In this document: piece after piece, positions 1 to 64,000 of the stretch | How positions within the stretch are numbered: position 1 is the first letter of the stretch | Layout of the letters: each line of letters opens with the position of its first letter | Assembly (NCBI GenBank): GCA_021018995.1 | Contig: CM037585.1 | Location: 124,958,831-125,022,830, forward strand | Origin: Chloranthus sessilifolius | Taxonomy: Eukaryota; Streptophyta; Magnoliopsida; Chloranthales; Chloranthaceae | Reading direction: 5' to 3' | DNA length: 64,000 nt | The notes under the pieces: generated by a model | Seen by the model: the letters and a program-made list of their open reading frames with translations, nothing else | Databases searched by the model: none | What the model was told of the DNA's origin: nothing | Program-made: the position numbers and the translations under genes

Positions 1-317
1 TAAACCCTAGATTTTACCTGAGACATTAACTCAAGCCGAATCATAAACCCTGAGAGAACCAGTGATTCCACTTTTGATCGAAGAACAACGCTCTAATCTG
101 GAAGCAACTAGAGTTCTATCTCTAGGATCTCCTTCCACGAAGCTAATTGATCTAGCGCATCAAACTAGACCCTACCCGAACCAAACATGATCATCCAGGC
201 GGAAATCTACGAAATCCTAAGGTATCGCGAGCTTTTTGAGATTTTGCTTAATTAATTTAGTTTAATTTCGACAAATTAGCATTTCATCATCATTCACGTA
301 GTCTACATCCCGCGTGA
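1..317 (+). mobile_element. 3' part of a Ty3/gypsy LTR (truncated by window edge)
   Basis: This resembles the distal half of the LTRs at 20922-21835 and 26879-27882. It has the same block order: a telobox-like AAACCCTAG, the 'agttctatctctagg' box, and a tail ending near 'cccgcgtga' where the other LTRs end 'cgcgtca'. No primer-binding site follows, so this is a 3' LTR or solo LTR end. The sequence after it is LINE 3' end, so the element probably sat inside a LINE. Confidence 0.7.
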
Positions 318-672
318 AGGAACAACAGGGTCTTCAGGACAATTGGTAAGGCTTGTTAGTATGTGGTTAAATCTGTCAGGGATTGGCTGCTCAGTTGGAT
401 CAAGATTGGGCATGCTGCGGTCGACAGGGGGGATCTGTTCTTCCTCAATGAATGGGATAACTTGCTTTTCCCACCCTAGCTTCTTTTCCTCTCACTGTGG
501 GGATGGGTGCCCTGGTCCTTAGGCTGTCAATGCAGCCAGGTACTTGAGCGGGTTAGCTTTCTGTTTGTGGGCTTTCTTTGCTTTCGGGTGGTTTCTCACT
601 ACTTACCCATGTATGTACTCCTCCGCTTTTGTTTTTCTTTAATATAATTGCTTTGTTACCGATGAAAAAAAA
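318..672 (+). mobile_element. LINE 3'-end remnant
   Basis: The text resembles the 3' ends of the plant L1 LINEs elsewhere in the window: degraded tail coding with Trp and Leu-rich stretches, a TG-rich 3' UTR, then a short A-run near 664-672. No catalytic domain is visible. It lies directly after an LTR end, consistent with an LTR element having inserted into the LINE. About 800 bases of AT-rich sequence with no recognisable feature separate it from the first UGP3 exon. Confidence 0.45.
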
Positions 673-1474
673 TAAAATTGACGAACTATCTAGCGTGGTA
701 AAAATGTAACAGTATGCAATACTTTTCATCTGAAGAATAGCCTTGCAAAGAACAAAACGTCAAAAATGTAAGAGTGCAATATTTTTTCATCTGATTTCTG
801 TGCCAGCATTCCACACATCCAATGATTTACTGACTAGGAGAACTTAGTTTTGAGTCCTCTTGAAAGAATCGGAGCATTACCCTCTCTATAATACTCCATA
901 AAAGCATCATTAGTCTTTTTTGATTCTAATAGAATTCAGGCCCTATATTCCAACGTTTGGTTATCATATTTCATTGTATGTGTGTCTGCGTCTATCAAAC
1001 ATGGAACATATAACTCTACTCTTGGGCACATTATCATTCATCACTCATTAGTAAATGCGTCCCATGCTTGTCCTAAATTTATAACACATAGATCTTCGAA
1101 AGCGGAACTTTAACTCTATTTTTTACCATGCTGTTACTTAATGTCAGGCTTCATGCTCGTTTGAGGAATTACTATAATATTTTGATGAAAATAAAGAATA
1201 ATAGGTTTGTATAATTTGCTTCACAACCTTCATTTAGTACATGTACTGGCTTTGTTGTTGATAACTTGAGTTTTGATCTATATTGCTTTATTCCTTGATT
1301 GTATTCGATTCTTGAGTTTTAACAAGTTGCTGAATTATTCTTAGTTTGTCTAAAGCATAAATATAAACAGAATTATCATTAAATGTATATGCATATTAGG
1401 ATGTAATGAATATCCATATAGCACCATAAATATTTTAGTTACTATTCTTATCTCAGATTTGCCATGTGTTGCAG
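673..1474. other. Intron sequence upstream of the first visible UGP3 exon
   Basis: AT-rich sequence ending in a pyrimidine-containing tract and the acceptor TGTTGCAG at 1467-1474. I see no exon, repeat or RNA gene. The preceding UGP3 exon, which should end just before the Lys-Leu-Gly of the next exon, was not found here and probably lies left of the window. Confidence 0.5.
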
Positions 1475-1641
1475 AAATTAGGGTTTGCGTCTTGTAAGCG
1501 GAACTTTGGAGCTACAGAAGGAATTAATGTTCTCATTGAGAAGAATAACCATGATGGGAAATGGGCTTATGGTCTAACATGTATTGAGTATACTGAATTT
1601 GAAAAGTTTGGCATCACAGACACACCTATTGCTTCTAACAG
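1475..1641 (+). CDS. UGP3: UGP3 internal exon a (UTP-glucose-1-phosphate uridylyltransferase 3, chloroplastic)
   Basis: The 167-nt exon has acceptor gcag/AAATTA and donor AACAG/gtatat. It is open throughout and encodes a segment starting [20 protein letters not shown] and continuing through [14 protein letters not shown] recognise this as plant UGP3 (Arabidopsis At3g56040 family). That plastid enzyme makes UDP-glucose from glucose-1-phosphate and UTP for sulfoquinovosyl diacylglycerol (sulfolipid) synthesis. The exon starts at phase 0 and ends with two bases of a split codon, AG, completed by C of the next exon to give Ser. No stop or frameshift is present. The assignment comes from family memory plus exact splice-phase agreement across five exons, not from a database search. 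Confidence 0.9.
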
Positions 1642-2574
1642 GTATATAATTTGTCTATTAAATTAAGTGGCTAAAATATTTCATATAGTATTACAGCACA
1701 GAAGAAAACCAATGTATGACTATCACTCTCTGTGAAGAATGCACAGAGAAGCACGATCAAAGCAATGTAGTTCATTTCCAAAACCTGACTAGACTTTATC
1801 GACCCCTTCGTTGACAATGGAAAAGTTTGCATCAGAATTTACCTCTTGCAGAACATGTTAAGCGGAGACTGATTCACGGACAGTGAGCCACAAATATCTT
1901 TACGCTTCCTCAATGTATCCTGCCATTCTTCAACGCAATTAGTCAGACATCCTCATCCATTGAATAACCTTTTCTGCATGTGCTTCCCACCTCAATGGGG
2001 CCTTCCCCTGTTGTGTGGTTGATATAGGGTATCATTGAGTTCTTAATATTGAATCCTGAAGAACGTATTTTTTCATACTTCTGACTCTGGGTCCCCGAAG
2101 AAGAATTTGTATTACTGTTTTCCATCTGTTCATTCTTACAAGTTAGGGTTGTACATTTAGTTTCTGGAGGTTAAGTGGCCAATTTCTTTCAAGGCTAATG
2201 CAAATATTTTCATTATCTTTTTTTTTTTCCCGGTTCTTTCCTTTTTTTGTCAGTTTCCAACATTGTCTATTGTGTATGGCCTCTGCAATTTATATAGATT
2301 TGATTTGAGCAGATTTCTACTTGATTGTATGTTGTTACATATCCAATGCAAAATTTTCAGACCTTCATGGCTAAAGGCAATTGGTTTTCTCTTCTTTGTT
2401 TAAGAGTGTTGTTTCTGGCTTCTACTATACCGTCGGTTTTAATAATGTTTCATTTTTCCTGAAACATTATGGTATACTGATTGTTGTATATGGAATTGAT
2501 TTCAATTTTATATTTCATTTAGCAAAGAGATTCTAGTAATTAACCCAATTTGAATGTTGTTCATTGTGTTTAAG
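1642..2574 (+). other. UGP3 intron a
   Basis: A 933-bp intron with donor gtatat and acceptor tttaag. It is AT-rich with a T-run near 2220-2230. An open stretch on the minus strand (1943-2125) has no family resemblance and is probably chance. No transposon is recognised. Confidence 0.7.
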
Positions 2575-2733
2575 CTTACATGCAGAATTCCCTGCCAATA
2601 CAAACATCCTATATGTTGATTTAGCTTCTGCCAGAAAAGTTGGATCAAGTGAAAATGCAACCTGCTTACCAGGCATGGTATTAAATCTCAAAAAGCCTGT
2701 TGTGTATGTGGACGATATGGGAGTTCATCATAG
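2575..2733 (+). CDS. UGP3: UGP3 internal exon b
   Basis: The 159-nt exon has acceptor tttaag/CTTACA and donor CATAG/gtacat. It encodes the continuation LHAEFPANTNILYVDLASAR, then a segment ending MVLNLKKPVVYVDDMGVHH. The first base C completes a Ser codon with AG of exon a, and the last two bases AG complete Ser with T of the next exon at 10496. In UGP3 this block precedes the GGRLECTMQN motif, which is exactly what the next exon supplies. The reading frame is intact. The intron that follows is 7.8 kb and filled with transposon debris. Confidence 0.9.
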
Positions 2734-5700
2734 GTACATATTTTTCTCCTATTTGCTTTTATTATTTCATTTTTACCCCCTTTTCATTCAGGTTTATGGT
2801 GTTCCCTGGTACTTATGTGAATAACTTTTGGGCCATGAATTCTATAAGATTTATAGATTCCAATATGGAAAAATGTCTTAGTGAAACCCCATTTTCATGC
2901 TTGCTATAAAATTTTCATAGATTTTGCACCACAAGAATGCTAATTAGTGAAATGCACCCATTGTGAGGGTACTGTTATATATATATATAAAATAGTAGTA
3001 GTAGCATCAATATATTGTTGATGCCAGTACATCCCTAATAAATGTTTTTGTTGTGATGTTAAGTTATTTAAAACTCATATACTATGCAAATGCTAAACAA
3101 GTTTAATATTGCCTTCTGATTTTCTGTATACATTTACTTTTGATGCTTGCATTATTGTATTGTTATAAGTTTACTTTTTCTCCCTCTCTATCTTCCCTAG
3201 AGATGTTAATTTGGTCGGCAAAGGAACTAACTCTTATAGTGGATCAGTTGGGCGAGACAGCATTGCTGTTTCCAGATGATTGTAATATTTCCATAATTGA
3301 GCAGGAGACTGCTTGTTACCCTTGTTGATTCCTATTTGCTTATAAGCTCTGGATTATAGGGAACATCAGACCCTAGATTCTTCCAGGATGACATCAGACC
3401 CATTTAGGGTTTCTAGCAGGCACACCCTAGAAATTGTGTTACTACGGTTCAATCATGTTTTGTAATTTTTTATAAACTGTTTTTTACAGCTATTTATATT
3501 GATCAGTTATAAGCCTTCTTATATATTTATTTATTTATTTATTTATTAATTTTTTATTTTTTCGGATTCAAAAAATTGGGTCAATAGCTGTTTGAATTTG
3601 ACATCTGATGCAGTCATTAATAGGGTCCAAAGATGAAGAAGAAAAGGAAAAAGAGGCTGATAAGTGGTCTTGTGCCCTGATTCGGTGTTAAAGGGCCCTT
3701 TAAACATGGCCCCATGTGACCAACATGACGGTAATGTGATCACTTAAATTGATCAAGCAAGTCTCTGAAATTTGTTTCGTTGAGAGAATCGAATGATTGG
3801 GTCAGAAATTATTTTTGGTCTGTTGGATGGGAAATAGAAAACAAAAAAAACATGCTGGTTTGTGTTTGGTTAATTAAGAAATGGAAAGATTGCCTTGATT
3901 TTCCATTTGCCAGGAAGTTAGAAGATGTATTGCTTCACGATTGGTTGTAGAAGAAATGTGGTTATATGGTTGGTTGAGATTAAATTTTTACTGCAGAAAA
4001 AAACAGGAGGTGAAATAAGTACTTTACTGAAAATAAAGCAAACAAGTGGAGGAAATTTAGGAGAATATGATGAATATTTTTGAAGACTTGACCCCTTTCT
4101 TTTTGGAGGTCTTTAATTGTAGCCACTTTTTGATCACTTATTGTTCACATGAGTGATGAGAAATTGACATAACAGAAATCGCAAAGTAACATGTGGTCTT
4201 TGAACACCCACGTAAATGACTTTGTATTTAGTAATATTAACAAATAAAGGTCTAGTATCATAAGAAATCTTTTTTTATTTATTTTACACAGTGATTGGAT
4301 GAAAATAGGAAACAAAAGTTAGTAGTTATTTGTTTATTATTATTTAGGCTGCACGCCTGGTAACTTGTGGTTTTGATGTTATGTTTTACTGAATTTTTAC
4401 TGAGTATGCTATTTCTTCTTAAGTTCTTATTCTAGTTCTTCTCGGATATCTTTACTTGCTTGACTTTTTCTTTGATTATTGTTGGGCAAGCGGCGGTTTG
4501 CATGAATATCACACCTTGTTATTGTGAACTAGAAGATGCCACTCTGGAAGTTAACATCACTTTAGATTCTATTTCTGTTAATCCTTTTGATCCATTAGTT
4601 GCATTCAAACATAAACAGCGTATGATCATAAATAGGTTGTCTCAATATTAGACAAATTTTTAATGGATTCTTTCCACTGTAGTTTGATGGTTTTCCGTTG
4701 AGGTGCACCATATTTATTCATCTTTGCTGTATCAACAGTTATTAATACAACTGTTTCAGCTACATAAAACTACTCTTTTATCTTTTTTTCACAATCAGTG
4801 TATATCCTTCTGCTTCTACAGCTTAAATAACATGACAAAGATCTCTTGTTCAAGCGTTTTTCAATACTGTCACATCAAGTATTACTTATTCTGGCAAAAA
4901 CCCTCTAAACTTATAAGGCTCACGCATATAGTTAACACTTTATACTCAGTCACATAAAGATTGTTTAATCTGGTGACCTTTATTTTTGTATGAGTAGAAA
5001 CAATTTGCTGCATGATAATATGGTTGCAAAGATTAATTGTACATGATCATTTCGATACAATCACATGACAACATAAGTTTTAATCGTACTTGTATTGATC
5101 TTTAACGTAAGTTCTTTCAGACCTTCCACATCTTTCGGACCTAACTGGAACTTTCAATTTAACCATATCATATTGATTTGGTTACATTGTTTTAAAAACT
5201 TCTAACTAAATTCTTAATTTTTAGTTAGAAAAAAAATTGGCATGCGTAAATGAGTCAATATAAAAAGACTGTCAAATATTTATTTCGAACATATGATATA
5301 ATATGAGTATAAAAGAGATACCAATATCCTTATTCTCCTGGATTATTCAAACAACTCTGTATAAGCTGGTGCAAGGCTTATCAAATTCATTATATGTGGC
5401 AACCCTAGTTCATCAATGGGCATGTTCAGTTGGCAGGCTAACATGTCAGCCCATAATTCATACTTGTCGGTTTCTATCCCTCTGATCGAAGCATTTTTTT
5501 TGGCCTCAATGTGGGTCGTTGGTGATATGCTGTTTAGCCATCAAGGTTCTTATCAGCAAAATCTTTAGGCTGAATTTAATCTAAACTATGATCCCCTGTA
5601 CCATCTGTCAAAGTGTTCCATGTGTACAGAATTGTGACCCGTGCACATAATACCAACTCTTCGAAAAATGTAGTCATATGCTCGCTCTCTTTATTTGTGT

Positions 5701-6169
5701 CTTTTATTTCCTCTTTTTCGATCCATTAGTTACTTTTTAGTCAAAGAGTACAAATTAAAAATTGCATTTCACGAGAGCATAGGGAAAAAAATTGAGGTGC
5801 AAAGAACCAATCCAACGTAAGATCTCTTCATGTGATTTTCAGCTCTGTCCTTTTCTCAATGACTAGTAGATACCCTCCCAAAGGAGGAATAACTTGAATT
5901 GTGAACATATATATGATTTTGTTGACCAACAATGTCAGGATTGTTTCTTTGGCACCTCAGAATCTTTTGCTATGCCATCATGAATGTGTCTATGACTAAT
6001 GAATGTGGACATCAACTTGTGGGAATTACTGGCATGTGATTTTAGGGCATGGTTCCTAACAATTTTCTTCATGGTCAATTAATAGGAAGTTTGAGTTGAA
6101 TATTTCATTTCTATTCTTTTTTTTTTTGGGGGGGTGGGGGGGGGGGGGGGGTTGTTATCCCTCCCACCC
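2734..6169 (+). other. UGP3 intron b, proximal part without recognised elements
   Basis: AT-rich intron sequence. I recognise no transposon. It holds a TTTA/ATTT simple stretch near 3520-3550 and a homopolymer T/G tract at 6115-6151. An exon-like open segment at about 4490-4635 is listed separately as a low-confidence observation. Several short open stretches here have no recognisable product. Confidence 0.5.
6117..6151 (+). repeat. Homopolymer T-run joined to a G-run
   Basis: About 12 T followed by a run of 24 bases that is all G except one T. Long G homopolymers are rare in plant introns and are also common positions for sequencing or assembly error. The run could fold as a G-quadruplex on the plus strand. 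Confidence 0.8.
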
Positions 6170-7264
6170 GACCAACAGGTCCAAACGGCTATTCTTCGAG
6201 TTTTATAAGCATTTTTGGGATATCTTTAGAGAGGAGGTTCTTGAAATCATTGAGGAATTCCATGAGGATGTGCTCATTTGCAAATACATCAATACTACCT
6301 TCGTCACTATGAACATGGGGCGGAAATACATGAGGACTTTTGAAATATAAGCTTGTTGAGTAGCTTGTATAAAATTGGTAGCAAAGCTGGCCACTAATCG
6401 GTTGAACTGTTGATTCTCAAGATCATTTCTTTATGCAGAGTGCTCTTATATATGGGAGAAAGATAGGTTCTGTCCCATGAATGTGTTATCTCTAGATATA
6501 AAGCTAAGGAGGCTTGGTTGGTTTGCAGGATGGATATGGAAAAAGCCTATGAGAGGTCAATTGAGCCTTCTTCGATTATGTAACAACAAGAACGGGATTT
6601 GGGGATAAGTGGCAAAAGTGAGTGAAGGCTTGTTATTCATCTTCCTTGTTTTCAGTGTTTGTAAAAGGAACAAAGGAAGAATTTTTCAGAGCGTCTGTTC
6701 TGAATATAGTGCATGGCTTTTCCATTACTAATGATCATCCTCATATGTGCAACATGCGAATGATACCATAATTTTTTGTGATGTGTCCAAAGGGGATTTG
6801 GGGATTAGTGGCAAAAGTGGATGAAGGCTTGTTATTCATCTTCCTTGTTTTCAGTGCTTGTAAAAGGAATAGAGGAAGAATTTTTCAGAGAGCGTCGATT
6901 CTGAATATAGTGCATGGCTTTCCATTACTAATGATCGTCCTCATATGCGCAACATGCGAATCATAACATAATTTTTTGTGATGTGTCCAAAGGACATGCG
7001 AATCATAACATAATTTTTTGTGATGTGTCCAAAGGGGAATTGGTGAATGTGAAAGCAGTCCTCGAATGCTATGAAGTCTCTTTAGGACAAAGGGTAAATG
7101 TAAGGAAGTTTATGAGGATTTGTTTAGAAAACAAAGTGGTCTCAAAATTGGCAGACTTGTTCGGATGCAAATGGGGATCTCTCCCTTTTGGCCTTCCTCT
7201 ATGCGTTGAGAAACCTTCTATTGTCCTAAAGGGATCTGATGATGGGGTGTTTGAGAGAGATCTT
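6170..7264 (+). pseudogene. LINE (L1) reverse-transcriptase remnant, 5' part
   Basis: Decayed plus-strand L1 pol. The first stretch matches the LINE RT block that begins S-P-G-P-D-G-F and continues through FWDIFREEVLEIIEEFHEDV and NTTFVTM. A second match at about 6532-6560 is the MDMEKAYER motif (RT region A). The last part (6983-7264) matches the RT thumb and 'VSLGQRVNVRK' region. Internal tandem duplication (period 199 bp, 6594-6990) and many stops make it non-functional. The solo LTR at 7265 interrupts it, and it resumes at 8225. Confidence 0.75.
6594..7040 (+). repeat. Tandem duplication inside a LINE, period 199 bp
   Basis: The block beginning GGGATTTGGGGAT occurs at 6594 and again at 6793, and the copies are near-identical over about 199 bp. 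A further short partial copy of the end of the unit ('cataatttttt gtgatgtgtcc') repeats at about 6965-7035. It lies wholly within the LINE remnant and probably arose by unequal exchange or replication slippage after insertion. Confidence 0.85.
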
Positions 7265-8224
7265 TGACGGGAACGCCGAGTATGTGGACATTGGTTTTGG
7301 ACCACATTACTTCTACCGGCGTCGGAAGAAACGTAGAGGAAGTCCGAGTATCACGGCTTCAGGGGAGAAAAGGAGGCACAAAACCGTCATTGTGAATAGT
7401 GTCGGACGTCCGTGAACAGTGACGAACGTCCGTGATTTTGAACCTCCATTGTCCGTAGGTCATGGACGTCCGTGGGGCACTACGGATGTCCGTGAGCGTC
7501 GCGACGGGATTTTATAATTTTGTGAAATTTTTCTTTTTCAATCTTTTATTATTATTAGGACTCTTTATTTTGAATTTTACATTGGTGGCCTATATAAGGA
7601 GGCTTGTAAAGACAATTTAATTAGTTTTGATGAATATTGATTGAGCTTTTGCTTGAATGGAGAGAGTCTTCTTCCCTGTGATGGGTTTGGTGTGAGGCCA
7701 AGGGAGCGATTCCCAAGCCGTTATCTTTTGGTATCTATTGTCCTTTTGATCTTTTTTTATTTCTGCTATCTATTCATCTTTGTTTTCTCTTAAACCTTCA
7801 CTTTATTGATCTAAGATTTCTAAATCCTAAGCTATTGATTTCTTGATCCCAAACCCTCAACCCTTCTGAAGCCCTAAATCAAACAGAGCCAAAACCCTTT
7901 TTTAAACCATAAGCCTATTACAAAACCATAAGCCAATTCCGCAACCCTAGTGAGAGCCCGTGAATCTACATTGGATCGAAGACGAACGCCCAAGACTGGA
8001 AAAGCCAGAGTTCTATCTCTAGGCCTGATCCCGCCTCAAATCTAACGGGACTTGTGCATTGGACTGGACCCTAGCAGGATCTCACGTGATCTACCCATCA
8101 AAATTCTTCAAACCCTAAGGGATTTAAGATAATTTTGCGATTAAACTTGAATTAATTTATTTAATTTCGGCAAAATTGCATTAAATCATTAATCACACAT
8201 TTTAAGGATTACCGTCCCACGTCA
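7265..8224 (+). mobile_element. Solo LTR of the Ty3/gypsy family, with TSD ATCTT
   Basis: It begins TGACGGGAACGCC and ends CCCACGTCA, matching the termini of the E2 and E3 LTRs. The same 5 bases ATCTT lie on both sides (7260-7264 and 8225-8229). No internal sequence remains, so this is a solo LTR left by recombination between the two LTRs of a full element. Its first 80 or so bases are the family's coding tail, reading DIGFGPHYFYRRRKK in one frame. It splits a LINE RT remnant. Confidence 0.9.
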
Positions 8225-8875
8225 ATCTTTCAATTTTGAAAGGAGCTTTACTTTTGATTGGAGGTAGATTCACCTTGATAAAGTCTACGATTTCCAGTTT
8301 GCCTGTCTACTTTATGGCTATGTTTGAGTACCCCATGAGTGTGTTTAAGAAGCTTGAACTAATTAACAGAAATTTTATTAGGAGTGGACGAGGAGAGAAG
8401 AAATTTCATCCTCTGAGGGGTGTGATGTGCTTGGGTCAGAGTTTTGAAAATGGAGGTCTTGGCATCCATCATCTAAAGGACATGGATCAGACTCTTCTAG
8501 GAAAATCGTTATAGAGGGTTGGGGTGGAAAACGATGCTGAATGGGTAAGTCTGATATGTCATAAATATGGTAAGGACGAAGTTGGTTGGGGGATCAGATT
8601 GCCAAGGGAAGCACTTGGTTTGGGGTGGTGGAAAGAGGTTTACAAAGTGAGAAATTTAATATGTCCATCCTAATTAAAGCAGTGTGAGGAAACCCAACTT
8701 AGTTTTGGAACTATCTTTGGTGGGAAAAATTTAATATATCCATCCTAATTAAAGTGGTTGAGGAAACAACGTTTAGTTTTGGAACAATCTTTGGTGGGGA
8801 GAGAAGCCCCTATGTGAATCATATGGGCCGATCTTTCACTTGAGCACATTCAAGAGGTTGGGGCTATTGGATAGG
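8225..8875 (+). pseudogene. LINE (L1) remnant, 3' part after the solo LTR
   Basis: This continues the LINE interrupted at 7264. It reads LKGALLLIGGRFTLIKSTIS and then LPVYFMAMFEYP, the L1 RT C-terminal block, followed by a degraded WWKEV segment. A tandem duplication of about 85 bp ('tttaatatatccatcctaatt...') occurs at 8660-8800. The end near 8875 is not marked by poly(A), so the true 3' end is lost. Stops are frequent. Confidence 0.75.
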
Positions 8876-9480
8876 GCTTTTACTTGTGGGATATTTGGAT
8901 GAGGCGTAACTCAGAGATGAGAAGTATAAGCTGCTCGCAATATTGTTAGGTGATCTGGGTGAGGTATGAGCTTTGGTTTTAGAGCGTAGACTGAAGGGCC
9001 TAAGAACATTGTTCGTCAGTCGCATAAAGGTTGCAGGTGCATTGGTCAGACCGAATGGCATGACGATCCATTCATATAACCCTTGCCTTGTCTTTAACGC
9101 GGATCTTCCAACGCCTTCCGCCACTTTTGGTGGTATCTCGACTTATCTTGGTGAAGTAACGGGCTCCCTCAACTAGTAAAATGGGAATCAGACTTCTATC
9201 CTTGGCAAAGGATAGTGATTCTTTACTGTGATCTTCTTAAGGGCACGATCATCCTGATCCTATCGATTGCATAAGGCCTGCGGTAGCAATGGAACCGAAG
9301 GGGCGTTTCTCGTTCAGGTCCTTCTATCAATATCTAGGGAGAACGTCCCCTTATTGAGCAGCATTGGACATGAATTTGGAAGACTGGTAGTCCTAAAAGG
9401 GTAATTTTCTTCATGTTGCGCTATAACATAGGATAGAATCCTTTTCGTCAAATATTTTCAAGCCATAGGTATGATCCTAG
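8876..9480 (-). pseudogene. Ty3/gypsy reverse-transcriptase fragment
   Basis: On the minus strand, 9124-8864 reads [20 protein letters not shown] followed by ATFMRL, a diagnostic Ty3 RT block just upstream of the YxDD motif. The catalytic motif itself is not intact, and there are no LTRs nearby. The upstream part to about 9480 shows weak, frameshifted RT similarity. This is a small stranded piece of a different Ty3 lineage from E2 and E3. Confidence 0.8.
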
Positions 9481-10495
9481 CAAACAGATGCATAGTGTCC
9501 GGTAATATCCAGAAAACGGTTGAACATAATTTATTGTCTGGATGCCTATCAGCTGTGGTGTGAATTTATGCAGGAGTTTTGTGTCAGTGGGTGCTCTTCA
9601 GTCCTGTGTGCTGTTACTTGCAGTGTAGTGGGGATATCCATTCTAGGGAAGGCTGGCCTCTCTTTGGAACTTACTGCCAATGCGTCTTTCTTGGGCCTTA
9701 TGGTAGGAGAGAAACTGTAGGACTTTCGATGGGAAGTATAAGTTGTTGGCTGCACTGGGAGTATCGGAGAAGATATTTTGAACTTGGCTTTGACATCAAA
9801 AGGCTATTCTATACAGAAGTTAGAACTTAGAAGAGGTCATTCCTGCGAACAGCTGGGACACCAGAGAGGGTTTTTGTTGTTGGGTTTGCAGCTAGTATTG
9901 AACTGATAGATCACGTGTGGCTGCTAACTATCTCACCTAGCTACCCCTGGTTTTCCTTGCTGTAACTATACCTTTTCAATGAAGTTACAGTATTTTATAA
10001 ATATAGATTTTTTTTTTCTGTTGAGATTATAAGTGGATGGATAATATTTCATTCAAACTTGCTTCCTGGATTGTTTCAACCCCTGCATGGCAGTAGGTTT
10101 AGTTCGAACATTGGGATGTGGGAAATGAAGAAAAGAAATGTCCAGTCTTGCAATTGTTCCAGTTGATCATCTTGTAGTATCAATTCCAATGCATATATGC
10201 TTATAAATGGTGTACTACTTTTTACATTTGTTTAGAGATTTTTCAGACAGTTTATTCGAATTTATTATGATTTTTTTTTTTTATTTTAAATAACACTGCT
10301 TAATAGTATTCGTTGAACTAGAACATGCCTCCTTTTGCTGCTATGTGCTGTGTTTGAATAACATAGTTATTGCCTACTCTTTCTTGCAGCTAACATCAAT
10401 GTTTGTCCTGCCCAGGGAGTTTAATAATTTCAAATATTATTGTGGCATGTTAGCTCCCTGTAATGCTATTTCTGACACACTTGTTTCTGTTGTAG
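9481..10495 (+). other. UGP3 intron b, distal part
   Basis: AT-rich sequence with no recognised coding or repeat unit, ending at the acceptor tctgttgtag (10486-10495). Open stretches near 9520-9830 do not resemble any family I know. Confidence 0.5.
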
Positions 10496-10587
10496 TGTCT
10501 CTGGTGGCAGATTGGAATGCACAATGCAGAATATTGCAGACTACTTCCTAAATACTTATTCCTCTAGATGTTATAAAGATGTTGAAG
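10496..10587 (+). CDS. UGP3: UGP3 internal exon c
   Basis: The 92-nt exon has acceptor tgttgtag/TGTCTC and donor TTGAAG/gtgtgt. The first T completes the split Ser codon from exon b. The exon then reads VSGGRLECTMQNIADYFLNT and YSSRCYKDVE, which matches the conserved GGRLECTMQNIAD block of UGP3. It ends with one base (G) of a split Asp codon. The reading frame is intact. A 410-bp foldback begins only 8 bases downstream of the donor. Confidence 0.92.
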
Positions 10588-10595
10588 GTGTGTTA

Positions 10596-11004
10596 GTACC
10601 TTTATTTGAAACTACCGAATCTTTCACGGCACCTACGCTGAAAACCATTGACTTCTTTGAATCAGAAAGTGGAGATCGTTTTTCATCCCAATCTTCCACA
10701 CAATCGATCTTGAGATCATGGGCATACCATCAGACATTCAGTTTTTTATTCCATGTAGCTCACAACCCAAAAAGTGACTCGAAAATCACGTTTGTGCGTG
10801 ATGTGTGCCACATGATTTCAGGTAAATTTCATGGATGTGTGCCATGTGGAATAAAAAGCTGACCACCTGATGGTATGCCCACGATTTCAGGATCTATCGT
10901 GTGGATGATTGGAACGAAAAGGAGTCTCCATCGTCTGATTCAAAGCAGTCAATGGAGTTCAGCGTAGGTGCCCACAAAGATTCAGTGGGTGCTAATAAAG
11001 GTAC
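10596..11004. mobile_element. Foldback (inverted-repeat) MITE-like element, about 410 bp
   Basis: The left arm GTACCTTTATT at 10596 is mirrored at 10994-11004. Matching continues inward through blocks such as GCACCTACGCTGAA, TTTGAATCAGA, GGGCATACCATCAG and the 'ttattcca' box, so nearly the whole element could form one long imperfect hairpin. No transposase is present. A target-site duplication could not be fixed. It fills most of the 506-bp intron between UGP3 exons c and d. Confidence 0.8.
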
Positions 11005-11093
11005 CCTTGAGATTTAAAAATTTATTTCTGGCAACGTGGTTTGGTTTTTTTCTTTGCTTGAACGCATCTCAATGAAAGAAAAATTTGTTACAG

Positions 11094-11188
11094 ATGTGCT
11101 GGACACTTTTATTGTGTATAATGAAAGAAAAAAGGTCACTTCATCTGCGAAAAGGAAAAGAAGACATACAGACAAATCATTGCATCAG
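11094..11188 (+). CDS. UGP3: UGP3 internal exon d
   Basis: The 95-nt exon has acceptor gttacag/ATGTGC and donor CATCAG/gttttc. AT completes the Asp codon begun by exon c. The exon then reads VLDTFIVYNERKKVTSSAKR and KRRHTDKSLHQ, the hallmark LDTFIVYNERRKVTSSAK segment of UGP3. It ends at phase 0. No stops. The intron downstream is 7.6 kb and contains two LINE fragments, a MITE and a 1.08-kb hAT-like element. Confidence 0.95.
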
Positions 11189-11862
11189 GTTTTCTAATTA
11201 TTTATATAAATGTCTCGTAGCTTTTTGTTGAGTTAGTTATATTATTTCCAGATAAAGATAGTGATAGGAGTAAGATTTTTGTTGCAATAAATCATTGGGT
11301 GCAACACATTTTCGCTAATTTCACACTTGAGGAGCTTCTTGGTTTTTCATTTTTTCCCTATTCCTTTAGAAGTCCTGATTTCAACATCCAATTTATAGCC
11401 TGCATAAAGTCTAAAAACCACCTAATAAGAACCCACACAATAAAAGAGATAAATAAACTGAACCAGATAATATTTTTACATTGCTTGGTTAGGTTACAAT
11501 CTTTTTAACTGTATCTTATGATACATGACCCGATACATAATTTCGATTATAACTAATTTTTTTTTTTTGTAGGTATCACTTATTTACCTCCAACTCTAAT
11601 CCCCTTCTAAACTCCTTCCATATCTACTAAATGAAACAAAAAATTGTAGAAAAGAACTGGAAGAAAGAAGATATCTCTGACGACAAGTGAAAGAAAAAAA
11701 AATGATAATTTAACTGATGACAAAGATGATGGTGATTGAGATGAAGAATGAAGACTTGAGTTTTTTTTTAAATTTTTTTGAAGATTACAAACATCTAGAT
11801 GTTAAGAAAGATTTTTATAGTATAAGCTGAACTTTGAAAAACACATATCATGTGAATATACA
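11189..11862 (+). other. UGP3 intron d, proximal part
   Basis: AT-rich intron with purine-rich stretches near 11640-11760. No gene or transposon recognised before the LINE fragment. Confidence 0.5.
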
Positions 11863-13058
11863 ATACAAGCAATTTGGCGTTGCTCGGAAAGTGGATTTGG
11901 AGAGCGGGAAGGGAGGAGAGGGGCAGTTTGTGGTGGCTGGTCCTGCGCGATAAATATGGTTTGTCTTCGGGAAGTTGGGGGATAGGTTTGTCGACCTAGA
12001 GGTCTATCTCGTCGTGGTGGAGAGACATCTCTTGTACTTGGGAGGGTATGGCTAAAGGGGTTAGATTCAGCTGGGGATGCGGGTCTCGCATTCGGTTTTG
12101 GGAAGACCCGTGGTTGAATGGGGGTCCGCTTAATGATTTGTTCCCGCATATCTACGCCCTCTCCCCCAACCCGGGTGGTAGGATTGATGAGTTTGTTTCC
12201 TTCACCAATGATAGGATTGTTTGGGAGGTTGTTGTTAGAAGGCGTCTTAGGGACAGTGAGGTGGGGAGCTATGTGGACTTGCTGAATGTGCTTTTTGCGG
12301 TGCAGAGGAACAATTTAAGAACCGATCAACGGTTGTGGAACTTCAATTGAAAGGGGGAGTTCAGCGTCAAAGATTTGTACCGGTGGTATTTGCACCAACC
12401 ACTCATCAGGTTCGATGGGAGATGACTGTGGAAGGAATCTATCCCGCTAAAGATCAGGTTCTTTGTTTGGACGGTGAGTAAGGAGAAAATTCTTACTAGG
12501 GACCAGTTGATTCGAAGGGGGAAGGACGTCTCCACAGTATGCGTTATGTGCTCGGAGGATGAGTCCGTGGCACATCTGTTACTTCATTGCCGTGTCACTC
12601 ATGAGGTGTGGGGAGGCCTTCTTAAAGCTTTTGGTCTGGCATGGACGATGCCTCGGTCTCCTTACTCGTTCTTGATCAGCTGGGAAGCGGCGACCGTGAA
12701 AGAAGGGGATAGGGATGCATGGAGGGCCGTGCTGTTCGTGGTGCTGTGGTGCTTATGGTGTGAGAGGAATCGCAGAATTTTCGAAGACTAGTACAAACCT
12801 GCTCGCGTGGTTCTCAGGGCGGTTTCGGATCTAGTCACGCTATGGGGTACGAGTGGAGGGAATGGGGATAACAGATCCAACTTCCGGTGGGACCCGGGTT
12901 AAGGAGGGCTCCCCGAGGGGACTTTTTGGGATTCTTAGGGAGTTTTTCATAGCCCTTGCTGTTTGTGTTTGACTGCTGTTTTTGATTATAGTGATTGTAT
13001 ACGGCTTCAGTGCCTTGCTGGCTTTTTATATAATCCTTATTATTAATAAAAAAAAATA
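11863..13058 (+). pseudogene. 5'-truncated L1 LINE (zf-RVT end), poly(A) tail
   Basis: The plus strand starts within the post-RT region, near LALLGKWIWRAG. It runs through GVRFSWGCGSRIRFWEDPW (12048-12350), then the zf-RVT block with the Cys/His pattern CVMCSEDESVAHLLLHC (12474-12791), typical of plant L1 ORF2 C-termini. An A-run at about 13047-13056 marks the 3' end. A possible short target duplication, AATATACA, flanks it (around 11855 and 13056). Stop codons at 12348 and elsewhere show decay. Its 5' truncation is typical of incomplete target-primed reverse transcription. Confidence 0.85.
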
Positions 13059-13242
13059 TACACTTACATCACATATATACTCGTGCAACTAGAGTTTTGT
13101 TTTTATTTATTATTATTATTTTTTAAATATCGTGAAAAATTGAAAAAGTTAATGATTTTATGCGATTGGATTTTTATCTCTGCTTTAAAATAGTTTTTTT
13201 TTTCCAATTTATTTGATGTAAATTAATTCCTAGTGTGACATA

Positions 13243-13458
13243 CATGGATCAAAATGCCGGAAAAACGATACGTATCGTCCGAGCTCAAAACTGATACGTA
13301 TCGGTATCGGTCCGTATCGAACGATACATTGAATGTATTGTTCGATATATACCATATAAAAGAACGATACGGTACATTTAATGTACCGTATCGTCCACCT
13401 CCGATACCGATACGTATTGTCCCATACGTATCGGTATCGGACGAAATTTTGATCCATG
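13243..13458. mobile_element. hAT-like MITE, copy 1 (CATGGATCAAAAT termini)
   Basis: A 216-bp element with inverted termini CATGGATCAAAAT and ATTTTGATCCATG and an interior of nested inverted repeats built from CGATACGTATCG and 'acattgaatgtat'-type palindromes. It is closely similar to the copy at 51107-51336. No transposase is present. The flanks here do not give a clear 8-bp duplication, whereas copy 2 does. Confidence 0.85.
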
Positions 13459-13849
13459 GTGTAGATCATCAATGACATTTCTTAGGCAAATCATGGTTAA
13501 GCTATTCAAGGGCGATTAAAAATCTGTGTTTAAGAGACCAGTCAGACCGAAGATGTGCAATTTAAAAAACCTATACCCAAACTATGGACAAAACATGGCC
13601 ATGAATTTCCTTTGATGAAGCCATGTGCTGTACCCATGTCTAGCAAAACTCATATCTAAGCTATTAGAGGTTAAGACATTTAGGTTTGAAACGTTATGAA
13701 ACAGATGGATTGCAGCTAATTGCATCCATGGGGAATGCGCTAAAACTCTTAAAGTATGTTGTTTATTAGTAAATTCTTTTGACATAGCCGGTTTTTATCA
13801 TTTTCTGACGAATCATTTAGGTTTGAAACTCAACTCTTTTCTGGCTTGA
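13459..13849 (+). other. Intron spacer between MITE and LINE
   Basis: No recognisable feature. Confidence 0.4.
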
Positions 13850-16800
13850 ATGGGCCGCTTTGTTCGGAATGGGAAGATGGAGGGTCTTCCTAGACCAATT
13901 TCTGATCATGTGCTTTTGTTAGTTTTTAATCATGTTCTTTGATAACATGTGTTTACCGAATGATGAACTCTGGGATAAATTGATAGGGTGGTGGGATGAG
14001 GGCATGATGGTGGGGATGGCGACCTATAGAATATTTACCAAGCTAAGGAATTTGAAAGGAAAAAATAAGGAAAGGAATGGAATTTGCAGTGCCTCAGAGT
14101 GGTGGTCAAAGTGAAGGTCTTTTTTAAGGAGATCCGAAGTAGGATCTCATTGACAAGGGTAAATCTCTCTCGGTCGAAAAATGGGACCACCGAGGAGGAC
14201 CAAAATATAAAATATTTCCATTCAGTTGCGATTACTAGGGACAAGACCAATAGCATTCAACATATTGTGGTAAGGGGGCAATAGGATTGAGGATGGAAGA
14301 AAATTGGAGAGGAAATTGTTAAATTCTATATGAGCTATACCAAGACAATTGATGGGATCGACCTAAACTCGATGACCTTTGTTTTGGGGCCATATTCTAG
14401 GAAGACAATGTCGGTTTTGAGAGGGAGTTTCAGGAGGAGGAAGTTAAATACTTAGTGTTCAAATGGGGGAACTCTAAGGCACCCGGCCTGGACGGGTGGA
14501 GTTTTTTAGGGCATTTTGGGAGGTGGTGAAGATGGCATGGAAGTCTTCCATGAGTTCCATGCTATGGTTTTTTTTGGAAGAACACCAAATACCACGTTTA
14601 TTACTTTATCGCCTAAGAAGGAGGTAGCTGAGGAAATTAGAAATTTTAGGCCAATAAGTTTACGTAGTAGCATGTACAAAATCCTAGCAGCCAATAGCCT
14701 TAAATCTCTTATGTGCGCGATTATATCAGAAAACCAAGGGGGCGTTTGTGCAAGGTAGACAATTGTTGGATATTGTGGTGGTTCCACATGAGGCTATTGA
14801 GTCTTGTCACAAGAGTAATATTCCATGGATCGTTTGTAAGGATGATATGGAAAAGTCTTATGATAGGTTGCAATGGAGTTTTCTAGAGTATGTTCTTCAG
14901 AGGATGAGATTCAGGAGTAAATGGAGATAATGGGTGAGGGCTTACTACATGTCGGAGTGATTCTCGAACATAGTTAATGGTATGCCTAAAGGTAACTTCA
15001 GGAGCTTGAGGGGTCTAAGATAGGGACATCCACTACCTCCTTTTCTCTTTAATATGGCGTCGGAGGTGCTCGGTATGCTACTTCCAAGAGGAATCGAGTT
15101 GGGTTTTTTTGTGGTGTTTGGAATTGCTAGAAATGGCCCTTCCAGATCTCACTTACAATTTTCTGATGATGCCATAATTTATATGGGAGCGTCCGAGGAG
15201 TATTGGTATGTTAGGTTCACCATGACTATCTATGAGGCTGTCTCCGGGCAGAAGGTTAAGCTTCATCAGTCCAGGCTCTTGGGGTGGGTATGGAGGAGAA
15301 TCGAGTCACGTTTTTGGCTTGTAGCATTGGAGGCATTGCAGATACTCTCCCAACTACGTAACTCGATTTACCGTTGTGTGTGGGGAAACGATGTGCGTCT
15401 TATGGGAACCAATAACTCAACAGTTTGAAAAATCTTCTACTCGTCTCGAAAGTAAACCTTCTCTCGATTGGGGGAAGACTTTCTCTTTCTCGTCAAGCGA
15501 TACTCTTGAATCTCCCAGTGTATTTCATGTCTATGTTCAGATTTCCCATGGGTAATTGAGAGACTTGAATAAATTGAAAGTAATGTCATTTGGAAAGGTA
15601 GAGGGGATGAAAGGAGATATCACCTTGTCAAGTGAGAATTGTCTCATTTTCGGAGGAGGGAGGGTGGCTAGAGTATTCGAATGCTTGGAGAGATGAGCAA
15701 GGCGCTCCTTGGTGAGGATTGGGATCGAGGATGACAGTTATGGGTTTGAGTTTTAATTAGCAAATATGATGGTTTAGATAATGGGTAGTGTATCCGATAT
15801 AGAAGGATATGGTCGGCATGGTGGAGAGTTTTGTGTTCTTTGAAGAGGGACTTCAGCCAATGAATCAGTATGAGTGGGGAATTGGAAACCACATTTTATT
15901 TTGGGAAACGGGTGGGTGAGAGATTTGGTTTTGGAGCATATATATTCAAGGAGTTATATTATATTACTTCGTACCAGAATTTTCAAGGAGATAAAATATA
16001 CAACATGGTGGGTGGCATGATTGTTTGGGATGTCCGTTTTAGAAGGAATCTAAGTAACAGTTGCACTGGGTAGAAGTTTTGGATCTTATAGGAGGTTGCA
16101 TGCGTAATCAAGGAGGGAGGACATTATAATGTGGAGTCTGGAAGGGACTCTTTTGGTGAGACAACCATTGGTGGGTAACAATTAGGTGGTGGTCTGGTGG
16201 ATCTGTCTCCTCCTAGAGTCTCTTCTTTTGGGCGGCCTTGCTCGGGGAAGGATCGTCACTGTTGATCAGGTTATAATAAGAGGGAAAAGATTACACAATA
16301 AATGTGTAATGTGCCTCCAAGATGTGGAGATTGCTAATCACTTGTTTATTCATTGTTGCACTACTAGGGACATTTGGGAAATGGTGTTAGAGCCTTTCGG
16401 GGTATGTTGGGTCTTTCTGTTTTTGTGAGCAGAGCTTTTGGCTTCGTGAGACTCCGGAGGTTTTGGGAGAAGGAAGTGATGTTTCTGGAATGCTACTTTT
16501 TTGGGAGTCATCTGAGCCATTTGGTTGAAAAGGAATGATTGAATCTTTTGTAAGATAAGATGAGGTCTATGTCTATAAACATGAGAAATGTTAGGGATTG
16601 GGTGCTTCGCTGGGGTTGTTCTGGATAAAGATAGGATGCTCGTAGGGAGCATGGACGTTGATTTGACCGAGATTACGTGACTCTCCTTGATGGTTGTAGT
16701 GTTTTCCCTCCTTTGGAGTCTCTGCTCTACTAGGTTCTGGGGGTGGGAGGTCGGGTTTTGGGCTGTTTTTTTCCCCCCTCTTTGGGTCTTGTTTTCTTTT

Positions 16801-16900
16801 TCTATATGCTCTTGTTTCTATAGTTTCTCGCTATGGCACATCTATGTACTTTTATGGTTGTCTTTTCGGTTATACATTGCAGTTTGTTCCAAAAGAATTT
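13850..16900 (+). pseudogene. Degenerate L1 LINE ORF2 (RT to zf-RVT)
   Basis: Plus-strand L1 pol remnant. It starts with the EN-RT linker (FDNMCLPNDELWDKLIGWWD, 13932). RT follows: NTTFITLSPKKE and NFRPISLRSSMYKI (14560-14690), a MEKSYDRLQWSFLE block (14850), a QFSDDAIIY active-site region near 15155 (usual Y/F-A-D-D changed to F-S-D-D), then SGQKVKLHQS. The zf-RVT block CVMCLQDVEIANHLFIHC lies at 16300-16360. Many stops and frameshifts are present. No clear poly(A) or target duplication was found, so the 3' limit is approximate. Confidence 0.8.
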
Positions 16901-17309
16901 GCCTCCATTTTTGATAAATTCTTGGAGGGATATAACATAGGGTTTAACATGAGAGATTAAAAAAACGGGAAATAGAAAAACTTACCTGAATTATCATCTT
17001 CGAAATGACTGGTTAGGGCACAGTTAAGGATATAAAAGGCTGATGGAGTCAGGTTAGGGATGGAGATTGCAACCTCATAGGATGTGAAGAAGCTACTGTT
17101 AGTGACATACTGAAAACATTTCTATCGTCTTATTGTTTCACATAATTAATAATGAGAATCGTTTGAAGCTTTAATGCTGAGAACGCGATATCAAAGGTGT
17201 TGAAAGAATCGTTGTTATTGAACTTCATGAAACATTTTTGTTATAGTTGTTCCACATGGTTAATTGAGGTGTTAGGATGCCATGAGAACGTCTGAAAGTA
17301 TGGGGACTC
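16901..17309 (+). other. Intron spacer
   Basis: No recognisable feature apart from the left target duplication of the next element. Confidence 0.4.
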
Positions 17310-17317
17310 AAGCATGC

Positions 17318-18396
17318 GTAGGAGTCTCAATGAGACGAGCCAGCTCGTCAGCTCCCTCGACTTGGCTCGGAAAAAAGGTATCCAGATGCTCTTATAGCTC
17401 GGCTCGAGAGCCGAGCCGAGCCAAGTTCGAGCTGCGCACTTTGGAACTTGGCTCAGCTCGATTATAATTATATTATATATTTTTATAGTTGTATCAATAA
17501 GTATATAGTAGTTACCTATTGTACCCTTAAAACTTATCCGTAGAATTCTATAAAGATTACAACACGGGTGTGGTAGTAATTTAAAAAAAGACTATATTTA
17601 TGGCAGTTTCGATTTTTGAGAGAAACCCTAAAGTTTCTCATCGTTTTTAATGCTAAAGAGAAACCATAAAGATAAAGGCTATACCTAGTCTCGGGTTCTT
17701 CTTCTCCTAGCCAACTGCAACTGCAACAACAATCTAAAGCTACCTTTTCTTTCTTGACTCATCTTCACCATTTGAACAAAACGCAAAACACAAGCCTTTA
17801 TTTGCACAAAAAGCAAGCACAAGCTCTCGGATTCAGATGTTGGATTCAGGCGTTGTATTCACTAATAGGGCATTTTGTGATCGACATCGTGCACTCTTGC
17901 GGCCATTAAGAGAGTGGCAGAGTGTATTCTAAAATCATCTTATTCTTTTTTATTTTTTTATCGTCTTTTGCAATTTATCATTTCTTTCATTCGTATTGTT
18001 TTTTGTATATGTTATTTTCACGTTCTTTTTACAGTTTATTAATTCTTGCATGTCCTTTTATTGTTTCATTTTCTTTTGCAATTTATCATTTCTTTCATTC
18101 TTTTTTTTTATATGTTATTTTTCATGTTCTTTTTACAGTTTATTATTTCTTGCATCTCCTTTTATTTTTGGGATCTAGTTTTCATAAATTTTTTTTAGTG
18201 AAAATAATAATGGCATATTCATAAAAGAATTTATGGCATATTACTCAGCTTGAACTCAGGTCGAGCTCAATAGAGCTAAATTAGAGCTGAGTAGTTTTAG
18301 GCTCGAATATGAATGAGCTCAGCTCGAGCTCGCCTCGAATATAAAAAAGCCGATCTCAAGCTGATCGTGGCTCGAACTCGGCTCGTTGAGAGCCCT
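17318..18396. mobile_element. Non-autonomous hAT-like element, 1.08 kb, 8-bp TSD AAGCATGC
   Basis: AAGCATGC occurs at 17310-17317 and 18397-18404, directly flanking the element. The ends are inverted: AGGAGTCTCAATGAGACGAG at the left, and reversed AGGGCTCTCAACGAGCCGAG at the right. Subterminal regions are packed with GAGCTCGAGC / GGCTCGG motifs at both ends (17335-17465 and 18240-18390), as is common for hAT elements. The interior is AT-rich with a direct repeat of period about 108 bp (17965-18170) and no transposase. An 8-bp duplication fits the hAT superfamily. Confidence 0.8.
17965..18175 (+). repeat. Two-copy direct repeat, period about 108 bp
   Basis: The block starting CTTTTGCAATTTATCATTTC at 17965 recurs at 18073, with 'gttctttttacagtttatta' in both copies. 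It lies inside the hAT-like element. Confidence 0.8.
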
Positions 18397-18837
18397 AAGC
18401 ATGCAGTAATTATATGCGACACAGCCTTGCACATCAAGACTTCTCAGTCCTCACATTAACACTGGACTTTTATCTTAGTTCATTCACTGCACACATTGGT
18501 TCAATGCTCCCATTCCCATGTCTACATTTTGCAACTATGTGACACTTGTTCTTGGGTTGTTAGCATCCCAAATAAACGCTTGAAATTTTAGGTTTGGAGA
18601 TGCTATTGGCCTCAATAGCTTCAACATCATTCTATTTTCTATGTATTTGGTTCTGGAAATAGATAGGAGCATTGGTGTTTGATACCATGTAAAATTCTGC
18701 ATATTTGTATTCTTTAACATGTGCAGTGGAATTTTTTATTACCTTCGCATAAAATTGCTAAGATCTTTGTTCTTTATAATGTGTGTTCTTTATAATCAGT
18801 CTCTGTATGTTGATATCATCAGTTTCACTTTGCACAG

Positions 18838-18915
18838 ACTCCAGATGGATCTCTATTGGATATCATTCGGAATGCTTCTGATCTTCTTTCTTGTTGTGAT
18901 ATAAAAATTCCCAAG
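18838..18915 (+). CDS. UGP3: UGP3 internal exon e
   Basis: The 78-nt exon has acceptor tttgcacag/ACTCCA and donor CCCAAG/gtatat, phase 0 on both sides. It reads TPDGSLLDIIRNASDLLSCC then DIKIPK, the conserved segment that follows the Lys-Ser-Leu-His-Gln end of exon d in UGP3. No defects. The next expected UGP3 segment (the D-K-Y-V-D-S and H-P-A-L-G-P-L-W-E blocks) was looked for downstream and not recognised. It lies beyond a very long intron, or the gene is truncated here. Confidence 0.92.
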
Positions 18916-19432
18916 GTATATCATCTGAAAGGCGACGTGAAATTTTAGAATGCCGAACTTTTTATTTCAAATCTGATGGATCGACTTTCTTGCTTTTAGA
19001 TGTTCTTTTCTTGCTAATCTGAAATTCATTGTAGATGTGATTCAACCGAAAAATCTATTAGAGCGTTCCCAAAGGATTGAATGTGCTTATGTTATGGCTG
19101 TGATATGGACTCTATATCTCTTAAACAATTTGACACATATTTTTTATTTTTTTATTTTTTTATTTTTTGAATCTTTGCAATGTATTGAAAACCTTCGTCT
19201 TATGGATTTTATTTTTCGAAAACATCTTAAGGCTTAAATTTTCTTCTGATACTCAAAGTTGAATTGCTGTTGCAACTGTCTCATTGGTTAATTCTAGCTC
19301 AACAGCCCTGTATAAGAGATAAACACTAGATTGATGATCTTCAATAGATTGGAGTTGTCTTCACTATGGTGTGCAATTTGTCGTGAGAAGTCATCTTTAA
19401 GATGGTGATCTCCTATGTGCTGAAAGGTTGAC

Positions 19433-19433
<1 letters not shown>
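18916..19433 (+). other. UGP3 intron e start and possible left edge of outer copia LTR
   Basis: The donor gtatat is followed by AT-rich sequence. Somewhere between about 19290 and 19430 the 3' LTR of the outer copia element should begin; I could not fix the boundary. Confidence 0.4.

Positions 19434-19497
<64 letters not shown>
19434..19497 (+). repeat. (TA)n microsatellite
   Basis: About 32 uninterrupted TA units, probably inside the outer copia 3' LTR. Confidence 0.97.
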
Positions 19498-19499
<2 letters not shown>

Positions 19500-19814
19500 C
19501 TTCCATGACACGTACTATGGAGTTTTACAAATAAAGGGAAAATATGTAAATGATTCCACCTGCACCACACACACCAAAATTATACCACTCACACACTCAC
19601 AGAAATAAAGATATTAACTCTACACTCCCCTGAAGTTGGTGCATATATATCTATCGTGCCCAACTTGCTAGTAATATCAGAGTCTATTCCCGCACATGGC
19701 CTTAGTGAACATCTGCCAGCTGATTTTCGGATCGGACATGAGGAGTGCACACTTCCTTACACAATCGTTTTGCGAATGAAGTGACACTCAACCTCTATAT
19801 GCTTGGTCCTCTCA
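19498..19814 (-). pseudogene. Outer Ty1/copia element: 3' LTR edge, polypurine tract and RNase H end
   Basis: On the minus strand the copia RNase H C-terminus (VYHERTKHIEVECHFIRK, about 19815-19750) is followed by LTR-proximal sequence. A polypurine tract reading CTTCAGGGGAGTG in the minus direction (about 19625-19637) abuts the LTR start TGTAGAG. The RNase H reading frame is cut at 19815 by the LINE-1 insertion and resumes at 33070. Confidence 0.8.
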
Positions 19815-19831
19815 TGGTATACATCATTCTT
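19815..19831. repeat. Left 17-bp target-site duplication of LINE-1
   Basis: TGGTATACATCATTCTT here is repeated exactly at 33053-33069 on the far side of LINE-1. It is followed at once by a T-run, the LINE's poly(A) tail read on the plus strand. The duplicated bases are codons of copia RNase H. Confidence 0.95.
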
Positions 19832-20088
19832 TTTTTTTTTATTGGTAAAAACATAATTATATTGAAAAGCAAGCAAGGTGCTGGAAAGAACAATACAAAA
19901 GAAACAGCCAAAACAGATGTGTCGCAAAGCCAATCAAAAAACAGGAAACACAACAGAAATAGTAAAGCAAAGAAAGTCCCCTCGCCACAATCCCCGGCTT
20001 GCTCGAGGAGGTTACCCTGGATCTCAAGGTTCCGAGCACACCTCAGCTCCTGCAGATACCCAAAGAGTGAAAAGGTCCATTGCTGCCT

Positions 20089-20921
20089 TCACGATACACC
20101 CCACAGGTCTTCTCTTCTTTTCAAAAACTCGCAGGTTTCTCTCTCTCTCCAAATGCTCCAGATAACAACGAAGAAAGACATCCAATTGTCTCTAGTCCCG
20201 CCATCGATGTCATTTACGGACCATGTAAGATACAGATCGTACGACATGTTAGACATGGTCCATTTCATCTGTAATAGGTTTAGGACTATACCCCAGATCT
20301 CGGAAGCGACCTGACAATGGATGAATAAATGCGCCGTCGATTCCTCTTCCCTAGAGCACATGACATAGCGATTGATGATGCCCTTTCCCCTACGAATGAG
20401 CACGTTCATCGTGAGCACTCTCTTTGAATAGGGACCAGGTGAAGAACTTAATTTTAGATGAGATTTTCGTCTTCCACAACCCAGCACCTTGGAATTTTAC
20501 TAGCGGCCGACGGGTCAGCATTAGATAGTATGTCTTGACACTGAACGTGCCATCCTTATTCGGGCCCCATCTCCGCTGGTCCAAATTATCAACATTTGGG
20601 GTCAAAATGTACAACAGCTGAAGGAGTCTGGCATACTCGTCTTCTTCGCTAGCTCGTAGATTGCGCCAGGTGACCACTTCCCAGATTCTTGCTCCATTGG
20701 ACTCGAAGAGAAAATCACTTATCCGTCTTGAGGGATTCCGAGCTATGGGGTAGATACGTTGGAACATCTAATTAACCTTCCCCTCCTCAGCCCAATTGTC
20801 TTCCCAAAACGATATTCGGGTTCCACACCCCCAGCTGAAACGAATCCCTCTAGCAAAGTGCATCCAAGTGCTGCATATGCCTTTCTACCAATTGGGCGTG
20901 CCCCTATTAACTGTGATGTTT
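20089..20921 (-). pseudogene. LINE-1 ORF2 C-terminal part (post-RT region and zf-RVT)
   Basis: The minus strand from 20921 continues the ORF2 frame broken by E2. It has GIRFSWGCGTRISFWEDNW, then RIYPIARNPSRRISDFLFES (20767-20390), then the zf-RVT block with CVM-type cysteines, YVMCSREEESTAHLFIHC (20487-20089), and WSIWRERE. This region is typical of plant L1 ORF2 after the RT. At least one frameshift near 20400-20480 and a stop near 20768 are present. Confidence 0.85.
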
Positions 20922-20998
20922 TGACGGGGACGCTCGATTGATCGAAGTCCTATTTCGATCGATCGAAATATGTCGACAAAAAATACTATTTTTGGAGT

Positions 20999-21043
<45 letters not shown>

Positions 21044-21835
21044 CGATCGATCGAATTTTATATTTAATCGATCGAATGTCCATTTCGATCGATCGAGCTC
21101 AGTTCGATCGATCGAATTCTAGCGGCGAATTATTGATATATGTTTTTTTCGATCGATTGAGTTTCACTTTCGATCGATCGAAATCGCGCAGAGTTATTTT
21201 AAAGTTCTAATTTCAAACTTAAGTTTTAGGGGCTTATTTGTCTTTTATTTAGTATTTGTTTTAGGGTTTTCTTTTATTGTAAGACCTCCTATATAAGGGC
21301 CTTAAGAAAAACATTGTAATTAGTTAGTGATTATGAATGAAAAAAGCTTTTACTTGTGTGCTTGAGATGAGCCTCTACGAAGAGTGAATCTTCTTCCCGA
21401 GAAGGGTTTGGTGTAAAGCGAAGGGTGTGAAGCCCACAACATCTATCCTCTACCTATCTCTTTATTTTATTTTCTTTCTTTGCTTCTAAATGTCCTCATA
21501 AACTCGATATCATAAACCCTAGCTTTTACCTAACCATTTATTTGACCCGATCCCGTAAACCATAGAAGAATAAGAGATTCCATCATTACATTGTGAGTGC
21601 TCTAATATGGGAAGAGCTAGAGTTCTATCTCTAGAACCGATCCGCATCGCTATTCTAACGGATCTAGCGCAAAGGCTGAACCCTACTCGAACCAAACAAG
21701 ATCTTTCACATGGAGGACTACGAACGCCTAAGGTATTCGTTATATTTTCGGATTTATTACTCAATTTAATTCAATTTAATTTCGGCAAGCAATTAATCAT
21801 CGCATTCACGTAGTTTAGGGTTTTGTCCTGCGTCA
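20922..21835 (+). repeat. E2 5' LTR
   Basis: 914 bp. It lacks the roughly 110-bp coding tail that opens the 3' LTR, and instead has an expanded (AT)n at 21002-21041. The U3 part holds repeated TTCGATCGATCGAA palindromes. Downstream are a 'tataagggccttaag' TATA-like box near 21290 and an AAACCCTAG telobox-like motif near 21512. Confidence 0.93.
21002..21041 (+). repeat. (AT)n microsatellite in E2 5' LTR
   Basis: About 20 AT units where the 3' LTR has only 'atatatataat', so the array expanded after insertion or during copying. Confidence 0.97.
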
Positions 21836-21839
21836 GTTT

Positions 21840-21852
21840 TGGTATCAGAGCC
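21840..21852 (+). promoter_or_regulatory. E2 primer-binding site (initiator-Met tRNA)
   Basis: TGGTATCAGAGCC starts four bases after the LTR end. It is the complement of the 3' end of plant initiator-Met tRNA used to prime minus-strand synthesis. Confidence 0.95.
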
Positions 21853-22029
21853 TAGGTTCTAGGTTAGGGCATACTATGTGACATTGAATTCATTGCACTT
21901 TAATTTTATTCGTATATTATTTCTGTTTTGGCCAAAGTGTGCACATAACGTGTTTGTCAAAAGTCCCCCTTCATTGTCAGTTCATTTTGCATTCCATTCT
22001 AGAACCCGTCATTAGTGAACCGTATCACC

Positions 22030-22827
22030 ATGGACATGAGTGGGATTGCCGAGACTCTTAACTGCATGAGAGCTGATCTAAAATCGATTAATGATCGAAT
22101 GGCTGCCATGGAGACAGCTCAAAGGACCCTTGAAACGTCCAATGAGAGGTTGTTAGACCGAGTAAATCGGTTAGATGAGGGTGATGAGTACTTCAAACAA
22201 CCCCGTGAGCGTAATGGTCCACGTTTCGAACGAAATGGTTACCAACATAATTGGAATCGGAACCATAGGTTAGATCATCATGGAGATGACTACGACCCGG
22301 AAGGGAAACTCCTCAAAAATGTCCGAGTTGAGTTCCCAACTTTCAATGGAAGATTAGACCCTCAAGTCTTCCTCGATTGGTTATCCGATATGGACCAGCA
22401 CTTTAAGTGGTTTGGTATGAGCGATGAAAGATGTATTGGACTTGCTAAAATGAAGCTCATAGGCCAAGCCCGACTCTTTTGGGTCAACGTTGAACACATC
22501 AGAACGAATGTGGGTTGTACTCCAATTACCCGTTGGGAGGACATGAAGGAACGACTTACAGAGAAGTACGTTCCTTCCTCATACTATCATCATCTCCTCG
22601 ATCAATGGCAAAATCTACGCCAAGGTAGTATGCTCGTATCAGATTACATTGGCAAATTTGAAGAAATCATAATGAGAGCCAAAGTGTCCGAAGACCCTCA
22701 AGTCACTCTATCCAGATTTCGCACCGGATTGAGACTTGACCTGCAGAAAGAGTTAGTCTCTCACCCTGTTGAGACTCTCGCCGATTGTTACACCGTCGTT
22801 CAAGACGTTGAACAATATTTGAAATGA
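22030..22827 (+). CDS. gag: E2 Gag (retrotrans_gag capsid)
   Basis: I chose the ATG at 22030 in context CACCATGG, matching the start used by E3 and N1 gag. An N-terminal coiled-coil-like stretch (AETLNCMRADLKSINDRMAA) comes first. The capsid domain follows: VEFPTFNGRLDPQVFLDWL, MKLIGQARLFWVNVE, WEDMKERLTEKYVPSSYY, WQNLRQGSMLVSDYIGKFEE. The ORF stops at 22827 just before the zinc-knuckle region, which continues in another frame at 22878. The stop or frameshift separates Gag from the knuckle and protease, unlike a single gag-pol ORF. About 265 residues are intact. Confidence 0.9.
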   Translation: MDMSGIAETLNCMRADLKSINDRMAAMETAQRTLETSNERLLDRVNRLDEGDEYFKQPRERNGPRFERNGYQHNWNRNHRLDHHGDDYDPEGKLLKNVRVEFPTFNGRLDPQVFLDWLSDMDQHFKWFGMSDERCIGLAKMKLIGQARLFWVNVEHIRTNVGCTPITRWEDMKERLTEKYVPSSYYHHLLDQWQNLRQGSMLVSDYIGKFEEIIMRAKVSEDPQVTLSRFRTGLRLDLQKELVSHPVETLADCYTVVQDVEQYLK

Positions 22828-22877
22828 CGGTGATCAGGTGATTTGATTTTCACACCGGTCAATCTCGTACCGGCGAA

Positions 22878-23168
22878 GTGGGACTTAGTGCTGGAAACCC
22901 GCCTCCCAAACCCACACAATCCACATCTGCCAATGTGCGGTTTGACAAAGGAAAGGGTGTAGCCGTAGAATCCTTGAAGAGTGGGTCTCATGTTAAGTGT
23001 TATAAATGTCAAGGATTGGGACACTTTGCCGCCCAATGCCCCATGACAGACCCACAAAGGAATCTGTTCATCGACGGAGAAGGAGAAGAAAGTGAAGGAG
23101 TTTATTAGGAAGAGGTCTTTGAGTCGAATGCCACACCTAGTGACGAGGAAGGTGATGACATGGGTCAT
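22878..23168 (+). pseudogene. E2 zinc knuckle and linker
   Basis: Contains CYKCQGLGHFAAQC (C-x2-C-x4-H-x4-C), the CCHC RNA-binding knuckle of Ty3 Gag, then an acidic linker (DGEGEESEGVY) ending at a stop at 23106. Further acidic linker continues to the protease in the same direction. Confidence 0.88.
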
Positions 23169-23276
23169 GCTCTAGTAGTGAGGTGTGCCTTTGCACAACC
23201 TCAATGAGATAAAAAGGAGGATTGACGAAGGGAGAACATCTTCCACACCTTTGCTACATGTGGGACAAAGAGTTGT

Positions 23277-23603
23277 ATGGTAATCGTGGATAGCGGAAGC
23301 TGCACCAATGTGGTGTCAGAACATACCGTCACCCGCTTAGGGCTTACTCTCGAAGCCCACCTGAGACCTTACAAAGTCGCATGGGTTGACTCCTCATCCA
23401 TTCCCGTGTCACAGAGGTGTCGTGTACCTATACAATTGGGTTCATACTCAGATACCTTGTGGTGCTATGTGGTGTCGATGAATGTGGGTCACATCATCTT
23501 AGGGAGGCCATGGCTTTATGACTTGAACGTGACCATTTTTGGCCGATCTAATATTTGCACGTTCAATTATAAGGGTAAGAAAATACTCAGAGGAAACCAG
23601 TGA
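23277..23603 (+). pseudogene. E2 aspartic protease
   Basis: VIVDSGSCTNVVSEHTVTRL holds the D-S-G catalytic triad of retropepsins, and GHIILGRPWLYD is the conserved C-terminal flap/psi-loop motif. The ORF ends abruptly where a captured LTR segment begins at about 23582. Confidence 0.9.
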
Positions 23604-23912
23604 TCCCAACTGAGTTATTAAACCTTTCGCACCAAATACTCAGAGGAAACCAGTGATCCCATCATTGAGTCGTGAGCGCCCTAATCTGGGAAAGCCTAGA
23701 GTTCTATCTCTAGGATCGATCTACGCTGCAACCTACGGATCTAACACCTGGACTGAACCCTACTTGAAGCATATGTGATTCTCCCATGGAATACTAAGAA
23801 AACCTGAGGTATTCGTTATATTTTGTGAATTTTATTGTTTAATTTAATTCTAATTTAATTCCAGCAAAATTAATCATATCATTCACGTAGTTTAGGGAAT
23901 CGTCCTGCGTCA
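23582..23912 (+). mobile_element. LTR segment captured inside E2 pol
   Basis: About 330 bp matching the distal part of the N2-type LTR (reverse complement of about 60924-61240). It includes the 'agagttctatctctagg' box and ends exactly at the LTR terminus CCTGCGTCA. Its left end has a 26-bp direct duplication (at 23582 and 23634). It replaces the protease-RT linker that E3 retains around 52265-52350. It resembles the N2 LTR more than E2's own LTRs, which points to template switching or insertion followed by partial loss. Confidence 0.85.
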
Positions 23913-23939
23913 GGAGGCCAGTCCAAGGCTATCAACATT

Positions 23940-24735
23940 GTGACCCCTTCAGAGTTTGAGAGGGCATCGAAAGATGAGAGCGTAGTCTATGTCGTCGTTA
24001 CCGTTGAAAGTACTCATGAGTCAGTACATGACTACCCCAAGGAGGTTGAGCCAATCCTGAATGAATTTGCGGATGTCTTCCCCGAAGACTTACCTAATGA
24101 GCTCCCTCCCATGCGTGACATTCAACACGCAATCGACTTGGTTCCTGGATCTACATTACCGAACCTGCCCCACTACATGTTGAATCGGGTTGAGCACGCC
24201 GAGTTGACTCGGCAAGTCAGTGAGCTCCTTCAAAAGGGGTTCATACAAGAGAGTCTGAGCCCGTGTGTTGTACCAGCATTACTCATGCCTAAGAAAGACG
24301 GTACATAGCGTATATGTATGGATAGCCGTGCAATTAATAAGATCACGGTTAAATATCGGTTTCCCATACCGAGGCTTGATGACATGTTTGACATGATGGT
24401 TGGTGCCACTATCTTTTCCAAGATAGACCTTAAAAGTGGCTGCCATCAGGTTCGTCTTCACCCTGACGATGAATGGAAAACCGCTTTCAAGACCAAAGAC
24501 GGTCTTTATGAATGGATGGTCATGCCTTTTGGGTTATCCAATGCCCCGAGCTCATTTTTGAGGTTCATGACCTAAGTGTTGAGGCCATTTCTTGGCAAAT
24601 TCTTTGTCGTATACTTTGATGATATATTGATTTACAGCCCAGACAAGGAACAACACATTATCCAGCTACGGTTGGTTTGTGAAACCTTGAGGGGAGAAAG
24701 GTTATACTTGAATCTCAAGAAGTGCACCTTCATGT
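23940..24735 (+). pseudogene. E2 reverse transcriptase
   Basis: RT blocks in order: [40 protein letters not shown] then a TAG at 24307 (TGG Trp in the usual sequence), [48 protein letters not shown], and an intact YFDDILIY catalytic motif near 24612-24635. Further stops occur at 24574 and 24735. After 24790 about 75 bases present in E3 are missing, with a frameshift. Confidence 0.9.
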
Positions 24736-24817
24736 AACAATCCGTTTTATTCTTGGGATTCATTATCTCGGTAGACGGGATGGTTGCTGACCCTGCGAAG
24801 GTTAAGGCCATTGTGGA

Positions 24818-26623
24818 GTGGCCCAAAACTTTAGCACCATAATGGCTCCCATTACCGATTGCATGAGAAAAGGGGAGTTCTTGTGGAGCAAAGCCGCGAT
24901 GAGGGCTTTTGCAGAGATAAAAGATAAAATGGCTACCGCACCTGTCATGCGCCTACCGGACTTTTCTAAAGTCTTTGAAGTCGCATGTGACACATCGGGT
25001 GTAGGCATAGGCGGAGTGCTGAGCCAAGAGGGCCACCCTGTGGCCTATTTTAGTGAGAAGCTCAATGAGGCAAAGCAGAAATACTCCACCTATGACAAGG
25101 AGTTTTATGCGGTCGTCCAATCTCCGTGGTATTGGAAACATTACCTGAGACCACAGGAATTTGTGTTGTTTTCTGACCACAAAGCCTTACGTTTCCTTGC
25201 TTCTCAAAAAAAGTTGAACCTGAGGTACGCGAAGTGGGTCGAGTACCTTCAAAAGTTCACATTCGTATTGAAGCATAAGGCTAGTGCTGAGAACAAGGCA
25301 GCTGATGCGCTTAGTCGTCAAGTGGCAACTTTGCGGTCTATGAGCACCGAGGTCATCGAATTTGAGCAGTTGAAACAAGATTATCCTGATTGTCAAGATT
25401 TCGGGGCAGAATACACTGCTTTCCTTGAAAATTCGAACAACATTAACTCCGAGTATATCCTGCCGGATGGGTATTTTTTCAAAGGAAATAGTTTGTGTAT
25501 CCCTCGTACTTCATTGCGTGACTTCCTTATTTGGGAGTTACATGCCGGAGGGACTGCCGGACATTTTGGGCGCGATAAAACCAGTGCGCTCGTTGAAGAT
25601 AGGTTTTATTGGCCTAGCCTTGTGAGAGATGTCTCTAGGGTCGTAAAACAACGTCGTACATGCCAAGTTGCGAAACATATTAAGCAGAATACTGGCTTGT
25701 ACACCTCTTTACCCGTGCTACACACCCCATGGCAAGACATCTCCATGGATTTCGTGCTCGGACTTCCAAAGGCTCAACGGAAGCACGATTCCATTTTTGT
25801 GGTAATGGACCGCTTTTCAAAGATGTCCCACTTCCTACCTTGCTCTAAAACCTCTGATGCGGCTCACATAGCCAAATTATTTTTCGGGGAGGTTGTGCGT
25901 CTACATGGGTTACCCAAGACGATTGTGTTGGATCGGGATGTGAAGTTTACCAGTTATTTCTGGAAAACTTTATTGCACATGATGGGTACCATGCTCCAAC
26001 TTTCTTAGGCCTATCATCCTCAAACAGATGGCCAAACGGAGTCCGCCAATAGGAGTTTAGGTAATCTTCTCCGTTGTCTTGTTGGTGATCACCCTAGGAC
26101 TTGGGATTCTACTTTGCCTTTAGCCGAGTTTGCATACAACAATTCAGTCAATAGGTCCCTAGGTATGAGTCCTTTTGAGGTCGTCCTTGGTCATAGGCCT
26201 AGAACACCCATTGATCTAATCCCCATGTTTGCATCCCATCGAGTTTCCGAGTCAGCCGATTCATTTGCACAACATATACATGAGTTGCATGCCGAAATTA
26301 GAAAAAGAATTAATGCAAGCAATGAACAATACAAAATATATGCGGATGCGCATAGGCGCTTCAAGGAATTCCAGGTTGGAGATTTTGTTATGGTTCGGGT
26401 TAGACCTGAGCAGTTCCCATTGGGAGCCGTAAAGAAACTTCAAGCCCGCAGCGCTGGACCTTTTAGAATTGTGGTAAGGAGCGGGCCTAATGCATATGTT
26501 CTCGAGCTTCTACCGGATATAGGGGTCAACCCTACGTTCAATGTGGAGGACCTAGGTTCCTTCTTTTGCCCCATCCCCACCCCCTCACAACCCCTTCCAA
26601 GCAGCCCCGAGCCTAAATGCTAG
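24818..26623 (+). pseudogene. E2 RNase H, integrase and GPY/F module
   Basis: The RNase H-like block [18 protein letters not shown] and EKLNEAKQKYSTYDKEFYAV is followed by the integrase zinc finger (H-x-GG...C-x2-C region, with RTCQVAK). The core has DISMDFVLGLPKAQRKHDS (first Asp), VLDRDVKFTSYFWKTL (second Asp) and PQTDGQTESANRSL (Glu). The GPY/F-like C-terminus is VGDFVMVRVRPEQFPLGAVK and SAGPFRIVVRSGPNAYVLEL. A stop at 26006 (TAG) splits the core. Otherwise the catalytic residues are visible. Confidence 0.9.
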
Positions 26624-26639
26624 CCCCACCTTGCAACCC

Positions 26640-26966
26640 CTACCATTCCCTTCCCCACGCAAGTAGCGCAGAGATGAGATCGAAGGAATAATAGATGATT
26701 TGGCGATATCCACCCATGGGGGCGGATTTCAAAAGTACTTGGTCGAGTGGTTGGGAAAGCCAGACTCCGACAACTCATGGTTAGCTGAAGACGAGGTGCG
26801 ACGCCTGGACCCCGACATGCTCGAGCGCTATCACGACGCCGCTTCATCGGTGATGAAGCCTTTTCGGCTCGAGAGAATTGACGGGGACGCCGACATCGTA
26901 GACATCGGATATAGACCTTTTCGCATGTACCGACGTCGGAAGAAGCGAAATGGAAATCAGAACTAG
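26640..26966 (+). CDS. E2 chromodomain and LTR-encoded basic tail
   Basis: GGFQKYLVEWLGKPDSDNSW and EDEVRRLDPDMLERYHD form a chromodomain, the chromatin-targeting module of plant chromoviruses. The ORF continues across the 3' LTR boundary at 26879 and ends 29 codons inside it with DIGYRPFRMYRRRKKR, a basic, possibly nuclear-targeting tail. The polypurine tract (GAGAGAAT) is also within codons. Confidence 0.88.
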
Positions 26967-27882
26967 GTGAACGAAAGAGGAAATTTGGAGAATTGGAGGA
27001 ACTTGACAATTTCGATCGATCGAAATATGTCGACAGAAAACACTATTTCTGGAGTGACATATATATAATTTGATCGATCGAATGTCCATTTCGATCAAAT
27101 CAGCTCAGTTCGATCGATCGAATTTCAGTGGCGAATTATTGATATATGTTTTTTCGATCGATCGAGTTTCACTTTCGATCGATTGAATTTTAACTTCGAT
27201 CGATCGAGTTTCACTTTCGATCGATCGAAATCGCGCAGAGTTATTTTAAAGTTTTAATTTCGAACTTAAGTTTTAGGGGCTTATTTGTCTTTTATTTAGT
27301 ATTTGTTTTAGGGTTTTCTTTTATTGTAAGACCTCCTATATAAGGTCCTTAAGAAAAACATTGTAATTAGTTATTGATTATGAATGAAAAGAGCTTTTGC
27401 TTGTGTGCTTGAGATGAGCCTCTACGAAGAGTGAATCTTCTTCCCGAGAAGGGTTTAGTGTGAAGCTAAGGGTGTGAAGCCCACAACATCTATCCTCTAC
27501 CTATGTCCTTATTTTATTTTCTTTCTTTGCTTCTAAATATCCTCATAAACCCGAAATCATAAACCCTAGCTTTTACCTAACCATTGATTCGACCCGATCT
27601 CATAAACCATAGAAGAATCAGAGATTCCATCATTGCATTGTGAGCGCCCTAATCTGGAAAGACCTAGAGTTCTATCTCTAGGACTGATCCGCATCGCTAT
27701 TCTAACGGATCTAGCGGAAAGGTTGAACCCTACTCGAACCAAACAAGATCTTTCACATGGAGGACTACGAACGCTTAAGGTATTCATTATATTTTCGGAT
27801 TTATTACTCAATTTAATTCAATTTAATTTCGGCAAACAATTAATCATCGCATTCATGTAGTTTAGGGTTTTGTCCTGCGTCA
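26879..27882 (+). repeat. E2 3' LTR
   Basis: 1004 bp. It begins TGACGGGGACGCCGACATCG within the pol ORF. The TCGATCGA palindrome array spans 27011-27232, a TATA-like 'tatataaggtcctt' lies near 27340, and it ends CTGCGTCA followed by the TGTTT duplication. Confidence 0.95.
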
Positions 27883-27887
27883 TGTTT

Positions 27888-28090
27888 ACTCCCCAGTTGC
27901 GGTCAGACGAGCCGTACTTCTCTAGTAGAACCTTTCGCCATAAACTGTTCGCTTCATCCGCGTTCCCAGCACGCCAAAACCACTTGCCAAGCAGTGCCAC
28001 GTTGGTCCACTTCGCACTCTGGATCCCCAACCCTCCGCAGCTCAGCTGTAGTTTGCACGTATCCCAGTTAACCAGATGATATTTTCTCTC
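27888..28090 (-). pseudogene. LINE-1 ORF2 segment between RT and E2 insertion
   Basis: Minus strand: GLGIQSAKWTNVALLGKWFW and RKVLLEKYGSSDRNWGVNM, the post-RT block that directly continues into 20921 after E2 is removed. The TGTTT at 27883-27887 is the duplicated target. Confidence 0.9.
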
Positions 28091-29713
28091 CTATCCCGAA
28101 CCTTCCCAAAGGAAATTGCGTTGGATTTGCTCGATCTGTGTTAAGACGCCAGTATGGAAGCTAAACATTGACATGTAGAAGATCGGAAGACTAGACAGTA
28201 CCGCTCTAAGCAGAATAAGCCGGCCACCACTGCTGAGAAACTTGCCACTCCACGTGGAAAGCCTCTGCTGTAATCGTTGAATCACCGGCTCCCAATCGCT
28301 GACAGCTGGTTTCCGCAGTCCCAAAGGCAGGTCCAAATATTTGATCGGCAGATCTTGGCTGCCGCACTGAACCGTGTGGGCCAGCTCCTGTATGAGAGCA
28401 TTATTAGTCCTGATACCCGTAATTTTGGATTTATGGAAGTTTATGCGCTGCCCCGAAACAGCCTCAAACACGGTAAGCACATCCGCCAAGTTCTTAAACT
28501 CCACTTTGGCTTCACCGAAAAGGATCGTATCATCAGTATATTGAAAGATAGCGATGGACCGGTCGGGAGCTCCCACTTTAATTCCCGAGATCAGGTTCAG
28601 GGATTTAGCAATCAGCCCCGCAAGGGCTTCCCTCATCAGGTTGTAGAGGAATGGGGAGAGAGGGTCTCCCTGCCGAATACCTTGTGAGCTTTTGAAATAC
28701 CCCATAGGAGACCCATTAACCAGCAACGAGAACCAAGGCGCAGAGTAACATCCCTGCATCCAGTTCCTCCATTTGCCTCAGAAACCGAACCTGCTAAGCA
28801 TGTAATCCAGGCCAGCCTAGCTTATGCAATCGTACGCCTTTTCCATATCGACCTTCCAAAGTGCCGCTGGTGCTCGGTCAGAAAGCGCAAAGTGCATAAT
28901 CTCGTGGGCCACCGCAACCTGGTCCTCGAGCTGTCTCCCTTTGACGAAAGCCCCTTGCGAGTCGGAGATCAGCTTCTCCATGAGGGGACTCAACCTGTTA
29001 GCTAGTACCTTCACAAGGATCTTGTACAAACAATTGATGAGGCATATTGGGCGGAAATCAGAGAGCTCCTGCGCCCCGTCTTTCTTAGGAATGAGCGTAA
29101 TGAAAGTCGAGTTAAGGCTGTGCCCAATGGAAGCAGAATTGTGAAACTCATGGAATACTTCCATCAGTTCAGCATTAAGCGTCGGCCAAAAAACTTGGAA
29201 GAATTCAAAAGTAAAACCATCAGGACCCGGCGATTTGTTCCTTCCCCCTTTCTTAATGGCATTCCAAACTTCCTCTGCTTGGAAAGGCCTTTCAATGTCT
29301 TCTCTATCCTCATCCGCGAGCAGGTTAAACGGAATCCCGTCCAGCACTGGCCTCATAAGTCCGTCGTCCTCATAGAGCTTCGAATAGAATTGGATCACTT
29401 GGTCGCAGATCTGTTCATAACCGACCGCCTTCATCCCCTCCACGGTCACGGACCCCAAGTAATTCCTTTTATTCCTCGCATTGGCAATGGCATGGAAATA
29501 TTTGGTGTTCAGATCCCCCTCTTTCAGCCACTGCACCTTCTCCTTTTGGTTCCAAGCGACCTCTTCAGCTCTAGCGATAGAGATGAATTGCTGTTTGATT
29601 TGGTCGCACTCATCACGTTCATTGACAGACAGCGCCCTGGACTCCTCCAAGTCGTTGAGGTCCCTCAGCCACAATAGGATCGCCTCATTATTGTTTCGCA
29701 GATTTCCGAACAC
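28091..29713 (-). pseudogene. LINE-1 reverse transcriptase
   Basis: Two open segments (29713-28817 and 28759-28091) separated by a stop near 28817. Blocks: GGRNKSPGPDGFTFEFFQVF, NSTFITLIPKKDGAQELSDF, RPICLINCLYKILVKVLANR, GAFVKGRQLEDQVAVAHEI, KVDMEKAYD, GIRQGDPLSPFLYNL, and FQYTDDTILF as active site (A-D-D changed to T-D-D, both aspartates kept). SGQRINFHKSKITGI and IKYLDLPLG follow. This is the best-preserved LINE RT in the window, with two to three disabling changes. Confidence 0.93.
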
Positions 29714-30588
29714 CTCTCTATTCCACTCAATAGCTCTTTTTTGATCTCGTTCAGCTTGGAGATGAATCTAAAAGCAGCGGTTCCTCTAGGATTAATTTCT
29801 CTCCACCACTCCAGTGCCGCCGCACAGAACCGGTCATCCAACAGCCACATGTTTTCGAATCGAAACTGGCTCGGTCCCTTCCCCCTCGCATCACAAGTCA
29901 GCAGCACCGGCCTATGATCGGACGTGGCCCTAGCTAATCATTCCAGTCTGGCCGTCGGGAACATTTCCATCCACTCCGTGTTGCATATGAATCGATCCAG
30001 CCGACTGAGTGAGGGAAGATCTTGGAGATTCGACCAGGTGAAGTGAGAGTCGGTTAACATGACATCCTCCATCGCCCAGTCAGAAATCCAAGAATTGAAA
30101 TTAGCCATAACCGTCACATCAAAAGGTCCCCCGTATTTTTCATACCCCCATCTGATTGCGTTGAAATCGCCACCCCGGCAGATCGAGTAGTCCCACCTGG
30201 CAGTCACTGCATCCAATTCCTCCCAGAATTCCCCTTGGAGCGAGTTATCCGACGGCCCATAGATACCCGTGAAGGTCCAAAGTTTCCCGTTATCTCTATT
30301 ATGTAGAATCACCGAAGCCGAAAAAATCCCCACCTCTTCGTCGATTTTCTCGAACAAAGACAGCCTCCACGCCACCAGGATACCTCCCGAAGCCCCAGCC
30401 AAATCAACTCCAGTCCACTCCCAGTCCTTATCAACGAGAACAGATGCGACCTTGCGCTGGTTGCAGGAGCCCCATTTAGTCTCTTGGAGCGTTATTACCG
30501 CCGGTTGAATCGATCGGATGAATCTTTTGACACCCGCACGCTTAGTCCCATCGCAAATGCCCCGAACATTCCACGATATCATCTTCAT
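29665..30588 (-). pseudogene. LINE-1 AP-like endonuclease
   Basis: The minus strand from ATG at 30588 reads MKMISWNVRGICDGTKRAGV. Motifs: LQETKWG (catalytic Glu), FTGIYGPSDN, GGDFNAIRWGYEK (D-x-N), DSHFTWSN, LSRLDRFICN and, after one in-frame stop at 29938, SDHRPVLL (Asp-His). The sequence then enters the EN-RT linker. This is the apurinic-like nuclease that nicks target DNA for target-primed reverse transcription. All catalytic motifs remain; the stop and a frameshift near 29690 inactivate it. Confidence 0.93.
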
Positions 30589-31333
30589 AATCGCACGAGA
30601 TGAACACCCACCCCGGAAGACAGCAGATGGAGATCAGTCGACCCTCACCCCCCCTACCATTCTTCATACCCCACTCCAACCACACAAGTTCTCGAGCATC
30701 CGACCTTCGCATTCTCCTACCGTCATTACAGGCCACCACAATTGAGCGGAACATCTCTCGCAGTGTCTCCTCGGGGCCTTTGAACGTCATCCCTAACTGG
30801 CGTCCAATCCTGATAAGGCGATCGATTTCCACCGAGTTTTCCATCTCATCAAGTGGTTGGGAGAAACCCAGAGTAATTCCCTGCCCCATATCATGTGCCG
30901 AGGGGACGAGATGAGCAGCAGAGTTCTGCGAGAGAGGCTGCTCCTCCAGGTAAGGTAAATTTAGCTGGTCGTCGTCGGACTCCACCCCCAGCTCGTTCGG
31001 AAGGGCTGAAACTACAACGTCTGTGGAGGAATGAAGAACCAACGCCTGGTTCTCGCAATTAGAGAAAGGGAGGGTCCAGTTAGCCTTAATATATCGTTGG
31101 GTATTCCATCGATCGTGGCCTGGGTCTTCTCTGGCCCACAGAAATCGCCCGGTCAAAGATGGTCCAACCCGTAATCGAAAGGAGATAGGCCCTTTAGACC
31201 GGCCCGAGAATCCTAGGGTCCAAGACCCCCAGGGCCTGAGGCAAACGAAGTCGTCATGCGCCACGTGGTGGCCTAAGACCGCCCACCCTCCACATGTCGT
31301 CCAGGTGAAGCTCGTCTCCCCTAACCCTTTAAT
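30589..31333 (-). pseudogene. LINE-1 ORF1-ORF2 junction region
   Basis: A minus-strand open stretch (31264-30542) overlaps the start of ORF2 by about 47 bases in another frame. It has no recognised domain and is Arg- and Glu-containing towards the end. It may be the C-terminal part of ORF1 displaced by a frameshift at the 31334 stop. Confidence 0.5.
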
Positions 31334-33025
31334 CTACTTTAAGGTCCTGCGTCTGGGAGAAACAAAAGAACCATGCAGGAGTTTTGCCTCGGAAGCTTCC
31401 CAAAGGCGACGTGTTGCCATCATGTCTGGGCACGAACTTCGGGGCCGTCTACGTGTCAGCCATCCAGGTTTCACCGGCTTTTGGGCAGCAAGTGAAGTTT
31501 TCTTATTTCGTGTATAAACTTTGAACTTCTGGAAAGTCCTTTTGGTACCTCCCAAAGACGGTAAGTGCTCAGGCTCTATCTCCATCAGATCCCAGCCACC
31601 GCCGTCGTCTGTGGCCTCTGACAACCGCGACAAAACCCGTTGTCCCCCTCGCAGTGACCCATGTCGCATCTCGGCAGAAGGAGAGTTTAGGAGTGGGCCT
31701 ACTGTCGGATCCGCCAGAAACAAGCATTCCGTCGACGCTGAAGTAGTGGGGGCTCTGTAACCATCACCAACCGAGCTCCCGACGTCAGCCGAGAGCCCCT
31801 CCCCAACATCTTCATCCTCACACGCGGTATCAGCAATCGATAACCGATCATGAGCTCCCAACACCCGAGGAGAGGCCACCTCCCTCGTCGCTGAATCCGG
31901 AGTACTGAAAGGGAGCAACCCGTATGTCGCGTGCAAGGTCGCGCGCCTGGCCGCGTCTCGCGCCGGCACCCAGGCGGTCATAGTCTCTCCCCTTCTGCTT
32001 GGATCCAAGAGCGAATGAACTACATCTGGCGGAATACCGCAGATGTCGACTTTGGGGCTTCGGGGCCCCTCGGCCAATTCGCCGGCTTCATGCAAGACGA
32101 GGACCCTATCCCGCCACGCCACCTCTACGAGGAGTTGGTAGTTCTGGCCACTGATCTTGATATCGTAGAATCTGGGAATGCTGGCCAGTGAATCAACGAG
32201 GACGAGGATCCTGGCGTGATCCGTGTCCCAGAGGTCCGCCGAGCGCCGATCAACGAGAAGGAACCGACTGCACCGGTCACCGATCCGCCAGAACACCTCC
32301 GGTGACCACGCATGGATTGGTAACCCGAAGATGCGAAGCCAAACGCCACCCCTTTCTCTGTGAATATGTATAGCTCCCACCGAAGGGTCCCATGGACGAC
32401 AAACCGCCGGGTAGTCGAAAATGTCAATGTGTTTTTTGTTGCAAATTTCAGTAGCATCCTTTTCCTCCTTAAACCGAAGTAAAAACCTTGTATTGGAGAT
32501 GATAGAGGCCGCTGGTCTATCATACTCCTTCCACATTGTATTAATCCACTTGTGTAGTAGAAATAGTGATATCGTATCTTTGCTTATATCGATCACCACC
32601 CAATAATGGCAAAGATTAGAGGCGAGGGCGAGGAATTGAGTGGAATTAAAACAGAGAGTGTCCGATACCAGGAGACCATTAACGCCGGTCTCAGTAGGCC
32701 TCGCCGGCCCCGACTTACCGGCAAGGGGCTGAGTAGAGTCTGCATCAATCAACGGCAGCTTTGCCGCCACCATCGCGTTCACCCCTTTGAAATTCTTTCT
32801 GGCAATCGACCAGCCATGTTGTAGGTCGCGAGACTGCGATGCACTTAGTATAGTTTGACGCAAGTTCCTCGGCATAGGAACCCCGCCGTTGGCCGATTTA
32901 ACCATCGTGCCTGATGAGCGGGAGGCATCGCACCTGAAACGGTGACAACTAACTCGTCGTCGGAAGTTAACGTTGCGACACCGGATGCAGATCCAGTCTC
33001 CCTCCCTAAGTTCCAAACACGCCAT
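31334..33025 (-). CDS. LINE-1 ORF1: RanBP2-type zinc finger plus DUF4283
   Basis: A 563-residue intact ORF. Residues about 9-31 read GDWICIRCRNVNFRRRVSCH then RFRC, the RanBP2-type zinc-finger pattern (W-x-C-x2-C-x3-N-F-x-R-R-x2-C). The usual fourth Cys position is Phe (TTC, one base from TGC), and a Cys sits two residues later. Residues about 145-335 form a DUF4283-like domain: YWVVIDISKDTISLFLLHKW, DIFDYPAVCRPWDPSVG, GGVWLRIFGLPIHAWSPEVF, ILVLVDSLASIPRFYDIKI. Plant L1 ORF1 usually has DUF4283 and a CCHC knuckle; none is seen here. The C-terminus is low-complexity and acidic to basic. Presumed role: RNA chaperone coating of LINE RNA. Confidence 0.85.
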   Translation of the reverse strand: MACLELREGDWICIRCRNVNFRRRVSCHRFRCDASRSSGTMVKSANGGVPMPRNLRQTILSASQSRDLQHGWSIARKNFKGVNAMVAAKLPLIDADSTQPLAGKSGPARPTETGVNGLLVSDTLCFNSTQFLALASNLCHYWVVIDISKDTISLFLLHKWINTMWKEYDRPAASIISNTRFLLRFKEEKDATEICNKKHIDIFDYPAVCRPWDPSVGAIHIHRERGGVWLRIFGLPIHAWSPEVFWRIGDRCSRFLLVDRRSADLWDTDHARILVLVDSLASIPRFYDIKISGQNYQLLVEVAWRDRVLVLHEAGELAEGPRSPKVDICGIPPDVVHSLLDPSRRGETMTAWVPARDAARRATLHATYGLLPFSTPDSATREVASPRVLGAHDRLSIADTACEDEDVGEGLSADVGSSVGDGYRAPTTSASTECLFLADPTVGPLLNSPSAEMRHGSLRGGQRVLSRLSEATDDGGGWDLMEIEPEHLPSLGGTKRTFQKFKVYTRNKKTSLAAQKPVKPGWLTRRRPRSSCPDMMATRRLWEASEAKLLHGSFVSPRRRTLK

Positions 33026-33052
33026 TACCCCAAAATAGTGATCACAGGAGCT

Positions 33053-33155
33053 TGGTATACATCATTCTTAGCAATGTGATGTGCAGCTTCATTGTCTCCA
33101 TTCAAAATCATGGAGAATTTCTCTTCAACTCTAAGATGAGCAAGGATATATCTTA
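33053..33155 (-). pseudogene. Outer copia RNase H segment between two insertions
   Basis: Minus strand: RYILAHLRVEEKFSMILNGD and NEAAHHIAKND. It links the piece at 41840 (upstream in the protein) to the piece at 19814 (downstream). Flanked by LINE-1's target duplication (33053-33069) and the inner copia's TCTTA (33151-33155). Confidence 0.9.
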
Positions 33156-33447
33156 AGATAAAATATATAACAGTAAATTAGAGTTAGGGTTAAGTTGGCG
33201 AAGGAAAGGAAGAAGAAAAGAAAGGAGAGTTGAGAAGGAAAATAGGGTTGTGATACAAACACACACAAACCCCTTTCCATTATTGATACTTATATCACTT
33301 ACATACAAACTAATGATGACACACCAATTATCTCTAAGACACCCTCTTTCATTACATGTAAAGAAATAAACAAATACAATCGCTCTCACACACACACACA
33401 CACACACACACACCAACTTAGTGATACCTCTTGTGGACACACCAACA
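33156..33447 (-). repeat. Inner copia 3' LTR
   Basis: 292 bp, ending (minus direction) at the TCTTA duplication, with a (CA)n tract at 33385-33414. The polypurine tract (plus strand CTCCCCCTC, 33448-33456) abuts it. Confidence 0.9.
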
Positions 33448-33500
33448 CTCCCCCTCAAATTGAAGCATAGATGTTAGTCATGCCGAACTTGTTAGTAATA

Positions 33501-33689
33501 TTATTGAGAAGATTTCTTCCTAGAACCATAGTTAGAATGTCTACCAGTTGATCTTTTGTATTGACTTGAGGGATGCTGAACTCCTAAGCTTCCACTCTCT
33601 CTTATAAAATGGCAATCAACTTTTATATGGTTAGTGTGTTCATGGTAGACCGGATTCTCAGCTGTGTTTTGCAGCTTCATTGTCACCAT
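33501..33689 (-). pseudogene. Inner copia RNase H C-terminus
   Basis: Minus strand: LQNTAENPVYHEHTNHIKVD and CHFIRE, the conserved end of copia RNase H. Upstream on the minus strand (33700-33990) the RNase H middle is present but frameshifted (e.g. the S-Q-G-A-R-E-G-M-W-I-R-F-I-L-A-N type block around 33700-33800). Confidence 0.88.
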
Positions 33690-33995
33690 ACAACAACATT
33701 GGAAGAGTAATATTCATGCCAAGGTTCGCAAGAATGAATCGAATCCACATTCCTTCCCTTGCACCTTGAGACATTGCCTTGTACTCACCTTCACAACTTG
33801 AGTTTGAAACATGTTTTTTTTAAAAAAAAAAAATACTTTTCCAGGTTATCAAGTTTCCCCCTAAGAATGGTCAACTTCTGGTAGATCTCCTATCACTAAG
33901 TGAATGCGTCCAATCCGAGTCTATGAACACTTCAACATCCTAGTGACCTCTGTTTCTATAGAAAAGAACTCTATCTAGGCTTCCCTTTAAATATT

Positions 33996-34805
33996 TTAGG
34001 TTCCTATAAACGACATCACTAGAACAGTTTTGGCAACATGCATGTGCTGGCTCACTACACTTACGACATAAGCAATAAATGGACGTGACATGGTGAGGTA
34101 GATAAGTTTCCCCACTAGTTGTTGATATTTTTTTATATCCTTTAAGCGCTCACTCCCTTCTCCACTGATCCTATGATTATGTTCCATAGGAGTTGCTGCA
34201 GGCCTACAGCCCAGCATGCCTGCATGACTCAAAACATCATGAGTATACTTTTTATTTGATGATAGAACAATCCCCTTTGTTGACTTTGCCACTTCAATTC
34301 CTAAGAAATACTTTATGGGACCCAAGTCTTCGATATAAAACACTGTACTCAAGTACTCTTTTAGGCTTTTAGCCTCAGAATTTAATCACTGTCATCCCCC
34401 GTGACAATGATATCATCTACATACACAAGAAGAGCAATCGCCTTCACACCCATCTTGACAAATAGGGTATGATCATAGTGGCTCCTCTGATATCCATAAT
34501 TCATTACAACATCATTAAAATTTTTAAACCATGCCCTTGGTGACAGTTTCAATCCATAGATGGCTTCCCTAAAGCCTGCACATTTTATCATTCTCCCCCT
34601 CACATGTAAGACTAGGAGGAAAGGCAATAAAGATTTCCTCTTTCAAATTACTATGCAAGAATGGGTTTTTCGCATCTGACCGATGTAGTGGCCAATCTTT
34701 GCAAGCTGCAAGGGATATGAGCACCATGATTGTATTTGATTTTGTTACAGGAACAAAAGTCTCCTGGTAATCAGCTCCCTGAGTTTATGTGAACTCCTTT
34801 GTAAC
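33996..34805 (-). pseudogene. Inner copia reverse transcriptase
   Basis: Minus strand: GFREAIYGLKLSPRAWFKNF, HTLFVKMGVKAIALLVYVDD with IIVTGDDSD (Y-V-D-D active site at about 34395-34425), a stop at 34382, then IEDLGPIKYFLGIEVAKSTK, VLSHAGMLGCRPAATPMEHN and YQQLVGKLIYLTMSRPFIAY. The N-terminal part up to 34805 is frameshifted and cut by LINE-2. Confidence 0.92.
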
Positions 34806-34817
34806 AAGTCTTGCTTT
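34806..34817. repeat. Left target duplication of LINE-2
   Basis: AAGTCTTGCTTT here and AAGCCTTGCTTT at 38467-38478 (one mismatch). They are the same copia RT codons on either side of the LINE. Confidence 0.8.
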
Positions 34818-34871
34818 AGGTGGTCAAAATAAAGTTTTTTTGGTGGTCAAAATTATGGTCAAAGTTGGCAA

Positions 34872-35835
34872 TTGCTAAAAAGAGCTGGTAAGGGTGGAGG
34901 GCCATGGGTGGAGCGGTGGTGGTGGTTCAAAAGAGCTGGTAAGAATTGTTTGAACGTCAATACCGCCTCCAGAGGGCGGATGCGGGGAGACAAGCAGATG
35001 ATCATCTCACCGCGTCAGAGAAAAGATCTCCGCAACGGGTGGAACATTGTGGGGAGACAGTTCAAACGGGTAAATCAGTTCTACCATGCGAAGACTGACG
35101 GTACAAGGGGGGAGACGTGGCAGGGCTTCGCCAGAGATCGGAAGGGTGCCGGTGAGCTCACGGGGAAGGGAAAAACTTTAAGGGCGGGGGTTTTGCCTAC
35201 TGCGGAGACCTCTAGGGCACACACCCAGTCGCATGAATCTTTAATACGCTGTATCAACAGAAGGTGGTTGCATTCACAGGAGGATGGTACTGCTAACTTT
35301 CGCTGTATCAACAGAGAGTTACAAAGGTGGTTGCATTCACATTAAAGAGTCTTTAATACGGTTGCTGGGCAACCATTACAAAACGAGGTTCACAGTCTCA
35401 AAACTCTTTTCAGATAGTTTCCTCCTGGTTTTCTTTGACGTCACGATTCTGGCGACGGGTGTTTACACAAGCTGGGGACGGTACGGTGGGGGTGCTTAGA
35501 GGCGCGTTTCGTTCGATGACAAGAAGAGCTGTATAGGACGTCGCTGCAAAATGGGGATAGCGATCTCTGGTTGCGCATTCAAGGACTACCGCCGCACGCT
35601 TGGACCAATGAGGTCCTCAGCGGTAGCGGAAGAAGGTGCAGAACTTACCTCGGAACCGATCATTCCACGGTGGCTAGGGAGGATATCAGGTTCGTGAGGA
35701 TTTCAGTGCGCTCCCACGACGCTAGCCGGATACCTCGGAGGGGAGATGTTCTCGTTAATGGATCCTGCTATCGGTGCTGGTTCGAATTGGAGTGGGGTAA
35801 ACAGAAACTGGTGACTGAGAACTGTAAAATAAGGG
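34872..35835 (+). pseudogene. LINE-2 ORF1 remnant (DUF4283 type)
   Basis: RKDLRNGWNIVGRQFKRVNQ aligns with the LQHGWSIARKNFKGVN region of LINE-1 ORF1. The second half has LWLRIQGLPPHAWTNEVLSG and DIRFVRISVRSHDASRIPRR, the DUF4283 C-terminal half. The zinc-finger N-terminus is not present. A short duplicated block (cgctgtatcaacagag / agaaggtggttgcattcaca, 35247-35345) interrupts it. Confidence 0.8.
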
Positions 35836-37168
35836 CCTCTACGCTTCGGAGGAGGTCTCTAGACCGTCTCTACAGCGTATTGCTTTCAATTCCATCGATG
35901 CGGAGTCGGCTGCATCCCTTGAGAGGATGTTCTCGAAAGATGAAGTGAAGGATGCCTTGGAGAAGTTGGGCAGCAATAAATCACCAGGGCCAGATAGGTT
36001 TACCATCGAGTTTTTCAGATTTGCGTGGAATATCATTCGGACGGACTTCACGGCTTTTGTAACAGAATTTCACTCTCATGGTAAGATGGTTAAGAGTTTC
36101 AATTCCTCGTTCATTGTTCTCATTCCTAAGTGCATTGGAGCCACCGCCATTGGGGATTTTAGATTGATCAGCCAAACAGGGTGCACATATAAGATCGTTG
36201 CTAAAATGTTGGCTACCCGCCTCAGGGGAGTAATAAGTAGGCTGATTTCTAGTGTGCAAAGAGCCTTTATCCCGGGCAGGCAACTCCTTGACATCGCGGT
36301 AACGGCAGTGGAAACAATCGACTCAGTTAAAAAGCTGAAGGATAAAGGATAGATTTTTAAGATTGACATGGAGAAGGCGTATGATAGGGTGCATTGGGAG
36401 TTTCTCGATTACATGCTGCTTAGAATGAGATTCAGAGAGGTTTGGAGGAAGTGGATGAAGGGATGTTACGCGTCGGTTTGGTTTTCGGTGTTGATTAACG
36501 GGGCTCCTTATGTGTACTTTAGAAGTACGTGAGGACTGCGGCAGGGGTGTCTGCTGTCCCCTACGTTATTTAATTGCGTCGGGGAGGCCCTACATAGGTT
36601 GTTGGCGAGGGCGGAAGGTCGTATCCTCATTTTGGGTTTTACGGTGGTGGACAATGGGATGTCGATTTCTCACTTACAATAGGCTGATGATACAATGGTA
36701 TTCTGTAATGGAAGCAGGGGGGACACGGAAGTTAAGGCTGTTACCGATATTATGGTGCTCTTTGAAGTTGTGTTCGGGCAGAAGATTAATTTGCACAAGT
36801 CTAGTTTGACCAGTGTTAACATCCCTAATGCGGGCACCAAGAGAGTGGCATCGGTGGTGGGATGTAGGACGGATTCGTTGCCGTTCACCTATCTCGGGAT
36901 CCCTTTGGGGACAGGGATGTGTAGAGCGAGATGTTGGGATGGGCTTATTCAGAGATTTCAGAATAGGGTGGCTGCATGGAAAAGCAAATTTCTTAGCAAT
37001 GGAGGGAGGCTAATGCTCATTAAATTTACGCTCGCTTCCATGCCAGTTTTTATGATGTCTATGTTCAGGGCGCCGACAAGTATCATCAAGAAGTTAGAGA
37101 AGATTATTCAGGATTTTCTATGGAACGATAAGGGGGATAGTAAGAAGTTTGTTAGGTGGTTGGACTGA
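35836..37168 (+). pseudogene. LINE-2 reverse transcriptase
   Basis: EVKDALEKLGSNKSPGPDRF, NSSFIVLIPKCIGATAIGDF, IPGRQLLDIAVTAVETIDS, FKIDMEKAYDRVHWEFLDYM, GLRQGCLLSPTLFN, then an active site where the aromatic codon before A-D-D is the stop TAG (36680-36682). KINLHKSSLTSVN and FTYLGIPLGTGM follow, then SKFLSNGGRLMLIKFTLASM. Several stops make it inactive. Confidence 0.9.
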
Positions 37169-38454
37169 TGTGACATTAAGGAGAAAGGGGATTTGGGCAT
37201 TCGGAGGCTTCGGATCGTGAACAACGCCCTCCTAGCTAAATGGCTTTGGAGGATTGGCGAAGTTAGGGAAAGGGATAAGCTGTGGTGGCAGCTGGTTTCT
37301 AATAAGTATGGGGCGTCGGGAGACCCTTGGCACTATAATTTCAGATCTAATCTTCAATCGGCATGGTGGAAAGAGGTGAAGAGCTGGGTGAGTGTAATCC
37401 AAAACGGTACTAGGTATAGTTGGGGTGGCGGGCAGCGGATTAGGTTTTGGAAGGATCTATGGGTGGGGGATCAATTGCTTCAAATAAGGTTCTCTACGAT
37501 CTATATGCTATCCGATTCCAAGAATGAAGTCGTTACCCACTTTGTGCAGTGGGTGGAAGGAGCTTGGGTATGGACGGTCCAAACCAGACGTGGTCTTAGA
37601 CAATGGGAAGCAGAAGAATTCAGGAACCTTATGAGTCTTATTAGGGGGCTCACCCCCAATGATAGCAATAGGGGCAAAAGGTTATGGCGGTATTCAGCCA
37701 AGGGGATCTTCTCCATCAAGTCGATCTATAGACAGATGCTGAAAGGGGATAGGGGCAGCAATGGTGGTAGATGGTGGGCTGGATTATGGAGAATCAAAAT
37801 TCCACCCAAGATCAGATTTTTTGCGTCGATAGTGGTGCGTTGCAGACTCCTAACCATGGATCAGTTGGTGAGGAGGAATGTCCTCGTCAGAAATAAATGT
37901 TTGCTATGCATGAGATAGAGAATCGGTGCTGCATATCCTTCTGCATTGTCCCTTTGTGTATAACATTTGGTGCAAGATTTTTGACTTCTTCAAAGTTTGG
38001 TGGGTTATGCCGGAAGGGCTTGCCCAATTGATGGAAATGTGGGCGGCAGCGGAGGTAGATGACGAGTGAAAGGAGTTGTGGTATGTGACTGTCTATGCGG
38101 TGTTCTAGGCTGTTTGGATCGAGAGGAATAATAGAGTGTTTTGAAGAAGGGCGATGCCGTCTGGGATGGTCATTCGTCATATCAAGGACTTGGCTGCTAA
38201 CTGGAGTGTGATTCAGACGACTGACTTGCACGAGGGGTTGTAGTGGTTTATGCTGGCATGGGATTACTGTCCTGACTAAGTGCCGTGTGGGTGTGCGGTG
38301 AGGCGGTCGTTGCTGGGGGATTGGCTTCTTTTTGGGTCTGCCCGGGTTCTCCGGTGAGTCTTTTGGGGGATTTTCTGTTTTGGGTAGTGTCTTACTACCC
38401 ACTAAGGTATGTACTTCTTTTTTATTATTAATATATATGCTTTCTTATCGTTTC
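37169..38454 (+). pseudogene. LINE-2 post-RT region, zf-RVT and 3' UTR
   Basis: GDLGIRRLRIVNNALLAKWL, TRYSWGGGQRIRFWKDLWVG, AKGIFSIKSIYRQMLKGD, KIRFFASIVVRCRLLTMDQL and RNKCLLCMR (first half of zf-RVT), with a stop at 37916. The His/Cys half continues frameshifted to about 38000. The 3' UTR ends at poly(A) 38455. Confidence 0.88.
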
Positions 38455-38478
38455 AAAAAAAAAAAGAAGCCTTGCTTT

Positions 38479-38871
38479 GTATCTTTCTATCTCACCATCT
38501 TGTCTGTATTTCACTGTGTAGACCCACCTACATCCAACAACCTTCTTTCCAATTTTGCAGTTCAACAATGTCCCAAGTCTTGTTTAGTTCCAAATTTCCA
38601 GGGCATTCATTTCCTGCATCATGGCCTCTTGCCGCTGAGGTTGGGTTAAGACATACACAAGTAGGATTAGAAACAGAGTCCAAAGAAGATATGAATGACT
38701 TATGAGATGGAGAGAAAATATGATAAGATAGTTATCAATGGGGTACCAACTAGAAGACCGAGGAAACTTCCGAAAAGCAATGGGGAGATCAAGATCATAA
38801 GCGGAACTTATCTCTGGAGAATGTTCCTGATCAATGTTATGAGAGAGGCTCGCCGTGAGATAGATTCTCAT
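38479..38871 (-). pseudogene. Inner copia RT N-terminus and integrase-RT linker
   Basis: Minus strand: WVYTVKYRQDGEIERYKARL (38540-38479) continues into 34805 after LINE-2 is removed. Further on, SSAYDLDLPIAFRKFPRSSS is the linker typical of copia between integrase and RT. Frameshifted. Confidence 0.85.
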
Positions 38872-40073
38872 CTTGAACTTGCACCTCCTTAAACTTCTTT
38901 CTCACAAAGAATTTTCCTTGATATTTTTCTGGTCCTCTTTTTCACACTTGTCAGATTGGGGCTTCTCCTCTTTATTATGCTATGCTCCCTTCTCAACACA
39001 TTCTTCACAGTCTTCTACAATATCCAAACTAGGTAGCATATCAGGCTCCTCTTCAACACCATTAACACTTTTCCCCCTTGAAAAGGGCACTAGGAACCTT
39101 CTCCCTGAAGCTTAGTGTATGGAGTATCATCATAGAAGGTAACATCCATAGTCACAAAGAAGCGACGAGTCACATGATCAAAACATTTGTACCCTTTTTA
39201 TGTAGGAGGGTACCCAATGAGAAGACATCGAGTGGCTTTAGGATCCAACTTAGCGCGCTGAACAGAAGGAATATGGGGAAAAACACAAGCAACCAAACAC
39301 ACGAGGTGGCACAAGGAAGAGATTTTTTGTAAGACACAACAGCTGACAGGGGGACTTACCCCTTAGAATGGGAGTAGGTATACAATTTATTAGATAAGTA
39401 GATGTGAGGACGACATCCCCCCTACAAATATTTTGGAACATTCATACCAAGCAGCATGCCACCACTATTAAATGACAGTTTTTTCGTTCAACCACTCCAT
39501 TTTGTTGTGGAGTGCAAGGACATGTGGGTTACCACACAATTCCATGCTTGGAAAGATACGATTGAAGACGGTGAAAAGAGTATTCACCACCATTATCCGA
39601 ACGCAAGACTTTCACATGAGCATTGAATTGTGTGCAAGCCAGTTGAAGGAAAGTTGGGAACAATACAACAAATTCATCCTTAGACTAACATCAAGAATAA
39701 CATAGTGTAACGTGTGCAATCATCAATAAAATGGACAAAGTAACGGTAACCCTTAATAAAGACAACTGGGGAAGCACCCCACACATAATGGACAATCTTA
39801 AGGGGAATACCACTTCAATTACCCCCTAGGAGGATAGGGAACTTTTGTACCTTTGGAGAGTTCACACACTTGAAATCTCTAGAGATTTCTATCCACTGGC
39901 TTGAATTTCTGAGGGGAACGGGTACCCCAACAGGCATTCCACAATTGTATCTCAACAGAAATTGTCATTTGAACCATTTGATTCTCATGATTTCTTTGAT
40001 TTCTCATAGCGTCAAATATATAAAGCACTTTGTCCTCTCTACCATGACCAAGCACCTTCTCGGTTGACAAAGC
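38872..40073 (-). pseudogene. Inner copia integrase remnant
   Basis: Minus strand: RSDNGGEY-type core motif around 39600, MEW-x-NE-T-type block at about 39510, and NICRGDVVLTSTYLINCIPT with PPRVFGCLCF (39441-39250). The HHCC region between 39860 and 40073 is poorly preserved. Multiple frameshifts. Confidence 0.8.
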
Positions 40074-40346
40074 CTAAAAAATACAATAGGAGGGAAAGAA
40101 GGTAATACTGCAATTGTGATATTTAGCAAGACTACTAACAGACAAAGATTCACAGACTCTTTGGGAACATGTAATGGGAAATAAAGATAGAGAACCAACT
40201 TTGACTATTCTTTTACCCATAGCTGGAACGAGAGCCCCATCGGCAAAACGTATATGACATGGGCCTGACATATGAGGCAAAGACTGGAAGAGAGACGACA
40301 TCCCTGTCATATGATCTGCGGCTCCAGTGCCAATGATCCAAGACAT
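40074..40346 (-). pseudogene. Inner copia protease / gag-pre-integrase region
   Basis: Minus strand: MSWIIGTGAADHMTGMSSLF, then HIRFADGALVPAMGKRIVKV. Copia proteases carry D-(S/T)-G-A at this position; here the catalytic Asp is Gly (GTGA), so the enzyme would be inactive. Confidence 0.88.
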
Positions 40347-41354
40347 GGAGAAGAAATAGAGGCATGAGAAATGTGAGCGACATCTGTTTCTACCTCAACA
40401 ACACTACCTGTTTTTTTAACTCTATCATGGAGCATCTACCACCAATCACCGCTCTGGAATCTTTCATAGTTGTGGTACCATAACACCACACAAGACTGCA
40501 CTACTGCAATAACATAAGGCACACAGACATTTCAACAAACAATTTATACACTATTACGAAACTAGCGGCCACTAATATTTTAGCCTTCAACACACTATTA
40601 TGAAACTATGCTACACAGCCTTTAATACCTCAGTTTGATGAAAAATTTCTGTATACACAGCTTCAACCAGCTATAGCCTTCTCCAACTAGCCTTCAAGGC
40701 TTCAATACTTCAGCCAATGTGGCTTTATAGAAACGGACAATTCAAAAATAACTATTTGCCAACAGCAAGGCTCAGCAGTACTGCTGAATTGAATTTCCAC
40801 ATGTTACCACAGACATTCATCACATAATGTCACAGAAATTCCTCACGGCGTACCACATATTACTGCTGAATTTAATCTTCACAAGTTACCACAGGTATTC
40901 ACCACAGAATGTCACAGAAAAACTTCACAAACTACCATAGATTATCAAGATTACCACAGATTCTGTTGTATACACACCTTGTGACTAAGTATATCAGCAG
41001 TCATATAAATTCTCGGCCCTTTTATAAAAAACCTTGGATGCAGTCAACATAGCAGAAGCAAAAAAGAATTGGGCTGCAGCAAACATTCTCCATCACCGGA
41101 GATACTGTTGCAGTCGCAACAATAGTAGGGCTGATGTCAACCAATGATGGAAGATGAAGAATGCTTCTTCAGGAAATGCCATTAATGGCAGCTGAAGAAT
41201 ATCTGAGAAGGAAATGTGGACAGCATAGAGTCAGTTGTTTGCTGAACCAAAATTCTCTTCTTGTTTGATAGAATGGAGTAGTTGTCAAATTGTTGAGGGA
41301 GTTGCCGCTGAACCATTGGCGAAGATAACAAAAAACAAAAACTTAGCCTAGATA
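40347..41354 (-). other. Inner copia leader without recognisable gag
   Basis: This stretch should hold gag, but no copia gag (UBN2-type) or CCHC knuckle is visible. It contains short diffuse repeats ('ttaccacaga', 'atgtcacagaaa') around 40800-40970. The element may be a gag-less derivative or have a diverged leader. Confidence 0.5.
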
Positions 41355-41368
41355 GGGCTCTAATACCA
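41355..41368 (-). promoter_or_regulatory. Inner copia primer-binding site (initiator-Met tRNA)
   Basis: The minus strand reads TGGTATTAGAGCCC immediately after the LTR end TATCT. It matches the plant initiator-Met primer site with one change. Confidence 0.9.
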
Positions 41369-41834
41369 AGATAAAATGTATAACAGCAAATTGGAGTTAC
41401 AAGCACACACAAACCCCCTTCTATTATTGGTATAGCTTGGAGGAGAGCAAGAAGAAAAGAGAGAAGAGATGGGAGGAAATTAGGGTTGTGTTACAAGCAC
41501 AGGAAATTAGGGATAGCTTGGAGGAGAGGAAGAAGAAAAGAGAGGAGATGAGATGAGGAGGAAATTAGGGTTGTGTTACAAGCACAGGAAATTAGGGATA
41601 GCTTGGAGGAGAGGAAGAAGAAAAGAGAGGAGATGAGATGAGGAGGAAATTAGGGTTGTGTTACAAGCACACACAAACCCCCTTCTATTATTGGTACTTA
41701 TATCACTTACAATCTAATGATGACACCGTAATTATCTCTAACACACCCACATATAAAGAAAGAAACAAATACAGCCACTCACACACACACACACACACAC
41801 CAACTTAATGATACTTCTTATGAACACACCAACA
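41369..41834 (-). repeat. Inner copia 5' LTR with internal tandem repeat
   Basis: 466 bp versus 292 bp in the 3' LTR. The extra length is a period-85 tandem repeat (about 41430-41675) of a purine-rich unit containing 'aggaaattagggttgtg'. A (CA)n tract at 41779-41799 matches that of the other LTR. It ends at TCTTA. Confidence 0.9.
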
Positions 41835-41839
41835 TCTTA

Positions 41840-42288
41840 GTCATATTCCTTCCTTAGTACCTTGCGACATGGTTTCATATTTGCCTTCAACACTAGAGTT
41901 GGAAACCACATGTTGCTTCTTAAACTTCCAAATAACAAGGTTTTAACCTAAAAACGTGCAGTAACCCGTGGTAGATCTCCTATCATCAGTGAACCAGCCC
42001 AATCAACATCGGTGAAGATCTCCACATCATGGTGACCGCGATCACAATATAATAGTCCTCTTCCAGATATCTTAATATTATGTAGACAACATTAACATGA
42101 ATATTTATAGGAGGTTGCATGTATTGGCTGACAACACTAACAACACACGCTATGTCAGGCTTTGTCATGATGAGATAAACCAGCTTGCTAACAATTTTTT
42201 GATACATCCAAATATTCTTGAGTGGGGCTTCTTCACTACCTCTGAGTCTATGATTCTGCTCAATGGGTGTAGTAGCCGGCTTACACCA
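41840..42288 (-). pseudogene. Outer copia RT end and RNase H start
   Basis: Minus strand: PTWCKPATTPIEQNHRLRGS, YQKIVSKLVYLIMTKPDIAC and VVSVVSQYMQPP, then RNase H with LVIWKFKKQHVVSNSSVEGK and ETMSQGTKEG. It is continued downstream at 33155 and upstream at about 44993. Confidence 0.9.
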
Positions 42289-42496
42289 TGTTGGCACAAA
42301 TTTTTATATTCCGAAAAAGGGTTAACAATTTTCTTCCTTTTCTTCTAATTCCAGAGCTAGAAAATTAATAAAATTAATAAGACTTAAATGCCTATTTATA
42401 GGAGAGAGGAATATCTCTAATTAAAGATGGATTAGGAGTCCTTAATGGAATCCGATAGAATTATTTCAGGGCCCACACGATGGACCTCGCGTGGGT

Positions 42497-42930
42497 CCCT
42501 TTCTCTCTCTCTCTCTCTCTCTCTCTCCCTTTCTCTTTTTCTCTCATGGCCCATGCAGGGGACCCCCTACATGGAACCTCTCTTCTCTCTTTCTCTTTCT
42601 TTCTTTCTCCCCTTCTCTCTCTCTCTCTCATGGCCCACGCAGGGGAACCCTGCATGAAACTTCTCTTTCTCTTTCTTTCTTTCTCCTTTCTCTCTCTCAT
42701 GGCCCACACAGGGGACCCCCTCCGTGGAACATCTCTTCTCTCTCCTCTTTCTTTCCTTCTTTCTTTCTCTCCTATCTCTCTCATGGCCCACGCAGGGGAC
42801 CCCCTGCGTGGAATCTCTCTCTCCCTCTCTCTCTCTCTCTTTCTTTCTCTCCTTTTTCTCTCTCATGGCCCACGCCCGGGAACTCCTGTGTGGAACCTCT
42901 CCTCTCTCTTCTCTCTCTTAGGGATCCACG
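42497..42930 (+). repeat. CT-rich minisatellite, five units of about 80-95 bp
   Basis: Each unit has a CATGGCCCACGCAGGGGA core, then 'ccccctgcgtggaac', then a long CT tract. Cores lie near 42546, 42630, 42700, 42783 and 42865. One strand is nearly pure pyrimidine between cores. Open reading frames across it are compositional artefacts. Confidence 0.92.
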
Positions 42931-43744
42931 TAGGGTCTATTTTTAGCTTTTTCTTCTTTCTTTCTTTTCCCTCTTCTATGGGCCCATGCGGGACCCCACC
43001 CACATTGATTCTTCTTTCCTTTCATCTTTACCATAGATCCGAGAGGAAGCTATGAAAACCGTTGGATGGTAACTTCCAGTATCCACCACGGTAATTCTAT
43101 AAATAGCACCCTCCCCCTCAGATTTCCAGATCGGAATTTCTTTACGCCAAATCTTTGCTATTTTGACTCTGGAAGACTTTGACTTTGCGAAGACTTTCTC
43201 CTCTTCTCTTTCTTCTAAGGTAGACACTTAGATTTATATGGGCCCGCTTAGGGCCATGGCTAAGTATTCTTCGGTCTTATTCGGGACGATGTGCGCCTAT
43301 TATAGGCCCATGCTCTTAACCCTTTATGCTAGGGATATAAATCCGGGACTCTGTGGGCCTATTATAGGCCCATGCCTGCAACCCTTACGTATATTGGGTA
43401 CACTTAGGACTATATGGGCCCACGGGCCCATGCCTAGGCCCTTATTCGTACGGGTTACACTTATCAACATTAAGTTGACCCCTTGCATAAACTGGGTTGC
43501 AATTATAGATTCGTAGAAAGCTTTAGCTGTGGATACCTCATCATGGCCTCAATTGACTTCGGTTATTCATCGCTTATTGCGTTCGCAATCAACTCTAATT
43601 TTCAACAATCTTTCTACGTACACTCACAACCATCGAATTACCGATTTAGATCATACTCAAAACTAGAGTTTCCCTCACGGTTTGAATCATCATTTCCCTA
43701 AATTTAGGGTTGGATCTTAACCTCGAGATGGAAAATTCCTTCAA

Positions 43745-44345
43745 AGTATTGGTCAAATGCAATGGTGGATGTATTGACTTTTAGTCAAACGATCATAAAT
43801 AATACAAGATCGTAACAAGATTCAACGATGAATATGTCACCAAATCTTATGATTTTTGTCAAATCCAACGGTGGATTTGTTGACATTTAGTCAAACGATC
43901 ATAATACTAGATCGTAACGTGATCAATAGTGGATTTGTCACATATTGACCAATCTTGTGATTTTGGTCAAATCCTACGGTGGACTTGTTGACTTTTGGTG
44001 AAACGATCATAATAGGAGATCGTAACTAGATCCAATGGTGGATTTATCACATATTGATCAAATCTTATGCTTTCAATCAAATCTAACGGTGAACTTGTTG
44101 ACTTTTGAGCAAACGATCATAATATGAGATCGTAACGAGATCCAATGGTAGATTTGTCACATATTGATTAAATCTTATGAGTTTGATCAAATCCAACGAT
44201 GGATTATTGACTTTTAGTCAAACGATCATAATACGAGATCGTAATGAGATCCAACGGTGGATTTTTCACATAATGATCAAATCTTATGATTTTGGTCAAA
44301 TCCAACGATGGACTTGTTAATTATTTGTCAAACAAATTCAATGGT
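43745..44345 (+). repeat. Tandem array, period about 108 bp, five to six copies
   Basis: Repeating blocks 'caaatccaacggtggac', 'ttgttgacttttagtcaaac', 'gatcataata' and 'gagatcgtaac'. AACGATCATA recurs near 43789, 43894, 44002, 44111 and 44220. Units are diverged by point changes. Confidence 0.92.
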
Positions 44346-44992
44346 GGATTCATTAACTTTACGATTAAATATTCGTATTCTAAGATCATTACATGATCTA
44401 ATGGTGAAATCATTACAAAATAACCTATCAAGATCAAATCCTAAGGAATTTGATGATATCAGACCCATAATTAGATATCTCATAACCAAAAGTGTTAATT
44501 CTTTTGATGATCTCAGAAATTTGACTTGGTGTTTGAATTTATCTTCTAGACGAGTGAACGAGAATTCATCATGAGATTCATCCACGAACTTCTCATGCCG
44601 ATATTTGACCATGCCTATCGATCAGATGGGTCTAACATCCGGAGGAGGGGCTCTCATCCGACGTCCTTTATTTCATATCGCCTGAATCTCCGACAAACAT
44701 AGCATACTACACGTCCATCTCGTTCCGTGACAAATTGAAGATGTTATGAATACTTAGACTTGGGTTTTATTTATTTCAGAGATATAATTACATTTATTTA
44801 GTAGCTTTTAATCAAAGGCGTTCATTTTGATGTAATTAACGAGGAATCGACTGCGATACCCAGAAGTGTAAAGTCCGTCATTTTCAATAAAACCCTCTCC
44901 TAGCGAGGGAAAATTTGTTATAATTTATTTGTGTTAGATTAATATTCTACGCAAATTTGTTGTTTACATATGATAACATCCTTGTATCCTTA

Positions 44993-45660
44993 AGTACATC
45001 AAGTGTGTAGTTTCTCTAAGAAAACACAATACCTTTCTTGGATCTAGCAACCTCGATCCCAAGGAAGTATTTCAAGGGACCTAAATCTTTAATTTCAAAA
45101 GCTCTACTTTGACACCCTTTCAACTGGAGCATCTCATCACTGTCATCCTCAGTGACAATGATGTCATCTACATATACCAACACTACAGTGAGATGAGCAC
45201 TCCTCTTCACAAAGAGTGTGATCATAGTAACTTCTTTGGTAGCCAATTCTCATGATGTTGTCACTGAACTTCTAAAACCAAGCTCTAGGTGATTGTTTCA
45301 ACCCAGAAATTGATATTTTCAACTTGCAGACTCTTTGGGTTGCCTCCTGCTTTATAAACCCAGGTGGTAGTGCCATGTAGGCTTCTTCTCTCAAATCTCC
45401 ATGAAGAAAGACATTCTTTACATCCAGTTGATACAATGGCCAATGTCTATAGGCTGCAAGAGATAAGTAGAACGGATAGTATTAGACTATGCAACTGGTG
45501 CAAAAGTCTCTTGGTAATAAGATCCTTGGGTCTGGGTGCAAGACGTGCTTTATCCCTCTTCACAGTGCCATCACGTCTATACTTCACAGTATAAACCCAT
45601 TTGCAACCGACGACCTTTTTTTCCTGTAGGGAGATCCATAAACTCCCATGTACAACTCTA
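44993..45660 (-). pseudogene. Outer copia reverse transcriptase
   Basis: Minus strand: LTVVLVYVDDIIVTEDDSDE (active site Y-V-D-D near 45160-45180), LQLKGCQSRAFEIKDLGPLK and YFLGIEVARSKKGIVFS. Upstream the RT N-terminus (45250-45600) is frameshifted but keeps the 'W-x-L-D-V-K-N-x-F-L-H-G' type block near 45400-45430. Confidence 0.9.
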
Positions 45661-46378
45661 TTTCAGGGCTTTCATCTCTTCTAAGATGTCTTCCTTCCAC
45701 TTTAGCTGAGACAAGGCACTAGAAACAGAAGTAGGAAAGAAAATGATATCCAAAGAGCTAACAAAAGCACGATTGGAATTTCCCATGTTTTGGTAGGAAA
45801 CATATTTATTGATTGGGTGATGGGTATATGACCTGGATGATTTTCTAATAACAATAGGAAATTCAAACTCACTTTGCCGGTCTTCCTCCAAGAATGGACT
45901 TTGGTCAGGAGTCACTGAGGGAGCTTCTTGTGGTGGCTCTTGTGGAGCAATCGTAGCCTTGAACTTCTTATTGCCTAGAATTTTCCCTCTCACTTTTCCA
46001 AACTTATCAAACTGAGGTATATCTTCTGGTTTCTCTTTCTTTTCACCATTAATATCATGAAACATATTGGTCACATATTCACATCTACTCTTGGCAATAC
46101 ACCGATGCTCTCGTCACCACCATAATTCTCCCCCTGGGGAGGGAACTGAACTTTCACCACTGAATTTTATAAAAGGGAGTGTCTTCAAAGAAAGATACAT
46201 CCGTAGTAACAAAGAACTTCCTTGAGATGGAATCATAACACTTATACCCCTTTTATATAGGAGGGTATCTTACAAATATACGAGTGGCTTTGGATAAAGT
46301 TTAGAGCAATGATGAATCGCAAGAATATTGGCAAAACAATGTGACCTAAAAATACGAGGAACAGAAAATAAGGGACAA
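45661..46378 (-). pseudogene. Outer copia integrase-RT linker
   Basis: Minus strand 46074-45658: FDKFGKVRGKILGNKKFKAT and SEFEFPIVIRKSSRSYTHHP, the proline- and charged-rich linker leading to RT. The integrase C-terminal part lies at 46080-46378 with stops. Confidence 0.8.
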
Positions 46379-46684
46379 TCAAGAAACAGGGGACATCCCA
46401 TTAAGAGTCAGGGTAGGCATGTCATTAATTAAGAAGATGGAGGTGAGGACTGCCTCTCCCCTTAGATACTTTGGGACATTCATCCCTAACAAAAGTGATC
46501 GAGCATCTTCGAGAACGTGACGATTTTTCCTCTCAGACATCTCATTTTGTTGGGGGTGTAAGGACGAGTGCTTTGCCACTATATTCCATGATCACGAAGG
46601 TGCAACTGTAGACGATGAGAGGTGTATTCCCCTCCATTATCCGACCGCAGAACCTTGACATGAGCATGGAACTGAGTGTGAATC
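46379..46684 (-). pseudogene. Outer copia integrase core (truncated at 46684)
   Basis: Minus strand: AKHSSLHPQQNEMSERKNRH (integrase catalytic Glu region, usual P-Q-Q-N-G-x-x-E-R-K-N-R), VLEDARSLLLGMNVPKYLRG and EAVLTSIFLINDMPT. An R-S-D-N-G-G-E-Y type motif lies upstream near 46640. It ends at an abrupt junction at about 46685 with an RT fragment. Confidence 0.88.
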
Positions 46685-46689
46685 AATTT

Positions 46690-46880
46690 ATGAAAACTAG
46701 CTTCTCCCCATGAAGAACCTAAGAGGTAACGCCATATAAACTTCCCTCTTTGAGGTTCCTATACAGTAATGCATTCTTGACATCCAACTGGTACACTAGC
46801 CAATCGTTATGGGCAGCTAGGGATAGAAGGACCTAAATGGAATTAAGCTTAGCAATGGTGCAAATGTATCTTGGCAAGTA
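46690..46880 (-). pseudogene. Extra copia RT N-terminal fragment (second module)
   Basis: Minus strand: AAHNDWLVYQLDVKNALLYR with NLKEGSLYGVTS, an RT block (L-D-V-K-N-A-F-L-H-G-x-L). It precedes the integrase at 46684 in element orientation, so the order is integrase, RT, integrase, RT. That shows a duplication or recombination between two copia copies. Confidence 0.75.
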
Positions 46881-47020
46881 ATACAAAAGTTTGTGTAAAT
46901 CCCATTGCTACAATCCTGGCTGTAGCAATGGGATTTTTATATCTTGGCAAGTAATACAAAAGTTGTGGGGTGTAAGTTGGTGCAAAGGCTGTGCACCAAC
47001 TTACACCCCACAACTTTATT
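46866..47020. repeat. Two perfect hairpins with a direct repeat
   Basis: Hairpin 1: 46897-46912 pairs with 46921-46936 (16-bp stem, AAATCCCATTGCTACA). Hairpin 2: 46959-46984 pairs exactly with 46992-47017 (26-bp stem, 7-nt loop). A 24-bp direct repeat starting TATCTTGGCAAGTAATAC precedes each hairpin. It resembles a tiny foldback or MITE insertion in copia RT. Confidence 0.9.
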
Positions 47021-47051
47021 CCCTCTTGGAAGTTTTTTAATCTCTCATTTT

Positions 47052-47423
47052 TTATTTTGTGCTAACACTTGCATTTCCCCCACCATGACCTCTTTTCATT
47101 CTGGCTACAATAGGGTTTCCGAAACAAGATAGGGAATAGACCATGATAGGACACAAATTTTTTGATGGAGTGTCTTGTAGAGCAATCGGTAGATCCAAAT
47201 CATAAGCTTGAGGAGGTTCACTACTTTGTGTACTTGCATTGGGAGATGACATTTGATTCATGTCTTGAGTAAGAGAGGAATGCTTCTGCACCTCTTTTTC
47301 TTTAAAGTATTTTCCTTTTCCAAACAGATTCCACTTTTCTCCTATCACCTTAGGATCACTTGCACTCCCAAGTTCTTCAACTTCCACCTCAACATCAATT
47401 TCACTTGCACATGGTAGAGGCAA
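47052..47423 (-). pseudogene. Copia integrase-RT linker (second module)
   Basis: Minus strand: EIDVEVEVEELGSASDPKVI and EPPQAYDLDLPIALQDTPSK, resembling the inner copia linker at 38584-38871 (shared A-Y-D-L-D-L-P-I-A). Confidence 0.82.
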
Positions 47424-47427
47424 TGGA

Positions 47428-48057
47428 GTGTCTGTGCTCTCTTTATCGCTTGTTTACATGTCCCTTGAAGAGAGCACTGAGAAGGAGCATATAATTGAGT
47501 GGCAGGGCATATCCATAGTAATAAAATATTTCCTAGAGGAATGGTCACTACACTTATACCCTTTCTGTGTAGGAGGATACCTAATGAACATCCATCTCAT
47601 GACTTTAGGAGAAAGCTTATCACCAAACTAGATGGAATAGAATATGAGGACAACAAAGACATCTAAAGGTCTGAGGAGGCACGAAAAAGAGACGACCAAT
47701 TGGACATAAAAACCTTGTAAGGACATTCATCCCTATAACAAATGGAACATTCAATTAATAAGATAGCCAGTAGTAAGTACCACCTTCCCTGATAGGCATT
47801 TGGGAAAATTCATACACAGAGGTAATGATCGAGTATCCTCAAGAAGTTGCCAATTCTTCTTTTCAGCAACTCCATTTTATTAGTGAGTGTAAGGACAAGT
47901 GGATTGCCAATAAATTCCATAAGTGCAAAGATAAGATTGGAGACGCCGGGAGGAATACTCTCTCCCTTTGTCCGACCTTAAGATCTTCAAACTTACATCA
48001 AATTTAGTTATAACCCCCTTGGGGTTCTTATTAGAAACAAAGTAGCGTATAGTTATC
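47428..48057 (-). pseudogene. Copia integrase (second module), cut by N1
   Basis: Minus strand from 48057: YFVSNKNPKGVITKFDVSLK, ILRSDKGREYSSRRL (usual R-S-D-N-G-G-E-Y; here N-G changed to K-G), then degraded core and C-terminal blocks to 47428. N1 follows immediately at 48058. Confidence 0.82.
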
Positions 48058-49048
48058 TGACGCGGATTTGTGACCCTAAACTACATAAATGAAGATGGAA
48101 TGCTATTTACCGAAATTAAACTAAAGTAATCAAGCAAAAATCATTACATAATCGTGATACCTTAAGGTTCATAGTTTTCCGCTTGGATGATCGTGTTGGT
48201 TCGAATAGGGTCCAGTTCGTTGCGCTAGATCCGTTAGCCTTGCGGAAGGAGGATCTTAGAGATAGAACTCTAGCCGCTTTCAGATTAGGGCGTCGATCTT
48301 CAATCAAAAAGGGATCGCTAGTTATCTCAGGGTGTTTTGATTCGGAATGGTTTGTTAGCTCAGGTGAGATCTAGGGTTTATTGAATTGGGTTGATTCAAT
48401 GGTTCAGATGAAGGCTAGGGTTTGGAATTTCGGTGAATTTAATTTGAGGTGAAATGAAATGAGGTTTATGGGATCAGAAAACATGGTAGTGAAAAGATAA
48501 ATCGAAATAGAGATAAAAGATAGATAATTGTGGGCTTCGCACCCGGACCCCTAGCTTCACACCAAACCCTTCGCGGGAGAGAAGATTCACTCCTCAAAAT
48601 TGTTCATCTCAAGCAGAAGCAAAATTGCTTTTCATTCATAATCAATAGTTAATTACATTGTTTATTAATAACCTTATATCGGAGGCCTCTAAAATAAAAG
48701 AAAACTCTAAAACAAAAACTCTAAAAAGGACAAGTTTGCCCATAAAAAACCTAATTTCGACTTTTAGCATATCTGACTCCGCGACAAATCGATCGATCGA
48801 TTTATATAAATATAAATCGCACGAATCTTGGGTCAAAATTGATCGATTGAAAATTTGTACTCGATTGATCGACTGAGCACCGAAATTCACCAAAAGCAAG
48901 ACTTCCCCTGTCCACAATTGATCGATCGAAAGCCTGGGGTCAATCGATCGACTGTGTACACCTATGTGCCCTCCTTTAGGCCTTTCTGAAGCTGAAAATT
49001 TTTGTTGCACCCCAAATCCAGGGCTCTCGATCTTGGCATCCCCTGTCA
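48058..49048 (-). repeat. N1 3' LTR
   Basis: 991 bp. On the minus strand it begins TGACAGGGGATGCC, within the ORF, and ends CCGCGTCA. It holds TCGATCGAT palindromes at about 48785-48950. The first codons encode GDAKIESPGFGVQQKF, the counterpart of the basic tail in E2 and E3. Confidence 0.9.
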
Positions 49049-49414
49049 TTCTCCTAGACCAAAAATGTTTTATCACCGATGAAACACGCATGTAATATTG
49101 ATCAAGTGTATTGGGACCCGAACTGTGGAACTCCTTGCAAGTAACCCAAACAATCTTAACATCTGGTGATGTATGATCATCTCGGTCAATTGTAGCGGGA
49201 TGCACACAGTAAACCTCTCATTGAGGAACCCAATAACCCGATTCACCAACCCACTCTACCAAATATTTTTTATGCTTCCTATCATCTCTCTCGGGCCCAA
49301 AGGAATTCATCCTCGATGAACTGTGATCGCGATATCGGTTGGGAATATAGGAACTCAAGCGGCGAACACTCTCATGATTGGTCCATGCACTGTCAGTAGT
49401 CGACTCACCAACCC
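49049..49414 (-). pseudogene. N1 chromodomain region, distal part
   Basis: Minus strand: RVGESTTDSAWTNHESVRRL (rest of chromodomain 1, begun beyond E3 at 56342), then a second chromodomain-like block RKHKKYLVEWVGESGYWVPQ with a stop, and MRVSSVIKHFWSRR leading into the LTR. E2 and E3 have only one such domain. Confidence 0.75.
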
Positions 49415-49419
49415 TTTTC

Positions 49420-50371
49420 TGACGGGGACGCCACTTACATGGACATTGGATTCCGACCACATTGTTTCTACCGGCGTAGAAAGAAGCAACATTATGGAAG
49501 TCAAAGCTAAGGAAAGATGGAAAGATGGAAATTCTGGAGAAAGAATGGCGAAATTTTGATTTCAAATTTCGATCGATCGAATTGACATTTCGATCAATCG
49601 AAATTCAAATTCGATCAATCGAATGTCGATGGCGATTTTCATAGAAATATGAAATTTCGATCAATCGATTTTCAATTCGATCGATCGAAATTACAAATCG
49701 ATCGATCGAATTCCAAATTCGATCGATCGAAATCGCGCCGAGAATTTTAGTTATTTTAGGAGTTTAATTTCGAACTTTTATTTCAAGGGTTTATTTGTCT
49801 TTTACTTATGCTTTGTGAAGAGAGTCTTCTTCCCCGCGATGGGTTTGGTGTGAGACTAAGGGAGTGATTCCGATATATTTTCCTTATTGTTGTCATTGCT
49901 TTGCGTGGTTTGCTTGATTATATTTGCTATCTAAATCTCTGCGTACTTCTCTAGCCATAGCTTAAATCCTTTCTTGTGATCCCCAAAACCCTAAACCCGT
50001 TTTGAAGCCTAAATCACACAAGCCAATACCTTTTCCAAAATCATAAACCGATCTAAAAGCCATAGGCCTTTACAAACCGTAAATCCCTTTCACAACCCAA
50101 TTTGGAATCCGCGAATCTATATCGGATCGAAGACGAGCACCTAATCCTAGAAAAGCTAGAGTACTATCTCTAGGCCGATCTCGCCTCGACTCTAAAGTAC
50201 TTGTGCATCGGACTGGACCCTATTTGGATCTCGTGTGATCTACCCATCAGAATTCTGCAAACCCTAAGGTATCAAAGATAATTTTGCGATTAAACTTGAA
50301 TTAATTTATTTAATTTCGACAAAATTTTCATTAAATCATATTCCGCATTTTAGGGTCGTTGTCCCGTGTCA
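49420..50371 (+). repeat. E3 5' LTR
   Basis: 952 bp. The opening 90 or so bases repeat the coding tail (DIGFRPHCFYRRRKK in frame). TCGATCGA/TCGATCAATCGA array at 49567-49735. The 'tcttcttccccgcgatggg' block and 'gctagagtactatctctagg' box are shared with the family. Ends CCGTGTCA. Confidence 0.95.
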
Positions 50372-50375
50372 GTTT

Positions 50376-50388
50376 TGGTATCAGAGCC
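50376..50388 (+). promoter_or_regulatory. E3 primer-binding site (initiator-Met tRNA)
   Basis: TGGTATCAGAGCC four bases after the LTR end. Confidence 0.95.
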
Positions 50389-50503
50389 CTAGGTTTGCTA
50401 GGTTAGGGCATCTTTGCTTGTCATATTTATTTTATTGCATTGTTTTCCCCTTTTGAGTCCATATTGCATTCCATATTAGAACCTAATAGACTTTCTGATC
50501 ACC

Positions 50504-51530
50504 ATGGCTTCGGATGAGGTTCTTAATACTCTGAGAGCTATGCAAGAAGAATTGGGTGCGATTAATGCACGTCTAAATAACATTGAGCAAGCCCAAACAT
50601 CCCTAGGAGTTGGTAATGATAGATTACGTGATCGAATCAACCAACTAGAAGCGATGAGTGGGCTGGAAAATCAACACCAAGAGCGTGAGTGTCCACACTT
50701 TGAACGTAATGGTCGCCAAGACAACGGGAACCGTAGGGATCATCGTAGAGATGATTATGACCCCGAAGTTTAACTCCTTGAGAACGTCCGAGTTCAGATT
50801 CCGACTTTCGATGGAAGAATGGACCCTATAGTTTTCCTCGATTGACTTTTTGACATAGACCAGCACTTTGATTGGTATGCCATGAATGACGGTCGTTGCG
50901 TTAAACTCGCTAAAATGAAGTTGGTTGGTCAAACTCGACTTTTCTACCTCAATGTTGAGCGCATTAGGGTGAACGCGGGTTGTCCTCCCATTACCTGTTG
51001 GGACGACATGAAGGAACGACTTACTGAGAAGTATGTTCCTTTATCATACCACCAATGCCTCCTCGACCAGTGGCAAAATTTACGTCAAGGTGGTATGCCC
51101 GTGACCCATGGGTCAAAATCTCAGGTTACCCATACGTATCGTCCGAGCTCCAAAACGATAGGTATCGGACGATACGTATCGGTATTGTCCGATACTGAAC
51201 GATACATTGAATGTATCGTTCGGTATCTGCCATACAACTGAACGATACGGTACATTGAATGTACCGTATCGTTCAACTCCGATACCGATACATATCGTTC
51301 GATACGTATCGGTATCGGACGAAATTTTGATCCATGCCATGACCGATTACATTGCCAAATTTGAAGAGTTCATGATGAGGGCAAAAGTATCGGAAAACCA
51401 TGAAATCACTCTCTAGATTACGCATCGGGTTGCGACTTGAATTGCAAAAAGAGTTGATTTCTCACCACGTAGAAACTCTTAAAAGATGCTATGCTGTTGT
51501 GCAAGATCTTGAGCGATACTTGAAAACTAT
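50504..51530 (+). pseudogene. gag: E3 Gag, interrupted by stops and a MITE
   Basis: Starts at ATG 50504 (context CACCATGG). The N-terminal helix EVLNTLRAMQEELGAINARL is followed by a stop at 50771. Capsid continues: VQIPTFDGRMDPIVFLD, stop, MKLVGQTRLFYLNVERIRVN, MKERLTEKYVPLSYHQCLLD and WQNLRQGGMPVT. The MITE (51107-51336) then intervenes before TDYIAKFEEFMMRAKVSE. A frameshift near 51413 leads into RIGLRLELQKELISHHVETL. Compared with E2 gag it is full length but dead. Confidence 0.92.
51107..51336. mobile_element. hAT-like MITE, copy 2, inside E3 gag, 8-bp TSD
   Basis: A 230-bp element with termini CATGGGTCAAAAT and ATTTTGATCCATG. It is flanked by CCGTGACC (51099-51106) and CCATGACC (51337-51344), an 8-bp duplication with one mismatch. 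Deleting the element and one flank restores the Gag reading seen in E2, which proves insertion. The interior is rich in CGATACGTATCG-type palindromes, as in copy 1 (13243-13458). Confidence 0.93.
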
Positions 51531-53154
51531 AGTGGTGAAGTGGACCGAGCCACAATATAGAGGTCAACGATCTGGTGAGGGACAATTTAATCCTCCTCCC
51601 AAACCTATACAACCTGCCCCTACCAATTCTAGGTTTGAAAAGGGAAAAAGTGTAGTTGGAGAATCCTCAAGGGTTAATTCTCAAGTAAAGTGCTATAAAT
51701 GTCATGGGATGGGACACTTTGTTGCCCAATGCCCAACGAAAGAACCCCAAAGGACTCTCTTCATTGAGGGAGAGGAGGATGATGATGAGGTAGTGGTTGA
51801 AGAAGAAGTATTTGAACCGATTAGCACACCTAGTGATGAGGAGGGTGATGCTATTGGCCATCCTTTAGTTGTGAGGTGTGCCCTTGCACAGTTTCAACGG
51901 GATGAAAATGATGACTGGCGTAGGGAGAACATCTTCCACACCTATGCTAGATTTGGTGAAAAGAATTGTAGGGTCATCGTGGATAGCGGTAGTTGTACTA
52001 ACGTAATATCAACTCATGTCGTACGCCGCTTAGGGCTTACACCTGAAGCCCACTCGAGACCTTATAAAGTCGCATCGGTCAATTCTTCATCCATTCCTGT
52101 GTCGAAAAGGTGTCATGTACCGATTCAATTGGGTTCTTATTCAGACAATTTATGGTGTGATGTGGTGCCGATGGATGTGGGCCATATCATTTTGGGAAGG
52201 CCGTGGCTCTATGACATGGATGTGACTCTTTCTGGTCGATCAAACATATGCACGTTCATGCATAAGTGCAAAAAGATCACTTTACACCCTTTGCCTCCCA
52301 AATCACTATCGACCAACACAGTCAAAAAGAAGGGCGAGTCTTCTAAATCCATTAATATTGTAAGCCCTTCTGAGTTCGAGAAAGCATCGATAGATGAGAG
52401 TGTAGTGTACGTAGTTGTCACTGTAGAGTGTGCTCCCGAGTCGGCGAGCGAGTGTCCCAAGGAGGTTGAGCCGATTTTAAAAGAGTTTACGGATGTCTTC
52501 CCTGAAGACTTACCAAACGAATTCCCTCCTCTACGTGATATCCAACACGCAATAGAATTGGTTCCCGGATCTACCTTGCTGAACCTGCCCCACTACAGGT
52601 TGAATCCAGTTGAGCACACCGAGTTAACTCGGCAAGTCAATGAGCTCTTTCAGAAGGGGTTCATCCAAGAGAGCATGAGCCCGTGTGCCGTACCTGCCCT
52701 ATTCATTCCTAAGAAAGATGGTACGTGGCACATGTGTTTGGATAGTCGTGCAATCAATAAGATTACCGTTAAGTATTGGTTTCCCATACCAAGGCTCGAT
52801 GACATGCTTGATATGATGGTTGGTGTCACTATCTTTTCAAAGATAGACCTTAAGAGTGACTACCATCAACTCCGTATCCTCCCCGGTGATGAGTGGAATA
52901 CTGCCTTTAAGACTAAGGATGGTCTTTATGAGTGGATGGCCATGCCATTTGGGCTTTCTAACGTCCCAAGTACTTTCATGCGACTCATGACCCAAGTGTT
53001 TAGACCGTTTCTCGGCAAATTCCTTGTTTTTTTCGATGGCATCCTGATCTACAATCATGACAAGGAACAACACTTGACCCACCTTACACTGGTTTGTGAA
53101 ACCCTTAAGGGCGAGAAGTTGTTTGCAAATCTCAAAAAATGCACCTTCATGTAA
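51531..53154 (+). CDS. E3 zinc knuckle, protease and reverse transcriptase (inactive)
   Basis: A single ORF (open from 51400). CCHC knuckle CYKCHGMGHFVAQC, acidic linker, protease VIVDSGSCTNVISTHVVRRL and GHIILGRPWLYD, protease-RT linker KSLSTNTVKKKGESSKSINI, then [70 protein letters not shown]. The active-site motif reads FFDGILIY (near 53031): the second catalytic Asp is Gly (GGC), so polymerase activity would be lost. The ORF ends at TAA 53152 in the thumb. Confidence 0.93.
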
Positions 53155-53169
53155 CGTTCTGTTGTTTTC

Positions 53170-54324
53170 TTGGGATTTATTATCTCAGCCAACCGAATGG
53201 TCGTGGACCCCGAAAAGGTGAGAGCCATTGTGGAGTGGCCCGAGCCTAAGAACATACACGATGTCCGTATCTTCCATGGTTTGGCTACTTTTTATCGCCG
53301 CTTCATCAAAAGCTTTAGCACCATCAAGGCCCCAATTACTGATTGCATGAAAGAAGGGGATTTTAAATGGGGCAAAGCGGCGACAAAAGCCTTTGTTGAG
53401 ATCAAACAACGAATGAGTAGTGCACCCGTCATGCGATTGCCGGACTTTTCTAAAGTCTTTGAAGTCGCATGCGACGCTTCGGGTGTAGGCATAGGAGGAG
53501 TGCTTAGCCAAGAGGGTCACCCTGTGGCCTATTTTAGTGAAAAACTTAACTAGGCGAAGTAAAAATACTCCACCTATGACAAGGAGTTCTATGCGGTTGT
53601 TCGATCTCTTTGGTATTGGAAACATTACCTTAGACAACAGGAATTTGTGCTGTTCTCTGACCATGAAGCCTTACGCTTTCTTACTTCACAGAAGAAGTTG
53701 AACCCAAGGCACGCGAAGTGGGTTGAGTACCTTCAAGGGATCACATTCGTGTTAAAGCATAAGGCCGGTGCTGAAAATAAGGCCGCTGATGCACTTAGTC
53801 GGCGAGTGGTGACTTTGCGCACAATGAGCGCCGAGGTCGTCGGGTTTGAAAAGTTAAAGGATGAGTACCCCGAGTGCCAAAATTTTAAGGTTGAGTACAC
53901 TGCTCTCCTTAGTAACCCGACCAGCACACACTCTGTGTACATCATCCAGGATGAGTACTTATTTAAAGGCAATCGCCTTTGCATCTCTCGCACTTCATTG
54001 CGTGACTTTCTCATTTGGGAGTTACATGTTGGAGGGATGGCCGGACACTTCGTGCGTAATAAAACTGTTGCGCTTGTAGAGGATAGGGTTGTCAAATATT
54101 GTCGTACTTGCCAAGTGTTAAAACAGACCAAACAAAATACCGGCTTGTACACCCCGTTACCCATGTCACACACACCGTGGCAAGACCTCTCAATGGATTT
54201 CGTGCTTGGACTTCCTAAGACCCCTAGGAAGCACGACTCCATCTATGTCGTAGTGGACCGATTTTCCAAGATGGCCCACTTCATTCCTTGTTCTAAAACC
54301 TCCGATGCATCTCATATTACTTAA
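53170..54324 (+). pseudogene. E3 RT end, RNase H and integrase N-terminus
   Basis: RT connection: [20 protein letters not shown]. RNase H-like block: [20 protein letters not shown], stops at 53552 and 53561, then YSTYDKEFYAVVRSLWYWKH and KHKAGAENKAADALSRRV. Integrase zinc finger: the H-x-GG part is present, but about 13 residues before C-R-T-C are deleted (after 54075). Core start LSMDFVLGLPKTPRKHDSIY. A stop lies at 54322. Confidence 0.9.
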
Positions 54325-54342
54325 CTATTTTTCACGGAGGTA

Positions 54343-55414
54343 GTGCGTCTTCATGGGTTGCCCAAAACTATTGTGTCTGATAGGGATATTAAATTTACGA
54401 GTTACTTTTGGAAGACCCTTTGGCACATGATGGGCACAATGCTCCAATTCTCAACTGTTTACCACCCTCAATCGGATGGCCAAACCGAAAGCACCAATAG
54501 GAGCCTTGGGAATCTCCTTCGTAGTCTTGTCGGTGATCATGTTAGGACCTGGGATACCATCTTACCCACAACTGAGTTTGCATATAATAATTCAGTCAAT
54601 AGGTCCATAGGCATGAGTCCTTTTGAGGTAGTGCATGGTCATAGGCCTAGGACCCCATTATATTTGATCCCCATGTCTGCATCCCATAGTGTCAGAGTCC
54701 ACCGATGCATTTGCACAACATATTCATAGCTTGCATGTCGAAATTAAATAGAAAGTTAATTCAAGCAACAATCAATATAAATTATCTGCAGATGCTCACA
54801 GGCGTTCTAAAGAATTTAACGTGGGTGATTACGTGATGGTCCGGGTTTGGCCTAAGCAGTTCCCATCGGGATCCGCAAAGAAGCTCCAATCTCGAGGCGC
54901 TAGGCCTTTTAGAATTTTGGCTAAGAGTGGTCCTAATGCATACGTGCTCGAGCTTCCTCCAGGTACAGGGGTTAGTTCCACGTTCAATGTGGAGGACTTG
55001 GTTCCTTACTTGGGTTTCACCCCACCTCCTGAAAACCCCCTCCTGCCACCTCCTAGTCCCAGCCCCAATCCAACCTTGCAACCCATACCTCTTCCTTCCC
55101 CAAGTAGACAGAGATCAGATGAGATAGAAGATATAATCAATAATCATGCCGTCTCTATACATGACGGGGGATTCCAGAAATACTTGGTTAAATGGGTTGG
55201 CAAACCGGAGTCCGAAAATACTTGGGTCCACGAGAATGAAGTTCGCCGCTTGAACCCCGACCTACTTGATATCTACCGCGAGCGTGTTTCATCGGTGATG
55301 AAACCTTTTTTGTCTAGGGGAATTGACGGGGACGCCACTTACATGGACATTGGATTCGAACCACATTGTTTCTACCGGCGTAGAAAGAAGCAGCATTATG
55401 GAAGTCAAAGATAA
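54343..55414 (+). pseudogene. E3 integrase core, GPY/F module, chromodomain and LTR-encoded tail
   Basis: SDRDIKFTSYFWKTLWHMMG (second Asp), PQSDGQTESTNRSLGNLLR (Glu) and VVHGHRPRTPLYLIPMSA, then a frameshift near 54690. GPY/F-like: VGDYVMVRVWPKQFPSGSAK and RPFRILAKSGPNAYVLELPP. Chromodomain: GGFQKYLVKWVGKPESENTW and NEVRRLNPDLLDIYRER. The ORF crosses the LTR start (55324) and ends at 55414 with FYRRRKKQHYGSQR. The polypurine tract AGGGGAAT is inside codons. Confidence 0.92.
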
Positions 55415-56336
55415 GGAAAGATGGAAATTCTGGAGAAAGAATGGCGAAATTTTGATTTCAAATTTCGATCGATCGAAGTGACATTTCGATCGATCGAAAA
55501 TTCCGATCAATTGAAATTCAAATTCGATCCATCGAATGTCGACGACAATTTTCATAGAAATATGAAATTTCGATCAATCGAAATTTCAAATTGATCAATC
55601 GAAATCGCGTCGAGAATTTTAGTTATTTTAGGAGTTTAATTTCGAACTTTTGTTTCAAGGGTTTATTTTTCTTTTATTTAATATTCGTTTTAGGGTTTTC
55701 TTTTATTGTAAGACCTCCTATATAAGGTCTTTAAACAATGTAATTAAGGGAGTTGATTGATTATTGAATGAGAGCTTATGATTCGTGAAGAGAGAGTCTT
55801 CTTCCCCGCGATGGGTTTGGTGTGAGACCAAGGGAGCGATTCCAATATATTTTCCTTATTGTTGTCATTGTTTTGCGTGGTTTGCTTAATTATATTTGCT
55901 ATCTAAATCTCTGCGTGCTTCTCTAGCCATAGCTTAAATCCTTCCTTGTGATCCCCTAAACCCGTTTTAAAGCCTAAATCACACAAGCCAATATCTTTTC
56001 GAAAATCATAAGCCGATCTAAAAGTCATAGGCCTTTACAAACTGTAAATCCCTTTCACAACCCAATTTGGAATCCGCGAATCTACATCGGACCGAAGACG
56101 AGCACCTAATCCTAGAAAAGCTAGAGTACTATCTCTAGGCCGATCTCGCCTCGACTCTAAAGTACTTACGCATCGGACTGGACCCTATCTGGATCTTGTG
56201 TGATCTACCTATCAGAATTCTGCAAACCCTAAGGTATCAAAGATAATTTTGCGATTAAACGTGAATTAATTTATTTAATTTCGGCAAAATCTTCATTAAA
56301 ACATATTCCGCATTTTAGGGTCGTTGTCCCGCGTCA
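55324..56336 (+). repeat. E3 3' LTR
   Basis: 1013 bp, longer than the 5' LTR because a block including 'gtaagacctcctatataagg' (TATA-like, about 55708-55727) is kept here and missing at the corresponding point of the 5' LTR (near 49805). Ends CCCGCGTCA then TTTTC. Confidence 0.95.
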
Positions 56337-56341
56337 TTTTC

Positions 56342-56933
56342 ATCTTATAAATCAGAAACTCTCTGTCGTAGGTGAATGCCATAAGATCATCTGAGATCTT
56401 CTCAATGACCTCGCTACTAATTTTGGTTGGAGGAGGAAAAGATAGGGGTTGTGGGATTGGGTTTGGTGCACAAAAAAAGGATGTTTGAAAAAGAGTTCTA
56501 GATGAGGAACTAGGTCTTCCATATTGAGTGTCAAACTAATCCCTGTATCTGGAGGAAGCTTAAGAACGTACGCATTAGGACCACTCGTTGCCACAATTTT
56601 AAAAGGTCCAGCGCTGCTGGCTTGGAGCTTCTTTGCGACTCCCGATCGAAATCTTTCAGGCCTAACTGGAACCATCACATGATCATTTAATTGGAATTCT
56701 ATAATAGTCTTTGGTAAATGCATCAATAATTTGAGAGTTTCATTGCACAAATTAATTTTAAGCGTAATTTCGGCGTGTAATGCGGAATGAGAATCAAAAC
56801 TTGACTCACAATAAGACTCGGAATGTGAAGAGGCATACAACTCGAGACTATGATGTGTATGTGTATCTATGGACTCGATACTCTCATGTGGATGCGACGC
56901 TAACGACTCATGTGTAGTGGACTCTATCAACAC
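56342..56933 (-). pseudogene. N1 spacer end, integrase C-terminal (GPY/F-like) module and start of chromodomain 1
   Basis: The minus-strand ORF (56933-56352) begins with the H-E-S repeat spacer (TTHESLASHPHESIESIDTH). It then reads SALHAEITLKINLCNETLKL, IIEFQLNDHVMVPVRPERFR, KKLQASSAGPFKIVATSGPN and AYVLKLPPDTGISLTLNMED. These match the C-terminal integrase/GPY-F region of E2 and E3, but nothing of the integrase core precedes them. In another frame the downstream part reads SEVIEKISDDLMAFTYDREF with LIYKMK, the start of a chromodomain that continues at 49414. Confidence 0.85.
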
Positions 56934-57390
56934 TAGTGACTCGTGTGATCGAATGACTCATGTGGACTCGACTCAACGGATTCCAATGACTCATGTGGAC
57001 TCGACTCAACGGAATCCAATGACTCATGGGTAAGTGACTTGATTGGCTCGTGTGTACTTTGTTCGACCAATTTCAAAGCCTCAAGTGTACTCGACTCTAC
57101 CAACAACAAAGGCTCGTGCACAACTGACTCGACGGACACTAACAACTCGGGCGCACGCGATTCGGTCGAATCGCGCATGGGTGACTCGATTGTCGCACGT
57201 GTGGATGACTGAACATGACTACTCACAAGGGAAATAAAATCTCTTTAACACAAACTAGACTTTCGTCAGCTTCTTCCATCCCCTCGTCACTCATCACGGT
57301 TCTTAGGTCATATACAATTTCTTCCACTTTCATATTTTCCGGTTCCTTAGAACTCTCTTTTAGTCAATAAATTCGGAGTGGAAAATTTTG
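56934..57390 (-). pseudogene. N1 His/Glu/Ser-rich repeat spacer
   Basis: Minus-strand ORF 57226-56933: ATIESPMRDSTESRAPELLV, HEPIKSLTHESLDSVESSPH and ESLESVESSPHESFDH. Repeating units of about 12 residues centre on H-E-S-L/F. At DNA level a 36-bp unit containing 'gactcatgtggactcgactc' is tandemly repeated (56966-57025). An upstream acidic leader (57240-57350) matches N2's VEEEVYDPRTVMSEEEIEEA. No enzyme domain. Confidence 0.85.
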
Positions 57391-58170
57391 TGGGGCATTA
57401 GTAAGGAAAGTGTCCAAATCCGTGATACTTGAAACATTTGTTGCGACCATTAATTTTGGGGCTCTCAATAATCGTTCCTTTCCCATTATCGATTTGGGAA
57501 TTCAGAGTAATCACGGGTTTTAATGCTTGAACCCCGAAATTATATCTCTTATGGATAATTCGTTTCCCGTGATCAATTTGAGGATTCATAGGAGTATGCG
57601 CGGGTTTCGATGGTAGAACCCCGAAATTAGGGCTCTCCTTAGTGTAGGTGATCCTTGGCTCAAGTTGGGTGTGTTTATGATACTTATCCACCTTAGCTTC
57701 CAAAACCGTAGAAGGTAGTGGTACATGAAATGAACATAATTCTCAATTAGTTGCTCCCTCATATTCTCCCATCGTGTGATGGGCTTACAATTAGCTAACT
57801 CGCGTCGAAACTCAACATTAGTCCAAAAGGTTTTGGCATGACTCACCAACCTCGTCTTAGCTAACTCAACCTTATACTCATCCAACACATCATACGAGTC
57901 AAAATACTCCTCTATGCTAGACAACCAGCCCACGAAGGGTTTAGGCTTCGCCATACCCTCAATATATGGGACTTCGACTTGAATGAACCTTAGACATTTT
58001 CTATCAAGATCATATTCGGGCTCACAATAATGGGAGTATCCCCTGACTCTAGTCTCATCACGACGTTTGGGACTTTGCCAAGAATTTGGAGTGTAGCGAC
58101 TCCTATTATTAATCGCAAACAACTCGGCTTTGATGTCCCTAAGGGCATCGAAAAACTCACTCATGTCCAT
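57391..58170 (-). pseudogene. gag: N1 Gag and zinc-knuckle region
   Basis: ATG at 58170 in context CACCATGG. N-terminus MDMSEFFDALRDIKAELFAI. Capsid: FIQVEVPYIEGMAKPKPFVG, WLSSIEEYFDSYDVLDEYKV, ELAKTRLVSHAKTFWTNVEF and WENMREQLIENYVHFMYHYL. A frameshift near 57600 leads to NGRNKCFKYHGFGHFPY, a zinc knuckle whose second Cys is Tyr. Gag is clearly related to, but distinct from, that of E2 and E3. Confidence 0.9.
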
Positions 58171-58334
58171 GGTGATCACGACTTACTACACGGGTTCTAA
58201 ATGACATGCAAATATGAACCAACAATGGATGAGGAATTTTGTCAAACAGTAGACATGCATACTAATGACCACAATTGAAATAAAATGCAATAAAAATTAA
58301 AATGTCACACAAATATGCCCTAACCTAGAACCTA

Positions 58335-58347
58335 GGCTTTGATACCA
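58335..58347 (-). promoter_or_regulatory. N1 primer-binding site
   Basis: The minus strand reads TGGTATCAAAGCC, the initiator-Met primer site with one change, four bases inside the 5' LTR. Confidence 0.9.
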
Positions 58348-58351
58348 AAAC

Positions 58352-59318
58352 TAACGCGGATAGGTGACCCTAAACTATATAAATGAAGATGAAATGTTAT
58401 TTGCCGAAATTAAACTGAATTAATCAAGCAAAAATCAATGCATAATCGCGATACCTTAAGATTCATAGTTTTCCACTTGGATGATCGTGTTGGTTTGGGT
58501 AGGGTCCAGTCCGTTGCGCTAGATTCGTTAGCCTCGCGGAAGGATAATCCTAGAGATAGAATTCTAGCCGCTTCCAGATTAGGGTGTCGATCTTCAATCA
58601 AAATGGGATCGCTGGTTTTCTTAGGGTGCTTTGATTTAGAATGGTTTGTTGGCTCAGGTGAGATCTAGAGCTTATTGAATCGGGTCGATTTAACGATTCA
58701 ACTATGGCTTGGAATTCGGTGAATTTAAATTGAGGTGAAATGAAATGGGGTTTATGGGATCAGAAAACAAGGTAGAGAAAAGATAAATCGAAATAGAGAT
58801 AAAAGATAGATAATTGTGGGCTTCGCACCCACACCCTTGGCTTCACACCAAACCCTTCGCGGGAGAGAAGATTCACTCTTCAAAATTGTTCATCTCAAGC
58901 AGAAGAAAAGTAGCTTTTTATTCATTATCAATTGTGAATTACATTATTTATTAACGACCTTATATAGGAGGCCTCTAACTCTAAAACAAATACTCTAAAA
59001 AGGACAAGTTTGCCCATAAAAACCAAATTTCGATTTTGGCATATCTGACTCCGCCACAAATCAATCGATCGATTTATATAAATATAAATCGCACGAAGTC
59101 TCTGGTCAAAATTGATTGATCGAAAATTTGTACTCGATCGATCGACTGAGCACCGAAATTTACCAAAAGCAAGACTCCCCCTGTCCACAATTGATCGATT
59201 GAAAGCCTGGGTTCGATCAATCGACTGTGTACACCTTTGTGCCCTCCTTTAGGCCTTTCTGAAGCTGAAAAATTCTGTTGCGGCCTAAATCCAAGGCTCT
59301 CGATCTTGGCGTCCCCCA
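58352..59318 (-). repeat. N1 5' LTR
   Basis: About 967 bp and closely similar to 48058-49048. It starts (minus) TGGGGGACGCCAAGATCGAG, apparently having lost two bases of TGACGGGG, and its end is changed from TGACGCGG (plus-strand reading) to TAACGCGG. TCGATCGAT palindromes occur at 59065-59220. Confidence 0.88.
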
Positions 59319-60322
59319 ATGAAGGAAACAAAAGCTCTCTTGATAAGCTCCTGATACTCTCTTTGTGTTAGGGTTACTAAAGTTGATCATGTCTGAGTTG
59401 TAGGAGGTGCTGGCTGCATAGTGGGAGTAGTTGGTGTAACATCATCTCTTTGTGTTAGGGTTACTAAATCACAGTTGTTATGTTGGTATACCATCCAAAT
59501 CCCAACAAGTCTCCCTTTTCTGCCTTAATGAGTGCACATCAAATTGTCTTTCTCTTCCTCTGATAAGCCACTACAGCCTGCTGACTCCACGACGGAACTG
59601 AGTAAATGTAGGAAGAGCTAAACGCTCTAGTGCATCAATGGGCACATGCATTAGCTGACCTATGCTCTCATCATGTTGCAGAAAAGAGAAGACAGTGTCA
59701 AGTGGAGGACACTGCTCCCGTCCGAGTATACTAGCACAAACACTCTCGTAATCAGGATTAACGACCCTTAACTGATTAAATATTTTCTGTCTCTCGAGTG
59801 AACGAATAGTCTTTCCCACACATTCACTAGGTTAACTAATGCATCTACTGCTCGCATCATTCTCCTGATATTTTGCCAGTTCGTCCCATATATTCCTCAA
59901 CAGTGTATAATATTCTCTAATTGATCTTTCACCCTGACGGATATTACTAATCTGGTTAATCAATTGAAACATTTTAGGAAGGTTTTACCTTTTCTGAGAA
60001 GGCGCCACCTCCCATATTTCTTTTGCATCAGTAGCATACAGAAAGGAGCGATTGATTGCAGACTGCATAGAATGAAGGATCCATGTCATCACAGTAAGAT
60101 TATCACACTCCCAGTCAATGTTTTTAGGATCCGTGACATCTAGTTCGAGAATACTCCCATGTATATACCCTAATTTCCTTTTTGAGTCCAAGGACATGCA
60201 AGCAAATCGTGACCATTCAATGTAATTGGTCCCATCAAACTTCACCATAGTTATATGCAACCAGTGTGGTCTTCGCCGTCACTACTGGTACTAACTTTCA
60301 TTTCTTCCATTGCAGGAAAGCC
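59319..60322 (-). pseudogene. gag: Copia Gag (UBN2-type) upstream of N1 insertion
   Basis: Minus strand: a start near 60322 (MEEMKVSTSSDGEDHTG), a frameshift, then VKFDGTNYIEWSRFACMSLD, SKRKLGYIHGSI, TVMTWILHSMQSAINRSFLY and AKEIWE (60260-59985). The next segment is RQKIFNQLRVVNPDYESVCA and LGREQCPPLDTVFSFLQHDE (59819-59571). These are the N-terminal and middle blocks of copia Gag. N1 lies between this and the integrase at 48057, and the knuckle and protease between them are missing. Confidence 0.85.
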
Positions 60323-60923
60323 GAGTTACAGTGGCTACACAGCCGTGGAATGACAATAACTAATACTGATCAACACATAAACGACAACAATTCTGGTCAG
60401 CAATACTACTGATCAGCCCAAAGTTCAGTATACTAGCTCTTCCCAATCACCAGAAGACCAAGGAATAGCGAGCACGACATTACCCATGAACACAAAACGC
60501 ATCGCATCTCCCTTCATATTTCTCAAAATTCTGCAGTTAGCCGTTCAAATGAAATATGATTTAAATCCGATCCAAACCCTACCTTATATTAGTACAGATC
60601 AACCGCACATGGATCGTGGGCACAATTTTTTGTGAACTAGTGTAAAAAATGCTATATATGGACCGTAACTTTACACTGGTCTTAAAACTTCCGTGTACAT
60701 ATTTGTTCCTAATTTCATCATTTCTTGTTACGCCACAAATCCACCAAGCATACGCATTTCAACCACACGGATCCTTTCTTATGTCATTTCATAATTTCCC
60801 CAACACCATGCACCATTAAATAATACAGGTGATGACAAAACATATAAAAGTCCCATACAATTATATTGACACTCGATCAGACAACATACTACTCATCTCT
60901 CCACTTTTCGCACCAGTGATAAT
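60323..60923. other. Unassigned sequence between copia gag and N2
   Basis: It would be expected to hold the copia leader and 5' LTR, but I could not find a primer-binding site or LTR boundary. No coding feature. Confidence 0.4.
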
Positions 60924-62014
60924 TGACGCAGGACGGTTCCCTAAACTACGTGAATGATATAATTGATTTTGCCGGAATTAAATTAGAATTAAATTAAACA
61001 ATAAAATTCACAAAATATAACGAATACCTCAGGTTTTCGTAGTATTCCATGAGAGAATCACATATGCTTCAAGTAGGGTTCAGGCCAGGTGCTAGATCCG
61101 TAGGTTGCAGCGTAGATCGATCCTAGAGATAGAACTCTAGGTTTTCCCAGATTAGGGCGCTCATGACTCAATGATGGGATCACTGGTTTCCTCTGAATAT
61201 TTGGTGTGGAAGGTTTAATAACTTAGTTGGGATCTACGGTTGTTGAATCGGATCGATTCAAGGATTTAGGGACAATTAGGGTTTAGGATTTCAAAAGGGA
61301 TAGATAATAGGAGATAGATAGGTAGATAAAAGATAGATAGGTAGATAGAAGATAGATAGGTAGATAGAGGATAGATTGTAGGCTTCACACCCTTGGCTTC
61401 ACACCAAACCCTTCTCGGGAAGAAGAATCACTCTTCGTAGAGGCTCATCTCAAGCACACACAAGCAAAAACTTTTTCATTCATAATCAATAACTAATTAC
61501 ATTGTTTAACTTAAGGACCTTATATATGAGTCCTTTCAAACAAAAATAAAACCCTAAAACAAATTCTAAAAGGACAAGTATGTCCCTGAAAATTAAGTTC
61601 GAAATTAGAAAATTATCCAAAATTAAAAACTGCACGATTTCGATCGACCGAAAGTGAAGTTGGATCAATCGAAATTTAAATTCGATCGATCGAAAGTGAA
61701 ACTCGATCGATCGAAAAAACATATCTCAAAAATTAGCCGCTGAAATTCGATCGATCAAAGGGAAATTCGATCGATCGAATTATATACTCCAGAACTATAT
61801 AATTCCCTCTACAATTCAATTTCGATCGATCGAGAATTTCGATTGATCGAATATATATTTCGATCGATCGAAATTTGCAGTATTCTCCCAATTCGCCAAA
61901 TTTCGTCATATTTCGTCTCTTTTCGCCTAGCTCTGATGTCCAGTCTGCTTCTTCCGACGTCTGTATACATGAAACAGTCCATATCCAATGTCTACGATGT
62001 CGGCGTCCCCGTCA
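60924..62014 (-). repeat. N2 3' LTR
   Basis: 1091 bp. Minus reading starts TGACGGGGACGCCGACATCG and ends CCTGCGTCA. The first codons read DIVDIGYGLFHVYRRRKKQT, the LTR-encoded basic tail. TCGATCGATCGAA arrays span 61640-61875. A GATA-rich minisatellite is at 61300-61377. Closely related to the segment captured in E2 pol. Confidence 0.93.
61300..61377 (+). repeat. GATA-rich minisatellite in N2 LTR
   Basis: Units of about 20-21 bp built from 'agatagataggtagata' repeated three to four times. Confidence 0.9.
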
Positions 62015-62460
62015 ATTCTCCCTGACTCAAAGTGTTTCATCACCGATGAAACACGCATGAAGTGAATCTTGTCACTCGGTGACGTATGAGTATCATCTCG
62101 GTCCATTGTAGAGGGACGTACCTAGTAAACCTCTCCTTGACGAGCCCAATAACCCGGCTCGCCAAGCCACTCTACCAAATACTTTTGAAGTTTCGCATCG
62201 ACTCTCCCGGACCCGAAGGAATTCATCCCCGATGAAGTGTGCTCGCGATATCGACGGGGAATACGGGAACTCAAGCAACGAACTCTCTCATGATTGGCCC
62301 ATGCACTCTTGGTAGTTGACTCACCAATCCTCTGCATCTTATAGACCAGAAAGGCCGCAGGTGAATGCCACAAGATTATCCCAAATTTCCTCAATTATCT
62401 TTTCTCTCTGCCTACTTGGATTGGAAGTCGTATTGGCTGCAAGTTGGGATGGGATTGTAA
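62015..62460 (-). pseudogene. N2 tandem chromodomain-like region
   Basis: Minus strand: FLVYKMQRIGESTTKSAWAN with HERVRCLSSRIPRRYREHTS (chromodomain 1), then VDAKLQKYLVEWLGEPGYWA with RQGEVY (chromodomain-like 2) and MRVSSVMKHFESGRIDGDAD entering the LTR. One stop lies between the second domain and the tail. The layout is the same as N1. Confidence 0.78.
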
Positions 62461-62845
62461 CTAGGGGTTGTTTGGAACAAGTTGCAAGGAGGTAGGGTTG
62501 AGCTCAAAGAAGGAACTAGGTCCTCACATTGAACGTAGAGTTGACCCCAATATCTGGAGGAAGCTCAAGATTATACGCACTAGGACTGTTTTTTGCCACA
62601 ATTTCAAAAGGTCTAGCGCCGTAGGCCTGGAGATCCTTTACGACTCCCGATGGGAATTGTTTAGGTCCAATCTGAACCATTGCATGATCATTCAATTGGA
62701 ATTCCATAAAAGCCTTAGGTAACTGCATCGATATTTTGAGAGTTTCATTGCATAAATTAATTTCAAACTTAATTTCGGCATGCAATGCGGAATGAGACTC
62801 AAAAGATGACTCACAATAAGACTTGGAATGTATAACAGTATGCAA
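62461..62845 (-). pseudogene. N2 integrase C-terminal (GPY/F-like) module
   Basis: Minus strand: SALHAEIKFEINLCNETLKI, FMEFQLNDHAMVQIGPKQFP, VKDLQAYGARPFEIVAKNSP and YNLELPPDIGVNSTFNV. It aligns with N1 56870-56510 and the integrase end of E2 and E3. It is in a different frame from the repeat spacer upstream because of a frameshift near 62850. Confidence 0.85.
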
Positions 62846-63513
62846 CTCGAGACTATGATGTGTATGTGTGTCATGGACTCGATTCTCTCATGTGCCTGCG
62901 ACGCTAATGACTCACATGTAGTGGCCTGTATCAACACTGGTGACTCATGTGCAGTGGGCTCGACCAACACTAGTGACTCATGTGTGATCGAATCAAGTGA
63001 CACTAATGACTCATGTGGACTATGATGTGCATGCAACTCACATGTAACTGACTCAATTGGTTTGTGTGTGCTCTGTTCAATCAACTTTAAAGATTCAAGG
63101 GCACACGACTCTACCACCAACAAGGACTCGTGCACAACTGGATCTATGGGCCCTAAAAAATTGTGCGTAGGTGACTCGGTCGAATCGTGCGTGGGTGACT
63201 CAACATTACTACTCACAAGGAAATAAGAAGTCCTTTTAACACAAACTAGACTCTCTTCAGCTTCTTCGATCTCCTCTTCACTCATCACGGTTCTAGGGTC
63301 ATACACTTCTTCTTCTACTTTCATATTTTCCGGCTCCTTAGAACTATCCCGTTTAATCAATAAATTCGGAGAGGAAACTTGTGTGGAGCATTGGTAAGCA
63401 AAGTGTCCGAACCCTTGACACTTAAGACAATCAGAACACTTATTTGTCTTGGTTCTCAAACTCCTTAGAAGGTGACGGTGTGTCAAAGGAACATACTTTT
63501 CAATAAGTGTCAC
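62846..63513 (-). CDS. N2 zinc knuckle, acidic leader and His/Glu/Ser repeat spacer
   Basis: Minus-strand ORF (63513-62692). The knuckle CLKCQGFGHFAYQC (C-x2-C-x4-H-x4-C, intact) comes first. The acidic leader KVEEEVYDPRTVMSEEEIEE is next, then about 12 spacer units such as VVHESLLVVESCALESLKLI, SPHESLVSLDSITHESLVLV and TCESLASQAHERIES. It is intact over 220 residues before a frameshift into the integrase C-terminal module. No protease or RT follows. Confidence 0.85.
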
Positions 63514-64000
63514 CTACATATCCTCCCATGTGGAGATGGGTTTAATCCGACGAAAGTCAATACGGCATTCCATATGAATCCAAAATTTTTTGGCATTTCC
63601 CTTTAACTTTGTTGTCACTAGCCTAATCTTGTACTCATCTGGTACGCCATACCAATCAAAGTACTCCTCTACACTAGACAACCACTCCACAAAGGTTCTA
63701 GGGTCCGTCGTACCCTCAAAATCTGGGACCTCATTCCGAATAGAGTTTAGAAACTTTTTAGCAGAGTCGTATTCAGGTTCATGATGATGAGGATATCCAC
63801 GAACTCTATTCTCATCACGACTTTTGGAGCTTTGCCAAGAATGTGGAGTGTAGTGGTTCCCTCGTTCGGCTAGCATTCTTTCATGACAGGTAACGAATTT
63901 ATGGTGACGTGCAGTGACTCATTCATGATGCTTGTCACAAACACAACTGAGACACAATTCTATGAACCACATAACAGTTGAGGAATTTTAACAAACACAT
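63514..64000 (-). pseudogene. gag: N2 Gag (runs to window end)
   Basis: Minus strand 63876-63514: HYTPHSWQSSKSRDENRVRG, FVEWLSSVEEYFDWYGVPDE, YKIRLVTTKLKGNAKKFWIH and IKPISTWEDM, then a stop at 63512 before LIEKYVPLTHRHLL. A deletion joins the capsid end to the zinc knuckle. The extreme N-terminus and the 5' LTR lie at or beyond 64000. Confidence 0.88.

What the first reader, a model, noticed from the sequence alone, without database searches (positions are those of the whole stretch)
48058..64000. A non-autonomous Ty3 family that keeps Gag and chromatin-reading modules but no enzymes (N1, N2)
Seen: two separate copies share the same order: LTR, Gag, zinc knuckle, acidic leader, H-E-S repeat spacer, integrase C-terminal module, chromodomain region, LTR. 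Both lack protease, RT, RNase H and the integrase core at the same place. Finding the same architecture twice argues that it was mobilised as such and is not two independent deletions. Known: chromodomains target chromovirus integration. Inference: the product could be a Gag carrying its own chromatin reader, copied by E2/E3-like helpers that share LTR and primer-site features. I know of no description of this exact domain set.
Basis: partly seen in the sequence, partly recalled or inferred. Interest (0 to 1): 0.87.

Follow-up and report, generated by a model that had tools for sequence, protein, structure and literature searches.

The report
Enzyme-less retrotransposon with duplicated chromodomain
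A plant genome carries a large family of jumping elements that lack the enzymes for jumping but still encode a shortened coat protein joined to two copies of a chromodomain, and some of them wear the end sequences of complete relatives that probably copy them.

Summary
Real, and more than two decayed copies. N1 and N2 belong to a high-copy non-autonomous chromovirus family: 3,097 and 3,160 first-look genome candidates for two HES queries. Of 42 HES loci read, 0 carry protease, RT, RNase H or integrase core inside the cassette, and HES abuts the integrase C-terminal module within 0-5 bp in 42 of 42. Of ten copies checked, seven have exact 5-bp target duplications, one 4 of 5, N1 none, one unresolved.

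Corrections: Gag lacks its capsid C-terminal half, and the chromodomain region is two diverged tandem copies. Autonomous relatives have one (10 of 10).

Helpers: one autonomous E2-lineage copy shares U3, R-U5 and leader at 90-92% with L031-type N copies; another N copy wears E3-type R-U5/leader at 91-96%, switching just before Gag. The frame was mostly open until insertion; purifying selection is clearest in Gag/zinc knuckle, undecided for HES, integrase C-terminus and chromodomains.

Known kind (Quinta/Cereba, Sabrina/WHAM, hop noaCRM); the domain set is a new variant. Protein function untested.

The parts
58352..59318 (-). N1 5' LTR
   Evidence: pair with 3' LTR 88.9% identical, K2P 0.104; bounds read
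58335..58347 (-). N1 primer binding site TGGTATCAAAGCC
   Evidence: one base from the E2/E3 site (TGGTATCAGAGCC)
57740..58170 (-). N1 partial Gag (capsid N-terminal part), approximate ends
   Evidence: ORF 57589-58182, tblastn to E2 Gag 5e-31
57395..57436 (-). N1 degenerate zinc knuckle
   Evidence: CFKYHGFGHFPY*C
57232..57363 (-). N1 acidic leader, approximate
56781..57231 (-). N1 HES spacer with 33-bp tandem units
56510..56780 (-). N1 integrase C-terminal (GPY/F, SH3_Tf2-1) module
   Evidence: Pfam PF24626 E 4.4e-13
56337..56460 (-). N1 chromodomain 1, first part, cut by E3
   Evidence: tblastn to E3 chromodomain region
49420..56336 (+). E3, autonomous-type chromovirus nested in N1: Gag, CCHC, PR, RT, RNase H, integrase, GPY/F, one chromodomain; frames broken; duplicated target TTTTC
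   Evidence: LTR K2P 0.056
49280..49419 (-). N1 chromodomain 1, second part
49060..49279 (-). N1 chromodomain 2, approximate
48058..49048 (-). N1 3' LTR
63514..63918 (-). N2 partial Gag (leader and 5' LTR continue beyond the window)
   Evidence: ORF 63517-63918; Arc_capsid_dom 3.6e-4, below its cut-off; E2 Gag match
63388..63429 (-). N2 CCHC zinc knuckle CLKCQGFGHFAYQC
   Evidence: zf-CCHC_3 0.0018, below its cut-off
63235..63340 (-). N2 acidic leader, approximate
62786..63234 (-). N2 HES spacer with 33-bp tandem units
62519..62785 (-). N2 integrase C-terminal module
   Evidence: PF24626 E 3.2e-8
62204..62400 (-). N2 chromodomain 1, approximate
62026..62203 (-). N2 chromodomain 2, approximate
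60924..62014 (-). N2 3' LTR; target duplication ATTAT at 60919-60923
20922..27882 (+). E2, autonomous-type element of a helper lineage, duplicated target TGTTT, one chromodomain; frames broken

Best explanation
N1 and N2 belong to a high-copy, roughly 4.3-kb non-autonomous Ty3/gypsy chromovirus family. Shown in the copies read: a common derived structure in which Gag lacks its capsid C-terminal half, a repetitive HES spacer stands where protease through integrase core would be, and the chromodomain is duplicated (number and order of steps unknown). Also shown: L031-type copies share U3, R-U5 and leader with an autonomous E2-lineage copy, and one copy (L060) has E3-lineage R-U5 and leader, each with the switch just before Gag. 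Inferred: N RNA is co-packaged with helper RNA, copied by helper reverse transcriptase with template switching in the leader, and inserted by helper integrase. The frame stayed open, or nearly so, up to insertion, so the fusion (partial Gag - CCHC - acidic/HES - integrase C-terminus - two chromodomains) was probably still made and selected, at least in its Gag/CCHC part. Most likely role (inferred, not tested): an RNA-binding adaptor that enters helper particles, its C-terminal part either contacting the helper pre-integration complex and chromatin or being a passenger.
For: Same order in 42 HES loci read, none with enzymes inside the cassette; HES abuts IntC exactly in 39 and within 5 bp in 3 of 42; 3,097 and 3,160 first-look candidates. 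Of ten copies checked, 7 have exact 5-bp target duplications and 1 has 4 of 5. Autonomous copies at C1:170.99 Mb and C3:29.46 Mb carry paired LTRs 5.7 kb apart matching an N LTR at 89-92%, hold RNase H - IN core - GPY/F in order, with frameshifts, and one chromodomain; the C1 copy matches N copies at 91-92% through R-U5 and leader up to just before Gag, then continues into a full-length E2-type Gag. L060: E3-like 91-96% through R-U5/leader, then N cassette 93%. Stops: 3.3 per copy over 635 codons, against 1.8-4.5 simulated (674 codons) for post-insertion decay and 11-19 for neutral drift since the N1 split. Omega 0.30 for zinc knuckle/acidic, 0.42 for Gag, 0.50 without Gag; neutral simulation means 0.60-0.79 by piece.
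Against: The loci are the best-scoring ~1.3% of candidates, chosen by similarity to HES. Omega for HES, IntC, chr1 and chr2 singly falls within neutral single-pair ranges, which are wide (0.28-1.48 over all pieces), and Gag could carry constraint from autonomous donors through recombination. 22 of 58 stop positions recur in two or more copies, so some stops may predate insertion; frameshifts were not counted. N1 has no target duplication. Two related copies lack most of the GPY/F module (L067, L068). A close helper was found for L031-type LTRs and for L060 only; the other N LTR types matched the sampled autonomous LTRs at about 70-77%. The C3 helper's U3 is only 73-81% like N. The C1 helper's primer site differs by one base, and an exact TGGTATCA is missing in 12 of 42 N loci (in some the locus may end short of it). 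No transcript or protein data.
Confidence: 0.8

Rival explanations
1. N1 and N2 are independently decayed autonomous elements that lost pol by separate deletions.
For: Both are old, with stops and frameshifts; N1 lacks a target duplication.
Against: Same HES-IntC junction in 42 of 42 loci read, tandem chromodomain found downstream in 39 of 42; seven of ten copies checked have exact target duplications.
Confidence: 0.02
2. A purely passive parasite: the cassette moves in trans and its coding sequence has no role; the open frame is inheritance from young source copies plus constraint imported from autonomous Gag.
For: HES, IntC, chr1 and chr2 omega falls within neutral ranges; capsid C-terminus missing; most of GPY/F can be lost (L067, L068); chromodomain 1 lost its core box; 22 of 58 stop positions are shared.
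Against: Stop numbers fit post-insertion decay only; 20 of 41 copies still hold an open sense frame of 300 aa or more (6-mer-shuffled mean 106, reverse strand median 168); zinc knuckle/acidic omega 0.30.
Confidence: 0.3
3. The ancestor was a composite element carrying full pol followed by a second Gag-HES-IntC-chromodomain unit, and N elements arose by deletion between the two leaders.
For: One locus has this order: L058+L044, C11:3.15 Mb.
Against: Its junction is spanned by 1 of 40 scored hits, itself; its 5' LTR joins Gag at residue 36 with no primer site or leader seen between; the ten E2-like autonomous loci read show no HES. It looks like a late template-switch mosaic.
Confidence: 0.05

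Closest known systems
RLG_Quinta / RLG_Cereba of einkorn wheat (PMC11302176; abstract, outline and passages read)
   Same: Non-autonomous partner with an open frame for GAG plus an extra domain; shares primer site, LTR ends and part of the LTR with an autonomous chromovirus.
   Different: Quinta's extra domain is unknown (DUF1) and the pair is centromere-specific; here the extra part is HES, integrase C-terminus and two chromodomains, the Gag is truncated, and two helper lineages are seen.
Nonautonomous CRM (noaCRM) of hop, Humulus lupulus (PMC12371157; passages and section 19 read)
   Same: Lacks RT, RNase H and INT, outnumbers the autonomous form (482 against 189), shares LTR/PBS groups with it, has target duplications. 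The paper names six domains in the autonomous form including a chromodomain and says the nonautonomous form lacks three, so a chromodomain may remain.
   Different: No protease here; integrase C-terminus kept; HES spacer and duplicated chromodomain; CRM clade and centromere location not tested.
RLG_Sabrina and RLG_WHAM with helper RLG_Wilma, wheat (PMC9744471; passages read)
   Same: High-copy semi-autonomous Gypsy elements encoding GAG (with protease) but no RT or INT.
   Different: No integrase C-terminus or chromodomain is mentioned for them in the passages I read.
TR-GAG elements (definition recalled; search listing only)
   Same: LTRs, primer site, a GAG-related frame, no pol enzymes.
   Different: TR-GAGs carry GAG only (recalled); this family adds pol-derived C-terminal modules.

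Membership tests
Ty3/gypsy chromovirus (Metaviridae) | LTRs TG...CA, primer site, 5-bp target duplication | tested here: met
   seven exact duplications of ten copies checked, one 4 of 5, one none, one unresolved; exact TGGTATCA in 30 of 42 loci
Ty3/gypsy chromovirus (Metaviridae) | PR - RT - RNase H - integrase core | tested here: not met
   0 of 42 loci have these within the cassette; present in E2 and E3
Ty3/gypsy chromovirus (Metaviridae) | chromodomain behind the integrase C-terminus | tested here: met
   profile comparison with the autonomous chromodomain: 98.2% (E 3.9e-14) and 99.9% (E 2.9e-31) for the two copies; Pfam Chromo itself does not score
Non-autonomous partner as defined for Quinta/Cereba | same primer site, LTR ends and regulatory half of LTR as an autonomous family | tested here: met
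   for L031-type copies and L060; primer site one base different in the C1 helper; not shown for the other N LTR types
Non-autonomous partner as defined for Quinta/Cereba | intact GAG frame | tested here: inconclusive
   long open frames (up to 594 aa) but the capsid C-terminal half is missing
TR-GAG | GAG as the only coding domain (recalled) | tested here: not met
   SH3_Tf2-1 and chromodomains
Hop-type noaCRM | lacks RT, RNase H, INT | tested here: met
Hop-type noaCRM | protease retained | tested here: not met
   retention in hop is inferred from the paper's legend
Hop-type noaCRM | CRM clade and centromere location | not tested
   clade not typed; no centromere map

The most novel reading that the evidence does not exclude
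The cassette encodes a working trans-acting adaptor: its Gag/CCHC end enters helper particles and binds RNA, while the helper-derived integrase C-terminus plus a duplicated chromodomain tethers helper pre-integration complexes to chromatin, so an element without enzymes influences where its helper's cDNA, and its own, is inserted. The cassette changes helpers by swapping LTR and leader.
Probability: 0.2. Interest if true: 0.78.

Novelty: new variant of a known kind. Interest (0 to 1): 0.52.

Why it matters
Plant genomes hold many enzyme-less elements, but whether their leftover proteins do anything is open. This family keeps the modules that bind RNA and, in relatives, chromatin, and copies of it are seen in the LTR and leader dress of two autonomous lineages with the switch just before Gag in both. 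That makes helper choice, template switching and trans-acting targeting testable in one genome.

Tried and rejected
Independent decay: rejected by shared junctions. Composite ancestor: disfavoured, junction single-copy among 40 scored hits. Pfam Chromo on N ORFs gave no hit, so profile-profile comparison was used. AlphaFold2 of an N2 chromodomain-1 piece with four window sequences: mean pLDDT 35.7, no use. Protein database search with L031's open frame: 9 proteins, covering 11-36% of the query; I read five of the nine (P0001, P0003, P0006, P0007, P0009), saw no HES repeats in them, and did not inspect the alignments; these five are Gag/IntC gene models that keep protease parts or have other junctions. 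Literature: 'two chromodomains' + retrotransposon + integrase gave 1 unrelated paper; 'tandem chromodomain' + LTR retrotransposon gave 0; further searches. Absence from print rests on these seven searches of open PMC text only, of which I opened five papers in part.

Rows set aside: minus-strand matches; matches of the E3 zinc-knuckle/PR/RT piece that end before residue 175 (knuckle and acidic region); matches of the first residues of one E2 RT piece, which come from an LTR fragment inside E2. Four loci (L020, L021, L026, L036) have an E2 integrase alignment that starts at residue 33-50, i.e. drags over HES; in N1 that stretch is of low identity, the other three were not inspected.

Sampled autonomous LTRs (E2, E3, L048-L057, L066, L069) matched N LTRs only at about 70-80% except L060 with E3; the closer helpers came from the LTR query.
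Full report
What is in the window. A self-comparison and termini show four related LTR elements. E2 (20922-27882, plus strand) and E3 (49420-56336, plus strand) are autonomous in type, with Gag, CCHC, protease, RT, RNase H, integrase, GPY/F module and one chromodomain, their frames now broken, and duplicated targets TGTTT and TTTTC. N1 (59318 to 48058, minus strand) is interrupted by E3 inside its chromodomain. N2 (about 65243 to 60924, minus strand) runs off the window; its 5' LTR was recovered from the genome (L035). Without E3, N1 is about 4.34 kb, like N2 (about 4.32 kb). LTR divergence is 0.104 for N1 and 0.056 for E3, in keeping with E3 being the later insertion. N1's LTR ends show no target duplication (TTCAT, GATAA); N2 has ATTAT on both sides.

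Anatomy of N. tblastn of E2/E3 pieces onto N1 and N2 finds Gag, zinc knuckle/acidic, integrase C-terminus and chromodomain, and no PR, RT, RNase H or integrase core. Pfam SH3_Tf2-1 (the GPY/F-type module) scores 4.4e-13 in N1 and 3.2e-8 in N2. Re-entry into pol-derived sequence is in the linker behind the integrase core, at or up to about 20 residues before the LHAEI motif (E2 matches mostly start near residue 75 of the piece, LHAEI being near 93). Before it lies the HES spacer, with 33-bp tandem units in both. First, Gag is only the N-terminal part: in the 19 loci with an E2-Gag match it ends at residue 179-199 (N1's alignment drags on to 229 at low identity), while E2's Retrotrans_gag domain spans 147-244. 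Second, the chromodomain region is a tandem duplication: profile comparison to the autonomous chromodomain gives 98.2% (E 3.9e-14, 71 columns) for copy 1 and 99.9% (E 2.9e-31, 77 columns) for copy 2; copy 1 has YEMQR in place of YLVEW, and copy 2 lacks the N-terminal strand (from 18 and 15 stop-free segments and 5 autonomous ones). Plant retrotransposon chromodomains of group II lack cage aromatics anyway (PMC3350952, passages read), so histone binding cannot be read off the sequence.

A family, not two wrecks. The window lies in a 2.17-Gb assembly. HES queries from N2 and N1 gave 3,097 and 3,160 first-look candidates, of which 40 each were scored and 30 and 12 loci cut (L001 is N2, L036 is N1). 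In all 42 loci the order HES - IntC - chromodomain 1 holds, with HES and IntC abutting exactly in 39 and within 5 bp in 3. Gag is found in 41 of 42 (not L047), and chromodomain 2 downstream in 39 of 42 (not L030, L047, nor L036, where E3 separates it). None has enzymes in the cassette; L023 shows only a weak match to the end of the acidic region, four loci show an integrase alignment dragging over HES, and L044 has pol upstream of Gag. Ten copies were checked for ends: exact 5-bp duplications in L031, L032, L033, L034, L060, L063 and N2; 4 of 5 in L062; none in N1; L061's LTRs could not be resolved. LTR divergences, L061 left out, are 0.049-0.104. At a rate of 1.3e-8 (recalled, not from a call) that is roughly 2-4 million years.

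Helpers. E2-like autonomous loci L048-L057 (L048 is E2 itself): 10 of 10 have one chromodomain, no HES match, and integrase core continuous with IntC apart from frameshifts. An LTR query from L031 gave 40 scored places out of 4,244 candidates. Two same-strand pairs are 5.7 kb apart, the size of an autonomous element; one pair is 3.1 kb apart with an N HES hit between. Pieces of the two long ones hold RNase H, integrase core and GPY/F in order, with frameshifts, and a single chromodomain. For the copy at C1:170.99 Mb, U3 is 90% identical to L031's and R-U5/leader 91-92% to L020 and L026 up to just before the start codon, after which it has a full-length E2-type Gag (85%, residues 4-274); its primer site differs by one base from L031's. 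The other copy's U3 is only 73-81% like N. L031-type is the nearest U5 type in 14 of 42 loci, L032-type in 11. L060 shows the same logic with another lineage: E3-like at 91-96% through R-U5, primer site and leader, then N cassette at 93%, with the first ~110 bp of U3 still N-like. Its whole LTR is at distance 0.17 from E3, where other N LTRs are at 0.49-0.74. L071 has an N1-like LTR (71%) and leader in front of a full autonomous-type Gag, then breaks off. The simplest reading is template switching between co-packaged N and helper RNAs in the leader. Recombination between chromovirus subfamilies, with co-packaging and template switching as one proposed cause, is reported for grasses (PMC4079200, passages read). 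For L032-type and N1-type N copies no close helper was found.

Is the protein used? Codons were compared piece by piece along tblastn matches. In 31 copies dN/dS falls from 0.83-1.15 for the closest fifth of pairs (Gag, HES, IntC, chr1; 0.46 for zinc knuckle, 0.65 for chr2) to 0.32-0.62 for the most distant fifth. With the observed transition bias a neutral simulation gives 0.62-0.72, so part of the drop is method. Between the N2-like and N1-like groups omega is 0.42 [0.30-0.55] for Gag, 0.30 [0.18-0.50] for zinc knuckle/acidic, 0.54 [0.40-0.73] for HES, 0.56 [0.38-0.79] for IntC, 0.47 [0.35-0.63] for chr1, 0.60 [0.42-0.84] for chr2 and 0.50 [0.43-0.59] without Gag; neutral means are 0.60-0.79, with wide single-pair ranges: under one of the two mutation settings these include every observed value, under the other (stronger C-to-T bias) zinc knuckle/acidic (0.30 against 0.35-1.17) and the pooled value without Gag (0.50 against 0.52-0.89) fall just below. 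Stops average 3.3 per copy, as expected for decay after insertion (1.8-4.5) and far below neutral drift since the N1 split (11-19); but 22 of 58 stop positions are shared by two or more copies, so some may be inherited or recurrent, and frameshifts were not counted. 20 of 41 copies hold an open frame of at least 300 aa on the sense strand (median 284, max 594); reverse strand median 168, max 202; 6-mer-shuffled mean 106. So the frame was open or nearly so up to insertion, with selection clearest for Gag/zinc knuckle and undecided for the pol-derived end.

Against my reading. The sample is small and biased to best matches; Gag may owe its constraint to recombination with autonomous donors (gag dS reaches 0.76 in its top fifth of pairs, HES dS 0.29); two copies (L067, L068) have lost most of GPY/F but keep both chromodomains; the structure model failed; no RNA or protein evidence exists here.

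Novelty. Enzyme-less GAG-coding partners are known (Quinta, Sabrina/WHAM, hop noaCRM). I found no report of a partner with integrase C-terminus, HES spacer and duplicated chromodomain. New variant of a known kind.

Noticed in passing
L058 and L044 (G000:C11, about 3146650-3153800): One-off mosaic: N1-like LTR joined to autonomous Gag at residue 36 through integrase core, then N leader-Gag-HES-IntC-two chromodomains; its junction is single-copy among 40 scored hits.
   Followed up: yes
L067 (C5:29457365) and L068 (C1:180637416): N-type copies that have lost most of the GPY/F module but keep Gag, HES and both chromodomains, apparently sharing the same deletion.
   Followed up: partly
window 23602-23912: An LTR fragment 95.5% identical to the end of N2's LTR lies inside E2's pol region.
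   Followed up: no
window 28094-33061, minus strand: LINE-type element with DUF4283, RanBP-type zinc finger (below cut-off), endonuclease and RT domains, GC-rich against its surroundings.
   Followed up: no
window 36683-37915, plus strand: Fragment of a LINE-like reverse transcriptase (RVT_1 below cut-off) with zf-RVT.
   Followed up: no
window 42466-42919 and 43749-44333: Tandem arrays of about 80-bp and 109-bp units.
   Followed up: no
L071 (G000:C10:34559058-34562176): Autonomous-type Gag behind an N1-like LTR and leader, broken off after Gag; possibly a relative of the N1 helper.
   Followed up: partly
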